This document shows positions 1 through 64,000 of a stretch of DNA of 64,000 nucleotides, in pieces; position 1 is the first letter of the stretch; each line of letters begins with the position of its first letter. Made by a program: the position numbers and the translations under genes. The notes beneath the pieces are model-generated. The model ran no database searches. It saw nothing but the letters and a program-made list of their open reading frames with translations, and was not told where the DNA came from. Source of the DNA: Escallonia rubra (taxonomy: Eukaryota > Streptophyta > Magnoliopsida > Escalloniales > Escalloniaceae); assembly GCA_033065855.1 (NCBI GenBank), contig JAVXUO010002784.1, forward strand, positions 34,155-98,154, read 5' to 3'.

Positions 1-2200
1 TTAATCGAATCATATGTAGTGGTCATTGTAATATCATATATCCGACGATTCTCCATGCGAATTCTGATTTATTGGCAAAGAGGCGAAGAAATAGATTCAT
101 CATTCCACTCCAATCGATTCAAGAGCGTGAGAACGAACTAATGCCCTCTTCCGGTATATTAACTACTTGAGGTACGAATGTGATGTATATCGTACAAGTT
201 AAGCCGACACAACAACCTTACACGTGGCCATGCACACTTACCATTTATGTGGTCAACCCTTTTTAGGGAGAATACTTGCCAGGTTTATGGCATATTGGTT
301 TGGAAACCGGCGGTCTGCAATAAACAAACCGGTTTACTCACTAAAGGGAGATTGCAGAAAAAGAGATTCTGATCAACTGACCAGCTTATCAACAGGTTAA
401 TCGTACGATTTTTCAGTAAACGTTCTTCTAGTAGATCAAAACCAATCGGTTTACCTACAAGGTTAACACAGTTAGTCAGTATCCCCTTTTTTCAGACATT
501 TCTCCCAAAAGACCCAAAAATACCCCACTGAGTGACTGGATGGTTAAGCTACAATGCTAGCTAGACAGTTAGTCAGTATAGCATTTTCCAGACATTTGCG
601 CTTGATCCTTCGTTAGCACCACCCTTCATCTATTAACTTTGAGAAACATACTATCGAACAGCGTACAGAAACACTTTTCAGAAGGAAGAGATAATTGTCT
701 AATTTTATACGGATTGACCAACACTTTGAGAAATTATACAAGAGATGATTTTTGACTTTAAACCTAGTGGTCTATCTCGTTGACACTTCTTTTATACACT
801 TGGGGATGATGATCAATGTCTTTGCAAGCTTAAAAAAATTAAAATTTCAGTTTCTCTACAATTGAATGTCGAAAACCTAACAGAAGAATTTGGTTTTAAA
901 ATTTAAACATTCAACTGAGAATTCAATAGACTATTAAGAAAAGGCTATGACTTCCCTTCTTCGCCAACTCTCATTCACTACAAACAAGGCCAATTCTCGA
1001 AGATAATGAGGTGTCGTATTATTGAAAGCCCGCTATATTGAAAACCCTGAAAAGGGCGGTCTAGGCAAAAATTAGGGCACCAAAAAAAAGAAGAACCATA
1101 GAATATCAAAGGTTGCATGAGTCTTCCTTAAAATGAGCATTCCTGATGATTAGAGGCCATCATTTGGCTACCGCATATCATCATGATTATCCTATACTAG
1201 ATTCTTCCACTTTCTAGCCTTTTGCCCCTAAAAAATTTAGCATTTCTTTTTGGAAGCCTATATTCTTACCTTAGGGCGGGTAGTCTCTTTTTATGTGCCT
1301 ATGTCCTAAGTATTGCTGCATAGTCAACTCAACATGGGAAGGATTCCTACTGATAGGAACCAAAGTCTTGAAGCTATATGATGATTACAATCGTGAAGAA
1401 GAAAGAAACCAAAAAAATGGGGGAAACTATTTTCATTTGCTTGTCTTTTTCCTGTTTATGTTGGTTAGTTGAACGTAGGAAAAGTATTCTTCACCACATT
1501 ATGGGCTTCAAGTGTGAATCTAAAAGGAGAGCTCTCTTCTCCTTTTACTACTAAAAGTTCTAATATTTAGGTTCTAGTGATAAGAGAGAAAATTAATTTT
1601 CCATCTCCCTCTTTACTCAATATATTCCCTCTTTCCTTGTTTTAGTAATCCTTTGTTAATAGTTTGGAGGTTGTTTTTTCATGATATATGCCTACATCGA
1701 TCTTTTTCTTTAATGCTTATTTGAAATTAAAAATACGGTATACATCTTCATGTTAACTTTTATTGTGGTTAAAGTTTCTACAATGGAAATTTTGGTACAA
1801 TTTGTGTTTATATTTCTGCATGATGTGATATTGATCCCCTTGGATAACTAATGCTCTGAGTGGTGACTTGTTTTTAAGTGAACACATATGCACACACTCT
1901 ATAAATCATAGTTAGGGAACTGGGTCATGGGCTAAGGTGGGGGAAGAAAAAAACCTATGGATGCCTTTCATTTTCTAGTATTTTATCGTTACATCGGAAG
2001 AGGCTTAGAAAAGTATATGGAAGTCCAAAACTCTAGAACAGTCACTACACACATTTTTGGTGCTTTATGATTATTTACATTCAAAGGGATTTCTGCACTT
2101 GAATTTCTACAGACGTCACAATTACTTGTTCTCCATTTCGACTTTTAGGCTAGAGGTGTTGTCTATGTTTGTCAAACATGTCTAATTTTTCAATTGTACT
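1..2200. other. AT-rich non-coding stretch, no gene seen
   Basis: No reading frame here resembles a known protein and no bounded transposon is visible. A short phrase around CAGTTAGTCAGTAT occurs twice (near 468 and 566), suggesting a small old duplication. Probably decayed repeat or flanking DNA of the CACTA fossil that follows. Confidence 0.4.
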
Positions 2201-2230
2201 AAAGGATGCATTTGATATCCTGACCAACCT

Positions 2231-2590
2231 TTCTCACTCAAGACCATGCTTCCCACAAGCAGGAAAACCACTTTCCCCAATGTAAGTACATATCTTACAT
2301 AATGGCATCTATGCTTTTAGTTTGTTTGCTTCACCAGATCTTCAAATCTCAAGACATGAACATGACATGATTTATTTTTTGTAATTCTTATATTACTTAG
2401 GTGTAGCAGTTTTGTATTTCTTTTTTGTAATTCTCACTCAAGACCTTGCTTCCCACAAGTAGGAAAACCACTTTCCCTAATGTAAGTACATATCTTACAT
2501 AATTGTATCCATACTTTTAGTTTGTTTGCTTCACCAAATCTCCAAATCTCGAGACATGAACATGATAGGATTTCTTTTTTGTAGTCCACA
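2231..2590. repeat. 200 bp-period tandem duplication, two copies
   Basis: The text beginning TCTCACTCAAGACC at about 2232 recurs at about 2432, an offset of exactly 200 bp. The similarity runs on for roughly 160 bp with scattered substitutions. No coding potential is apparent. It lies just upstream of a CACTA gene fossil and may be internal sequence of that element. Confidence 0.8.
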
Positions 2591-2851
2591 TCTCAAGAAA
2601 TGAACATAAAATTTTCAGCAAACTCTATGTATTGTAGCAGTTAAGAGTTCCATTCTTGATAATGTATGATGAATACAGCCATACAGCTAGTGAAGGAGCA
2701 CTCAAAACTCACCATAAAAAAAATCTGCAAATTAGCAAAACAACTTGTTATTATATGTAAAAAAAAATCTTCAATCAATTTCCAAATCTAATAGTAGCAT
2801 TTCTTTGTATCCCATCACGGTATATAGGAGAACACAAATGCAACAACGGAG

Positions 2852-3962
2852 ATGAGAAGAGTTCTCATGATGTTTGTTGGGAAGAAATGGAAGGAGTGGA
2901 AGCATTTCGTGAAGACCAAGGGTTATGATCCATATGATAACGATGTTGAGCGCTTGGCAAATCGCCTGAATAGGGTGGAAGAGAATCGGTAGATTATTCT
3001 TGTCCACTTTTGGGGTGGCAGAAACGTGAAGGTATGTTTCAAATGGCTTGGCCTGACTTTTTAGTAGCATGTACTTACAAAATGATATTTTTCCCGTGCT
3101 GGCTCTATTTAATACGTAATCATGCTTCTCTATTTCTTTCAAATGCTAGGCAAGGAGTGAAGAAAACAAAAAAAAATAGGGAGAAAATGAAGTTCCCTCA
3201 TAGAAATGGTTGGAAGAGCAATGCTCAAGTAAGAATGGAGGTAAACTCTCGTATACTTACTAAAATAATTGCTAGTTAGTGCAGATGACTAGTGAGCTCC
3301 AATTGGCATTTAAATGTGTTTTCTTAATGGGGATGTAGCTAGAATGCTATCCATAGAGACCCATCTCGCGTGAGTTTTTTTCAAGGAACACATAAGTATA
3401 AGACCGGGGAGAAATAGGGGCAATATACAACTTGAGAAGTTGTTGAAGCTGTTGTATGTGTTTTTTCCCCCTCTATTTTTTTTCAGATTACTATAAACAT
3501 TAGCAATAATAAGTTTGGATAATAGTGGACTTTTTGTTTGTACATGATAAAATGGACACGTTTGCATCAGAACTTCCAGATTTCGTTCAAGAGCCAGCTT
3601 ATGTTTTCGACGATACATTCTCCAAAGTCATGGGCCATGATAAAAACGAACGTTTTCGTGGGCTTGGGCCAGGCAGCATGTCTGAGTAATGCCTTTGGTT
3701 CATCATATAGAGTTGGTCGGGTGGCGACAAGAGACATTTGGTAAGAAGGGATAGATAAAATGCGTGCTAAAATGGAACAAGAAATGCAAACTCAAATAGC
3801 AGCCCAAGTGTCAAGTCAAGTATCAACTATCAAAACACAATTGGAAGCTACAATGAAAGATGAAATGCGAGCTGAAATGGAACAAGAGATACAAACTCAG
3901 GTAGCAACCCAAGTATCAACCATAAAGGCATAGTTGGAGGCTAAAATGCAAGAGAACGTGAT
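2852..3962 (+). pseudogene. Decayed CACTA second gene (Transposase_24-like) with C-terminal coiled coil
   Basis: The frame from ATG 2852 reads MRRVLMMFVGKKWKEWKHF, followed by a segment with YDPYDNDVERLANRLN. This fits the N-terminal part of the plant Transposase_24 (Ptta/En-Spm) family, the second gene of CACTA elements. Plausible introns fit: exon 1 to 3031 before GTATGT, exon 2 at 3150-3240 between an AG and GTAAAC. Further on, DDTFSKVMGHDKNERFRGLG (about 3610-3675) matches the family's conserved 'VxGxExxGRVRGxG' motif. From 3757 a heptad-like segment repeats MRAEMEQEMQTQ-type units, a likely coiled coil. In-frame stops (for example within exon 1 near 2989 and in the coiled coil near 3931) show the gene is dead. 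No matching TNP2 gene or terminal repeats were found nearby. Family assignment is from memory of conserved blocks. Confidence 0.7.
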
Positions 3963-5286
3963 GTCCCATATACGAACTGGACAAGTCTTCTCGAGAATTT
4001 GAAGTTCTTTTATCCAATTAGTACAAATTATCTAAATTATGCTACTGATAATAGGTTCCCGATGAATCAATCGGTCGTCGAGTGGTATCATCGTCTCATA
4101 CAATACATCCAGGGAATATGTAGCATGTGCGACGAGTTTCACTAAGAAAACACTTCAAGGTGCAACCAATTCCACAGAAGAAGCAACCTCAAGATCAAGG
4201 GAATATGCAACATGTGCTAAGGGGTTCACTGAGAAAACACTCGACTCCACATATAGAGGTGTGTTAAAACTATTTCAGCTTCAATAAGTTTTAAGTTTGT
4301 CACCAAAATGCTTACCGAATTTTAATAAATAAAAGCAACTGCTTGGATGGAGAAGCATTTGTTACTAGATCTTCACAACCTTATGCTACTAGGTCTAAGG
4401 AAATGGCTTTTTAGGCAGTAAAAAGGTAATATTCTAATATCAAGTTCTTGGATTTAATTTCGAGCAACATTGTTATGTAGATGGCTTTTAGTTTGAGGGA
4501 ACTAAGTAGAATACTAACTTTAGATAATGTGTGGAAGGGTTGATGCAGCACTTGTTGTGTTGATATCGTATGGTTGTTGGGTGTGTATGTGTGTGGCTAT
4601 GGCTATTCTGCAACAGAATGATGTGTGTGTTTGGTTGTCTGGTGGTGGCGTGTGTGTGCTATTTCTACAGATTTGTGTGGTCCGTGGTGTGGCTCTGAGG
4701 TGTGTATGCATGAGTTGCTGTTTGGGCAGCTGGGTGATGAATATATATTTTTGATGGTGCAGTTGTGTGACTTGTGCGCATGTTTTGCTGGTTGTCAGCA
4801 TGATGTATGTGTCTATGTACTACGGGTTTGGAAATGAAGGGAGAACTAAGTTGAGTGTCATGTAAACGGAATTTTATCAATGGTTACCACACTAAGCTGT
4901 GTAAGGAATCATGAGTTTGGCTTGGGTGCATATGGGTCTTTCAAAGATTTGCAGGAGGACCATTTTCCCTTAAAGGACAGACCTAGCTTCAGAAAGAAAG
5001 TGCTCTTTACCAATGGCCTTAAACAATGATTTCTTGGAGTGTAACTATGGAAACAAGGTTGGTCGCTATTAGGTGTCTCTGAGTAGGTGGGGGCACTGCA
5101 TGGATCGCTAGCACAATAATAAACGAAGAGATTACAAGTTCTAAGCTCTATGAGATTATTGGTTGTTATCTACAACCAAAGGGAAGATACTAAGTAGATT
5201 AGCACATGTTTTGCTCACTCGAAAGATCTATTTGAGTACTTATGTCCTAATCACAAGAAGATAAAGATAAGACTATGGGTTGTTTC
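3963..5286. other. Non-coding; GT-rich segment 4,527-4,830
   Basis: No gene seen. Positions 4527-4830 are rich in TGTG on the + strand (low-complexity, giving spurious frames on both strands). It could be the 3' part of the CACTA fossil upstream, but no CACTA terminus is visible before the LTR that starts at 5287. Confidence 0.4.
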
Positions 5287-7900
5287 TGTCACGACCCGAA
5301 CCCACGGGTAGGCCCGAGAGTTAGATCTGTGACCAGCCGCAGACCCAATAGACTCCAACCGAGGGCTCTGCCAGGCCTTCCTCGCTAAAAATCAACATAT
5401 GCTGCAACGGAAATTAAAACTTCTCCAAAACATTAATTACATTTTCATATTTTCATTTGAATACATCACTTATACTAAAACTTTTCATAACCCCGATTTA
5501 TCAACAACTAAAGCTAAACGAACAATCTAAACATTTAGCGACAATAAAGCTAAACCAACAATCTAAATATTAGCGACTCATTCAATACAGTCTCTGAAGC
5601 TCCGCGCCAAACTGTCTCTTCCTATGCTCCTTACCATCACCTTACTTTCAAACCTGAAATGATAAGTAAGGGATGAGTTTCCACGTGCTCAGTAAGTAAG
5701 CAACGATTCAACTAGGTGGACCATAGCATGTAAAAAAATAACTCATTTTATATTGTAGCATCATTAAGAAAACTAAAATCATAAAGTTGGTAATTATCTG
5801 GCAAAACGAAATAGAGTACATGAAACCAAAAACTGAAGTAAAAATCATTAGCACAAAATACACGACAACCAGTTCAATCCCACATTAGCTCAATGATATG
5901 TTGCGGTCAGCGTACAGGCCCCACTGACTAGGGCCCGAAATCCCTCCCCCATCCGGGATAAAATTCTGTGGACGCAAGGTCAAACCACAAGCAATAGTAC
6001 TGTGCATCAACGTACAAGCTCCATTGACCAGGGCCCGAAATCCAACTTTCCCCCGTGGATATGGGGCACAGCAATCGAATAAACAAAAACTACCTTTTTG
6101 TTCATCGTAAACACAACCACTCATCAAACTATCCACACACCCCTTTCGATAACTTTCAAAATGTTTAATATTCACAAATATGTCAAATGTCAAAACATTT
6201 TAAATCTAAATTTCATTGCATTTTCTAAGCAAATATCAGTTACATGTTGGTCCAGTTTTTAACGAGAAATAAATCACTAAAAGTTTTTCGACAAATTAAG
6301 CCAGAGCAGCTAAACGTAGTTAAAACGGTCAATGCTGATAAACACCACATTTTTAATAGTAGATAAACATATACATTATATGTAAAAATACTAGTTGAAT
6401 CAAAGGGTCACATATATGATGCTATGCATTCCTCGTATCAAAATCTCTGAAGCGACGATCATGCTGCTACATCCGGCTCAAGAACCTTCAATGTCATTCT
6501 TTTCCTCTTTATGTCATTGTTCGTGCTTTAAGCCGAAAGTGTCATCGGTCAACACCATATCCCTTTTCTACCGAAACCTAAATAACAAACTACACGGATG
6601 TCATTCATTGTCGCTCGAGCACGCCTAAGTATTAGGTTTCTCTTAAGTGAGTAAAACTTTATCCAACCGCCCCTCGACTTTTGTAAAATTACATTTTCGC
6701 TCCCGATGCCTAACGTACCCTTATCCACCTTGATATAACCTAAAAGAGTCTTTTTAGACCACTGGTGGGTTTTTTGGACAAGAACGGTTGTCCCGGAAAT
6801 TTTTCGCTTGGAACCCTAAACTGCTCATTAAATTGAGCGTTAATGTTCCCGTTTTAAAAAATATAGCAAACGGTGCCGGAATGTCACAAATTTTATACAC
6901 TTAAGCCTCTCAGTACTTTTAGGTCACTGTAAAATTATAGGGTAAAAATAATTTTGTTTACTATGTTAAATAATTAAAAAAAATCCTATTTTAAAAATAA
7001 AATTGTTCGAGACATTTCCAATGTCCAGAAAAATCTCAAAAAATTCCACGTCAAAGATTTCATAAAAATAAAGAAAGTTTTAGTTTTACACGTTGTCTAA
7101 ATCTGCTTATAAGAGGTCCTTAAAAAGAACTTAATAAACTATTATAATAGTAAAGCGTTACGCTATATCAGATCGAGCGCGACACTGCTAATAATGCAAA
7201 AAATAGCAAACAACTTTCAAAACTTTTGAAACTCTGGAATATACTCCATCATAATTATATAAGACTATTGTAAAAGTATCAAAATTTAATAACTTAATTT
7301 ACTATTTTAAAATACACCGAAATCTCTTGTAAGAATAAAATTTGTTAGCAAGCTTCCCAAGCTCAGAAAAATCTAAACATTTTCTAGTGTGTAGGTCTTG
7401 CAAAAATAATTTAAGTTACTCTTTTGCACTTCATCCAATTAAGTTCCTAGACATAAATTAAAAATTAGGAAAGAAACTGCTTAAAAAAAATTCCCTTTAG
7501 CGACACTTTTAGTTAAATTTTTAAAACCGGTTTTTTCCCCCCTCTCCATGCATTTCTTCTCCTTCATAGCACCCAACAGCATCTTCCACCTGAAACTACT
7601 CACACGTAATGCCCACTATACCTGTAAGTTCACACACACATCTCATATATATATATATACATAAGCACATATACATTAATCTATACACACTCATCCACAC
7701 CTCACTCCCATACACACAGCACAACGTCCAACCTAATTCTCCATAATTTTCCTTCGAAGCTACTGCCCAATCCATACCCTTTTTCTCTTCCCTTCATTCA
7801 CATGCACAATACATACACACCTGCATACCCATCTTCTTCAACACAAACAATACCCATTACTTGCCTTCACCCTCAAACATCTATATATTACATACCCTGA
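5287..7900 (-). repeat. Ty3/gypsy-type LTR remnant, family X, reverse orientation
   Basis: The left end TGTCACGACCCGAACCCACG is the reverse complement of LTR ends at 31,503, 51,011 and 54,181. Moving right, the order mirrors those copies: the 'GCTCTGCCAGGCC' block, the polyadenylation-region motif (CTCAGTAAGTAAG preceded by a CCTGAAA block near 5650-5700), and two 'AGGGCCCGAAATCC' blocks near 5930 and 6030. Further right come AT-rich blocks with AAGTGCAAAAGAG on the opposite strand. No primer-binding site lies beyond the end, so it looks like a solo or truncated LTR. Old and diverged; the right boundary is approximate. Confidence 0.6.
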
Positions 7901-8155
7901 GCTCCCATGAAAAACCTTTCAAAGCTACTGCCTCACGGCAGTAGCTTAATTTTCTTGCCCATTCCATCCTTGTTTCTATTATCTATTTATAAGCATTTGT
8001 ATTTTGGTGATAAACATTTGCATATTGGTGGGAGTGGGAAGAACCTGTGTGCGACTCCACGCACCTACACCCATTTCTTTGTGGCAGTGCGGTTTTCTTC
8101 TCACCCAAGCCACACCATCCCGCTGGCAATGGCCTCTCCCCTTCTCTCTCTCTCT

Positions 8156-8640
8156 AACATCCCGGAATTTTTGAAACGCTAACACTCGCTCGATCATTTC
8201 ACTAAGCAATATTATCCTCAAATTAGTTTTTTTTCCAAACAATACCATAACTTTCAGAGCAACTAAAACATCCATCAATGTATTTATGTCAGTGCACAGT
8301 CATACTTGGAAACTCAATTTACACCCGAATAATTAATAAACTAACACAGTCGCCCACGCAGGGGTTCTAACATTCAATACCAATAATTTAAATCCTTTTC
8401 TCTCTTTCACTCGGTTCTAATCCATATTCAGGTAACCTACGGCTGGTTGTCACATGCGGAAAGGAAGTCAAAGGAGAGTGAGCTTTCGAGAGCGCAGTAA
8501 GGTCGATCAAATATTTAAAAAAACAAAACGATTCGGACGACTTTTTCATATAGAGTCAAACGAAACTTTTTAAGAGTTGTTCCCAACCTATTCTGGTCAC
8601 ACCTAAAGGCCGGCTGGGGTCCCAATTTCCATGATACGTC
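8156..8640 (-). repeat. LTR remnant, family Y, 3' part, reverse orientation
   Basis: AACATCCCGGAATTTTTGAA followed by CACTCGCTCGATCATTTC is the reverse complement of the end of the LTR at 25,748-27,988. The shared order continues through TCGCCCACGCAGGGGTTCTAA and the GAGAGTGAGCTTTCGAGAGC polyadenylation-region motif. The similarity is interrupted near 8640 by a GC-rich insertion and resumes after about 10,860. Confidence 0.6.
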
Positions 8641-10830
8641 AGCACAAGTAACAATCAATATTCAACGCTCACAACAAGTCAAAGCGAGCACGCGCAAGTC
8701 ACGTGCACTTCTCACTTTTTCTACGTGACTTCGTCACTAAGAAACTCATTTTCACACGACGCCTCATCACGCTTCGACCGTCGCACATCGCACATCGTCC
8801 GTCGGCGCGCCATGGCCTCGGCCTCCCCTTGGGGGTCAGCCTCGGCCTCCCCCTAAGGGTTGGCCTTGGCCTTCCCCTATGGGTTGGCCTTTGGTCTCCA
8901 TACTTAACACCTTCACTTCTCTTCAAGGGACCATACATCACTCCGCGACCACGTCGCCTCGACATCACTCAGCGACCCCGTCGCACGGATGTCACTTCGC
9001 TACCCCGTTGCCCGTACATCACTCTGCGACCACGTCCCCCAGACGTCACTTCACGACTCTGTCGCCCGAATGTCGATCCGCAACCCTGTCGCCCGGAAGT
9101 CACTCTGCGACCCCGTCGCTCGACGCCCGAACGTCATCTCCATGACCCCCGTCGCCGGTTGCCAGCGCCCGCGCGCCAACTCCGTGACGCTCGTCGTTCA
9201 TCACCCGGACGTCGTCTCTGCGACCCCCCGTCACCGGCATTCGGGCGCCGCACTCTAACAGTCCGTCGTGCCCGTGAGGTGCGCCGCTGATACAGTCGTG
9301 CCCCCAGGCTCCCTGTCACACTACAGAGCCCTCGGCACCATACACACTCCGTCGCGCCCATGCGCCGCGCCACTAACACAGACGTGCCCTCAGCATCTCA
9401 CTCACTTCATCGTGCCGATGCACCACAATCATGTTACATGCCCCTCGAGCACCACACTCGTTCACCACACCATGCACGCCTTGCCTTGGTCGTGGAACAT
9501 GCTTCGACCCACTCTCCGAAGTGCGCAGCATCCTGTGGGGATAGGCCACTCCTCCGAGACACTATATCCGCCATTGAGCTCTTCAACTCCCCTTCCACCA
9601 GGTAGACGGCTCCTCCGGGATGCTACCTTGACGCGCTCCGAGTGCTCCGGCACAAGGACTCACCCGCGGGGATAGGCGACTCCTCCGGAACACTATCTCC
9701 GCCAAGGAGCTTTTCAACTCCCCTTCCACCAGGTAGACGGATCCTCCGAGATACTACCTCAGTCCGTCAGGTAGACGGCTCCTTCGGGACGCTACCTTGA
9801 CGCGCTCCGAGTGCTCTGGCACCAGGACTCACGTACGGGGATAGGCGACTCCTCCGGGACACTATCTCCGCCAGGGAGCTCTCCAACTCCCCTTCTGCCA
9901 GGTAGACGGCTCCTCCGGGATACTACCTCAGCCCGTCGGGTAGACGGCTCTTCCAGAATGCTACCTTGACGCGCTTTGAGTGCTCCGGCACAAGGACTCA
10001 CCCTCGGGGATAGGCAACTCCTACGGGACACCATCTTCGCCAGGGAGCTCTAAGTGCTCCGGCACGAAGACTCACCTTCGCCAGGTAGACGGCTCCTCCG
10101 GGTTGCTACCTCGGCCCGCCAGGTAAGGCACCTCTGGGATGCTACCTCGGCCCGCAGAATAGGCGACTCCTCCGAGACACTATCTCCGCCAGGGTGCCTG
10201 CATGACTGGCCTACGTGCTTCGGCACTAAGGGGCTTGCGTCGGTACCCCTATGGACTATGACCCCTGGTCACTCCGAGATGGGAGCAGGTCTTCGGAGGG
10301 CATCGCGCCTAGTTCACCTGGCAGTTGGGCGTTGGGTCTTCCCCACCGCTGCCAGGCATGTGGGACTCTGCAAGGGCCTTGGATTAGCGGTTAGATCAAG
10401 GGGATTCTCTGGCCACGTCGACGGTGTGGGAGCCAATCTTTCCAGATAGACAGAGCGACGCTGTGTGGGGTAGGCTGGGTGAATATACGATCTGACAGTT
10501 CGTGGAGCACGGGCACCTATGGACGCCTCGGTGACGTGTCATGCCCGGGGAACGCCACGTGTCTGTTGATGACATCATCATCTCAACCTCCATAAATAGG
10601 GGTCTTGAGAATTCATTTGGGACGGGACTCTCACACTTTCACTTTCTCACTCTAGAATCCTAGAGAGAGAAACATACAGGACCTTGACTCTGGACCTAAG
10701 CATCGGACTGTGACTGTCGTCGTGTATTCACCTTGTGCCATCACTCTCGTAGCCTTGCCACCCTCAGGCTCTTTCTGGGAAACCCTTGGTCTCTGCCCTT
10801 GTTCCACCCTTGCTGTGTCTCACATCAACA
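8641..10830 (+). mobile_element. GC-rich insertion with LTR-like promoter end and tandem repeats
   Basis: This block is much richer in G+C than its flanks and splits a reverse-oriented LTR. From 8930 to 9260, CACTCYGCGACCACGTCGCC-like phrases repeat; from 9590 to 10,200 a longer array follows. It ends with a TATA-like CATAAATAGGGG (about 10,591), a CTAGAATCCTAGAGAGAG segment and TCACATCAACA at about 10,825. That layout resembles the U3-R-U5 part of a Tat-like gypsy LTR. I could not fix its ends or a target duplication. Proline/arginine-rich frames inside look like by-products of the repeats. Confidence 0.45.
9590..10200. repeat. Tandem array, ~169 bp higher-order period
   Basis: The phrase GGTAGACGGCTCCTCCGGGA or near variants occurs at about 9601, 9732, 9769, 9901, 9939 and 10,084. 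Equivalent positions are 169-170 bp apart (9732 to 9901, 9769 to 9939). Between them, GGGGATAGGCGACTCCTCCG and GACGCGCTCCGAGTGCTC phrases alternate. No open frame persists through the array. Confidence 0.8.
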
Positions 10831-10859
10831 TACTTGGCATCTGACTCGAATTGCATTCC

Positions 10860-12250
10860 TTGTGGCACCTCCACGTCGACAGTAAACCCACTTCCTTGGC
10901 ATCAAGAGTATTTTCAATAAAACACAATATTTCAATATAGACGAATAATACGAATGATTTACATTCAAGTCCAATAACATCTTTTCAATTGATTTTGGTT
11001 TTGACGAAATCACTGCAATTCGATATAAACATAGGGACGAGTATCATCTCAATCCTTTAAATTAATAATTATTTCAAAACAGTTCAGGTGCAATAAAATA
11101 GAAACAGGAAATATTGAACATGAGCGATACAACACAGCAAAGCCATCCCGACAGTGCTAGATACGATTTACATATGCATATGTACACTAATTAGTCCATT
11201 TAGGTACTAGTTTAACTCAACCAACAAACCATCCTTATAACTCCCATGTTTACTAACTCATGTCAATATTCAAGAAATTTAAACACAATTCAAAATGTTT
11301 TACAATGATTGAATTAAATAAACATATGAGGATAACGAATTCCAAACGATCACTATCAGGCTCAAATTAGGGTTTCATGGATAGTTTCAAAACATCTTTT
11401 ATATCAAGTATAAAATCAAATCAATGTAGTTCATAAAGCTGTCATAATAAAATATTTGAAATCAGAATGATGAAGTATGGTTCGGATAGAATTCCTTACC
11501 TCGGTCCAAGCTAAGCAATGCTACGTAACCTCGATCAAGATTCTCTGAATAAACCTAGATTGAGAATCCATATGTTAGAACACAATCTATACTGAAATAC
11601 TATAAACCTAGTATTAGCTACCCACCACGTGCTCACTTCTAACTCCCAAATCGCTCAATTCAAAGCGCGTACACTCCTTAATGCGCAACAATATTCCAAA
11701 TTCATTATAAATTACAATAAAAACACTTTATAGCTTAAAAAATTATAAAAAGTCAAAATATGAATTTTCTGAATTTTTGAATATTTTTGGATTAAAATAA
11801 TTTCTTTCAATGCAATAAAAATCCATAAATTCCCAAAATTGCTTCTAGCTGAATATAAAGTCCCATAATTTTTTGTAATAGCTTTAAAATATGTATAAAA
11901 ATTATAAAAATTTAAATCAAAAATTAAAAGGCATTAAAACTAATTTTAAATTATTAGTTTTGCTAAAACCAATACGATACGTAAACCATAGAAAATCAAG
12001 TCCAAAAATCATCAAATTCAAACTGAGCCTTGTTTATACCATAAAGACATTACTCTAATTTTTCCAAGCAATTTCAGGGTTTAAAGGCTCCAAAAGAATT
12101 TTACGAATAATACTAAAAATACTTACGATTTCAGAAAATGTAAACTTTTGCCATAAATTCTAATATAGTCTAACGTATTATAGTGTAAAGTTTTACGTGC
12201 TAATGATAACCATGCACTAACCTATGCACGTGTCGAATTTATTGTCAACC
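10860..12250 (-). repeat. LTR remnant, family Y/X-like, 5' part, reverse orientation
   Basis: The GAATTCCTTACCTCGGTCC stretch near 11,490 is the reverse complement of the block near 27,035 in the + strand LTR (ATCGAGGTAAGGGATTTC type). The AT-rich part from 11,700 to 12,200 mirrors 51,200-53,000. It appears to be the remainder of the LTR begun at 8156, separated from it by the GC-rich insertion. Diverged, with a fuzzy right end. Confidence 0.5.
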
Positions 12251-14119
12251 CGTTGTACCCTGTGCAAGCAAGGTTACCACCAGCTACAGAACTCCACAGA
12301 AACCCATTTCTTCTTATCCCCCTTGTTCTCTTCACTCAAGACCCTCTTGTTTACTGCAACTTGTCCAGTCCCTCTCTCTCTCTAAAACTTTTTCTCTATC
12401 TTCTCTCTAAACATCCCACCAAAACAGCTCGTCGGTGTTAGCCGGGGGGATGGCGCTGGGGGCTTCATGGCTACCTCTCTCTCCCCTTCTCTTTCGTTTT
12501 CGTTTTCTATCCCTTCCATTTGGTTTGTGTTAGTGACTTGGGGAATGCAATGGTGACCCACGGCAACTGGAGGGTGGACGACGGAGTAGCGACAGCCGAT
12601 GGATCTCCCCAAATCTTCACGATCGGAGATGGAGTCGCACATATCTCTCTACATTATCGCCAGATCTAATCGATCTATGTAGATCTTGACCATAGTCTAA
12701 ATCTACTAGATCTGATCGATCGTCTTGGTGAAATGGCCGATGGTAGATCTGTACCTGTGCACGTGTGAAGAGGCTTTCGAGGGCTAAAGTGATGGCCGGA
12801 ATTTTGCCGACAGCGACCGGAATTTTGCCGGCGACAACCTAGAATTTTTTATGGCTGTGGGGGTTGGGGCCTCTTTGTAGTGGTTAATAGGGGTTCTGCT
12901 AGGTTTCTTTGTACCATGATTTCCTTGGGAGGGAGGGGTGGAGGGGACATGGTCTCTGGTGGGCTGGGGGTTTTAGTGTTTGGGGAGGGGGGAAGGAGGG
13001 GAGGGGTTTCAAGGTTTTCAGGGTTTCTGTTGGGTCTTGTATGGGGGTGGGGGTTTGGAAAGGGTTTTGTAATGGGGGGGGGGGGTAGTGGCTGTATTGA
13101 GTGCTTGTTGGGTCGTTGCCGTCTAACGGCAGCAAATGTTTCGGGGTTGGAATTGCCGGTGAAAAGTGTGAAATTGTCATATTGATGGCCTCTCACTCTC
13201 ACCCTCGTTTTGTGCTCAGATTGCATAGGTGTCGTGTACCCCTTTTGGTTTGTGCGGTTTCAAAGTGTCTTCCTCATTGTAATGTGTTTAATTTTACGTG
13301 TTTTTTTTGGTTTAATAGGTTTTAATTTGTATCATTTAGTCCTTGACATATTACTTAAGGTTAAGCTGAAGTGTAGGATATGCTCTGTTTCAGCTTAACT
13401 GTAATGTGTATAGGCTTAAAAGTAATTTATTCATTTTTTACCTTCGTAGTCTTGTATACGCATGAATCACGAAAATGTCGTGACATTCACATGCCATTGG
13501 GCAAACTTTGTAACATTTTAATTACCAAAGATATTAAAAGATTTACCAAAAAAAAAAAAACCTCTTGTTCTCTACACCCACAAACTCCATTGGACTCAAC
13601 AGACCCACAAACACACATGTGCACACAAGCATACATTAAAACACATCATACTCAACACACATATGCACTAACTCACACTCACATGCACGACACACCCAAT
13701 TCACCTCTCTCACAGCCACTTACACAGACTGATACATACACACAACACACACGTACAACTCACACACACAGCACACAATTTGGTCACTCAGTTGCCTCTT
13801 AGCAGCTCCACCATGCGCATATGGACACTCCAACACACACATCATTTCACCCAGCTACCTTCCATATCACCCCTGTAATACCACTCACTCACACACCTTA
13901 GTTCTTACTCCCCACTCAGCCCTCACACATGTTTACAAAACCTCACATTTCTTCCAAAATGCACCGCATACACTCATATCAGGCACTCAAAACACACATA
14001 AACACCCATGCACCACTGATATCACACACCATATGCATGGCCATAGCAGCTCACCCACTCACACCCACTGCCTCACGACAGTGGGTCTCTCCCTCTTTGC
14101 TCTCTTTTTCATCACTTAC

Positions 14120-14155
<36 letters not shown>

Positions 14156-14190
14156 CACATACTTACACACTCAGGTTCACATTTAAGCAC
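12251..14190. other. CT-, G- and CA-rich low-complexity DNA, no gene supported
   Basis: The stretch runs through a CT-rich leader-like segment (12,360-12,420), a G-rich segment with a run of eleven or more G near 13,075, and a CA-rich segment (13,560-13,960). An (AT)n microsatellite lies at about 14,123-14,153. Frames up to 140 codons exist but are low-complexity and occur on both strands. No family was recognised. Confidence 0.5.
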
Positions 14191-14219
14191 TCAACCCTCC
14201 CATGAATTCCTATGATAGA

Positions 14220-14657
14220 TGATATGGGTAAAAATATACTCCCGTGGGAGAGCAACACGTGTCGCCACCAGAGAGTTTTGAAACCGCCCCATGACTCTTG
14301 GAGAGGTGGGAAGTGGCATTTACCCACTCTCCCATTATGGGTAATAATCACCCATGAATTTTGTTAACTCCCCATAAAAGCTAGAAACTCCCCAATAAGG
14401 GAAATGACACTTTAAGACATTCCTATAAAATAGAAGTAAAAACGAGAGAAGAAGGTGAGTTATGACTATCTAATATTTTCAGATACTATCACTCAAAATT
14501 GCTTACTGACTTAAGCATCAGATACTCCCCGCCGTAGCCCCCTCTAGGGGTCCCGACGCGTCACCGTTTGCTCGTGTTGTGCTTTGCAGGTCTGCTCGCG
14601 TGCTCTTTTGGTCCCAACCGACGCTCGTTCGGTCCCGGTCAATTTTTTGCCACAACA
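14220..14657 (+). repeat. 5' LTR of the LARD-like element
   Basis: TG...CA bounded. It contains a TATA-like TATAAAATA at 14,424-14,432 about 205 bp in, and a shared GTTTGCTCGTGTTGTGCTTT block near the 3' end. It is preceded by ATAGA and followed directly by the leader. Confidence 0.9.
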
Positions 14658-17600
14658 TTTTGGCGTTATCCGTGGGACCGACTAGCCAGGCAGACTTAGC
14701 ATACGCGTCAGCAAAGAAAAGCAAAGGAGTACAGAATGCCAGCTAAAATATCATTGGCAGCACCGGGCGGCGATCTCGGCGATCAGCACACCACCGGCAA
14801 TCATCAATGACGTTACAGTCCAACCACGCTCGGTCACCACTGACCACAGCCATCGGTTGGTGTCTCCTTCTCTATTCTGCGCCCACCACAGCTACAGCGA
14901 AGCTGCTGTAGCAACCAACAAAAAAAAATTTAGGGAAAGCTGAGACTGCAGAAGCACCGCCATCGTATGCCACAACGATGAATCTTTGAACAGCTCTTGC
15001 GATCAGCATCACCGTCGCACCCAACGGTTGCCGTAACTCTATTCAAGTCCCACCCATCAGGGCGACTAGACACATCCACACAGCAACAACGTCTTCGTCC
15101 AGGTTCACAAAACTATTGATGCTGCTGCAGAAGCTTTCCAAATAAACTAACGCACGGACCTCCTCCTGTCCAGAAATATTTTGGCCGGTCGGGACACTGC
15201 ACACAACCATTCGCAAGCGAAGGAATGTACGAACACACTTTCGCAGTCCCCTACTGACCACAACCAGCACTAGTCAAGGCCTTAATAAGGCTATCATCAC
15301 TACGCCGACCCACTGCCCTCAGTCACGGCCAGCAGTAGCAAGGCCTCCACTGGCCACATGAACCACCGTGGAGTTACAACCACAAACAAGAAAAAAAAAA
15401 ACTTGCCATCAAAATCTCTAACCGCACTCGCCACAAAACAAAAACGGCCTCATAGCTGCTTGAGTCAGCCGCCAGCTGAGCCTCCGTGAATCGCCCACCA
15501 AAGACCCACGACCGTCTCAAATTTACTCAGCACCAGCAACATGACAGCAACCGATGTTGCCCATTACAGTCAACAATTTTCCGCCGTTGTAACCAAACAG
15601 CGAGTTGCCTGCACCACTCCGGCGAACTCCTCGCCTTTATCGCCAACAGCAACATCGCTGTCGTTGTTTCTCTGTCAAAGACTGCTATCACCGTCACCAC
15701 GTGCAGGTTTTCATATACAATGAACGTGCACAAGGAGGTGCTAACTCGCCGACAGATGCCGTTTTTAGGGAATCGGCCAAATAGTGGGATCCACTACAAC
15801 CGTGGTCACACCAATTGCACACCGAAGCATCTCCACCTACCATACAGTGACGAAGCCATTAGCCATTGCCGCTGCCACAATGGGTGCATCAACTAACCGC
15901 ACAAACTACAACCATCGACGATGGCGCACCGTCGCAATTGAGCGGCGAACTGTTACCACTGTTTCGCTTAACTCACTGCCGTTGCTAAACACACGGCCAT
16001 CGCGCCAGGTAGCGACTTCACTACGGCCATACTCCACCGAATTACAGACTCATCGCTAAACGGTGGGCTACGATCGCCGCATTAAACTCCATTGCGAGTT
16101 GTCTCCTCGTAGCCACTTCCCACCGCCTTGGGTCTGTAAGCCAGTGGGGCCCTTCATCAACCACTAACCCACCGTCAAGATTAACGGCGATGGTCACAAT
16201 CCCGATAGACGCACGCTATCGACGCTGATCGCCACACCTCTATTTGGATCCGTGCCACCACGATTGACGACTGCATCGCCAAATCGCCGATCTGACCCCC
16301 GTCTTCTCACCGTCCCAATTCGCGACATAACGCCAAGCAACATCGCCGGACCACCATGACCGGCTACACGCCATCGGGGCTGTACCAGATTCGCGAAGAT
16401 GTCGCTGCCATAACCGCATGAACTTCATCGGCCACTATCTCACCGGCGAAAGCCAGAACGGAGCAACAGGCATCACTGTCACCGCCAAAGTTTGTCGGCG
16501 TCGCTGTTTAGTCCAAGCTTTCGCCATGGTGACCATCAGACGCACGGCCTTCGTCTGCAATCGACGTCCCCAAGGAGAAAACGGCCAGATCTAGACTCAT
16601 CGGCAGTGATCGGCGCTGACTCTTCGGCAGTTGGTGGCTCTAATGATGGTGGTCCTGTGGTGACACCACGGCTGGCCCCTCTGGTGAAAGAGAAACTGAC
16701 TTTCATCAGGTGCACTCTTTCCATCTTATGAAATTATGTGTTAACCCCATAATTTTGCATATTTCTGGTGCTTGCCCATAATCAAGATTTAATTAAATCT
16801 TATAATGTGATTTATCTACGCATATTAGCCTACACATCAATTGCTATATTCGTCGCTAACACCTGTATACACAGACTTGTTTGTACACAACATAATACGC
16901 AACGGCTATGATTCTAAGTGTCAGCACGGTTAACATATGCATGCATATTGTTTAAATACTTTAATCTAGACCTATTCATTTTTTGGTCTAGCATCACCTA
17001 ATTGCTTCAATTGGCTAAACACTTTCAGGTCATCCGAGTGTTAATAATTGTTCATTATGCCTCACTTGCGTCATGCAATACGGTACAGCTGCTAACCGAC
17101 AGGGTAATAATGGTGTCATAGCGTATGATTACTACCAGTTTAGTGCTAAATTGTAGTTGCCTTTATCAGCTCATGCGCTCTCTTGCTATATTTTCGCGAG
17201 ACATATTTTTTCCTGTTACGAGGGTTTGTACTGCAAACCATTTCATAAGTAAAAAAAAAGTTTCACAGCCCTCTGTGGCTTTAGTTACGCATAAAGCTTT
17301 AGTTGTAGCATCATGCCGGCTTAACGTAACAAGCTGACTTATGTGGTAGAGAGGCACACGCTACTAGTAATCTGGTAGCTCTGAGAGCATTGCATGCATA
17401 TGTTGATAACATTGCTAGTACATTCGGTAGCTTGGATAGCCTGTGGCTGTGCAATTAGCAAATCAATGGCATTACTTGCTAGAGTTGCTAGAGATTGTTG
17501 CACATCCCCGGACAACATTTCGACAGCATATGACACAATTTTTATTGCTCATCCGGTGGCATGCGAACAAGCTATGATCCTCTAGCTTTACTTGTTCGTC

Positions 17601-18529
17601 ATCCTAAGTCGACAGACTCTACTTGAAGTTTTGTAAGCATACCCTACATAATGACTAAGAAGCCATCATTGCATCTATGCCTTGACCTGCTCGTCACCAC
17701 TCATGCCATGAAAAAATCCATAGAACAGTTGCAAACCTTGGTCAGTCGTCCCTCTTAGATGTGTCAAGCACTACAAACCATCACCTGTCAACGGCAACAT
17801 ATTCAATGATGCCTCACCTAACCTCCTCATCATGATGCTGAGAGCTTTTATAACCAATGGCCAAGGTCACCCAACAATGAATTTAGAAATACTCTCGCCA
17901 TCTGCATCACAAGAAGAACCAAGACTGTTGACCGTCGCAATGGCTACATCACTTGTTCTAAATGACGAGTATTACCATTATTCAAGGAATAAATGACCTA
18001 AGAAGAGATATTATGAGGCTCACTAGTAGATGCTCTAACCACTCATGACCGACACTTTGAGAAGCTCAGCATCACATCGCCAGTTATCATTCGGCACACC
18101 TTCACTAAGGACATTTGTGTTGGTCTAGCCTAATGCCCGTGCTCATCTCTATAAAGATTCACCTAAGCATTGGCCCAACTGAGTAATCGTACTCCTTTCA
18201 CGAGGAGTCATCTAAGCCTCATAGAGCAGAAATTCTTCGAATTCCTAGCTCACTGTTCTCCAAACTGAGCAGCAGAGATATGATGGACTCCTACTTTGCT
18301 AGACCGAGCAAACAAGCTCCTTCAGGCCTCTCAAATTCTCTCATGCTCAAAAATAAAGTGAAGAGAAATGAAACGAGTTCTCCTTATATAGAGATATTAT
18401 TGTAATCCAATAGCCAAGATCTCACGACTGTTAGGACAACCAAAACATGATGACAATTAATTAGCACAATAAAGGGGTAAGTTTACCCTTGTACCCCTTG
18501 ATAGAAACTTTGAGAAAGCCGAGTGGATA

Positions 18530-20400
18530 CGCTACTTCACTCGAATCCTCTATAAAGCCTCTTCCTCTACTCGCCCAGCCGAGTAAATGAGTTGCACTTG
18601 AGGTCTAAACCTCCACTCACAAAATTAAGCAGACGAGCGTACAGACCCATGCCTCTGCTCTGGCCAAGTAGACAAGCGCATTTGGTCTTAGCCTCTACCA
18701 AGCAGACGAGAGCATGGACCCATGCCTCTACTCACAAGCGCCTTTGGTCTTAGCCTCTACCGAGCAGACGAGCACATAGACCTATGCCTCTGCTCTATCT
18801 GAGTAGACGAGTGCATTTGGTTTTAGCCTCTGTCGAGCAGACGAGCGCACATAACCATGCCTCTGCTCTGGCCGAGTAGATAAGCGCATTTGGTCTTAGC
18901 CTCTGCCGAGCAGACAAGCGCACAGACCCATGTCTCTACTCACGAGCGCCTTTGGTCTTAGCCTATGCCGAGCAGACAAGCACACAGACCTATGCCTCTG
19001 CTCTTACTGAGTAGACGAGTGCATTTGGTCTTAGCCTCTGCTGAGCAGACGAGCGCACAGACCCATGCCTCTACTCACGAGTGCCTTTGGTCTTAGCCTC
19101 TACCAAGCCGACGAGCACACAGACCTATGCCTCTGCTCTAACTGAGTAGACGAGTGCATTTGGTCTTAGTATTTACCGAGCAGACGAGCGCACGGACCCA
19201 TGCCTCTACTCACAAGCGCCTTTGGTCTTACCCTCTGCCAAGCAGACGAGCACACAGACTTATACCTCTGCTCTAACTGAGTAGACGAGTGCATTTGGTC
19301 TTAGCCTCTGCCGAGCAGACGAGCGCACAAACCCATGCCTCTACTCACGAGCGCCTTTGGTCTAAGCCTCTGCCAAGCAGACAAGCACACAGACATATGC
19401 CTCTGCTTTAACTGAGTAGACGAGTGCATTTGGTATTAGGCTCTGCCGAGCAGACGAGCGCACAAACCCATGCCTCTACTCTAGTCGAGTAAATGAGTTC
19501 TTTTGGTCTTAGCCTCTCCCGATCAGATGAGCAATAGACCCATGTCTCTAGTCGAGTAGACGAGCTCCTTTGGTCTTACCCTCTGCCGAGCAGACGAGCG
19601 CATTAGACCCATGCATCTGCTCTAGCCAAGAAGACAAGCACATTAGACCCCTTTTGCCTCTACTCGCTCAACCGAGTAGGCGAACTCCATTCGAGGTCTA
19701 AGCCTCTGCTCACAAAGCCGAGCAGACGAGCACATTAGACCCCTCTGCCTATACTCGCCCAGCTGAGTATACAAGCTCCCTCCGAGGTCGGTCTCTATGC
19801 TCGCGAATCTGAACAGACGAGCACCTTTAGAGCCTTTCAATCTCTATGCTCGCCAAGCCGAGAACACGAGCACTTTTAGAGCCTCTAAGCCTCTGCTCGC
19901 CAGGTCGAGCAGATGAGCACATTAGAGCCTCTCAATCTCTCTGCTCACCAAGCCGATTAGACGAGCATCTTTGGAGCCTCTAAGCCTCTACTCGCTAGGC
20001 CAAGCAGACGAGCACTTTAGTCTCAGTCTCTCTGCTCGCCAAGTCGAGCAGACGAATGCCTTTAGAACCTCTACGCCTCTGCTCACTAGGCTGAGCAGAC
20101 GAGCACATTAGAGTCATCTCGCCAAACCGAGCAGGCGAGCGCCTTCAGAGTCTCCTAAGCCTTTGCTCGCTAGGCCGAGGCGACTAGCACATTAGTTTGT
20201 TTGTCTGCTCGCGCAGCCCAACAGATGAGCTCCTTTAAGATTCTACTCGACCAGCTGAGGAGACGACTACATCCATGCTATCTACTCAGCCAGCCGAGCA
20301 GACGAGCAGGGTTAAGGCCTCTACTCTGCCAATCGAGTAGGCGAGCCTTTCTAAGCCTGTAGTCGGCAGGCCGGGTAGACAAGCCCGCCTTTGCCAAACC
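18530..20400. repeat. Minisatellite with 135 bp higher-order period
   Basis: Short units around GAGCAGACGAGCGCAC and CTTTGGTCTTAGCCTCT alternate. The phrase CCTATGCCTCTGCTCT recurs at about 18,989, 19,124, 19,259 and 19,394, exactly 135 bp apart; an earlier copy at 18,781 is 208 bp away. Right of about 19,640 the units drift and the higher-order period is lost. The array lies inside the LARD-like element. Confidence 0.88.
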
Positions 20401-20554
20401 CAAAGTTTCTGCACTATACCAATGAGTGAGAGATATCACTTTTGGTTTAAATTCCTAACGCGAAACCTCCCTTAATAAAGTCTAAAATTCGATGCTAAGT
20501 CAATTATCCCACTTCCACGTTCTTTCTTAGAAAGAACATGGAATGGGGGGCAAA

Positions 20555-20998
20555 TGATATGGGTAAAAATATACACCCGTGGAAAAGCAACACGTGTCGC
20601 CACCAGAGAGTTTCGAAACCTCCCCATGACTCTTAGAGAGGTGGGAAGTGGCATTTACCCACTCTCCCACTCTCCCATTATGGGTAATAATCACCCATGA
20701 ATTTTGTTAACTCCCCATAAAAGCTAGAAAATCCCAATTAAGGGAAAGGACCCTTTAAGACATTCCTATAAAATGGAAGTAAAAACGAGAGAAGAAGGTA
20801 AGTTCTGACGATCTAATATTTTTAGATATTCTCGCAAAATTGCTTACTGACTTAAGCATCGGAGACCCCCCGCCGGAGCCCCCTCCGGGGGTCCCGGCGC
20901 GTCACCGTTTGCTCGTGTTGTGCTTTGCAGGTTTGCTCGCGTGCTCGTTTGGTCCCAACCGACGCTCTTTCGGTGCCGGTCAATTTTTGGCCACAACA
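20555..20998 (+). repeat. 3' LTR of the LARD-like element
   Basis: Aligns to 14,220-14,657 along its whole length with about 30 differences and one extra short repeat (CACTCTCCC twice). It is preceded by the purine tract at 20,540-20,554 and followed by ATAGA. Confidence 0.9.
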
Positions 20999-21003
20999 AT
21001 AGA

Positions 21004-23124
21004 CTAACGTCAACCCACTGCCGATTTCTATTTTTTCTTCCCGAGATCTGTAAACCATAAATAACAATAGAATAAAGATAAAGAAACATACCGAAAACTT
21101 GCCGGAACGATCTCTTCGATCTCTCTCTCGGTATCTCTCCCTCTCTCTAAAAACCCACATATACAAAGCCATAACCACAAGATGCAACAGCCCCCTTCCA
21201 GGGCCGACACCTAGCCCATACACACAAGCACACGGCTGAATTTCAGCCTTTCCCTTTGCCCATGCACACACATGATCTCACGGTTCTCTCATGTATCACT
21301 GTGTCACTCCCGAAAACCCACGGCAAACCTATTCTCATGGCCATACACCCAAATCCCTTCCCCCATAAATCACGGAGTAAACTAGAGGGAAAATAAGGGT
21401 TAGGAACTTACCAGAAAGGTGGCTTCGATCGCCGGAAACCCCTTCGTTCCATCCTTCCTATCTCTCTCTGTAATTCTCTATCTCCTTCTCAAAATGGGTC
21501 TAACGGCTAGAAGGGGAGCCTTGGATGGCTGCCCTAGATAATATTGTATTTATATGTGTAAAAATGCAAACCCTAATTAGATAGGAAAAGAAAATCATAC
21601 CCACTTATTTGTCGCTAAATCTTCTTGCCCAAATTTATTTATTTATTTATTATTATTATTTTTGCGAAAATGGTTCAATAATGGAGTATTTACGATAAAT
21701 TATCTGTTAGGAAAAAATATGAATAGTTGTTACATAGTCCCGCTTCCGTAATCGTCGCTAGAAGTTGCCATATAAATACACCGATGCTAAAAATGAATCG
21801 TTGCTAATAACTACACCGCTACTAAAATTTTAATTGTCACTAAAAACATTTATACCGATGTTAAGATAGATAATTCGCCGCTAAAATACACGTTGACGTT
21901 ATACATATACATATATAAGGATATATCATCGCTAAAAGTTTACCAATAAAATTTTCGCTCATAGAAATCGACTCTAAATCTTGCACATAAAAGTCGTCGC
22001 TCAAATTAACTAACCAGCTAGCATTATCATGGTTGAGGGTGTTACAGCAGCCATCACCGCGCGACGCAAGGCAGCACCCCGCTGCTACTTTCTCTTCTTC
22101 TCCGTCACACACGGCCGCTTCACACCACACATCCATGCAACCCATCGTCCGTACTTCCATCCGCTTACGTTCCATGGTAGCCATTGTTGTACGAGCCCAT
22201 CAAGGCGCCATGGCGGTTGCCTCAATCCCACGTTTTTATCTATACCCCTAGATATTACATCCAATCTTTATATATATACTAACAACTATTTCATATCAAG
22301 GGAGACCCATGTACATCTACCCATAACATCAATTCATATCAAAACTTAACACCAAAGCAAAACTTACCGGAAAATGTCCTTCGATCGCCGGAGATCTCCC
22401 TCTATGCGCTCAGCCGTTTCTAGATAGTTTTGAATTCCTAGGGCCCGGCTGACCCCGTAAGGTTAATTATATATACAAGAAAGTAGAAAACCTAACTTGA
22501 GGAATTTCATAATAGCCCCCTAATTTTTGTTAGTTAATTAAATTGTCCCCGGCTTTCTATTATTGCCAAAGAAAAGACCCAAATAGCTACTTACGATATT
22601 TTACAAGTTAGATAAATTATTAACAGGTTGTTGTGTCACTCGCTTCACCAATTTGTCGCCAAAGGTCTCCAAAAATATCATTACGCTACTTATTACTAAG
22701 ATCTCAATCAATAGCGCCTATCGGTAAATTTACAACTTACGGTAAAAAAAAATTAGTCGCTAAAACTTCTAATCCAACTTATGATTGCGAAAAATGGTCC
22801 AAAAATAAAATACTTACGATGAACTATATGTTAACAAATTATTAACGATTGTTACGCTAACTCGCTCCACTATCTGTCGCTAAAATTGGTCACGTAGAAA
22901 ATATTAATGCCAACAAAAGAATTTCGTCGCCAAAAGAACTCAAATAATTACTTATAAACTTTTCGCTATAAGTCGCTATAATAAAAGTATCAATGCTAAG
23001 CAGGAGTTCGTCGCTAAAAAGAAGCAAATATTTATTTATTTTTTACTTGTAAAATTTGCCGCTAAAAGAATTAAGTAAAATTCGTTAAAAATTAATAATT
23101 CAAACCTAAGATCGGGATATTACA
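21004..23124. repeat. LTR-type remnants with TGTTACA/ATTACA ends and repeated GTCGCTAAA
   Basis: GAGGGTGTTACA ends at 22,046 and CGGGATATTACA at 23,124. Read in reverse these give TGTAACACCC and TGTAATATCCC, classic gypsy LTR termini. Two related halves (about 21,390-22,046 and 22,370-23,124) share a CGATCGCCGGA block and an AT-rich part with GTCGCTAAA or GTCGCCAAA phrases, about a dozen in all and in one orientation. No coding domain is visible. Orientation and outer boundaries are uncertain. Confidence 0.45.
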
Positions 23125-24289
23125 GTTTCCATGCATCGTTGATCTTATAACAAATATGAGAGTATATATCTTCATGTTATAATGGTAAAATCATGTATGA
23201 TAGTCTACTAAAGATGAACTTTATAAGGTGAATATCATTAGATCACCACCTCAAGACATATTTGGAGTTCTGACTGTAAGCCACAACTGTCCTTGTATTC
23301 CAAGGCACTGTGCGCGTATGTGAGTGTGAGTGTCTGTGTCTTATGCTTATATTTGACAGGTCTTGTGTCGTTATGAACTTAGAAAAGCATAATTTAGATT
23401 TTGAAGTAATGCAGCAGTAGTGTCATCCAAGTACTACCCTAACTGAAATTGATGATATTTATGTTTTGAGTGTGATAATATAACGTTGTTGAAGAAACCT
23501 ACAGTGATTCTACTTGCTCTTGAAAGAGTCTAAAAGGAACTTTTTGAATATAGATTATCCTTGTTAGTTCATCCCCTCAAAAGGGCATTTTGTTACTGGT
23601 GTGTCTATGTAGTATATAGACATCTTTGTTAGCACGGTGTCTGTGTCTATCTACTACAATGACTGTTTTTCATATGATTGTGTCTCTTCTTTTGTGTAAC
23701 TAATGATTACGTATGATCTAATTGTTCAGGTTTCTCAGCATAAAAAGGTAAAGAAGAATTTCGTCACTTTGAAAAATTTGCAAAATATGATACAAGAATG
23801 AAAGGGGGTACGTACGTAGACGAGTCTTCACCTTTTTTAATGCATTCTGTTTGTCGATTAGTTTTTTAGTTTAATTCGACTTATGTTATACCGGTTAAAT
23901 TCATAACCTTCTTTCTTGAATTTTTAAATTTTCAGTTTTATATGACTGGAAGACATCAAAGCTTTTGTTGGACTTAAAAGAACCGATATGAACTGTGATG
24001 ACATTTTGGATGAGATGTATATATCTTTAGGTTGGTTGTTCAATGACATTATATTTGTTTGTTTTTGAAATTGAGAACATCTGGATGGTTATGTAATTAG
24101 GATTTGAATGACGGATATGATATAGTTGAAGAATGACATTAGCTTATGCGTAATAATGAGTTTATTAGCTCGATAGATCAACTTATAAGTTGTTCATCAT
24201 TCGTGTTGGATTGGAGCAGGATTACATAAAATATACTTCACTTTTACGTAGCTATTACCAGTGTTTTTATCAGATTTTACAATATGGCA
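23125..24289. other. AT-rich stretch, no gene recognised
   Basis: No frame resembles a known protein. It probably belongs to the interior of the CACTA-like element whose right end lies at 24,777. Confidence 0.35.
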
Positions 24290-24777
24290 GGCAAAAAATT
24301 AGTAACAATTGCTTAAAAGTGCCGTAAATAGGAACGACATTTCTAAGATAATGCCACTAAACAAAACTAGCAGTTGACGGAAGTGATGCTAAATTAACGA
24401 TATTTCAAAGATTGTGTCGCCAAATAAACAATAGCACTTTAAAAGAAGCGTTGCTAGATAATGTCGCTAAACAAAACTGCCCCTTGAAGGAAGTGTCGTT
24501 AATTTTAATGATGTCTCAAAGATAATACCGCCAAATAAAAATGGCACTTTAATATAAGCATTGCTAACTTAGCGACACTCGAAAGTGTCAGTTGACTATT
24601 GACCCCATAAGAGGCACTTGAAAGTGTCGCACAAAAATGTCGTAAGTGGAATGTAACGTGTATAACAAGTGTCGGGATATTCCCGCCGGATAAATTTGCG
24701 ACGCTTAAGAAAAGCGTTGATAAAGTGTCGGAAAACTACTTTGCACTTTTAATGTCATTGGCAACACTTTTCTAGTG
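24290..24777. mobile_element. CACTA-like right terminus with subterminal repeats
   Basis: The stretch is dense in short direct and inverted phrases such as GTGTCG, GTCGCTAAA, GGCACTTT and AAAGTGTCG. It ends in GGCAACACTTTTCTAGTG; read in reverse this begins CACTAGAAAAGTGTTGCC, a typical CACTA start with subterminal motifs. The facing left terminus was not found, so the extent and the 3 bp duplication (candidate TCG) are unproven. Confidence 0.6.
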
Positions 24778-24929
24778 TCGCCACAACCTTTTTTTTTTTT
24801 TTTTTATTATTGACATGTGTGTGCTGTTTGAGTTTCTTTATGAGGATCACATCATTTGTAGTTCATTTACAAACTTGGCTTATGCATAGTATTTCTTTAA
24901 TCGGTCTAGATTGACTAATTGTGACAATT

Positions 24930-25745
24930 TGATCCATCTAAATCGACTATATAGCTATACCCGCTTTCATGATTTGCTTGATCATATAGGGCCTGGCCAA
25001 TTAGGTTTGAACTTTCCTCGTAGCTTCAAGATTTGTCTAATATTCTCCTTAAGTACTAAATCTTCATCTTTCAAATCAGGTCTTTTCATTCTTTAGTTAA
25101 ACAGCTAAGCGATTCGTTTTCGATAACCCTGAATGTGGTAGAGAGCTTTCAACATCTTTTCATCTACCAGCACTAGCTCTTCAAAGCGGTTGCACACTCA
25201 ATCTTCCTCTGCTACTTGGTTCTTCAACAATACCTTGAGAGAGTCTATTTCCAATTCCACTAGGAGGACGACTTCCATACCATAAACTAGAGAATAGAGG
25301 GTAGCCCCGGTTGATGTTCTTACTGATGTCTTATAGCTCCAGAGGGCATAAGGAAGCTTGTCTAGCCAACTCCGACAAGAATCTATCATCTTACTCAGTA
25401 TGTTCTTTTCGACGGATTCTACAGCCCCATTGATCTATGGACGTAGGGTGATGAGCGATGTTCGATGATACCATATTCTTCAGCTAAACTAGGGAAGTTA
25501 TGTTGTATAACTCTCGAGGGGGGAGATGTTGTAGATTGACGTATACTGGGAATTTATGACACATTTTCACGTGCTCGATGTAGTCTTGTTCCATCGTGCT
25601 CTAGTAATATTCTTGTCAAAGGACTTTCTTTGCTAGCATACGGTCATTCTCGTGTGGTCCATTTATCCTGAATGTATATCTTCCCTAATCTTCTTTCTCA
25701 GTCACACACAGTAAGTGTTGTCCATTAAAAGGTCTTTACACATGA
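24930..25745 (-). mobile_element. Ty3/gypsy integrase fossil, Tat/Athila-like
   Basis: Reading the - strand from right to left gives remains of the integrase zinc-binding region, then a core segment KLPYALWSYKTSVRTSTGAT followed by LVYGMEVVLLVELEI (about 25,200-25,390), then a C-terminal part with a PNWPGPY-like phrase. The VRTSTGATPYSLVYGMEAVLPVE signature is familiar from Tat/Athila-type plant gypsy elements. The piece is clearly broken, with several interruptions, and is cut at its 5' side where an LTR begins at 25,748. No LTRs of its own were identified. Confidence 0.8.
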
Positions 25746-25747
25746 AT

Positions 25748-27988
25748 TGTGATGCCCACGTCCTAAAAGATACAAGGTCTTTAATCTAAAGATCTGTTAG
25801 GGTAATTACCGTCCTAGATAATGTTCCGGACATCAGGCAAATGGTTATAAATGGGTGTACAGGTGTTTTGGAGATGAGAACTTTTGAGGTAGAAGATGAT
25901 AAGTGTTACTATTGGGCGATCACTTTTTATCAGTCTAAATTCCTATTATTTTTAAATGCCATTTTAGGTATTAATTTGGTTAACTGCAAAATATGTAACC
26001 CTAGTTAGTTTTGCAATTCGAGCGTGAAATGATGTTATCTTAATTGTGATTCTTGATTTATTACACATAACAAATTAGATTATTTTCGCCTGAAAATTTA
26101 ACAGTGTTTTTATTTATTTATTATTATTATTTTACCGTTGAAATGTTTCAGTGTCTAAAGTTTCAATACTTTTTATATCGTTTATCATGTGTAGCATTTT
26201 CGGTCGCCTTGTGTGTTGTTAAGAATCGGAGGGAGTCTAACACATGTATAGATGAGTTTTGAAATTATTTCTGGTCATGTTGGACGTTAGGAGAGTATTT
26301 TGACAATTTTTCATTCTCGATGGCGAATTTAGTAGTACCATATGCAGGTGAATCCTATGCTTTATTAGTGTGCAAGGTGCATGTATTTGTGTATTTTGAC
26401 AAAGATTGTCGTGTTAGTGCTATGGGCGCAAGTGTGTGATGTGTTATTGGTTTGTGTATATGTCTGAGTAAGAAGAAGAGACAGATAGAAAGAAAGGGGA
26501 TGAGTATTGGTACGGGTTGTCGAGAAGGTGGGGTGTGTTAGTCGTTGTCTTGTAGAGTTCAAAAGCGTGAGTAAGGGAGTTAGAAAAGCCGAATGGAGTT
26601 GGACGCATACGGATAGAAGGAGAATGAAAGAAATTGAGGAAAAATGGCAGATTTACTCTAAGTGATTTTTCGAAAAAATGGAGACGGGCGCGTACACTAT
26701 TGGCTCGTTCAAGAGGAGCTTGGAATGGATTGCATAGTTCTTTTGGTCAGGTGTAGCAAGCAATCATCACACATGATTCTGGTATTGAGGAAATGTGAAG
26801 CATTATGTAAGTGACCTTTTTGATCCATCTAGTGTATTTTTGAGAAATCTATGTTAGTCATAAATGAACTGCTTACAGTTAGCTAATTACAAGGGATGAG
26901 ACCTGTTTAGGAAATTAATACCGAGTTTATAACATCATTGCCTAGATCGTATCCTGATATGATTTGCCCTATATAGGTTACTTCGAAGGATTTGTGGTTA
27001 AGGTTGATTAGCTTAACATAGCATCGGATCGAGGTAAGGGATTTCTATCCGAAACCCAATTTCATCCATTTGTTCTCGTGAATACTTTTCTGATTTTTTA
27101 TCAAATTTTCTTTGAACTCTGTTATAATTGTTATGAATTACACCATGTCTTGAGCTTTACACGTTTATTGAAAATCTTATTCTATGCTCAGTACTTATTT
27201 CTCGTTGAGTGTCGATTTCGTCATTGTAATATCGCTTATTGCATTCTGCATATTGACATGAATTAGTGTATTGAGGAGTTATAAGGATGGTCTGTATCGG
27301 GGATGATATAAGGATGGTTTGTTATTATCGCGTGATGCTAGTACCTTAAAGGTCTAGCTAGTGTTCATATGCATATGTAACCACAGCGTTAGTGAGCATC
27401 GTCTTTGTGGCTTTACTAAGTGATTACCCTGCACTGCCTGTGTGGCTTTGCTAAGTGATTATCCTGCACTGTTTGTGTGGCTTTGTATTGTACTCATGTT
27501 CAATATCATCTACATCGTTTCAGTGTGATTGAAATTATTTATGTCTCTATATCTGGTTTTAGGGATTGAGTTGAATCTCTTCCCTTATCGTTTTTGAATT
27601 GAATCTAATGATCGTTTGTCTTCCTTTTTCTGAATTTTTGAGCGATCTTACTGAGCTCCCAAAAGCTCACCCCTTTTTCTGTTCCCTCCTACAGGTAATA
27701 ACAAATAATAGATTGCATTGAGTATGGATTACAGCCGAGCGAAGGAAAGAAAATTTAAGTTTTAGTCTTGGTTATTAGAACCTCTGCGTGGGTCAGTGTT
27801 GCTATTCAGAATTTTTTACTTAGACTTGATGTTTCAAGTATGACAGTATATTTAGAGTATTATCTTATTCGATGGTTCAGTTGCTCTGATCGGTTAACAG
27901 TATAAAATTGGTTGAGTTTAAGGGTATTACTGTCTTAGTATAAATGATCGAGCGAGTGTTAATGTTCCAGAAATTCCGAGATGTTACA
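25748..27988 (+). repeat. Gypsy-type LTR, family Y, 2.24 kb, probably solo or truncated
   Basis: Begins TGTGATGCCCACG and ends CCGAGATGTTACA. These ends parallel those of the intact chromovirus LTR in this window (TGTGAGGCCCCG ... GGGGCGTGACA), and the length is nearly the same. The polyadenylation-region motif CTTACTGAGCTCCC, then CTCACCCC and TACAGGT, sits about 340 bp before the end, as in the intact copy. No primer-binding site follows and no purine tract precedes. The flanking 5-mers (TGAAT and AAGAT) do not match, so it is not a clean solo LTR. Confidence 0.6.
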
Positions 27989-28179
27989 AAGATTATTCTT
28001 TGTAGCCAATTAAGATATTTTTTATACTGTTAATTTTTTTTGTCTATGTGATACACATTAATACATTTTTTTAAACCTTATAATATACTTATTTTAAAAA
28101 CAGACCCGAGCTTGTCTCGGATTACTAGGCTAGTGGTAGAGTAGAGGCAGTGTAAGTATGTGTGTTTAAGATGAAAATA

Positions 28180-28383
28180 GAGTTAATTACGCGGTTGACC
28201 ACTGTACTATTAGGCAAATTCCACTTTGACCACTGGACATCGATTTGTGTCATAGTAACCACTAAACTTTGAAATTCGTTTCAATCAGGTCACTCCGGCA
28301 AATTAATCTTGACGGCGTTAGGTTACTCAGGGGTATATTGGTCTTTTTACGCTAGTCTTTATGAATTTTCCTTTTCTTTCTCT

Positions 28384-28423
<40 letters not shown>

Positions 28424-28803
28424 ATGTCCCTCTCCGTCTCACACAGATGCTCCCCCAACCCACACACATTTTCACTGTCACATACACATACGCATACCCA
28501 TGCACACACATTGCCCCCCCACCCCTCTCTCTCTCTCACACATAAAGACACACACACACATAAACACACACGCTGCTGCCTCACACAGTGACACACGCAC
28601 AACACACAGACACACACAAAGACCCACAAAATATATACAGACACACACACACACACACACAGTGTCTCACACACATTGCCCCCCCCCCCCCCCTCTATCT
28701 CTCTCTCTCACACAAAGACACACACACACACACACATAAACACACATGCTGCCTCACACAGTGACACACGCACAACACACAGACACACACAAAGACCCAC
28801 AAA

Positions 28804-28836
<33 letters not shown>

Positions 28837-29921
28837 GTGTCTCACACACATTGCCCCCCACCCCTCTCTCTCACACACACAAAGACATACACACACATAA
28901 ACACAGACGCTGCCCACACAGTGACACACGCACAACACACAGACACACACAAAGACCCACAAAATATATACAGACACACACACAGTGTCTCACACACACC
29001 CACACACAGTGTCTCTCATGCACACACACACACATGCATAACGGCATTGTTGCCTCCCTCACCAACACTAACAACACTAACTCTTTCTCATTTGCACGTC
29101 CTATTCTAATGCAGATTTCAGTCCCTTGGATCGTAAACCAAATTCTTCTCATCTAGCAGCAGAGGGTGCGTTTCTGGCACCTAGTCCCCAGGCACAAAGA
29201 AAAGGGTTGAAACCTGTCTGGGAGGTGCAAATGATGCTATCTTACCAATCCACCTAGTCGACTCCCTGCCTTGCTTCATCCAACATGTCAATGCTTAGTT
29301 GAACCCTAAGCTAACATTCCAACTGATTTGCGACGAGGAAGTAATCTAGTAGAGAAAAAGGCCCTACTAGTCATAAACCATCTCATGCCTAGTTGTCAAA
29401 TAGATTTGTGAAGCTTTGCCATGGTGTATTATTGAGATTTCCAGATTTGGCGTCATAGGTGGCCAAGGTGATAGCCAGGCCTGGTAATTAAAGGCAGTGG
29501 TTTGTGTTTGTTGGCGGCTTTGGTAGCAGCGTAGTGCCAGTGGGAGGGTTACAAACCGAGGGGAAGGTGGCTGAGAGTTGTTTTAGATGTGGGGGTAGTT
29601 AAACTCAATTGCTGCTGCTGGTGGGTGGCTCGGAATGGTGACCATGATGGTTGTGGCTCAAGGTCTTGAGTGCTTCAGTGTTCTAGTAATGGAAGAATGT
29701 TGTTTATGTGTGTGCGTGTGTGAAGAAGAAGAAGAAGAATAAGAAAGAAGAAGGTGAACAGTGAATGGACGGTTGTACCCCTAAATAAACGGACTTAAAT
29801 TGACGGAGTGACCTGATTGAAACGAATTTCAAAGTTTAGTGGTTATTATGACACAAATCGATGTCCAGTGATCAAAGTGGAATTTGCCTAATAATACAGT
29901 GGTCAACCGCGTAATTAACTC
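28180..29921. mobile_element. Non-autonomous Mutator-like element (MULE), perfect 9 bp duplication
   Basis: Terminal inverted repeats start GAGTTAATTACGCGGTTGAC at 28,180 and end with its reverse complement at 29,921. They stay similar for roughly 120-150 bp. The 9 bp direct duplication ATGAAAATA lies at 28,171-28,179 and 29,922-29,930. Length is 1,742 bp. No transposase is encoded. The left interior is a microsatellite cluster and the right interior (29,160-29,750) is unrecognised unique-looking DNA ending in a GAAGAA tract. TIR length and 9 bp duplication together support the Mutator superfamily. Confidence 0.92.
28380..29040. repeat. CT/CA microsatellite cluster with ~170 bp tandem units
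   Basis: A (CT)n tract (28,388-28,420) leads into three tandem copies of a compound unit of roughly 170 bp. Each copy holds GCACAACACACAGACACAC, AAGACCCACAAAATATA, a CA run and a C-rich/CTCT segment. Frames on both strands here are low-complexity artefacts. The cluster lies wholly inside the MULE. Confidence 0.88.
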
Positions 29922-29930
29922 ATGAAAATA

Positions 29931-31503
29931 TATGTGTTTGATCTAGGAGCTTAAAAATAGTAAGTGTAAGCGTCGCTAAAGGCTTGGTTCTTTTCCATTA
30001 GTCCCCAGTATAGTTTTTTAAAAGCCACTTCCAAGCTCATTTTGGCAAAGTGCAAATGAGTAAACCCTGTTATTTTTGCAAGAGCTACGATATGGAATTT
30101 TTTGGGAGATTTTTCCGCATCCGCGCAAAAATGTTAAATGAAAATACTAAGTTAGACAATTTTTATTTGGAAAATTTACAGTGACCTTGTGTTATTGTTG
30201 TAGTGTCTAAAGTTTCTCAGTATTTCGGTACCATTTTTGAGATGTGATGTGGCCAATTAACGCTCATCTAAAATATCAGATTGGAATTTTGATGAGGAAA
30301 AAAATCCCTCAAAGGACTTTTGAGTCCAAAAAACCAATCTAGTTTGCTTAAAAAGATGTTTAAAACTATTTTGGTATTTCAATGGTGCGATGGCCGCCAG
30401 GGGTTTTATTTTTGGAATTTTCCATTCCTGGGGCGAATTTAGACGACATGCATAAATGCACGCCACGAATTATTATTCTTATGATTTTTCCTTTTATATT
30501 CCAATAGAAGAGGATTAGGACCGAAACTCAAGTAAATCTCGGATCCGGTTAGTGATTCAAGTAAGGTCATTTTACTATATTCATGTTGATTACCATATTT
30601 TCAATTATGGTATGTAAAAATGTGTGTACTGTATCAGTTTGATGTTTTGAAGGCTTTTATGATAAACAATTGTTTTTGTTTTAAATTACTTATAAGAAAG
30701 GAAACTATGCTGCCATGAAATGTTTATGCTTTAACCAATTTCGAACATTGTTTAACCAGACTGGGTGAAACCTTCTTAATGGTTGATGTGCCCAACATTT
30801 AATTGGGGAAAATTAGATTTGAAGTCCTTGTCAACTGGACGGAATGCTGACGCGCAGCACTGTCACTAGTGGTCGCCCCTGTGTTCACATTAATGATCAT
30901 CCCAAAGTGGGATTCCGAGTCCAAGTTAGAAGGACCAAATGCTGACTAAAACATACCTACTTAGTTTTTATTCAATTTAAAACACTTATTGATGATAGTT
31001 GTGTTACTGTTTTACTATCTTGAAGGACTGCATACTCAAACCTTATATGTATCTTTACAAGTTATATTCACCGTACCGTTTTGATTTAGCTCACTTCTTA
31101 TTTTTCAGTTAACGAACTAGATAGACCCAACTCTTACAAGGAACACGAGGTAGAGGCATCGGGAGACGATTGCTAGAGTATAGAAAATCCTTTTGGATCT
31201 GATAACGTTTCATTACTTGTGGTTATTAAAGATTGTTGGAATTGTGTAAGGAGCTCAGATCTCCACAAAATTCAGTCCTTATTTGTTAGTCAAGTTCTTT
31301 TGAAGAAATTATTAGCGACATTTTGAGAATCCTTAAGTGCGGCTCTTAGTAGCCTGATTAATGGTGTAGGATTTAGCAAGTTCAAGCAATAGTATGCACA
31401 GGTTACAATAAGGCCTGGCAGAACCCTTGGTGAGAGCCCAATAACATCTTTAGTCGGTCACGGACCTAACGCACGTGCCCAATCGTGGGTTTGGGTCGTG
31501 ACA
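29931..31503 (+). repeat. LTR remnant, family X, + orientation
   Basis: Ends GGGTTTGGGTCGTGACA at 31,503, preceded by an AAGGCCTGGCAGA block as in the copies ending at 51,011 and 54,181. The left part (GCGTCGCTAAAGG, then AAGTGCAAATGAGTAA and TTTTTGCAAGAGCTAC) matches the reverse-oriented copies near 7,400 and 62,500. The MULE at 28,180 inserted into this LTR or its flank. No primer-binding site follows the end. Confidence 0.6.
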
Positions 31504-32553
31504 ATTGCCTAAAATGACCTAGGACACCTTATGATGACTTGACCGGAAGGAGTCGAGTCATCATAAGGGTCAATGACCGAGATCTAGGTCGCCTACCGTA
31601 GGGTTCAATTAAACTACAATGGTTTTGATTCTGGTTAGCTTGACCAGATACATAGGCCATTCGACCACTGATGTTGAGTTCAAACCAATAATATAGGACT
31701 AAACTTAGGATTTATGTTAATGCATGTTTATGCGTTAAAAATGCTAAAAACTAATAGAAATTGAGCAGAAACCGAAATGCTATAGTGAGTGCTTGACACA
31801 TTCCCGTCGTATAACTTCTTTCCTGAATTCGTTTCCTTTATTTCAATAGTTTAGTAGTCATTTGGACATTTTTAGAGTCATTTTCACGTTTTTCTATTTT
31901 ATGAGTTTAATTAAATAAGATGCGCGAATCCTAAAATCTTTAGACCCACTTTTCAGGGTCCAAAGGATTTTTTTAGGCGGTTCGTTATAGTGGTGAAGGA
32001 GGTCGAGGGACTTTCTACGAGCGATGACGATCTACTTAGACTTGTGGTAGAGAAGCTATCGTTGATGACACAGAAAACACTGGTGGCCTGCTAGAGGTTG
32101 AGGCTATATAGGAAAGTTATTTATGGCCCAAACCCTGTATTTTGATTTGTGAAAGAGGGGGTAGTGAAGTGCAGATGTTTGGTTTTATATGGGCACAATT
32201 GAGCCCCACGTATGAAAAATTAAAAGATGGTAGTAACTCAAAGGTTGGTTTAATGTTTTGGGTGTGTGTGTTTAAAATAAATAAGATTATGTATACGGTT
32301 AATTGGGCACCCATTTACAGTCCACTTAAACTCGTGGGTAATTGAGTTGTAAAATAAATGACCCATTTAAGACCAAATAATTAAATGGGTTGATTTGGAA
32401 GAGCTTTAACTAGGCGGATTTGGACGAATAAATGAGTTTCGGTCTTAATTGCCACCCTGAATCCCAACATAGTCATAGCATTTTGTGGATGACAATGTAC
32501 GCGGGAAGTTACATTTATTGTGATAATGTGCCGTGGATAAAAAATTCGGAATG
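31504..32553. other. No gene recognised
   Basis: Mixed-composition DNA between an LTR end and a copia LTR. Frames are short and unrecognised. It could be internal or flanking sequence of family X. Confidence 0.35.
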
Positions 32554-33032
32554 TGTGGGAGTCCCACATTGGTTATTCAGATAATGTTACAACTTAGTCC
32601 TAAGTGTATAAGTCTTGTCTCACATTGGTTATTTAGATAAAATCACTACTTATCTCTAAGTATATATATGTTGTCTTGTATTGTATTTTAAGGACAACAA
32701 TGAAGAGCTATTCTTTGAGAGGGTTTGTTGAGAGAGACAAAGGTCAGTAATCTCTAGTGAAAGTGAAATCGCTGCTACCACCGTGGAGTAGGCTTTTGCC
32801 GAACCACGTAAGTCTTATGTGCCTCTATTTTCTGTTATTGTTTTCGATTCACTTCTTCATTACTTGGTGTGAAATCTAGTATACTTTGACAAATGATATC
32901 AGAGCTGAGGTTCATGGTAGATTAAAAGCACCTTGCAATGGCGCCAAATACTTCGACGAAGTATGATTTGGAGAAGTTTGATGGATCAAACGATTTCAGT
33001 TTATGGAGGATGAAGATGCATGTTGTAGTAAT
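32554..33032 (+). mobile_element. Ty1/copia element, left LTR plus gag start, interrupted by a CACTA insertion
   Basis: The LTR (about 32,554-32,891) begins TGTGGGAGTCCCACATTGG and ends in TTTGACA. A tRNA-iMet primer-binding site TGATATCAGAGC follows at 32,894-32,905. An ATG at 32,938 opens a frame MAPNTSTKYDLEKFDG then SNDFSLWRMKMH, a hallmark of plant copia Gag N-termini. The element is interrupted at 33,033 by the CACTA terminus, and its remainder was not found in the window. Incomplete fossil. Confidence 0.85.
32894..32905 (+). promoter_or_regulatory. Copia primer-binding site (tRNA-iMet type)
   Basis: TGATATCAGAGC lies two bases after the LTR end and fits the TGGTATCAGAGC consensus with one change. 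Confidence 0.8.
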
Positions 33033-33430
33033 CACTACAAGAAAGCAGGTCTTTAGCGACCGAAGATAGCAGTCGCTAAAGGGAGAGAGGCGGTCGCTAA
33101 ACGATTTTAGCGACCGCAAAAAGCGGTCGCTATAGGCCTAGTCGCTAAAATTTAGCTATCGCATTTACTAATTGGTCGCTAAATTTAACGACCATGTTGA
33201 TTATATTTAGCGACCGTTTTGTGCGGTCGCTAATTATTTTTTTTTTGAATTTTTGAATTATTTTTGATTTTAAATATTATTTTATTTCACGACTAGTTTA
33301 GCGACCGCCCCTTGCGATCGCTAATTATTTTTTTTTTATTTTTTAATTTGTAATTTTGAAATATTAAATTAGCGACCGCATTTATTTCGTTTAGTGATCG
33401 CGATGTGCGGTCGCTAAACCTGGATTTTGC
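33033..33430. repeat. CACTA left TIR and subterminal repeats
   Basis: After CACTACAAGAAA, about 14 copies of a TAGCGACCGC-like motif or its complement occur within 400 bp, often as facing pairs (TTAGCGACCG ... CGGTCGCTAA). In CACTA elements such motifs bind the element's own regulatory protein (TNPA in En/Spm). Here they are presumed to play that role. Confidence 0.9.
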
Positions 33431-33487
33431 AACAAAAAAAAAATTCAGGTCAAAGAACATGTCCACATCCTGTCCAAAACCAATATC

Positions 33488-35764
33488 TGTGAGGCCCCGA
33501 TCTTAATTAGCCACTAATCATTTTATTAAGTTTAAACATATTTAAATTTGGTTGAAATAATGTAATCGTGTTATAATATTTGTATACATAAAATAAATAT
33601 CGAAATTAATTGTGGGCCAAAAATATAATTATGTAAAACTTTGGGGGTTAAAAAGTAATTATGCAAAACCTTGGGGCCAATATGCAAATATGAAAAGTTG
33701 GTATTAGTGGCATGCCATGTGTTGCCTTAGGATTAATTATTTGGTGGTGAGTAAGCAAAAGAAACTAATAAAAAAATGGAAAGAAGTCTAAGTGGATAAT
33801 TTAGAAACAAAAGGGAAGGTGGGGTTGCAAGACCTTAGTCTCGGCCAAGAGAAACAAAGAGAAGGGAAAGAGTGGGAAAAGAAAAGAGAGAAAGAAGAAG
33901 GAAGAAAAGAAAAGAGAGAAAGGAAGAAGAGAAGAAGAGAAGAAGAGAAGAAGAGAAGGAAGAGTAAAGGAGGGGGATTTGCATCAACTTTCTCCTATTG
34001 ACTTGAGCTTAATTTTCTTGGTAGGTTATCTTGTGTGTTTTTTTTTTTTTGTTTCAGAACATGCATGAGAAGTATTATGATGGTAGTAAAACACTTATAT
34101 ATATTTTCGAAATGATTCAAGGAGAAGGGGGTTCATGTATACTGAAATCTGCAAAAACAGTCATGGAATTAGGGTACTTTTTGGTGCTTAGAAATGTATA
34201 CTTTTAGTTAAGATATGGACCTGGTTATTTTATATGTTATACTAGTACATGTATAGAGTATACATACCAAATTCCAGATTATTTCAAGTAGTATTACTAT
34301 GGTTTAAAATTCGTGGATTGAAACCTATTCTGTGAAACTGTACAGTCATGGAATTAGAGTACTTTTGATGCTTAGAAATGTATACTTTTAGTTAAGATAT
34401 GGACTTGGTTATTTTATATGTTACACTAGTACATGTATAGAGTATACATACCAAATTTCAGATTATTGCAAGTACTATTGCTATGGTTTAAAATTCGTGG
34501 CTTGGAACCTATCTTGTGAAACTGTTGCTAGGCAGATTCTGAAGTTTGTCTTTTTAAAGGGCTTAATATGATCTTAAAACAATATTTTCGTGTCAAGTAA
34601 AATACTGGGATGTAGATCTTTAAGTCTAGTTTTCATAAATATATAGTTTGACTGTAGAAGCCTTGTAATTAAATTGTTATGATTTTCGGAGTACAGACTA
34701 CTCCTGCTGCCATTTGAAATACTGGGCAGATTAGGTTACATGTTTGGCATGTATTGTTGATAATACAGTAAATATAACTCGACAGGGGATTAAACCTCTT
34801 TTGAGGTACTTGATGAAATTCATGTTGACGTATGTACATGATTATGCATATCACGTGAAGGAGGAGGAAAAAAGTGAGTTGAGGGTGTTATTTGCCGGGG
34901 TTGGAAGTTATCCGGCCAGGGTTCTCGTTCTCGTTAATGTCTTGATAGTGCGCACTAGCTATGCGTACTAATTCTCGAAAGGAATTATTGGTGTGCCTGT
35001 GATGACGTTGGACTTTTTCTATCGAACCCGCTACATCAGTTGGCTGCGATACGAAAAGTCTCTCGCACTCAGGGAAGGTTGGCTCGTGCATGAGGGGCAT
35101 ATTTGCATATTGATATTCTCGTACTTGGCTTATATTTGCCTTGAACTTTTTGTACTGTTTGGTTATTCTTGGCGAGATCAAGTTAATATTTAGGTCTTGC
35201 TTGTCATTCTCGTGTATGTTCTACAAGATTTCAAATCTTGCTCGATATGTTATTCTCGTTTCTTTTGAAGGCAAGTGTGAGCAGATGCTTGCATGTGTTA
35301 CTCGATATGTTAAATTATTCTTAAGTACGTAGGTATCATCTGTTCAAGTGACTTGCATGTTCATACTAACTATACATAATATGATCAAGTCATGTTTGGA
35401 CTTAAAAGCACCGGATACCCTACTGAGCCATTAGGCTGACCCATTCCCGATATATTTTTTCTAGGTTCGGAGTCGGAATATTTGCCAAGGGAAGAAGAGG
35501 ATTACCTCGGGGAGACTCAAGAGTATTACGCTGGGTGAGCAACGTTTTAGTTGTTCTTCTTTTATTTTGGAGTGTAGTACATGTATAGAAGAGAGGTGGT
35601 CTGTAATATAATGTTATGTTCAGTCTTTCCACTTTTGGACGACTGTAATGTTTAAGCATACTTCCGCTGTTTCTTTTGAGGTTTTGTAGTAAAGCTCTGT
35701 TTATCCTTGAGGTATATGTGTTAACTAGCCTGTTTAGCGTTGCGCCCCTTCCGGGGGCGTGACA
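33488..35764 (+). repeat. 5' LTR of the chromovirus, with internal 185 bp duplication
   Basis: Begins TGTGAGGCCCCGATC and ends GGGGGCGTGACA, 2,277 bp. It is about 200 bp longer than its partner because a 185 bp unit (34,157 onward and 34,342 onward) is present twice. A purine-rich AGAAG tract lies near 33,880-33,965. The polyadenylation-region motif CCCTACTGAGCC is about 345 bp before the end. Confidence 0.95.
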
Positions 35765-35769
35765 TTTAA

Positions 35770-35781
35770 TGGTATCAGAGC
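35770..35781 (+). promoter_or_regulatory. Primer-binding site, tRNA-iMet
   Basis: TGGTATCAGAGC, an exact match to the usual plant iMet primer-binding consensus, five bases after the 5' LTR. Confidence 0.95.
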
Positions 35782-35887
35782 TATAGTTGCTTGGAAGCCA
35801 GGCTAAGATCTTCGGAATTGATTAGTTTATTTGATTCGAAATTCGGTATGGCCTAAACATATTTTTCCACCTGTTCAGGTGTTATAT

Positions 35888-37000
35888 ATGGCGGGCCAGA
35901 GAAAGGAAAGTATTGTGGGGCAGGGTACACAAGAAATTGATCCTAATTTGCGGGAGATAATTGGATTAGTTGGACGTATAGCTAATGCCCTAGAATCTTC
36001 GCAAAATAATCAGCAACACAGTCAGGTTGGCGAGAGTTCTCAGGTGAGATACGCTATAGCTACTGATGATCTGACCTTACTTGAAAGATTTGTTAAGCTT
36101 AAGCCTACTGTATTCGCGGGTGGCGCTAATTCAGATGAGGCAGATGAATGGATAAGCAATAAGGAGAAACTATTTGAGAGAATGCAATTAACTCCTTCAC
36201 ATAAAGTTTCTTTGGCTACTTTTTATTTGAGTGAGGATGCGGGGTTTTGGTAGAAGACGATTGATGCGAAGTGGACAGCCGGTAATGTGATAAGAACTTG
36301 GGATTTGTTTAATATGGAGTTTAATAACAAGTATATTCCGGCAAGTGTTAGAAGAGATAGGGAATTGGCTTTCCTACTACTTGAACAGAAAAACAAGACT
36401 GTACAAGAATATGAAAAGGAATTTACTGCTTTAGCTCGACATGCTTCCTATCTGGTTGAGGGTGGTGATAGGAAAGCCAGAAAGTTTGAAACTGGCTTGA
36501 ATCCTGACATACAGGAAGCTATAGCACCTCTTAATATCTCTGATTATCACGAGATTGTAGATCGGGCACTTAATATTGAGAGGACTTTGAGGTTTACACG
36601 GGCAAAGAGGGCACATATGAGTTTATCTAGGCCCCCGGTGCCACAGTGGCAGGCAGGAAGATTTCCTTCAACATCTGGTGATAGGAAATTTCTAAGAACA
36701 GATATGAGGAGTATGGCGTATACACCTAGACCTCAGACACAGGGATTTATGCCCCGACCATTTATAACCGGACCACGACCTCAGCCTAGGCCTGGAGTGA
36801 GGCCTACTCAGTATATACCACCTCAACAGCAGCTTGTACAAGCAGTTAGTCGATATTGCACATTTTGTGGTATGACTGGGCATACAGAAGAGGTTTGTAG
36901 GAAGAGAAAGGGAACATGTTTTGCATGTGGGACACAGGGGCATCATATGAGGGATTGTCCTAAGAATAAAGGATCTGTGGCTATTACTGCTGGGGAAGCA
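35888..37000 (+). pseudogene. Chromovirus gag region (capsid and nucleocapsid)
   Basis: Starts at ATG 35,888 (MAGQRKESIVGQ). A retrotransposon gag domain follows with the FxxxYxP and QxxxxVxxYExEF-type motifs of gypsy Gag, here QEYEKEFTALARHASYLVE. A proline/arginine-rich linker comes next, then two cysteine knuckles (CTFCGMTGHTEEVC and CFACGTQGHHMRDC) near 36,855-36,960. Such proteins form the particle that packages the RNA. The region is part of a broken fossil and no repaired product is proposed. Confidence 0.9.
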
Positions 37001-37099
37001 TCTGGTACTGGTATTGGTACCGGTAGAAGGGTGAATAAACCGACGATAAAGGCTAGAGCATTTGCACTGGGACATGATGAGGTACAGGGATCGCCTGCT

Positions 37100-40000
37100 G
37101 TGGTTGGAGCTACTGTTCTAATTTCTGGTTAGAATATTGATTGATCCTGGCTCTACACATTCATATGTCGCATCACATTTCTTACATCATTTGCCTATGA
37201 TGTCAGAGTCTTTACCTTTTGTGGTCAAAGTCAGTACCCCTGTGGGTGATTCTTTATATACAGATAGAGTGTATAAAGCCTGTGAGATTAACATGAATAA
37301 CCACATATTGCATGCCAATTTAATTGCACTACCTATGCAGGAGTTGGATGTTATTTTGGGTATGGATTGGTTATCCTACAATCATGCTAGTGTTGTCTGT
37401 TTTGCGAAGATTGTTACGTTTACTTTACGTGATCAGTCGGTATTCATGTACATGGGTGATAAAAGTCCAACTGTTGTCCCTATTATTTCTGCCGTACGTG
37501 CTCAAAAGTTACTTGATAAGGGTTGTGTGGGATATATTGTGTATGCTATTGACTGTTCAAAGACAGTGACTAGGCTGGAGGACATCCCTATTGTTCAAGA
37601 ATATTCGGATGTATTTTCTCAGGACTTGATTACTCTACCACCTGATAGGGAGATAGAATTTGTTATTGAACTTGTTCCAGGCACTGCACCTATATCTAAA
37701 GCTCCCTACAGAATGGCTCCTGCTGAGTTGAAAGAGTTAAAGGTGCAATTACAAGATTTACTTGATAAAGGTTTTATTAGACCAAGTACTTCACCTTGGG
37801 GCTCGAATGTCTTATTTGTTAAGAAATATGATGGTACCTTACTTTTTTGTATCGACTACAGACTGTTAAATCTGGTAACCATAAAGAATAAATATCCATT
37901 ACCCCATAGCGAGGATTGGTTTGACCAATTGGAATGAGCCAAGATATTTTCCAAATTGTCATCAGTTAAAGGTGAGGGAGGAGGATGTCCCTAAGACTGC
38001 TTTCAGGACTAGGTATGGTCATTACGAATTTTTAGTTATGCCATTTGGGGTTACTAATGCACCCGCAGCGTTTATGGACTTGATGAATAGCATATTCAAA
38101 CCATACTTGGATAGTTTTGTGGTAGTCTTTATTGATGATATTTTGGTTTATTCTCGGGATACCCAACAACATGCTCAGCATCTTAGACTTGTTTTGCAAA
38201 CCTTACGGGATAAAAAGTTGTATGCCAAATTTGAAAAGTGTATGTTTTGGTTGGAACAAGTTGCTTTTCTGGGGCATATATATCAGTGGATCCGGCTAAG
38301 ATTGAGGCTATACAAAGTTGGAAAACGCCTTCAACAGTATCGGAGGTACGTAGTTTTTTGGGGTTAGCCGGATATTACCGTAGATTTGTTGAGGGATTTT
38401 CTAAAATTGCTGGTCCATTATCCCGTTTGACTCAGAAGAAAGTAACTTTTATTTGGGATGATAAATGTGAGAATAGTTTTCAAGAGTTGAAACATAGATT
38501 GGTCAGTGCACCTATTTTGGTTCTGCCTAACGGGAATGATGATTTTGTAATATACAGTGATGCATCTCACAAAGGTTTGGGTTGTGTGCTTATGCAAAGA
38601 GGTAAGGTAATTGCGTATGCATCACGTAAATTGAAGCCATATGAAGAGAATTATCCTACCCATGATCTAGAGTTAGCAGCTATTGTTTTTGCCTTGCATA
38701 AGTGGAGACATTATCTGTATGGAGCAGTATTTGAGGTCTACACCGATCATAAGAGTTTGAAATATTTATTTTCACAGAAGGAATTGAATATGAGACAACG
38801 TAGATGGATGGAATTATTAAACGATTACAGTTGTTCTATTTCATATCACCCAGGTAAGGCTAATGTGGTTGCTGATGCCTTAAGCCGACCGACTATGATT
38901 GCTAGTTTAATCCTTAAGGATTGGCGTTTGTTAGCTGTTGTGTGTGATTGGAGGCCGTGTGCAACTAGAACGGGATTTTTATTTGCTAATATTAAAGTTT
39001 GGCCAGCATTAATGCAATTGATACGGGAAGCTCAGGGAAAGGACCCAGAGTTGCTAAAAATTAGAACGGAGGTGGAGCAAAGGTTACAACCTGAATTTTC
39101 ATTATCTTCGGAAGATATATTGAGATTTAGAGATCGTGTTTGTGTACCAAATGATGCCGAGGTTAAACATGAGATTTTGAAAGAAGCACATCAGAGTAAG
39201 TACAGTATTCATCCGGGTAGCACTAAAATGTACAGAGATTTGAAATCACATTATTGGTGGAATGGTATGAAAGGTGATATAGCCAAATTTGTTTCCAAGT
39301 GCCTAACATGTCAGCTGGTAAAGGCAGAACATCAAAAGCCGGGTGGTTATTTACAGCCTCTATCTATTCCTGAGTGGAAATGGGAGCACATAACTATGGA
39401 TTTTGTGACAGGTTTACCACGGACTCGAGACGGAAATGATGCCATTTGGGTAATAGTAGACCGTCTTACTAAGTCTGCACATTTTCTTATTCTTTTTATG
39501 AAATATTCCATGGAAAAACTAGCTAAGCTATATATCGATGAGATAGTTCGTTTGCATGGAGTTCCTGTTAGTATTGTTTCCGACAGGGATCCACATTTTA
39601 CTTCTCGATTTTGGCAAGCTTTTCAGAAAGCTATGGGTACACAGTTGGCCTTGAGTACAGCCTTTCACCCTCAGACAGATGGTCAGAGTGAGCGTACTAT
39701 TCAGACCCTGGAGGATATGTTACGAGCTTGTGTGATAGACTTGAAAGGTAGTTGGGATTCACATTTACCACTTGTTGAATTCTCTTATAATAACAGCTAC
39801 CATTCTAGTATCGATATGGCTCCTTATGAGGCGTTATATGGAAGAAAATGCAGATCTCCAGTTTGTTGGTCAGAGGTTGGGGAAGGTGAGCTTATCAAAT
39901 CTGATATTATTCGTGAAACCACTGATAAGATACAAGTAATTCAACAACGTATCCGTACAGCACAGAGTCGACAAAAGAGCTATGCTGACACTCATCGACG

Positions 40001-40436
40001 TGGTTTGGAATTTTCGGTGGGCGACTTTGTTTTTATTAAAATTTCTCCAACGAAAGGAGTCATGAGATTTGGTAAGAAAGGTAAGCTATCTCCGAGGTTT
40101 GTTGGGCCTTATGAGATTTTGGAACGGGTTGGTGATCTAGCGTATCGGGTTGCTTTGCCGCCTTCATTATCTGGAGTACACAATGTCTTTCATGTATCTA
40201 TGTTGCGTAAATATCAGCCAGATCCTTCACATGTGTTGCACGATCAGCCGGTTCACGTAGAAGCAGATATGTCTTACGTTGAGCAGCCGGTGGAGATTTT
40301 GGATCGTCGGGATCAGGTATTGAGGAATAAGGTGATTCCATTGGTTAAGGTCAAATGGCAATACCATGATATTGAAGAAGCTACCTGGGAGCGTGAAGAT
40401 GAGATTAGGTCTAAGTACCCGCACTTGTTCACATGA
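37100..40436 (+). pseudogene. Chromovirus pol region (protease, RT, RNase H, integrase, chromodomain)
   Basis: Aspartic protease with [10 protein letters not shown] lies near 37,140. Reverse transcriptase (about 37.7-38.4 kb) has [16 protein letters not shown] and FIDDILVYS. RNase H is at about 38.5-38.9 kb. The integrase has an HHCC zinc region near 39,190-39,330 and core motifs [20 protein letters not shown] and [11 protein letters not shown]. The C-terminal chromodomain near 40,280-40,430 includes [20 protein letters not shown]. Domain order and the chromodomain place it in the Tekay/Del branch. It is part of the broken element described above. Confidence 0.93.
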
Positions 40437-40463
40437 TCAGGTATGAATTTAGGGACTAAATTC

Positions 40464-40480
40464 TTTTAAGGAGGGGAGAG
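40464..40480 (+). promoter_or_regulatory. Polypurine tract
   Basis: TTTTAAGGAGGGGAGAG directly precedes the 3' LTR, as expected for the plus-strand primer. Confidence 0.9.
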
Positions 40481-42560
40481 TGTGAGGCCCCGATCTTAAT
40501 TAGCCACTAATCATTTTATTAAGTTTAAACATATTTAAATTTGGTTGAAATAATGTAATCGTGTTATAATATTTGTATACATAAAATAAATATCGAAATT
40601 AATTGTGGGCCCAAAATATAATTATGTAAAACCTTGGGGGTTAAAAAGTAATTGTGCAAAACCTTGGGGCCAATATGCAAATATGAAAAGTTGGTATTAG
40701 TGGCATGCCATGTGTTGCCTTAGGATTAATTATTTGGTGGTGAGTAAGCAAAAGAAACTAATAAAAAAATGGAAAGAAGTCTAAGTGGATAATTTAGAAA
40801 CAAAAGGGAAGGTGGGGTTGCAAGACCTTAGTCTCGGCCAAGAGAAACAAAGAGAAGGGAAAGAGTGGGAAAGAAAAGAGAGAAAGAAGAAGGAAGAAAA
40901 GAAAAGAGAGAAAGGAAGAAGAGAAGAAGAGAAGAAGAAAAGGAAGAGTAAAGGAGGGGGATTTGCATCAACTTTCTCCTATTGACTTGAGCTTAATTTT
41001 CTTGGTAGGTTATCTTGTGTGTTTTTTTTTTGTTTCAGAACATGCATGAGAAGTATTATGATGGTAGTAAAACACTTATATATATTTTCGAAATGATTCA
41101 AGGAGAAGGGGGTTCATGTATACTGAAATCTGCAAAAACAGTCATGGAATTAGGGTACTTTTTGGTGCTTAGAAATGTATACTTTTAGTTAAGATATGGA
41201 CCTGGTTATTTTATATGTTATACTAGTACATGTATAGAGTATACATACCAAATTTCAGATTATTTCAAGTACTATTGCTATGGTTTAAAATTCGTGGCTT
41301 GGAACCTATCTTGTGAAACTGTTGCTAGGCAGATTCTGAAGTTTGTCTTTTTAAAGGGCTTAATATGATCTTAAAACAATATTTTCGTGTCAAGTAAAAT
41401 ACTGGGATGTAGATCTTTAAGTCTAGTTTTCATAAATATATAGTTTGACTGTAGAAGCCTTGTAATTAAATTGTTATGATTTTCGGAGTACAGACTACTC
41501 CTGCTGCCATTTGAAATACTGGGCAGATTAGGTTACATGTTTGGCATGTATTGTTGATAATACAGTAAATATAACTCGACAGGGGATTAAACCTCTTTTG
41601 AGGTACTTGATGAAATTCATGTTGACGTATGTACATGATTATGCATATCACGTGAAGGAGGAGGAAAAAAGTGAGTTGAGGGTGTTATTTGCCGGGGTTG
41701 GAAGTTATCCGGCCAGGGTTCTCGTTCTCGTTCATGTCTTGATAGTGCGCACTAGCTATGCGTACTAATTCTCGAAAGGAATTATTGGCGTGCCTGTGAT
41801 GACGTTGGACTTTTTCTATCGAACCCGCTACATCAGTTGGTTGCGATACGAAAAGTCTCTCGCACTCAGGGAAGGTTGGCTCGTGCATGAGGGGCATATT
41901 TGCATATTGATATTCTCGTACTTGGCTTATATTTGCCTTGAACTTTTTGTACTGTTTGGTTATTCTTGGCGAGATCAAGTTAATATTTAGGTCTTGCTTG
42001 TCATTCTCGTGTATGTTCTACAAGATTTCAAATCTTGCTCGAAATGTTATTCTCGTTTCTTTTGAAGGCAAGTGTGAGCAGATGCTTGCATGTGTTACTC
42101 GATATGTTAAATTATTCTTAAGTACGTAGGTATCATCTGTTCAAGTGACTTGCATGTTCATACTAACTATACATAATATGATCAAGTCATGTTTGGACTT
42201 AAAAGCACCGGATACCCTACTGAGCCATTAGGCTGACCCATTCCCGATACCTTTTTTCTAGGTTCGGAGTCGGAATATTTGCCAAGGGACGAAGAGGATT
42301 ACCTCGGGGAGACTCAAGAGTATTACGCTGGGTGAGCAACTTTTTATTTGTTCTTCTTTTAATTTGCAGTGTAGTACATGTATAGAAGAGAGGTGGTCTG
42401 TAATATAATGTTATGTTCAGTCTTTCCACTTTTGGACGACTGTAATGTTTAAGCATACTTCCGCTGTTTATTTAGAGGTTTTGTAGTAAAGCTCTGTTTA
42501 TCCTTGAGGTATATGTGTTAACTAGCCTGTTTAGCGTTGCGCCCTTCCGGGGGCGTGACA
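40481..42560 (+). repeat. 3' LTR of the chromovirus
   Basis: 2,080 bp with the same ends as the 5' LTR. It carries one copy of the 185 bp unit, a shorter AGAAG tract and a shorter T run. It is followed by ATATC and resumed CACTA sequence. Confidence 0.95.
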
Positions 42561-42632
42561 ATATCAATCCAAAAGCAATCCGAATCCAATACTAATCCAA
42601 GGTTAAATAGGTCCAAAAAATGATTTAAAATT

Positions 42633-42698
42633 GGTTGAAACGGTTTTGAATGAATGCGTTGAAAGTTTTCAACGCATTCATTCAGAACCGTTTCAACC
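42633..42698. repeat. Near-perfect inverted repeat, 32 bp stem, 2 bp loop
   Basis: The left arm 42,633-42,664 starts GGTTGAAACGGTTTTGAATG. The right arm 42,667-42,698 is its reverse complement with a single difference, which would be a G:U pair in RNA. The loop is two bases. A third partial copy, CGCATTCATTCAA, lies at about 42,708-42,720. It is inside the CACTA, downstream of the stop of its Transposase_24-like gene (read on the - strand) and next to the chromovirus insertion. Confidence 0.95.
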
Positions 42699-42865
42699 CC
42701 CTGTCTCGCATTCATTCAAATAACTTGTCCAAAGGCTATCTACTCTACACAATAAGTCATAAGGGTCGCATTCATCAAACTATATATAAACATATGCATT
42801 AAAATCAATAAATTTTGGATTGAACCAAAATTAGAAAAACGAGTCAAGTATACATACCCCTTATC

Positions 42866-44339
42866 ACTAGCCGGCAGAACAACCAACCCCGTCATCATCT
42901 TCTTCATTCCTCGATGAAGGCACATTCGATCCAACAACGTCCTCACCGCCCTGGGGATCACCGGCACTAGGATCAATATCGCTCTGCATGAAGCCATACA
43001 AATGATTCAACATAATATATACAAATCAAGATCACATATAGAATGACCAAAATACATAAATACTTGAGAAAATTTGTATTACTTGAAATCTGGGCCCGGG
43101 CAAAAAAAAAACCGCCATGGATCATCATCTGAAGTCGCTCATCAAACCATGTGGCGGTGCTCTTTCTCCGTCGCTTCATCCCAAGGACCACTACAACTGG
43201 TCTCGCCTGACGACTGAGCTCTGCCAGCTAGCAACGAACGTGCGGATTGACGAGGGTCACCAAGTATACGGTCCTTCTTAGGACCCCTTGTAGCTTCTGA
43301 CCACAAAGATACCTCGTCCACTATCTGGCTACCATCTGCCTGGGAGTTGACCTGGAATTTTTCTTTATATGAATTACGTATAAGAAAACAATGGAAATGT
43401 TAGAGGAATGCTACTGGCCGTAACCAATAAGAATGCAATAGGAATACAAAAGTAATACAAGAGTTGTGTGCTCACCGCAAACTGTTGCGCGCTCTCAGCC
43501 ACCCACTTCCCATATTTGTTTTGGGGTGTGTGCTCAAAGAGGAGGAGCCTCATAGGAGGGCATGTCTCAGGGTCCTCTTCTCTCAACCTCAGTTCGTGCA
43601 CAACAAATGGGCCGGAACCAACACTATGCTTCATCGTCTTATCGCTGTGAGCCATCTCCTTGCCTCTCACTCAGCTTCGCCCAGTCTGTTGTACACCAAT
43701 GCGACACCAGCTGCCCCCACATGGCTTTGGAGAAGTACTCAGGGTTATGGTCCCTGGCCATAGATATATATGTCGCACCCGCCCGAGCTAGCGCCCACCT
43801 ACTCGCATTGAGCATCCATTTCTTGTAATTTTTGGAACAGTGTCACTCCTAGGCCTGCCTCTCAAGCTCTTGGTCTCCGTCGAACTCAAATTTGAAATAG
43901 TTCTGAAGAGAATTCAACACAATTTCAAACACAGTTAATAAGAAAAATTCAACAATAATGTACTTCTAAAACCAAATAAAGCACATAAAAATACTGTGCT
44001 CCTTACCAAGAACTTCCCCCAGACAAGTTCCTTGTTTGCTTCCGTCCACGACCCCCACGTCGCATAAGGCTGTGGGAGGTGGGCCTTGATAATAGGACCG
44101 ATTTTGGTCCTAACACAATCCTCAACAAAGCTAATTACAAGAAATCACAAGAGAGATACATCAATCCCAATGTGAGTGCGTATTAAGTTAGAATTGAGCT
44201 TTGAAAATAAAAAACATACTAATTGTCTCGGACATAAGCAGTAATCCTCTGCTCCGGGGTGGCTGGAAGAGAGGTATCCCGCGGGTGATACCTCTCGGTA
44301 CAGATGAACTAGACGCTGCAAATGATGAAAAAGGAAGAC

Positions 44340-44384
<45 letters not shown>

Positions 44385-44560
44385 CAACAAATACCTTTCA
44401 ATTCGACACGAAACTAATATTTTCTCACCATGGTCTGATGCTACTGATGATGAGGTCGGCTGCTCATCAGTAGTCGCGTCACCAATCCTAGGGAGGGGGG
44501 GGGGGCGAAGTAGCTCCGCAACGGCCAACTCCACGACCTCGGGGTGCACTGTATCTCGGC
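42866..44560 (-). pseudogene. CACTA second gene (Transposase_24-like), multi-exon, probably disrupted
   Basis: The - strand start is near ATG 44,560 (MPRYSAPRGRGVGRCGAT). An exon reads CVRTKIGPIIKAHLPQPYAT then WGSWTEANKELVWGKFL before a GTAAGG donor (about 44,010-44,130). Another reads KWMLNASRWALARAGATYIS and a segment ending EHTPQNKYGKWVAESAQQFA before GTGAGC (about 43,470-43,830). The last exon ends with SSRNEEDDDGVGCSAG and TAG near 42,866. The spacing of a W-rich block and the 'THTxKxGxWV'-like motif fit Transposase_24, the DNA-binding partner of the transposase in CACTA elements. A run of ten or more C/G near 44,500 shifts the frame, and stops occur in the middle exon (for example near 43,640-43,850), so this copy is likely inactive. 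An (AT)n tract (44,343-44,382) lies in an intron. Confidence 0.7.
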
Positions 44561-44779
44561 ATATCTACAAAAAGTGGAAGTGCAAAAGTTAATTGAGTCT
44601 GATTAGTTCGCTTGAATAATAAACAACTTAAGCGCAAAAGTAAATCAATTACAATGTAGTTCGCACGAATAACAAACAACTTAAGTGCAAAAGTTAGTAC
44701 GCTAACAATGTGGCACGGCCGAGTATAAAAGACAACCCAATTTAAATAGTCAACCACCATCAATTAATAATCAATTCAA

Positions 44780-47700
44780 TTTAAATAATAAACACCACAT
44801 GTGTAAAAGTACATTGATAAGAATCTTTTTGTTTTACACAGGCAATCACTATCACTAACAGACAACGAAACGTCTTCCTCCTCCTCGTCATCTTCGTCCC
44901 CTTCATCTCCATCGTCTTCTTCTTCATCATTAACTTTTTCCTCGGAATCATCGTCATCATCATCATCACAGAGGGCTTTAGCATCGACCTCTTCTCTAGC
45001 ATGGCCTAAATCCCAAAGAGGCTCATCAACAAGATCGTTATCCTCCTGAAGCGGTACCACTGTGGGAGCATCATCCTCTTGGTACATCTAACGAACATAT
45101 CATCATCAACAAAACCTCTTTTGGTCTTGATAACAGTACGCCAATTTGGGTCTTTCCTTGTCACACCCTTTGCATAGAAAACCTGCATTGCTTGAGCTGC
45201 AAATACAAATGGTTTGTACGATCTGAGCCTTGGCCTCATATTAATGTCTACAATCCCATGTCGACTAACTCGGATACCAGCTGTAATGTCAAACCATCTA
45301 CACTTGAACATTACCAGTCGATTACTCCTGCCATAATAATCTAGTTCAACAACCTCCTCCAACTGCCCATAAAAATCACGCTCACTATATTATAATAGTC
45401 ACCTTTGACTAAAACTCCACTGTTTTGGGTTTGTTTACTAAGGTCAACTTCCATCGTGTTAAACCTAAACCCGTTAACGATGTACCCTTTATAACACAAA
45501 ACTAGTCTACTAGGGCTAGCAGCAAGCAATTTAAGACGAACATCAACTCCATCATGGGCGGTCTACAACAACAAACAATTTGCACAAAGTATTAAGTTAT
45601 TACCTGTGGTCTTTATTAGAAATAAGATGTGGTTTTAAAACTTACGCACAGTCGGAATCACTCAGGGAACGCGTTGTTTCGCATTTTTTCAAGTTGTCCA
45701 TCTGACATCCCAGGGTTTGTGAATAACACTTCCTCATCGTATTCATTGTATGTTATATAGCATCGTCATTATATTATGTTCTTGAACTATGAGAAGAAAG
45801 ATATATGCATTCATGAGAGCGTACAATGTTGCGGCAATATACTCTTCCTCTGATAAATATCGACCACTCCTTGCTCCAAGTGCACGACTAAGATGCATGA
45901 ATATGGAAAGACGCTCATCGAATTCTATGTCGACACTATTGTCATTGCGACCAAGCCGATTCATCTTTGTATCGGCATCAGTCTCAAAGTAAAGGGAGCA
46001 GAAGTTGGTAAGTTCCTTAAGGATGTAAGCCTCTGCAATTGAACCTTCAACGCGGGCTTTGTTACGCACATTTTTCTTCAAGTCAAACATATACCTATGT
46101 AAGAAATAAGTCATTTTCAGTAAACAATGCATGTGTGCAAGTATGAAATACAATTTAAAGATGGATAGGCGACATCACCTCTTCAATGGATACATCCACT
46201 GATACTGCACAGGTCCGCCCACTCTAGCCTCATATGCTAAGAGAATGGTCAAATGCTCCATCGAGTCAAAGAATGACGCGGGAAATATTTTCTCTAACTT
46301 GCACACTGTCTCAACAATGTTTTTCTCAAGAATCTTAACATCATTCTCTCGAAGCACCTTTGAGCACAAATCGCGCAAGAAATGACTAAGTTCAGTCAAT
46401 GCTTCATTTACTGGCTTGGCAAGAGGTCACGAAAGACAATTGGTATAAACATTTTCATAAACCATGACAATCATGACTCTTTAAACCATAAAACTTATAA
46501 TCAGCAAGGTTGCAACAACATGATATATTAGATGCATAGCCATCTGACAGCTTCAGCAATTTAACCCACTTGCACACCTGTTGTATCTGCTTTTTATCCA
46601 ATGTATAGACTGCTTTGGGCAAAACTAGCTTGCCATTAACCATTCGTGGATGTAATTCACGCCGTATACCCATCATATGCATATCTCTGTGTGCTTTTTG
46701 GGTGATCTTTTGATTTGCCCTTGACATTCATGACTGTATTAAATACATTTTCAAAAAAATGTTTCTCAATGTGCATAACATCAAGATTGTTGTGGAGAAG
46801 GAGGGTCGGCCAATAAGACAGCTCCCAAAAGATGCACATTTTCTTCCAGTTGTGTTTTTTTTCAAAGCTAGGAAGTTTTAGACTGGCAGCAAATTTTCCA
46901 AATGGTACCGCATCCATGTCAAGGTCCTTTACGCACATATACACTTCTTCCCCAAACAATCTGTCATGTGTTTTAACGCAATGCTCCACAGTTTTATCAA
47001 ACTTATCTTTTTGCCTTCGAAATGGATGATTAGGTAGTAAGAATTGTCTGTGACACCCCCGAAAGAAGCCTTCCCCCCGTGCTTTAAGGTGAAAGCTTTA
47101 CTCACTTCCATACAATAAGTACATGCCAACCTACCATGTGTACTCCACCCACACAACATACTGTATGCAGGGAAGTCATTGATAGTCCACATGACTGCTG
47201 CCCTCAAGCTGAAGTTCTGTTCAAGAGATGCATCAAATGCTGGACTCCAACTTCCCATAGAATTCTTAACTCATCGATCAACAACCGTAAGTACACGTCT
47301 ATATTTTTACCTGGGCTTGTAGGTCCAGGAATGAGTAATGATAAAAACACGAACTGCTTCTTCATGCACATATCCGGAGGAAGTTTATACAGGACAATGA
47401 TCACAGGCCACGTAGAATAAGGTGTGCTAGAATGCCCAAAAGGATTAAAACCATCAATAACAAGGCCAAGTCGCACATTTCGAACCTCTGCAGAAAAAGA
47501 TGGGTGTCCGCGATCAAATTCCTTCCATGCCTCTCCATCGGCAGGGTGTCTCAATAAATCGGGAACTTTGCTGCTGACGTTGCTATGCCATTTCATGTGC
47601 TCTGCCGTTTTAGAAGAGTAATACAACCTTTGAAGCCTTGGTGTCAGTGCAAAGTATCGCAATATCTTCCATGCTATCTTCCTTTTCTTCCCACTAGTTG

Positions 47701-48460
47701 GTTTATACCTTACGTGGCAACAAACCGGACACTCATTCAAGTCATTGTTCTCTTTCCAGAATAAGACACAATCATTATTACATACATCTATCTTCTAGTA
47801 CCCCAAGCCAAGTTTCATCATCATTTTCTTAGCACTATAGTATGTGTTAGCTAGGCAACTTCTCATCCCCTGGCAACATTTCTTTATTAAGCTTTAGAAA
47901 AATATCAAAACCTCTATCACTAAGACCATGCTCAGACTTTAAGTGTAGCATCCTTGTCACAGTAGATAACTTGGTGTGCTTTGTACTTCCATTTCATATT
48001 GGCTCCTCAGAGTCTTTTAACAAATTTATAAAACTTATGTGCACTCGGGTTTGGCTTTTCTTCCACATTAGGATTACAATCATTAAAATAGTTATCCCAG
48101 TTAATCCCACTAGGCCCAGCTTCCATTACCATATGTTGATACTGAGAAAATCCTGAATCTGTAGGACTACTATTTGAACTCAGTGGGCACCTCAGTGGTC
48201 ACCCTCAGAATTGGTTCCCCGTGCTGAGTCCAATTCGTATAGTTACTCATAAAACCTTTATGGAAGAGATCATAAATTACATCGTCGGGGGTTTTCCAAC
48301 TTAACAGCTGACAATCATTGCACGAATATTTAATCGTGTCGTCATCCTCAAAGTCTCGTTTATTCAAAGCGAAGTGAATAAACCCGTTCACTCCCTGTCA
48401 AAACTCTTCTGATACCCAAATCCCACTTGGAGCAATCCTCCATTGTATCCAACTTCTATC
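44780..48460 (-). pseudogene. CACTA transposase, TNP2/Transposase_21 type with DUF4218 and DUF4216
   Basis: From right to left on the - strand the plant TNPD layout is complete. An N-terminal Transpos_assoc segment has DRSWIQWRIAPSGIW then GVNGFIHFALNKR (about 48,180-48,460). The TNP2 core contains ECPVCCHVRY, RYFALTPRLQRLYYSSKTA, LRHPADGEAWKEFD, VRLGLVIDGFNPFG, STWPVIIVLYKLPPDMCMK, LLIPGPTSPGKNIDVYL and WTINDFPAYSMLCGWST, then NNLDVMHIEKHFFENVFNT (about 46,640-47,800). DUF4218 follows (about 45,740-46,430), then DUF4216 with YYGRSNRLVMFKCRWFD (about 45,080-45,400) and an acidic D/E-rich tail (44,870-45,000). The transposase cuts and pastes the element at its CACTA termini. The expected initiator ATG before DRSW is CTA, and a frameshift lies near 47,060, so the copy looks disabled. 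Introns may explain other frame changes. Confidence 0.88.
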
Positions 48461-48539
48461 TAGTGATATGATATATATCTCTCACTACCTGTTGAACCTA
48501 TACAACTCGAGTTCCAATTTAACCTTCAATTTGAAAAAA

Positions 48540-49560
48540 AATATATTGAGTAGTCACTTAGAGTTAATAACCGTCAATTAGTCTTTATTAAGCGTTAATT
48601 AGGGCTAGTCAGTGTTAATTAAGGCTGATTAGGGCTAATCAGTGTTAATTAGGGCTGATTAGGGTTAATCAGTGTTAATTAGGGCTAATTAGCCTAATCA
48701 ATGTTGATTAGTGCTAATTAGGGCTAATTAGTGTTAATCAGTGTTAACTAGGGTTGATTAGGCTAATCAGGTCTAACTCGAGCTATTTGGGGTATTAATT
48801 GGTTTCATTAGAGTTAATAACCGTCAATTAGGCTTTAATTAAGAGTTTATGAGAATTAATCAGTGTTGATTAGGGCTAATTAGTGTTAATTATGGCTAAT
48901 TAAGGTTAATCAATGTTAATTAGGGCTGATTAGGCTAATCAGTGTTGATTTGTGTTAACTAGGGCTAAGTAGGGTTAATCAGTGTTAATTAGGGCTAGTT
49001 AGGGCTGATTAGGCGGATTAGGCTAATTTTTGAGCTATTTGGAGTAATTTATAGTTAATTGATTTAATTAGAGTTAATAATCGTCAATTAGACTTTAATT
49101 AAGAATTAATTAGGATTAATCAGTGTTGATTAGGGCTAATTAGGATTAATCGATGTTTATAAGGGCTAATTAGGGCTGATTAGGCTAAAATCAGTGTTAA
49201 TTAGGGCTGATTAGGCTAATCAGTGTTAATTAGGGCTAATTAGGGCTGATTAGGCTAATCAGGGCTAATTCGAGCTATTTGGGGTAATCTATAGTTAATT
49301 GATTTAATTAGAGTTAATAACCGTCAATTAGGCTTTAACTAAAAGTTAATTAGGATTAATCAGTATTGATTATGGCTAATTAGGATTAATCAGAGTTGAT
49401 TAGGGCTAATTAGTTTTAATCAGTGTTAATCAGGGCTGATTAGGGCTGATTAAGCCAATCAGGACTAATTCGACACCTGTTGGGGGTACTTTATAGTTAA
49501 TTGATTTAATTAGAGTTAATTAGAGCTAATCAATGTTGATTAAGGTTAATCTATGTTCCT
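48540..49560. repeat. Degenerate tandem array of TTAGGGCTAATTAGTGTTAATCAG-like units
   Basis: For about 1 kb the sequence is built from short phrases TTAGGGCTAATTAG, GTGTTAATCAG and GGCTGATTAGG. A longer period of roughly 250 bp is marked by AGAGTTAATAACCGTCAATTA at about 48,560, 48,810, 49,070 and 49,310. There is no coding frame. It lies immediately 5' of the CACTA transposase (upstream on the - strand), where the promoter would be. Confidence 0.88.
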
Positions 49561-50339
49561 AGCGCAAATTCGCAAATTTCAAACATATTTGCCACCCTTT
49601 GACACGAATGTCCAACTAAGTTTGAAATAGAAATTTCAACGCCGGAGATATAATTAGTATATCTCGAACTGGTTACAAAGCATCATACACGTTCTCTATC
49701 ACATCAATATACTTCGTCGGCATTCCGTTGTACTCTTGATATAAAAACTCCATACTCCTGACTTCGTTGTTCTGTGAGCTTCTTCGAAGTCCAAAGTATC
49801 CTCGGACGTAGTCGACATTCTTTCAAAAACATATTTAAAAACAAATTCAAAAATAGATTTAAACATATTCTCTGGGGGTTTCTGTTCTCTGTTAAATTTG
49901 TCTTCTTATCAAAGCTTAAAAGTTTATAACTAACAACCTACAGGCTGGCAGAGGTTTAATCAAGCATTACACATCCCTCAATCAAAGAGCTACTACCAAA
50001 TAATGTCTCTGAAGCACTTTCAATACTAAATCAGGACTAAGTATTTCTACAAAAGATTGCTAGGTTGATAACTGGGGCTGCAGAACTGTGGTACAGATCA
50101 AACATGCAGGCATGTACAAAGTCATTGAATGCCTTAGCATAGCTTAGCACTCAAACGTAACAACCCCAGTAAATTGAATTGTGGTAACTTGATGCAAGAC
50201 TCAACTAACTTCCTTACCCTTAATGTTGAACCGAAAGGTGAAAACAATGTAAATTAGGATGGGAATCATTAACCTTTTTCTGAAGTAAATGCTGCAACAA
50301 GGGAAATCATACCTCCTCCTTTAGTAACAATCATGTACT
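49561..50339. other. No gene recognised
   Basis: AT-rich DNA between the CACTA array and a hAT-like end. The - strand near 49,700-49,820 has a short open stretch that could be an upstream exon of the CACTA transposase gene, but I cannot support it. No CACTA terminus is visible. Confidence 0.35.
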
Positions 50340-50911
50340 ACTGCGGCAATACTGGTGGGGAATGCCGCTCAGGTGAAGAGAGGAGCTGGTGGGTACGGCG
50401 CCGGAGATGGTGATGGTAGTTGCTCAGATATGTTGGGTTGCGACAGTGAAGAGAGGAGTTGTCGATTACGGTGCCAGAGATGATGATGGTAGACGCTCAG
50501 ATCTGTTGGGTTGCGACGGTGAAGAGAGTTGTTGGGTACAGCGTTGGAGATGGAGATGGTTGGGCTGCGGTCTTGTAGAGATGGTTAGTCGACGACTAGT
50601 TGTTAGGTTGCTGTCTTGCAGAGATGGTGATCGTCGTCGGCAGATGGTTGGTCGTAAGTCATAAATCGTTAAGTGTTGTTGCAGATTAGGGATTTTCTTT
50701 TGTTTATATGGCGACCCATTTGGACCCGCGGGTCGAGCCACCCAACCCACCATAACCCTTGTTTATATTAGTAACCCAAATCTGATCCGCGGGTCGAGCC
50801 ACTCATCCGATGGGTTGACTTGAGTTGACCCGCAGAAGCTAAAAACAAGCGGGTTGGGTTGGGTTGTATGGGTTGGGTTGTATGGGTTGGGTCATATATT
50901 TTGCTAGCCCT
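50340..50911 (+). mobile_element. hAT-like element end (right terminus)
   Basis: Three or more diverged repeats of a unit with GGTTGCGACAGTGAAGAGAGG and GGAGATGGTGATGGTAG (50,370-50,640) are followed by GGGTTGGGTTGTATGG-type repeats and the terminus TTTTGCTAGCCCTA at about 50,911. In reverse this reads TAGGGCTAGCAAAA, a common plant hAT start followed by GACCCAACCC repeats. LTR family X sequence resumes directly after it. The facing terminus and the 8 bp duplication were not found. Confidence 0.6.
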
Positions 50912-51011
50912 AGTAGTAAGGCCTGGCAGAGCATTTGGTTGGAGTCCAATGGGTCTGCGGCCAATCACGTATCTAGCTCATGGGGCCTACTCGTGGGTTC
51001 GGGTCGTGACA
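50912..51011 (+). repeat. LTR family X, 3'-end fragment
   Basis: GTAAGGCCTGGCAGAGC through GTGGGTTCGGGTCGTGACA, about 100 bp, matches the ends at 31,503 and 54,181 and the reverse copy at 5287. It is cut on the left by the hAT-like end. Confidence 0.8.
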
Positions 51012-51424
51012 AGTGGTCTGTGGAGTGAATGTGCAGTAGTGTGTGCGTGAATATGCAGTGGTACCCTATGCTTGCATAGGTGTACCATAAGTTCGTGCAA
51101 TGTTCGACACATGAGTTGGGTAGTGCACAGTGATCGTTGGCGTGTCAAAATTTAAAGTATAAAACCTTAGGCTATATTATAATTTCTGGCAAAATTTCAT
51201 AATTTTCTAAAATCGTGTGTATTTTTAATATTTTCTATAAATTTAGATTTCTAAAATCATTTGGAGTCTTTAAAACCCATGAAAAAGTTTTGGAAAAATT
51301 AGAGTAAGTGCCAGATTAAGTTTGGTGATTTTTAGAACTGATTTGCTATCATTCCCGTATCGCATTGGATTTAGCAAAACGAAAAATTTAAAAATAGTTT
51401 TGATGCCTCTTAAATTATAATTTA

Positions 51425-52714
51425 GGGTAAATTACACTAAACACCCATGAGGTTTTACGTAATTACACTCCACTACCGCTATCTTTAAAAATTACACTCC
51501 GACCCCCCGAGGTTTGTACCCGCATTACACATAACTACACACATTTAACGGCAGGCCCAACTCCGTGAAAAGATTCCCTGACACATTACTTTATGCAATT
51601 TTTCATACCCAAAATACCCCCCCCCCTGTCCTTTAATCACTTGTGTGGTTTTCCTAAATTTCAGTCAACTCCACAAACTCTAAGTGAATTAGGGAGTTTA
51701 ATTTAGCCAATTTACGGTTCAATTAGCTCATTTCAGGATTCAATTAGTTCAATTTAGGGTTCGATTAGATTAGGGTATTCAATTTAGGGTTCAATTAGGG
51801 ATTCAATTAGTTTAATTTAGGATTCGATTCGATTAGGACATTTAATTTAGGTTTTAATTAGGGTTCAATTACTTCAATTTAAGGTTCAATTAGGAGGTTC
51901 TATTAGTTCTATTTAGGGTTCGGTTGAATTTGGGCATTCAATTTAGGGTTCAATTAGTTCAAGTTAGGGTCCGATTGGATAATGGCATTCAATTAGTTTA
52001 ATTTAGGGCATTCAATTTAGGGTTCATTTACTTTAATTTATGGTTCAATTAGGGTTCAATTTAGGGTTCGATTGAATTATGACATTCAATTTAGGCTTCA
52101 ATTAGGGGGTTCAATAAGTTCAATTTAGGGTTCGATTGAATTAGGACATTCAATTTAGGGTTCAATTAGTTTAATTTAAGGTTCGATTCGATTAAGGCAT
52201 TCAATTTAGGGTTTTATTACTTCAATTTAGGGTTCAATTACTTCAATTTAGGGTTCGGTTGAATTATGTCATTCAATTTAGAGTTCAATTAGGGGGTTGA
52301 ATAAGTTCAATTTAGGGTTCGGTTGGATTAGGGCATTCAATTTAGGGTTTAATTAGGGGTCCAATTAGTTTAATTTAGGATTTGATTCGATTAGGACCTT
52401 CAATTTAGGGTTTAATTACTTTAAATTAGGGTTCAATTATGTGTCTAAGTGAATTAGGGCATTAAATTAGGGTTCAATTAGGGTATTCCCTCCAATAATT
52501 CCCAAAAACAAGTTTTCCCTCCAATAATTTCCAAAAACAAGTTTTTCCTCCAAAATTCCAAGAAAACAGTCTGAGGGGCATTCATGTCTTTTTGCACTGC
52601 ACCATTAACACTGTAAGAGAAAAAGTTACTTTTTGAGCTGAGTGTAATTTTTAAAGATAGCGGTAGTAGAGTGTAGTTACGTAAAACCTCAGGGGTGTTT
52701 AGTGTAATTTACCC
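51425..52714. mobile_element. Non-autonomous MULE, perfect 9 bp duplication
   Basis: Inverted termini start GGGTAAATTACACTAAACAC at 51,425 and mirror it at 52,714. They stay about 95% alike for at least 75 bp, to the TTTAAAAATTACACTC block. The 9 bp duplication TATAATTTA lies at 51,416-51,424 and 52,715-52,723. Length is 1,290 bp, with no transposase. The interior is mainly a minisatellite. It inserted into a family X LTR. Confidence 0.92.
51665..52490. repeat. Minisatellite of TTTAGGGTTCAATTAGGG-like units
   Basis: Phrases AATTTAGGGTTCAATTAG, GGGCATTCAATTTAGG and GGTTCGATTGAATTAGG repeat with no strict single period for over 800 bp. Units contain TTTAGGG, the plant telomere heptamer, but separated by TTCAAT spacers. 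Wholly inside the MULE. Confidence 0.85.
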
Positions 52715-54178
52715 TATAATTTAATACATATTTTAAAGCTGTTACAAAATTATGGGACTTTATTTTCACCTAGAAACAATTATGGCTATTTATGGGTTTT
52801 TATTATATTTAAAGAAATTATTTTAATTCAAAAATATTTGAAAATTCAAAAAATTCATATTTTATTTATTAGGCTGTTTTAAGCTATAAAAGTATTTTAT
52901 AAGGATTTATTCTGAATTTTGGGGTATCTTAATGCGTTATAGAGTGTGCGGGGGTAATTTGATAATTTTACACAAGTCTAGGGGTATTTTGGTAATTTCA
53001 CTCGCCTGGAGAAAATTTAGCACCTAGGCATAATTGAACGACAATAAATAATATCCAGATGATTTATTATTCAGGTTCCAATAGGTAAGAATTAGGGCAG
53101 ACCTGGGAACCAGAACCGCTTAATTATCTAAGGTAAGTACTCATGTCATGTTCCTCCGTACAACCTATTTTCTAATATATTTGTACGTATACGTTGTTTA
53201 CCAAATGAAAGTTCTAAAGTGTTTGTTATACCTTTGCTCTTGTGCAAATGGTCAACTAAGAAATTGAATTAAAATCGCCATGGTATGTGATGTGTTGTTT
53301 TGAGAACCCTGTGTGAATCATGGTGCCGTATTGAGAGGTTAATATTGGTTGTTGTGCCCCATATTCAGGGGGGAAAATGGATTCTGGGTCCTAGTCAATG
53401 GGACCATACGTTGACGCACTGTACTGTCGCATCGTGGTTCGCCCTTGCATCCACAATATTGTTTATCTCGAGTGAACGAGGGATTTTGCGTCCTAGTCAG
53501 TGGGACCATATGCTGACCGTAGCATACCAAGTTATGAATAACTGTGACAGTTGCTAATGAGCTTTCTTGATGATTATACTTCGGTTTGAAATTCTTTTGG
53601 TACAAGTGCATATATGTATGTATGTATATATATATATTGAAGAATATTTTGTTATGGTGACATTGAATTCCGGATTTTGAAAAGAAAAAAAAAACCCATG
53701 GCATGTTTTGAAATCCTTAAACCTATTTTAGGGATATGGTATGTGTACTTACTGGGCCCCCAGCTCACTCTCTTATAAATATTTTCAGGTGATCACTTAA
53801 ATGAACTCGAGAACTATGAGGGTAACGAGGATGGAGTCGTAGGTTAGGGATTTAATTTAAGCCTTTTGAAAAATTGTTAGCAACCAGATATAATTGTAGT
53901 ACTATTTTGATTATGTTTTGAGAATTGTTCGGAGCTTAGATCTCCATGAGATTTTCTATGATTTGTGTTAGTCATTCATGGAGGGAATCAGTAGAGACGC
54001 CTTTGAGAGATCTATAAGTATTATTTTAGAAGTCTTGTTAAGGTGTTAGTTAAATGCATGGCTATAGATTTATATACAGATTGTAGTAAGGCTTGGCAGA
54101 GCCCTAAGTGCATGTTCGAATGGGTCTGCGACCGGTCAGAGACTTAGCTCATGGGCTCACACGTGGGTTCGGGTTGTG

Positions 54179-54420
54179 ACACCACCACTATCACTGCTGC
54201 CACCACCACCACTACTGTCGCTGCAGCTATTACTACCACCACCACCACCGTCGCCGCCACAACAACCACCATCACCACTACTGCCACCACCACTACTGCC
54301 GCCACCACCGTCGCCACTAGTACCGCCACCACTACTGCCACTGGCGTTAGTATTGGCGTCCCTTGACCACTACCAGTTACACCTCATCACACCTCAATAC
54401 CACCACTACCACCATTTGAC
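54179..54420. repeat. ACC/CCG-type trinucleotide repeat tract
   Basis: Imperfect CCACCACTA/ACCGTCGCC triplets begin in the last bases of the LTR end at 54,181 and continue for about 240 bp. Open frames here (polyThr/polyPro and the reverse polyVal/polyAla) are a by-product of triplet repetition and show no protein signature. Confidence 0.85.
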
Positions 54421-54808
54421 CATCCCACCATGTGGTGTCGCCATGACCACCAGCACGACTACCAGTGGTGGCACTGGCATACTTGAAACTACTTACTGTA
54501 CTTCGTTATTCATCATAAGTCGAGGATATAATGGTCTAAAAATTCATTGCCTTTTTATTTTCTTTGTTGTCCAAATACAAAATAGGAATACTTGATTTAA
54601 AACTTTTTCTGTTCCAAACAAAAACCCAAAAGAAAAAAAAAATAATAAATTTAACTCCAAATTTAAAATTCAAATCATAAAAGAATTAACAGACCTTAAG
54701 ATCTAAGGTCCTTATCTTCTAACATGACACAATCCACTTTGCAAAACTTTGGAGTAACACAATTAATGGCCTGAAACTTAACAATACTCCAGAACCCCTG
54801 ATTGCAAA
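54421..54808. other. Possible 5' flank of the PPR exon
   Basis: AT-rich DNA. No TATA box can be singled out. An in-frame stop at 54,779-54,781 precedes the PPR frame. Confidence 0.35.
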
Positions 54809-55207
54809 GTGTTGCTCCAGCCCACCAGTTCACCGTCCCCTCTGCAGCAGCAGCAGCACCACCACCACCACTTCCACAAAGTTTCTCTCTCATCAACCCT
54901 CTCCTATTCTCTCTCAATCCAATCAATATCTCGCACTGCTACAACCCACTTCCCAGCCAGCAAGCTCCCATCCGTCACATGCTCAATATCGCAGGTGTAC
55001 AGCTACGGTACAGTGGACTACGAGAGGCGGCCAGTGGTGAAGTGGAAGGCCGTGTACAAGAAGATATCGATGATGGAGAACCCAGAAAAGGGCTGCGCCG
55101 GCGTGTTAAACCAGGCGGAAAATGAGGGCAAGCAGCTCACAAAGTGGGAGCTTTGTAGGGTTGTTAAGGAGTTGAGGAAATACAGGCGTTACAAGTCTGC
55201 ACTTGAG
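54809..55207 (+). pseudogene. Orphan first exon of an At1g02150-like PPR protein, start codon changed
   Basis: The frame reads (V/M)LLQPTSSPSPLQQQQHHHH, a serine-rich stretch like a chloroplast transit peptide. Conserved sequence follows: SYGTVDYERRPVVKWKAVYK, then LTKWELCRVVKELRKYRRYK and SALEV at a good GTACTT donor (55,208). This strongly resembles the N-terminus of Arabidopsis At1g02150, a P-class pentatricopeptide-repeat protein predicted to act on organelle RNA. The remembered relatives start MLLQP with ATG. Here the first codon is GTG, and no in-frame ATG precedes it back to a stop at 54,779. The usual tryptophan in VLNQWE is alanine. No PPR-repeat exon was found in the next 8.8 kb. 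The frame is otherwise open for 133 codons. I infer a truncated gene copy. A non-ATG start with distant exons beyond the window is less likely. Confidence 0.75.
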
Positions 55208-56333
55208 GTACTTAATGCTTCCCCCTTTGTCTCCATTTTACTTTTTCCAAATTCTTAGGCTAGGTATATTAATTGTGAACGCCCACGTATTGTGTTTAGC
55301 GTAGTTTGACCCTTCAAAAGGTACTTATTTACTATATGTTGCTGTTTGAGTTGAATCCGATTTTTACAAGGCACTAAATCTATCCTAGGGAGTTGAAAGA
55401 AGTCAAAGGGGGAAAATCCAATGAAATGGAGGGAGTACTACTTACGGTTTTAATTCATGTTTTGATTGTGTCTCGATTGATGGGTATCATATGTTTTGTT
55501 GGTTGGTTTGAGTTGGCTAGTTAAGTTTATTCTTATGTTACTCTGGAATTCTCAAGTTTTCTTCTTTTTTTTTTCCTTTTTAAACTTGATCATTTCCCTT
55601 TTGTTTTATCTAAATTGCAGTAATTTGATCAGTTGTCTCTATTTCTATTGACTTCTGTTGGCCATTTGGTTGAATAGATATGCCTGTGAACGTAAGCCCT
55701 TTGATTCTGTCTATTGAGATCTTGCTCTTAATATTTCACTAATATCTGGAAATTAGAACCTAATTTATGTTTATAACTTTTTCCGTGTAACTTTGGTCTG
55801 ATGGATTTATGTGCACTGGATTCTGTTCACAGCTGCAACACCTTGAGGCAAAAATAAATAGGGATTTTGTTTGCATTACTGTAGTTTTTCAGTTCACTGC
55901 TTTCATAATTTTTTGAAAGCTCTTGTCAGTACTGATGTACCTTTTAGATAATAAAAGTAAGCTGTTTGTTGAGTATGTTCTATATGGGTTGGCTCTATTA
56001 TGCATCTCAATAGGAATTTATTTTTTTTTAAAGACTTTGTTACTAGTTGAGACACAGACGGTTAGGAAAGGCACACAAAATGAAATTGGACAAGAAACGC
56101 AGGTGGAAAATTATGGTTTGGATGTTGGGAAGTTCTGCAAAATTAACACTTGAAACCTGCATACAATCTTCGAGCTGTAGAATGAGCCTATTTGGTACAC
56201 TTGAACCTGCATATTACAGTCTTTATCCAAGCTAGGAACCTTGCATAAATCTGATCTTCAATTTCTTTTCCTTCACTTTATGTGTGTCCGAATAAAGGAA
56301 GCCCTTTTTTGTGGCTATCCAATTTGAATAATA
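55208..56333. other. No exon recognised; includes a Stowaway-like end near 55,380-55,437
   Basis: Downstream of the PPR donor I found no repeat-coding exon. GGGGGAAAATCCAATGAAAT followed by GGAGGGAGTA (to about 55,437) looks like the right end of a Stowaway-type MITE (GGAGGGAGTA terminus). Its left end is not evident. Confidence 0.4.
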
Positions 56334-56924
56334 CTCCCTCCGTCCCGAATTTATCGCTCATATTTCTATTTTATGCTGTCCCAAAAATATTGCTCGTTGT
56401 CTAAATAGAGAAATTTTAGTTTCTTTTTTCCAATTTTACCCTTTCTATTTTCCTCTCTCCTCGTGTACTCTCTTTTCACTTTTCAGAAACCACCTTCTCT
56501 CTCCTCCTTACCTCTGCGCTCGTCTCTTCTGTCTCTTCTCTCCTGCTTCTCCATCTTCACCAACTATATTTTGATAATCAAATCCATCATTAGCAACACA
56601 CCATGATTGGAAATTGGTGGTGCCTTGCTCATCCTTGTTCTGCCGACTATTGCTGTCATCAAGAAGTGTGATGCCCTCGAAAATATGCTGATTGCCTAGA
56701 TTGGCAGTTGTTATTGCTTGGATCTATGTTGTGAAGCAGGGGGGTGTTTGATGTTTGGATGGTTATTGAGGTGGCAAAGATGTGATTGTGCAAAAGTGAT
56801 GGTGTCCATCGTGGCTGAGGCAATGAAAGAGGTCGGGCTTGAGTCCAGTTGATTTGGTTGGGATGATGGTTGGTGGATGATGATGTTGCAACCACCACCG
56901 AAGAAGGTGGTCGGACACAGGACT

Positions 56925-57370
56925 AGGCAACGCCTGGTCGTTAAGGCGTGGGCTATGTTACATGGAGTCAGTACAAGTGTCCGAGTTGGATACGTGTCCA
57001 AGTGTCGGATTCGTCTATTTTTCAAAACCAAAGACATGGGGACACGGCAAAATATTCCTTTCCTTAGTTTACAATGGGTTTTATGTTACGCATATCTTTT
57101 GATATTAACACTGAGATCATCTTAAAGCACTAACGAACTAAAAGATACACTATAATATAATGCTTTTAGTAGCATATCCTACGGAATGTGTCAAACACAT
57201 ATCCTATACCCATGTCCAAGTGTCGAGCGCCCGACACGGGTACTTCACACATTTTGAAGAGTCCATGTAACATAGGGCATGAGACTAGGCGAATACCTGG
57301 CCATTGAGGTGTGGGACTAGGCGAACGCTTGGCTGTGGAGGCGTACGACTAGGTGATGCCTAGGCGTGAG
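56925..57370. repeat. GACTAGGCGAACGCCTGG minisatellite, split by a MITE
   Basis: Units of about 32-36 bp (GACTAGGCAACGCCTGGTCG, GACTAGGCGAATACCTGGCC, GACTAGGCGAACGCTTGGCT, GACTAGGTGATGCCTAGGCG) lie on both sides of the nested MITE. One unit is before it and three after. Confidence 0.75.
56953..57275. mobile_element. hAT-type MITE with CTATGTTACATGGA termini
   Basis: CTATGTTACATGGAGTC at the left and GAGTCCATGTAACATAG at the right are inverted copies. Subterminal GTGTCCGA/CCGACACGGGT blocks also pair. The flanking 8-mers GGCGTGGG and GGCATGAG agree at 6 of 8 positions, consistent with a decayed 8 bp duplication, although the flanking minisatellite could also produce that likeness. It resembles the widespread dicot CTATGTTGCTCGGACTC MITE family. 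Length is 323 bp. Confidence 0.72.
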
Positions 57371-57872
57371 GGGGATGACCGGTGTTGAAATCTTCTGCAA
57401 ATCTTGCCAAAAACACAAAAGCGCCATTATTTGCTTTCTATTGGTATAGATTTTCCTTTTTATTTTGTGTATTTGCAACACCAATCTCCAGAAAAGTGAT
57501 TTATGGCAAGATATAAACCAATTATGTAACCAAATTTTAGAGTTGTTCTTGGGCAATAAGATTCCCATGGCTTCATGAATCAAATTCAGCCTAAGGTTCG
57601 TAATGTCCATCCCTGTCGATAATAGTCAAACAGTCAAATTCAACACAGGAAAAGATCAGAGAAAGGAATGAGACATGGTTATTGGATGGAAGTTTAACTC
57701 GGTGAAATGAGACATGGTTCTGTTGCAAGGGAGAGACGAAGAGGAGATAACTCGGTGGGGCCATGACAGGTTCTCAGGTGATGAGGGTAGAATGGGAAAG
57801 CCAAACAAATTTGACCATTTTCTTAAAACTTGTGCAAAGTCAAATGGAGCAATAATTTCAGGATGCAGGGAG

Positions 57873-58997
57873 TACTTGCCAAACCAGTTAGGCTAGCTGG
57901 CACCTTCTAATCTATGTTTTTGCGACACAAATTTGATCCTGTTGCTTAAAACTACCTCCTTTAATATTTTTTTGTTCTCATTTAATTTGTCTATTTCCAT
58001 GTGTTTGTTTTGCTCTGAAGTATGTGGAATCAATTTGAAGTACCGATATCTCATCTTCCCACTTTCAAGACATTAGTTGCTCTGCTTAGTTTTAATGGGT
58101 TGAAACAGGGTGGCGCATATTGCCTCCAATAAGTAAATAGACAAGAAATATTCTCTTTATTGAAAATCGGAAGATATATGTGCCTTGTATCTATTTCTTT
58201 TAAAAAATAATATGCATTCAAACTACATGATAAAGACCTAGTTCTTTCAGATGTGGCTTATCACGACAGAAGGCAACTGAAAGATTCTTATTGATGATTC
58301 TCAAAATGTATCATAAGAATGCCATTAGTCTTTTTGAGCTATAAGTTTAGTGTGATCATAAGTAGGATCCATGAGAGAATATGCATAGAAGTAGTAACAA
58401 AAAACTTATCAGAAAATCAATTGTTTCTTTATTACAACGAAGCATCTATCTCCAGTGTGATAATGCAGCGACCAGTGTCTCTAGAGATAATTATGTAGCT
58501 TGTGATTTGTTCTCTTTATTGTCTTCCCGTTATTCCTCAGAACAGAGGTAACCATATTTGCAGTTAGTAGCTGACCTTAAGCCATTTTTTCCTCCCTTCG
58601 AAATCCCACTTTTGACCTGTGCTTCTCAGCAATAAAGTTTGATAATAGTGGGTTCAATCTCAAGCACAACTACGGTTTTCATGTGGCAATATTTGGTAGT
58701 GGCTTAGCTTGTAAGCGAGAAGTATTTATTCTGGGAACGTGGCATTTTGTGTCGGCCTTGTAATGCACATTACCATGGAGATTTCGCCGCTGCCTTCCAT
58801 GGTAATGAAGCTCAATAGCGTAAATACTGTAAGACGGTCGTTATCAAGTTATATAAGAGAATATTCTAGATGGTTAGTACTGAGGGTAGTTTATTGCAGT
58901 TACCACTGGTCTACGGTGTCATGTAACCTGTAGTATGGTTCTCACAAAATGTGGTATTAACTATTAAGTCCATTCTCAATAGTTAACAATAGTTCAC
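57873..58997. other. No gene recognised
   Basis: AT-rich DNA with no recognisable frame. A short palindrome, TTACCATGGAGATTTCG facing CCTTCCATGGTAA, lies near 58,770-58,807. No PPR exon was found. Confidence 0.4.
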
Positions 58998-61900
58998 TGC
59001 GACACCCCCAACCCTAGTGACGTAACCAGAGCCGGGTTGCCGGTCATAACTGCGTCACAACCGTGGTCATAACTGCATCACAACCCTACTGGACAACAGG
59101 GCAACTCTAGATACACCTTTAAATATATACATAAAGTTTCAAAAAGCCATCCTTACAAAAATTTTCACCATAAAGCTCAACATGAGCATAACTGAAGTTT
59201 TTACACAAAACATCTAATCCCAAAATACGGATGTCACCGTCTTACTTTTCTTCTCACAGATCAGGTCGCCTTCTCTTTCCCTTTCCTGGACGTTTCCCCT
59301 ACCTCGCCCTGACTACCTGAAACATTGCAGGTAAGGAATGAGCGCAAATCACCCAGTAAAGATATTATGAGGAGTAACGTGTATAACTAAGTGACAACAT
59401 TGGGAGAAATAATAATCAACCTCAACGATATCAAGAATCCAGAGTTCAATGGATAACACAACATCAATTTAACGATCAAGCAACATATATTTTTCTTTAA
59501 TCAGATTGAGCGACTTTAAGGCCCAACAGAACAACATTATCACAACATTTTATAAACTGAACTGACTGCCTGACCCACTATGCACATGAACACTAAATCG
59601 CCAAATTAAACATTAATAAAATACAAGCCATTAAAATCGCTAACGTCATAATAAAATCAAATGCAATGCAGACCCTGACTCGACTGACTAGACTTGATTG
59701 ACACGAACGACTCGACTTGCGCACCTTTCACTAGCGCTCCTTTCACATAATGTCCCATACTCTGGGATGTTCATCTCAGCCTCAGATAAATGAAAGAGAC
59801 ATCAAGCACAAGAAGGGAACTCACGAAGAGTGTTCGTCCCCGAACCACGCTATCGTCAAAACACAAATAACAGCTACTGGACGGACTAAGGAAATTGAGT
59901 TCACCTTATGTCCTTGGTCAATCAACTACTCAACAAGAAATTCCGGTCATGCCAGTGTTATTAAAAGCGCGCCTAGGCGCAAGGCGCGCTCAGGCTCACA
60001 ACCCGCGCCTCGCCTAGGCCTAGGCGCAGCACGTTCAAGTAGGCGCGCGCCTTGTGAGCCTAGGCGCTAAGGCGCTAGGCGCGAAGCGGGGCGGGAGGCG
60101 CAAAGCTAGGCGCATATGTTACATGGGCCGTTGGATGTTATATCATCTTGTTACATGGGCCGTTGGATCTTGTTTTCTTTTTAGCTTTCTAATTATTAAC
60201 CCAAAGTCCCAAAGTCTAAAATCCCCAAAATCCCCAAATCCAAATCAATTTCACTGTCTACGTGCGACTGAACTATGTGTGTGGGACTTTTCTGTGCCTC
60301 GGTGACCTCATCACTCCTCGTCCTTGCTCCGGTGACCGGTCGCCGTCGTCGCTGCCATCGCCTGTCCCCTCGCCGCCGGCCGCTAGTTGCTCTGCTGCCT
60401 CTGTCAACGCCGCGGCGCTGCTCCTGTCGCTGCTACTCCGCTGCTCCACGCCTCCACCCCGCTGGTTTCTCTCTCTCTCTCCCCCTCCCTCCTTCACTCC
60501 GTCGTCAGACTGTCACTCCCTCCCTTGCTCCCGGCCGTGACAGTGCGAATTTGTAGCTGGAAGCCTGCACCCAACGACATAGCTGAAAGATGGAGAGATT
60601 GATACGTAGAGAGGAATAGAGGAAGTGAGAAGCTTTTGGGAGAGTACAATGGGCAGTGAATTGGTGATGTTAAAGTCTGGTTCAGGGCCTGAGAGGTGCC
60701 GGTGCAGGCATTTGGAGCTGCTACGCATTTGGAGCTTACACGTCCTAACCTGTTAAACGGAACGTGGAAGCCATGCAGGCCTTCTCTGGAATTATACATT
60801 ACTTACACAGTTACACTTGAATAATTATCCATGAACTTGTGTCTATATTGAATAAACTTACAGGCGATAAATATTGATATTAAAGTAAATGTGGTATGTC
60901 TCTAAATCACAAAATAGTAACTCACACATCAGAAACACAAGAGCACGGTGTCTGTTCTTTCATGCTTACTTCACATATTCAGGGATTTCAGTTTCCACTT
61001 AATGAAAACAAAAAATACATTATGCACTAAATCTAAGCACTAGGCAGCTATTTGCCTCGGACTTTTGTAAACAATATATTCAGTGGATTTAAGACTTTTG
61101 TACTGTTAGAAGTTTGTTAAATTATGATGTTATGAATTTTGAAACTTTTTCTAGTGTTTGGAACTTTGTTAATTGTTATGTTCTTAATTTTTTTAAACAT
61201 AATTTTATTGTTTTAATGCACTATTATTTATTTTAATTTTGCGCCTCGCTTCGAAAAGGCGCGCGTCTGCGCCTTGCGCCTAGGCTCCAGGGACCTTTTG
61301 CGCCTTAGATGCGCATGCGCCTTTAATAACACTGGGTCATGCACACGACCGGGGTTCAACATGATAATTTGAAATCACACCAATAATATGCACAAAGTGG
61401 ACTAGGGACAAGCTAGTTGCAAACCTCAACAATATTTTAAGCTAAGAGAGACATCGGCGCAACAACCGCCGACACCTCATATCCACCATACAACATTCAT
61501 CATACTAGACACTATCAACGATGTGTATGCCACGAGGAGCAATTGGTAGGATACGGAGAGCCGTACTATCCTTACCTTGACTTTTAGCCGACGAGCCCAG
61601 CAACTTCAACCACCACGAGCGGGTCACCTAATCGAATAAGACCTTGCTCGTTAGCCACTAACCATCATAAATACACAATTATTCTACTCCTATTTTATCA
61701 ATTATTTACACTATTTTACAGCGGTCGGTTACTCCGACCCGACAGCCGGGTCTTTCACCTAGCCTAGTACCGCACCAGTGCTGATACCCCTCATTTAGGG
61801 GTATTAACCCCATTCCCCGCTTCTCGTTACTCAAAACGCTTAATTTAATGCATTCCCTGAAGTTCGGAGTCGACACAGTAAAATTACCAAAACACCCCCC

Positions 61901-62570
61901 TCCCCCCCGAGGTGGTAAATTACTAAAATGCCCCTGATAGTCACTACCGCTCCCGCTACCCCAAATCTGCTTCAAAACAACCCTATGGATGCTTTATACC
62001 CCTTTCTGGACTAAAAAGTCATTTAGAAAATTTTCTAGGGAAAATTACCAAAATACGCCCTCCGAGTGACAAATTACCAAAATGCGCGTCTGGGGGTTTC
62101 TGGCACCAGAAAAATCTCAAAACATCTTAAAACATTATTTTAAGCGTCTTGAAATCATTTTTGAGCTAAAAAGTATTTTATAAAATTTTGGCCCAAAAAT
62201 CCCGAACCGGTGTTCGGACTGGGCGCTTAAAAGCCTGTTTGGCCAAAAATAGCTAATGAGTTCGGAATGACCCGAAATCTTTGGAAATGAAACTTCTCAG
62301 CATCCTAGGGTTCTCACAAAATTTTCGCGCAAAACCGCGCTAGCTTGATATTTTAAATTTTACTGTAAAGTCCCAAAATTCCCGCGTCGGTTAGCCTCCT
62401 TCCGACCTCCAAATTTTTTGCACGATGTAGGTCTTCTAAAAATAACTAGGGTCTTTTTTTTTTGCACTTTGACTAATTCTGACCCTAACTATTTTTAAAA
62501 ATTCGGATTAGAAACTGTTAATTAAGTTTTCATTTTTAGCGACGAAAACATCTACTGTTCAAATTCGAAA
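58998..62570 (-). repeat. Gypsy-type LTR, reverse orientation, interrupted by a hAT element
   Basis: Starts TGCGACACCCCCAACCC. The polyadenylation-region motif in reverse, CCTGAAACATTGCAGGTAAG ... ATCACCCAGTAAAG, is at about 59,318-59,362. After the hAT element the sequence continues as AT-rich blocks. CGATGTAGGTCTTCTAAAA followed by TTTGCACTTTGAC (62,420-62,475) matches the family X copies near 7,400 and 30,050. It is related to but distinct from the 5287 copy. The right end is unresolved and may extend beyond 63.4 kb. Confidence 0.55.
59953..61334. mobile_element. Non-autonomous hAT element, perfect 8 bp duplication
   Basis: Inverted termini CAGTGTTATTAAA and TTTAATAACACTG lie at 59,953 and 61,334, with subterminal GCGCCTAGGCGC-type palindromic repeats at both ends. 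The 8 bp duplication GGTCATGC is at 59,945-59,952 and 61,335-61,342. Length is 1,382 bp. No hAT transposase is visible. A GC-rich insert (60,290-60,540) and a mixed segment (60,541-60,800) fill the interior, followed by AT-rich DNA. The element sits in a reverse-oriented LTR. Confidence 0.92.
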
Positions 62571-62802
62571 ACACTATTACACCTTCAGCACACACACGCC
62601 TTCTTCCTTCTTCAACCAGCTGTATACCTGGGTATATTCACCCCACAATCACGCATGGATTTCCCTCAATCACTTATCTTAAACCAATTGAACTCATTAC
62701 AATCCAATTATTCATGACCTAATCCAATTTATTTACATCAATTACACACAATTAAACACATACCATTCGAATAAATTCTTAAACCCGAAGAACACACACT
62801 AA

Positions 62803-63348
62803 GGCTCTGTTTGATTTTCTTTTCGTTTTTAGTTTTTTCTCCAGTTTTGTGAACAGGAGAAAAAAAACGTGTTTGACACAGTTTTCGTTTTTTTTCCTTC
62901 AGTTTTGAAAACCAGTTTTTAAAACAGGGCTGTTTTTTAAATCTCCTATGTAGGAGTTTTTGNTTTTCAGTTTTGGTATTTATTTTGAGACCACCACCAC
63001 CACCCTCCCACCGCCATAGCCACTGCCCATCGCCGGCGACCACCTCGGCCTGCCGGTCGGCCACTGCCTGCCGCTGGCCAGCGCCAGCTACCACCGCCGG
63101 CGGGCCACAACCAGCGACTGCTGTCGGCCGCCGCCACGCCCCACCACCGCCACCGCAAATCACCACCAAAGAAAAAACTCAAAATAAAAATTAGGTAATC
63201 AAACACCCAAAAGAAAAAACTCAAAATAAAAATTGGGAAATCAAACACCCATTTGTTTTTGTAAAAAATAAAAACGAAACTAATTTTAGTTTTAGGTTTT
63301 TTTTTTTAAAACAGAAAATCAAAACTAGAAGTGATTTCAAACGCTACC
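62803..63348. mobile_element. Tourist/PIF-Harbinger-like non-autonomous element
   Basis: The left end GGCTCTGTTTGATTT and the right end (in reverse) GGTAGCGTTTGAAAT face each other, with TAA at 62,800-62,802 and 63,349-63,351 as a 3 bp duplication. The TIRs agree only partly (about 9 of 15), but the subterminal A/T-rich blocks (TTTTCGTTTTTAGTTTTTT and AAACTAAAATTAGTTTCG) also mirror each other. Inside, a CCACCACCGCC-rich stretch (62,988-63,165) and a tandem AATCAAACACCCAAAAG duplication occur. One undetermined base (N) lies at 62,963. Confidence 0.62.
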
Positions 63349-63351
63349 TAA

Positions 63352-64000
63352 ATCTTCCAAACACACACTGAAACCATGCCAAATACGAAACCCTAATTAG
63401 TTTCTCCTTCCTTGTTGTTTTAGATTCTTATATCACACCATGCCAACAAGAATCCATTCGATTCTTCCAATCCCTGAATATATATATACATAACCAAGAT
63501 TTTCAACCAAGATTCAACCAATTTCCGCAATTTTTTCCGCAATTAGGGTTCAAGATTCATACCCTGATGGGTTTAGGTTCTTCCTTTTTTTTTTTTTTTT
63601 CTCCTTCTTCCTCCTTTCCCCTTTTTTTTCCTTCCCTTTTTCCTTTCCGCTGCTTCTCTCTGTTCTTGTTCTTCAGTCATGTTTCAGACTTTGCCTTATT
63701 TCTATTTTGCACCCCAAAATTATTTTTCTTATATTTTCTCTCCATAATCTTATCCCCACAATAGTCTATTGTTTATGAGGCTTAGTCAGCTCAATTCAAT
63801 CAAGAGGTGGCAAACACTCGGCTGAATTCTCCCCACATTGTGACACATTTTGCAAACTTTCATAATTTGCACTTTGACCCCTCAAGTTTCTAAAATTGCA
63901 TTTTGACCCCTCTAGTTTAGGAAAATTACGCTTTGACCCCAAAACCATACTAACCCCTCATTTCACTTCCTAAAACCTAATTATCATCAAAATGACGCTA
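63352..64000. other. LTR-like or other repeat DNA to the window end; no gene
   Basis: CT- and T-rich tract at 63,579-63,640. From 63,865 the phrase TTGCACTTTGACCCCTCAAG and its variants (GCATTTTGACCCCTCTAG, TACGCTTTGACCCC) repeat three times. That may be the start of another inverted-repeat element running off the window. Confidence 0.4.

Follow-up and report, generated by a model that had tools for sequence, protein, structure and literature searches.

How three plant transposons came to lie one inside another, and in which order they arrived, is the question raised by the locus analysed here. The window, i.e. the whole stretch of 64,000 nucleotides under study, corresponds to positions 34155-98154 of contig C191 (C191:34155-98154) in an assembly of 566 Mb and 3,222 contigs; contig and window share their end, and the transposons present point to a plant. 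The analysis confirmed a nest in which a Ty1/copia element is outermost, a CACTA transposon lies within it and a Ty3/gypsy chromovirus is innermost. An Rfam search of the window returned nothing at gathering score.

The copia fragment and its junction with CACTA

The outermost element is represented on the plus strand by a 5' LTR (32519..32891), the sole LTR of this copy within the window, whose start was set by homology and whose 3' end was set by eye against a relative on contig C1430. The nest therefore begins at 32,519 and not at 32,554, where the sequence-only reading had placed its start. The LTR is followed by a primer-binding site, TGATATCAGAGC (32894..32905, plus strand), one mismatch away from the word TGGTATCAGAGC that is carried by C1430 and that we take to be of the tRNA-Met type. 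The Gag start, which opens in translation with MAPNTSTKYDLEKFDGSNDFSLWRMKMHVVV at 32,938, is cut after 95 bases (32938..33032, plus strand) by the CACTA terminus.

The relative on C1430 is a 4,886-bp element, whose two LTRs measure 386 and 432 bp and share 84% identity. Its domains (locus L053) include PF14223, which is matched by its Gag, PF22936, PF13976 and PF07727, and the window fragment is assigned to copia because this relative carries copia-type Gag and RVT_2 domains. The second copia LTR is absent from the window, so that neither paired LTRs nor a target duplication are seen and the copy is a fragment. When the rest of the element was sought with the 6-kb stretches L053 and L054, only AT repeats matched the window beyond the LTR and the gag start.

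The limits of the fragment were defined by comparing positions 32,001-54,000 with 19 fetched non-self loci of the copia family (L030-L048), array matches shorter than 900 bases being left out. Homology starts at 32,513-32,521 in 18 of these loci and at 32,586 in the other one; it stops at 33,018-33,041 in all 19, i.e. at 33,032 (n=10), 33,026 (n=5), 33,022 (n=2), 33,018 (n=1) and 33,041 (n=1). In the junction comparison, made for 10 of the 19 loci with a query that extended no further than 33,032, intact copia relatives read CTAAT followed by TCAGCAAGG, or near it. The window reads GTAAT followed by CACTACAAGAAAG from 33,033, and contig C2256 likewise switches to CACTACAAGAAAG. The copia relatives thus bear out the claim that the copia part, from its LTR through the primer site to the Gag start, gives way to a CACTA end at 33,033. 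C2256 was omitted from the 40 of 1,282 copia candidates that were scored and its copia surfaced otherwise, so that absence from such lists means little.

For this first step, the proposed order is supported by a single precise copia/CACTA junction, seen in both C191 and C2256; the right end of the CACTA element, where the second copy of a 3-bp duplication would lie, and the remainder of copia are missing from the window. With only one CACTA side present, and in an element that does show breakpoints (at 49,726, and in C2256 at 45,454/51,823), the contact might also be a deletion or rearrangement joint that fell by chance at the CACTA terminus, with no insertion. This we consider improbable, because in both contigs the break interrupts gag midway and coincides with the first base of the terminus CACTACAAGAAAG, which a random joint would seldom hit exactly. 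Insertion of the CACTA element into the copia gag is the reading that we retain.

The CACTA element and its right-hand breakpoint

The left end of the CACTA element (33033..33487, plus strand) was delimited by word counts and by the junction comparison. It consists of the terminus CACTACAAGAAAG and of GCGACCG/CGGTCGC subterminal repeats: nine of the 13 occurrences of GCGACCG in either orientation fall within these 455 bp, the other four lying elsewhere in the 64 kb. The rest of the element (42566..49726, minus strand), defined with relatives and oriented by its transposase, ends at a breakpoint, its right terminus being missing. It contains a TNP2-type transposase region broken up into several reading frames (45006..48397, minus strand), where PF02992 was matched at 2.2e-48 along with PF13963, PF13960 and PF13952; two of the seven CACTA pieces in one Pfam search gave no match at all. 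On the 5' side of the transposase lies a tandem array of the TTAATTAGGGCTAATCAGTG type (48548..49557, no strand assigned), common to the relatives on C309, C2354 and C2419. A 66-bp near-perfect palindrome, 94% self-complementary, was also observed in CACTA at 42633-42698; 29 opposite-strand rows of this type were listed, the window's own among them.

Members of the CACTA (En/Spm) family have a TNP2 transposase, a CACTACAAGAAA terminus and subterminal repeats in both orientations. The window copy resembles them by its CACTACAAGAAA terminus, its two-orientation subterminal repeats and its Transposase_21, DUF4216, DUF4218 and Transpos_assoc domains; unlike a full element, it is truncated and lacks the right terminus. 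No exact CTTGTAGTG was found right of 33,033 in the window, in a search that could miss a diverged one, and the element is cut at 49,726 with neither an inverted right terminus nor a 3-bp target duplication. No right terminus was recognised in the relatives on C309 and C2354 either, both of which run past the array into sequence unmatched to the window. One TTGTAGTG occurs at L063:501, inside the C2354 element, adjoining window position 45,596.

The end of the nest, first placed at 49,560, had to be moved: this position was ruled out as the CACTA end because on C2419 the array continues into sequence that the window also has, as far as 49,726. Similarity to a second repeat begins at 49,724, the two matches overlapping by 3 bases at 49,726. 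The copies of this other repeat on C2269 and C1323 have in common a left neighbour that differs from the one in the window, which indicates that the CACTA sequence stops at a breakpoint lying within that repeat.

Several further repeats were observed. The stretch 49724-50911 belongs to a repeat family with copies that terminate in TTTGCTAGCCCTA or TTTGCCAGCCCTA; the left part of the repeat has been lost at the CACTA breakpoint. The 1.3-kb stretch 51414-52725 has 86-bp inverted ends (93%) and an inner array of the TTAGGGTTCAATT type, and for its left end 30 places with 92-98% identity were listed. On the left side of the window, 14219-14657 and 20554-20998 form a direct repeat pair, 91% alike and 6.3 kb apart, which are perhaps the LTRs of an older element.

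The chromovirus and its target site

The Ty3/gypsy chromovirus spans 33,488-42,560 within CACTA, between two plus-strand copies of the target-site duplication ATATC (33483..33487 and 42561..42565), both identified directly in the sequence. It comprises, all on the plus strand, a 5' LTR of 2,277 bp (33488..35764; TG...CA) with a 184-bp tandem duplication at 34,157-34,525, a primer-binding site TGGTATCAGAGC (35770..35781, by sequence), a defective gag-pol (35888..40436, by reading frames and Pfam), a polypurine tract (40468..40480, by sequence) and a 3' LTR of 2,080 bp (40481..42560; TG...CA). Two LTRs, a primer site, a polypurine tract and a 5-bp target duplication are thus all present. As had been claimed, the CACTA subterminal repeats run into the chromovirus LTR at 33,488 and CACTA resumes past the second ATATC, the interruption being 33,487/42,566.

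The copy looks defective because gag, in the frame read from an ATG at 35,888 picked by eye, is interrupted by an in-frame stop at 36,251, and because there are three changes of the gag-pol frame ahead of 38,370 (within 37,122-37,132, 37,885-37,937 and 38,235-38,367). A Pfam search that left out the piece 37,885-38,367 gave matches above cut-off for gag, protease, RNase H and the integrase zinc-binding domain, and below cut-off for the integrase core and the chromodomain. The latter (PF00385, 4.4e-05, 23.7 bits vs a cut-off of 25.1) lies after the integrase and SH3_Tf2-1, as expected. Chromovirus clades (Tekay, Reina, Galadriel and CRM) and chromodomains are described in passages of PMC6317226. 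The window copy resembles the Ty3/gypsy chromoviruses of those passages by its gag, protease, RNase H, integrase, primer site and 5-bp target duplication, its C-terminus being at most chromodomain-like, with a match below cut-off; unlike them it has broken frames, and it is assigned as a chromovirus only, the Tekay clade of the sequence-only reading being a putative label.

Two length differences were observed at and beside the LTRs. The 184-bp unit is present in two copies in the 5' LTR and in one copy in the 3' LTR; match lengths suggest that both forms exist among the LTRs of the family, so that loss of one unit from the 3' LTR after insertion is possible. Just upstream of ATATC, at 33481/33482, 12 bp (a TGTC-AAAACC unit) are missing from the window that are present in 12 of the 13 CACTA relatives aligned (in C2256 at about L050 928-940), C1395 being gapped nearby.

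The sequence-only reading had held that an accession with a single ATATC and uninterrupted CACTA would support the proposed order. Such an empty site was found in the same assembly, on contig C2256, which has the same copia/CACTA junction as the window and where the only ATATC lies within unbroken CACTA sequence. The pieces of this contig that were compared, between 22 kb and 64 kb, are arranged as in the window. The match to 22,001-27,000 falls into two parts (98% and 96%), which are separated by about 3.4 kb of additional sequence; the left flank 31,500-32,518 and the right flank 56,001-63,000 each match at 99%, further matches being 32,483-33,481, 42,559-45,454, 51,823-53,433 and 53,426-64,000. 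Over the 18 kb of C2256 that were compared, nothing matched the chromovirus (33,488-42,560), LTRs included. The empty-site string was found exactly in one place (C2256), with three further places at 2 mismatches, and the same string read backwards had 0 occurrences; the occupied left junction, searched with up to 3 mismatches, was found once in 566 Mb, in C191 only.

Other CACTA copies were examined with a 135-base joined query (60 + 75 bases of flank, joint after base 60), read-through being defined as one alignment from base 50 or lower to base 75 or higher. Among 22 CACTA places outside C191, which are those cut out as loci and not all genomic copies, 14 align across the insertion site (C2256, C622, C1183, C3194, C2354, C309, C1010, C387, C1640, C68, C1395, C2011, C1386 and C131), C3194 and C2011 with short arms on one side; the other eight gave no alignment across it (C1625, C2359, C1071, C577, C2548, C3100, C3118 and C1916). 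In an alignment of 13 of these 14 places (C2011 missing), CACTA runs across the insertion point. The last step of the order is thereby supported by the duplicated ATATC, by the empty-site copy and by uninterrupted CACTA relatives.

Compared with the window, C2256 lacks 45,455-51,822 (6.4 kb), part CACTA and part beyond, in a gap that covers 49,726; at the gap ends (45,454/51,823), the BLAST matches on either side have 6 bases in common. Since C309 has the CACTA part of 45,455-51,822 (84%), this gap probably arose by a deletion in C2256. Near 53,426, C2256 also carries about 1 kb absent from the window (L050 5484-6529), with inverted-looking ends TAGGGATGGCAAT / ATTGCCATCCCTA, which is probably a separate insertion.

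The left flank was matched at 99% or more by C191 and C2256 only, the next match being at 77% (among 40 of 1,672 candidates scored), and the right flank at 98% or more, at least in part, by C191, C2256, C2257 and C2666 (among 40 of 11,015 candidates scored), C2257 and C2666 starting inside it. These flank matches on several contigs imply that the locus is present in the assembly in more than one version; C2256, a second copy of it, may be allelic, homoeologous or the product of a recent duplication. An assembly of 3,222 contigs, with four covering the right flank at least partly and two of them starting there, invites the objection that the nest is an artefact joining unrelated contigs or repeat copies. 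We judge this very improbable, given that ATATC matches on both sides, that the same CACTA continues on either side of the insert, that C2256 matches both flanks in order and that the window's single N (62,963) lies outside the nest. We give almost no credence to a former chromovirus in C2256 that was then cleanly lost, for which no support was found and against which stand the usual loss of LTR elements as solo LTRs, the single ATATC of C2256, where the 18 kb examined contain nothing that matches the LTR, and the 13 of 21 CACTA places besides C191 and C2256 that also align across the site.

Divergence, proposed history and significance

The two LTRs of the chromovirus differ by 18 mismatches over 2,080 aligned positions (7 transitions and 11 transversions), i.e. 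a K2P distance of 0.87% (bootstrap 0.48-1.31), in line with the value of about 1% first estimated by eye. The five gaps are all in the 3' LTR, one of them of 184 bp. These figures come from a global alignment; a BLAST count (18 + 11 mismatches) was set aside because its pieces split at the 184-bp repeat. The age of the chromovirus would be about 0.33 My at 1.3e-8 substitutions per site per year and about 0.62 My at 7e-9, these absolute values depending on the rate adopted.

Between C191 and C2256, K2P distances are 0.58% (32,001-32,518), 1.20% (53,601-64,000), 3.87% (32,483-33,481), 3.41% (42,566-45,454) and 4.03% (51,823-53,426). Per 500-bp bin the values range from 0 to 8.5%, with the copia fragment near 1.1% and the CACTA end at 6-7%; patches of 6-8.5% at 33,019-33,481 and 43,066-43,565 were observed beside stretches of 0-1%. 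This uneven divergence makes substitution clocks rough here. Moreover, the LTR range (0.48-1.31) and the range for the right flank (0.99-1.42) overlap, and the two can be told apart by presence/absence alone: the chromovirus is placed after the split of the two versions because it is absent from C2256, the LTR pair alone being no proof. CG/CHG transitions account for 11 of the 35 differences in 32,519-33,481 and for 22 of the 96 in 42,566-45,454, which indicates that methylation-driven change is not behind most differences. The mosaic between the two contigs could reflect conversion between dispersed CACTA copies instead of mutation in place, a possibility that we regard as rather unlikely; were it true, substitution dating inside such elements would be unreliable.

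Taken as a whole, the following history appears very probable to us. A Ty1/copia element would have inserted first, and a TNP2-type CACTA transposon would next have entered its gag. The Ty3/gypsy chromovirus would later have been placed by its integrase into the CACTA subterminal region, with duplication of ATATC, C2256 representing the version of the locus before this event. At some point a deletion or rearrangement would have removed the CACTA right end and the remainder of copia, bringing CACTA position 49,726 into contact with internal sequence of a different repeat. Directly observed are the junctions, both copies of ATATC, the empty site and the loss of the right side; how each step took place, the deletion in C2256 and the ages in years are inferred.

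The survey PMC6911290 reports, for 12 plant genomes, 1,491 nested/original pairs and a share of 87.2% for 5-bp duplications. As in the nested LTR retrotransposons described there, a younger Ty3/gypsy element lies here inside an older transposon with a 5-bp duplication; that text concerns a search for LTR-in-LTR nests, whereas the host in the window is a CACTA DNA transposon. A narrow literature search on CACTA/copia/Tekay nesting returned no paper and a broader one returned 15; we do not claim that this particular order is new to the literature.

The nesting of transposons belongs to textbook biology, and the present arrangement is an ordinary, though well-resolved, new instance, which alters nothing in the understanding of how copia, CACTA or chromovirus elements work. 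Its value lies in a clean presence/absence pair, the pre-insertion state being kept in the same assembly, so that the locus provides a clean marker of this kind and, for this one place in the genome, a means of checking LTR dating internally.
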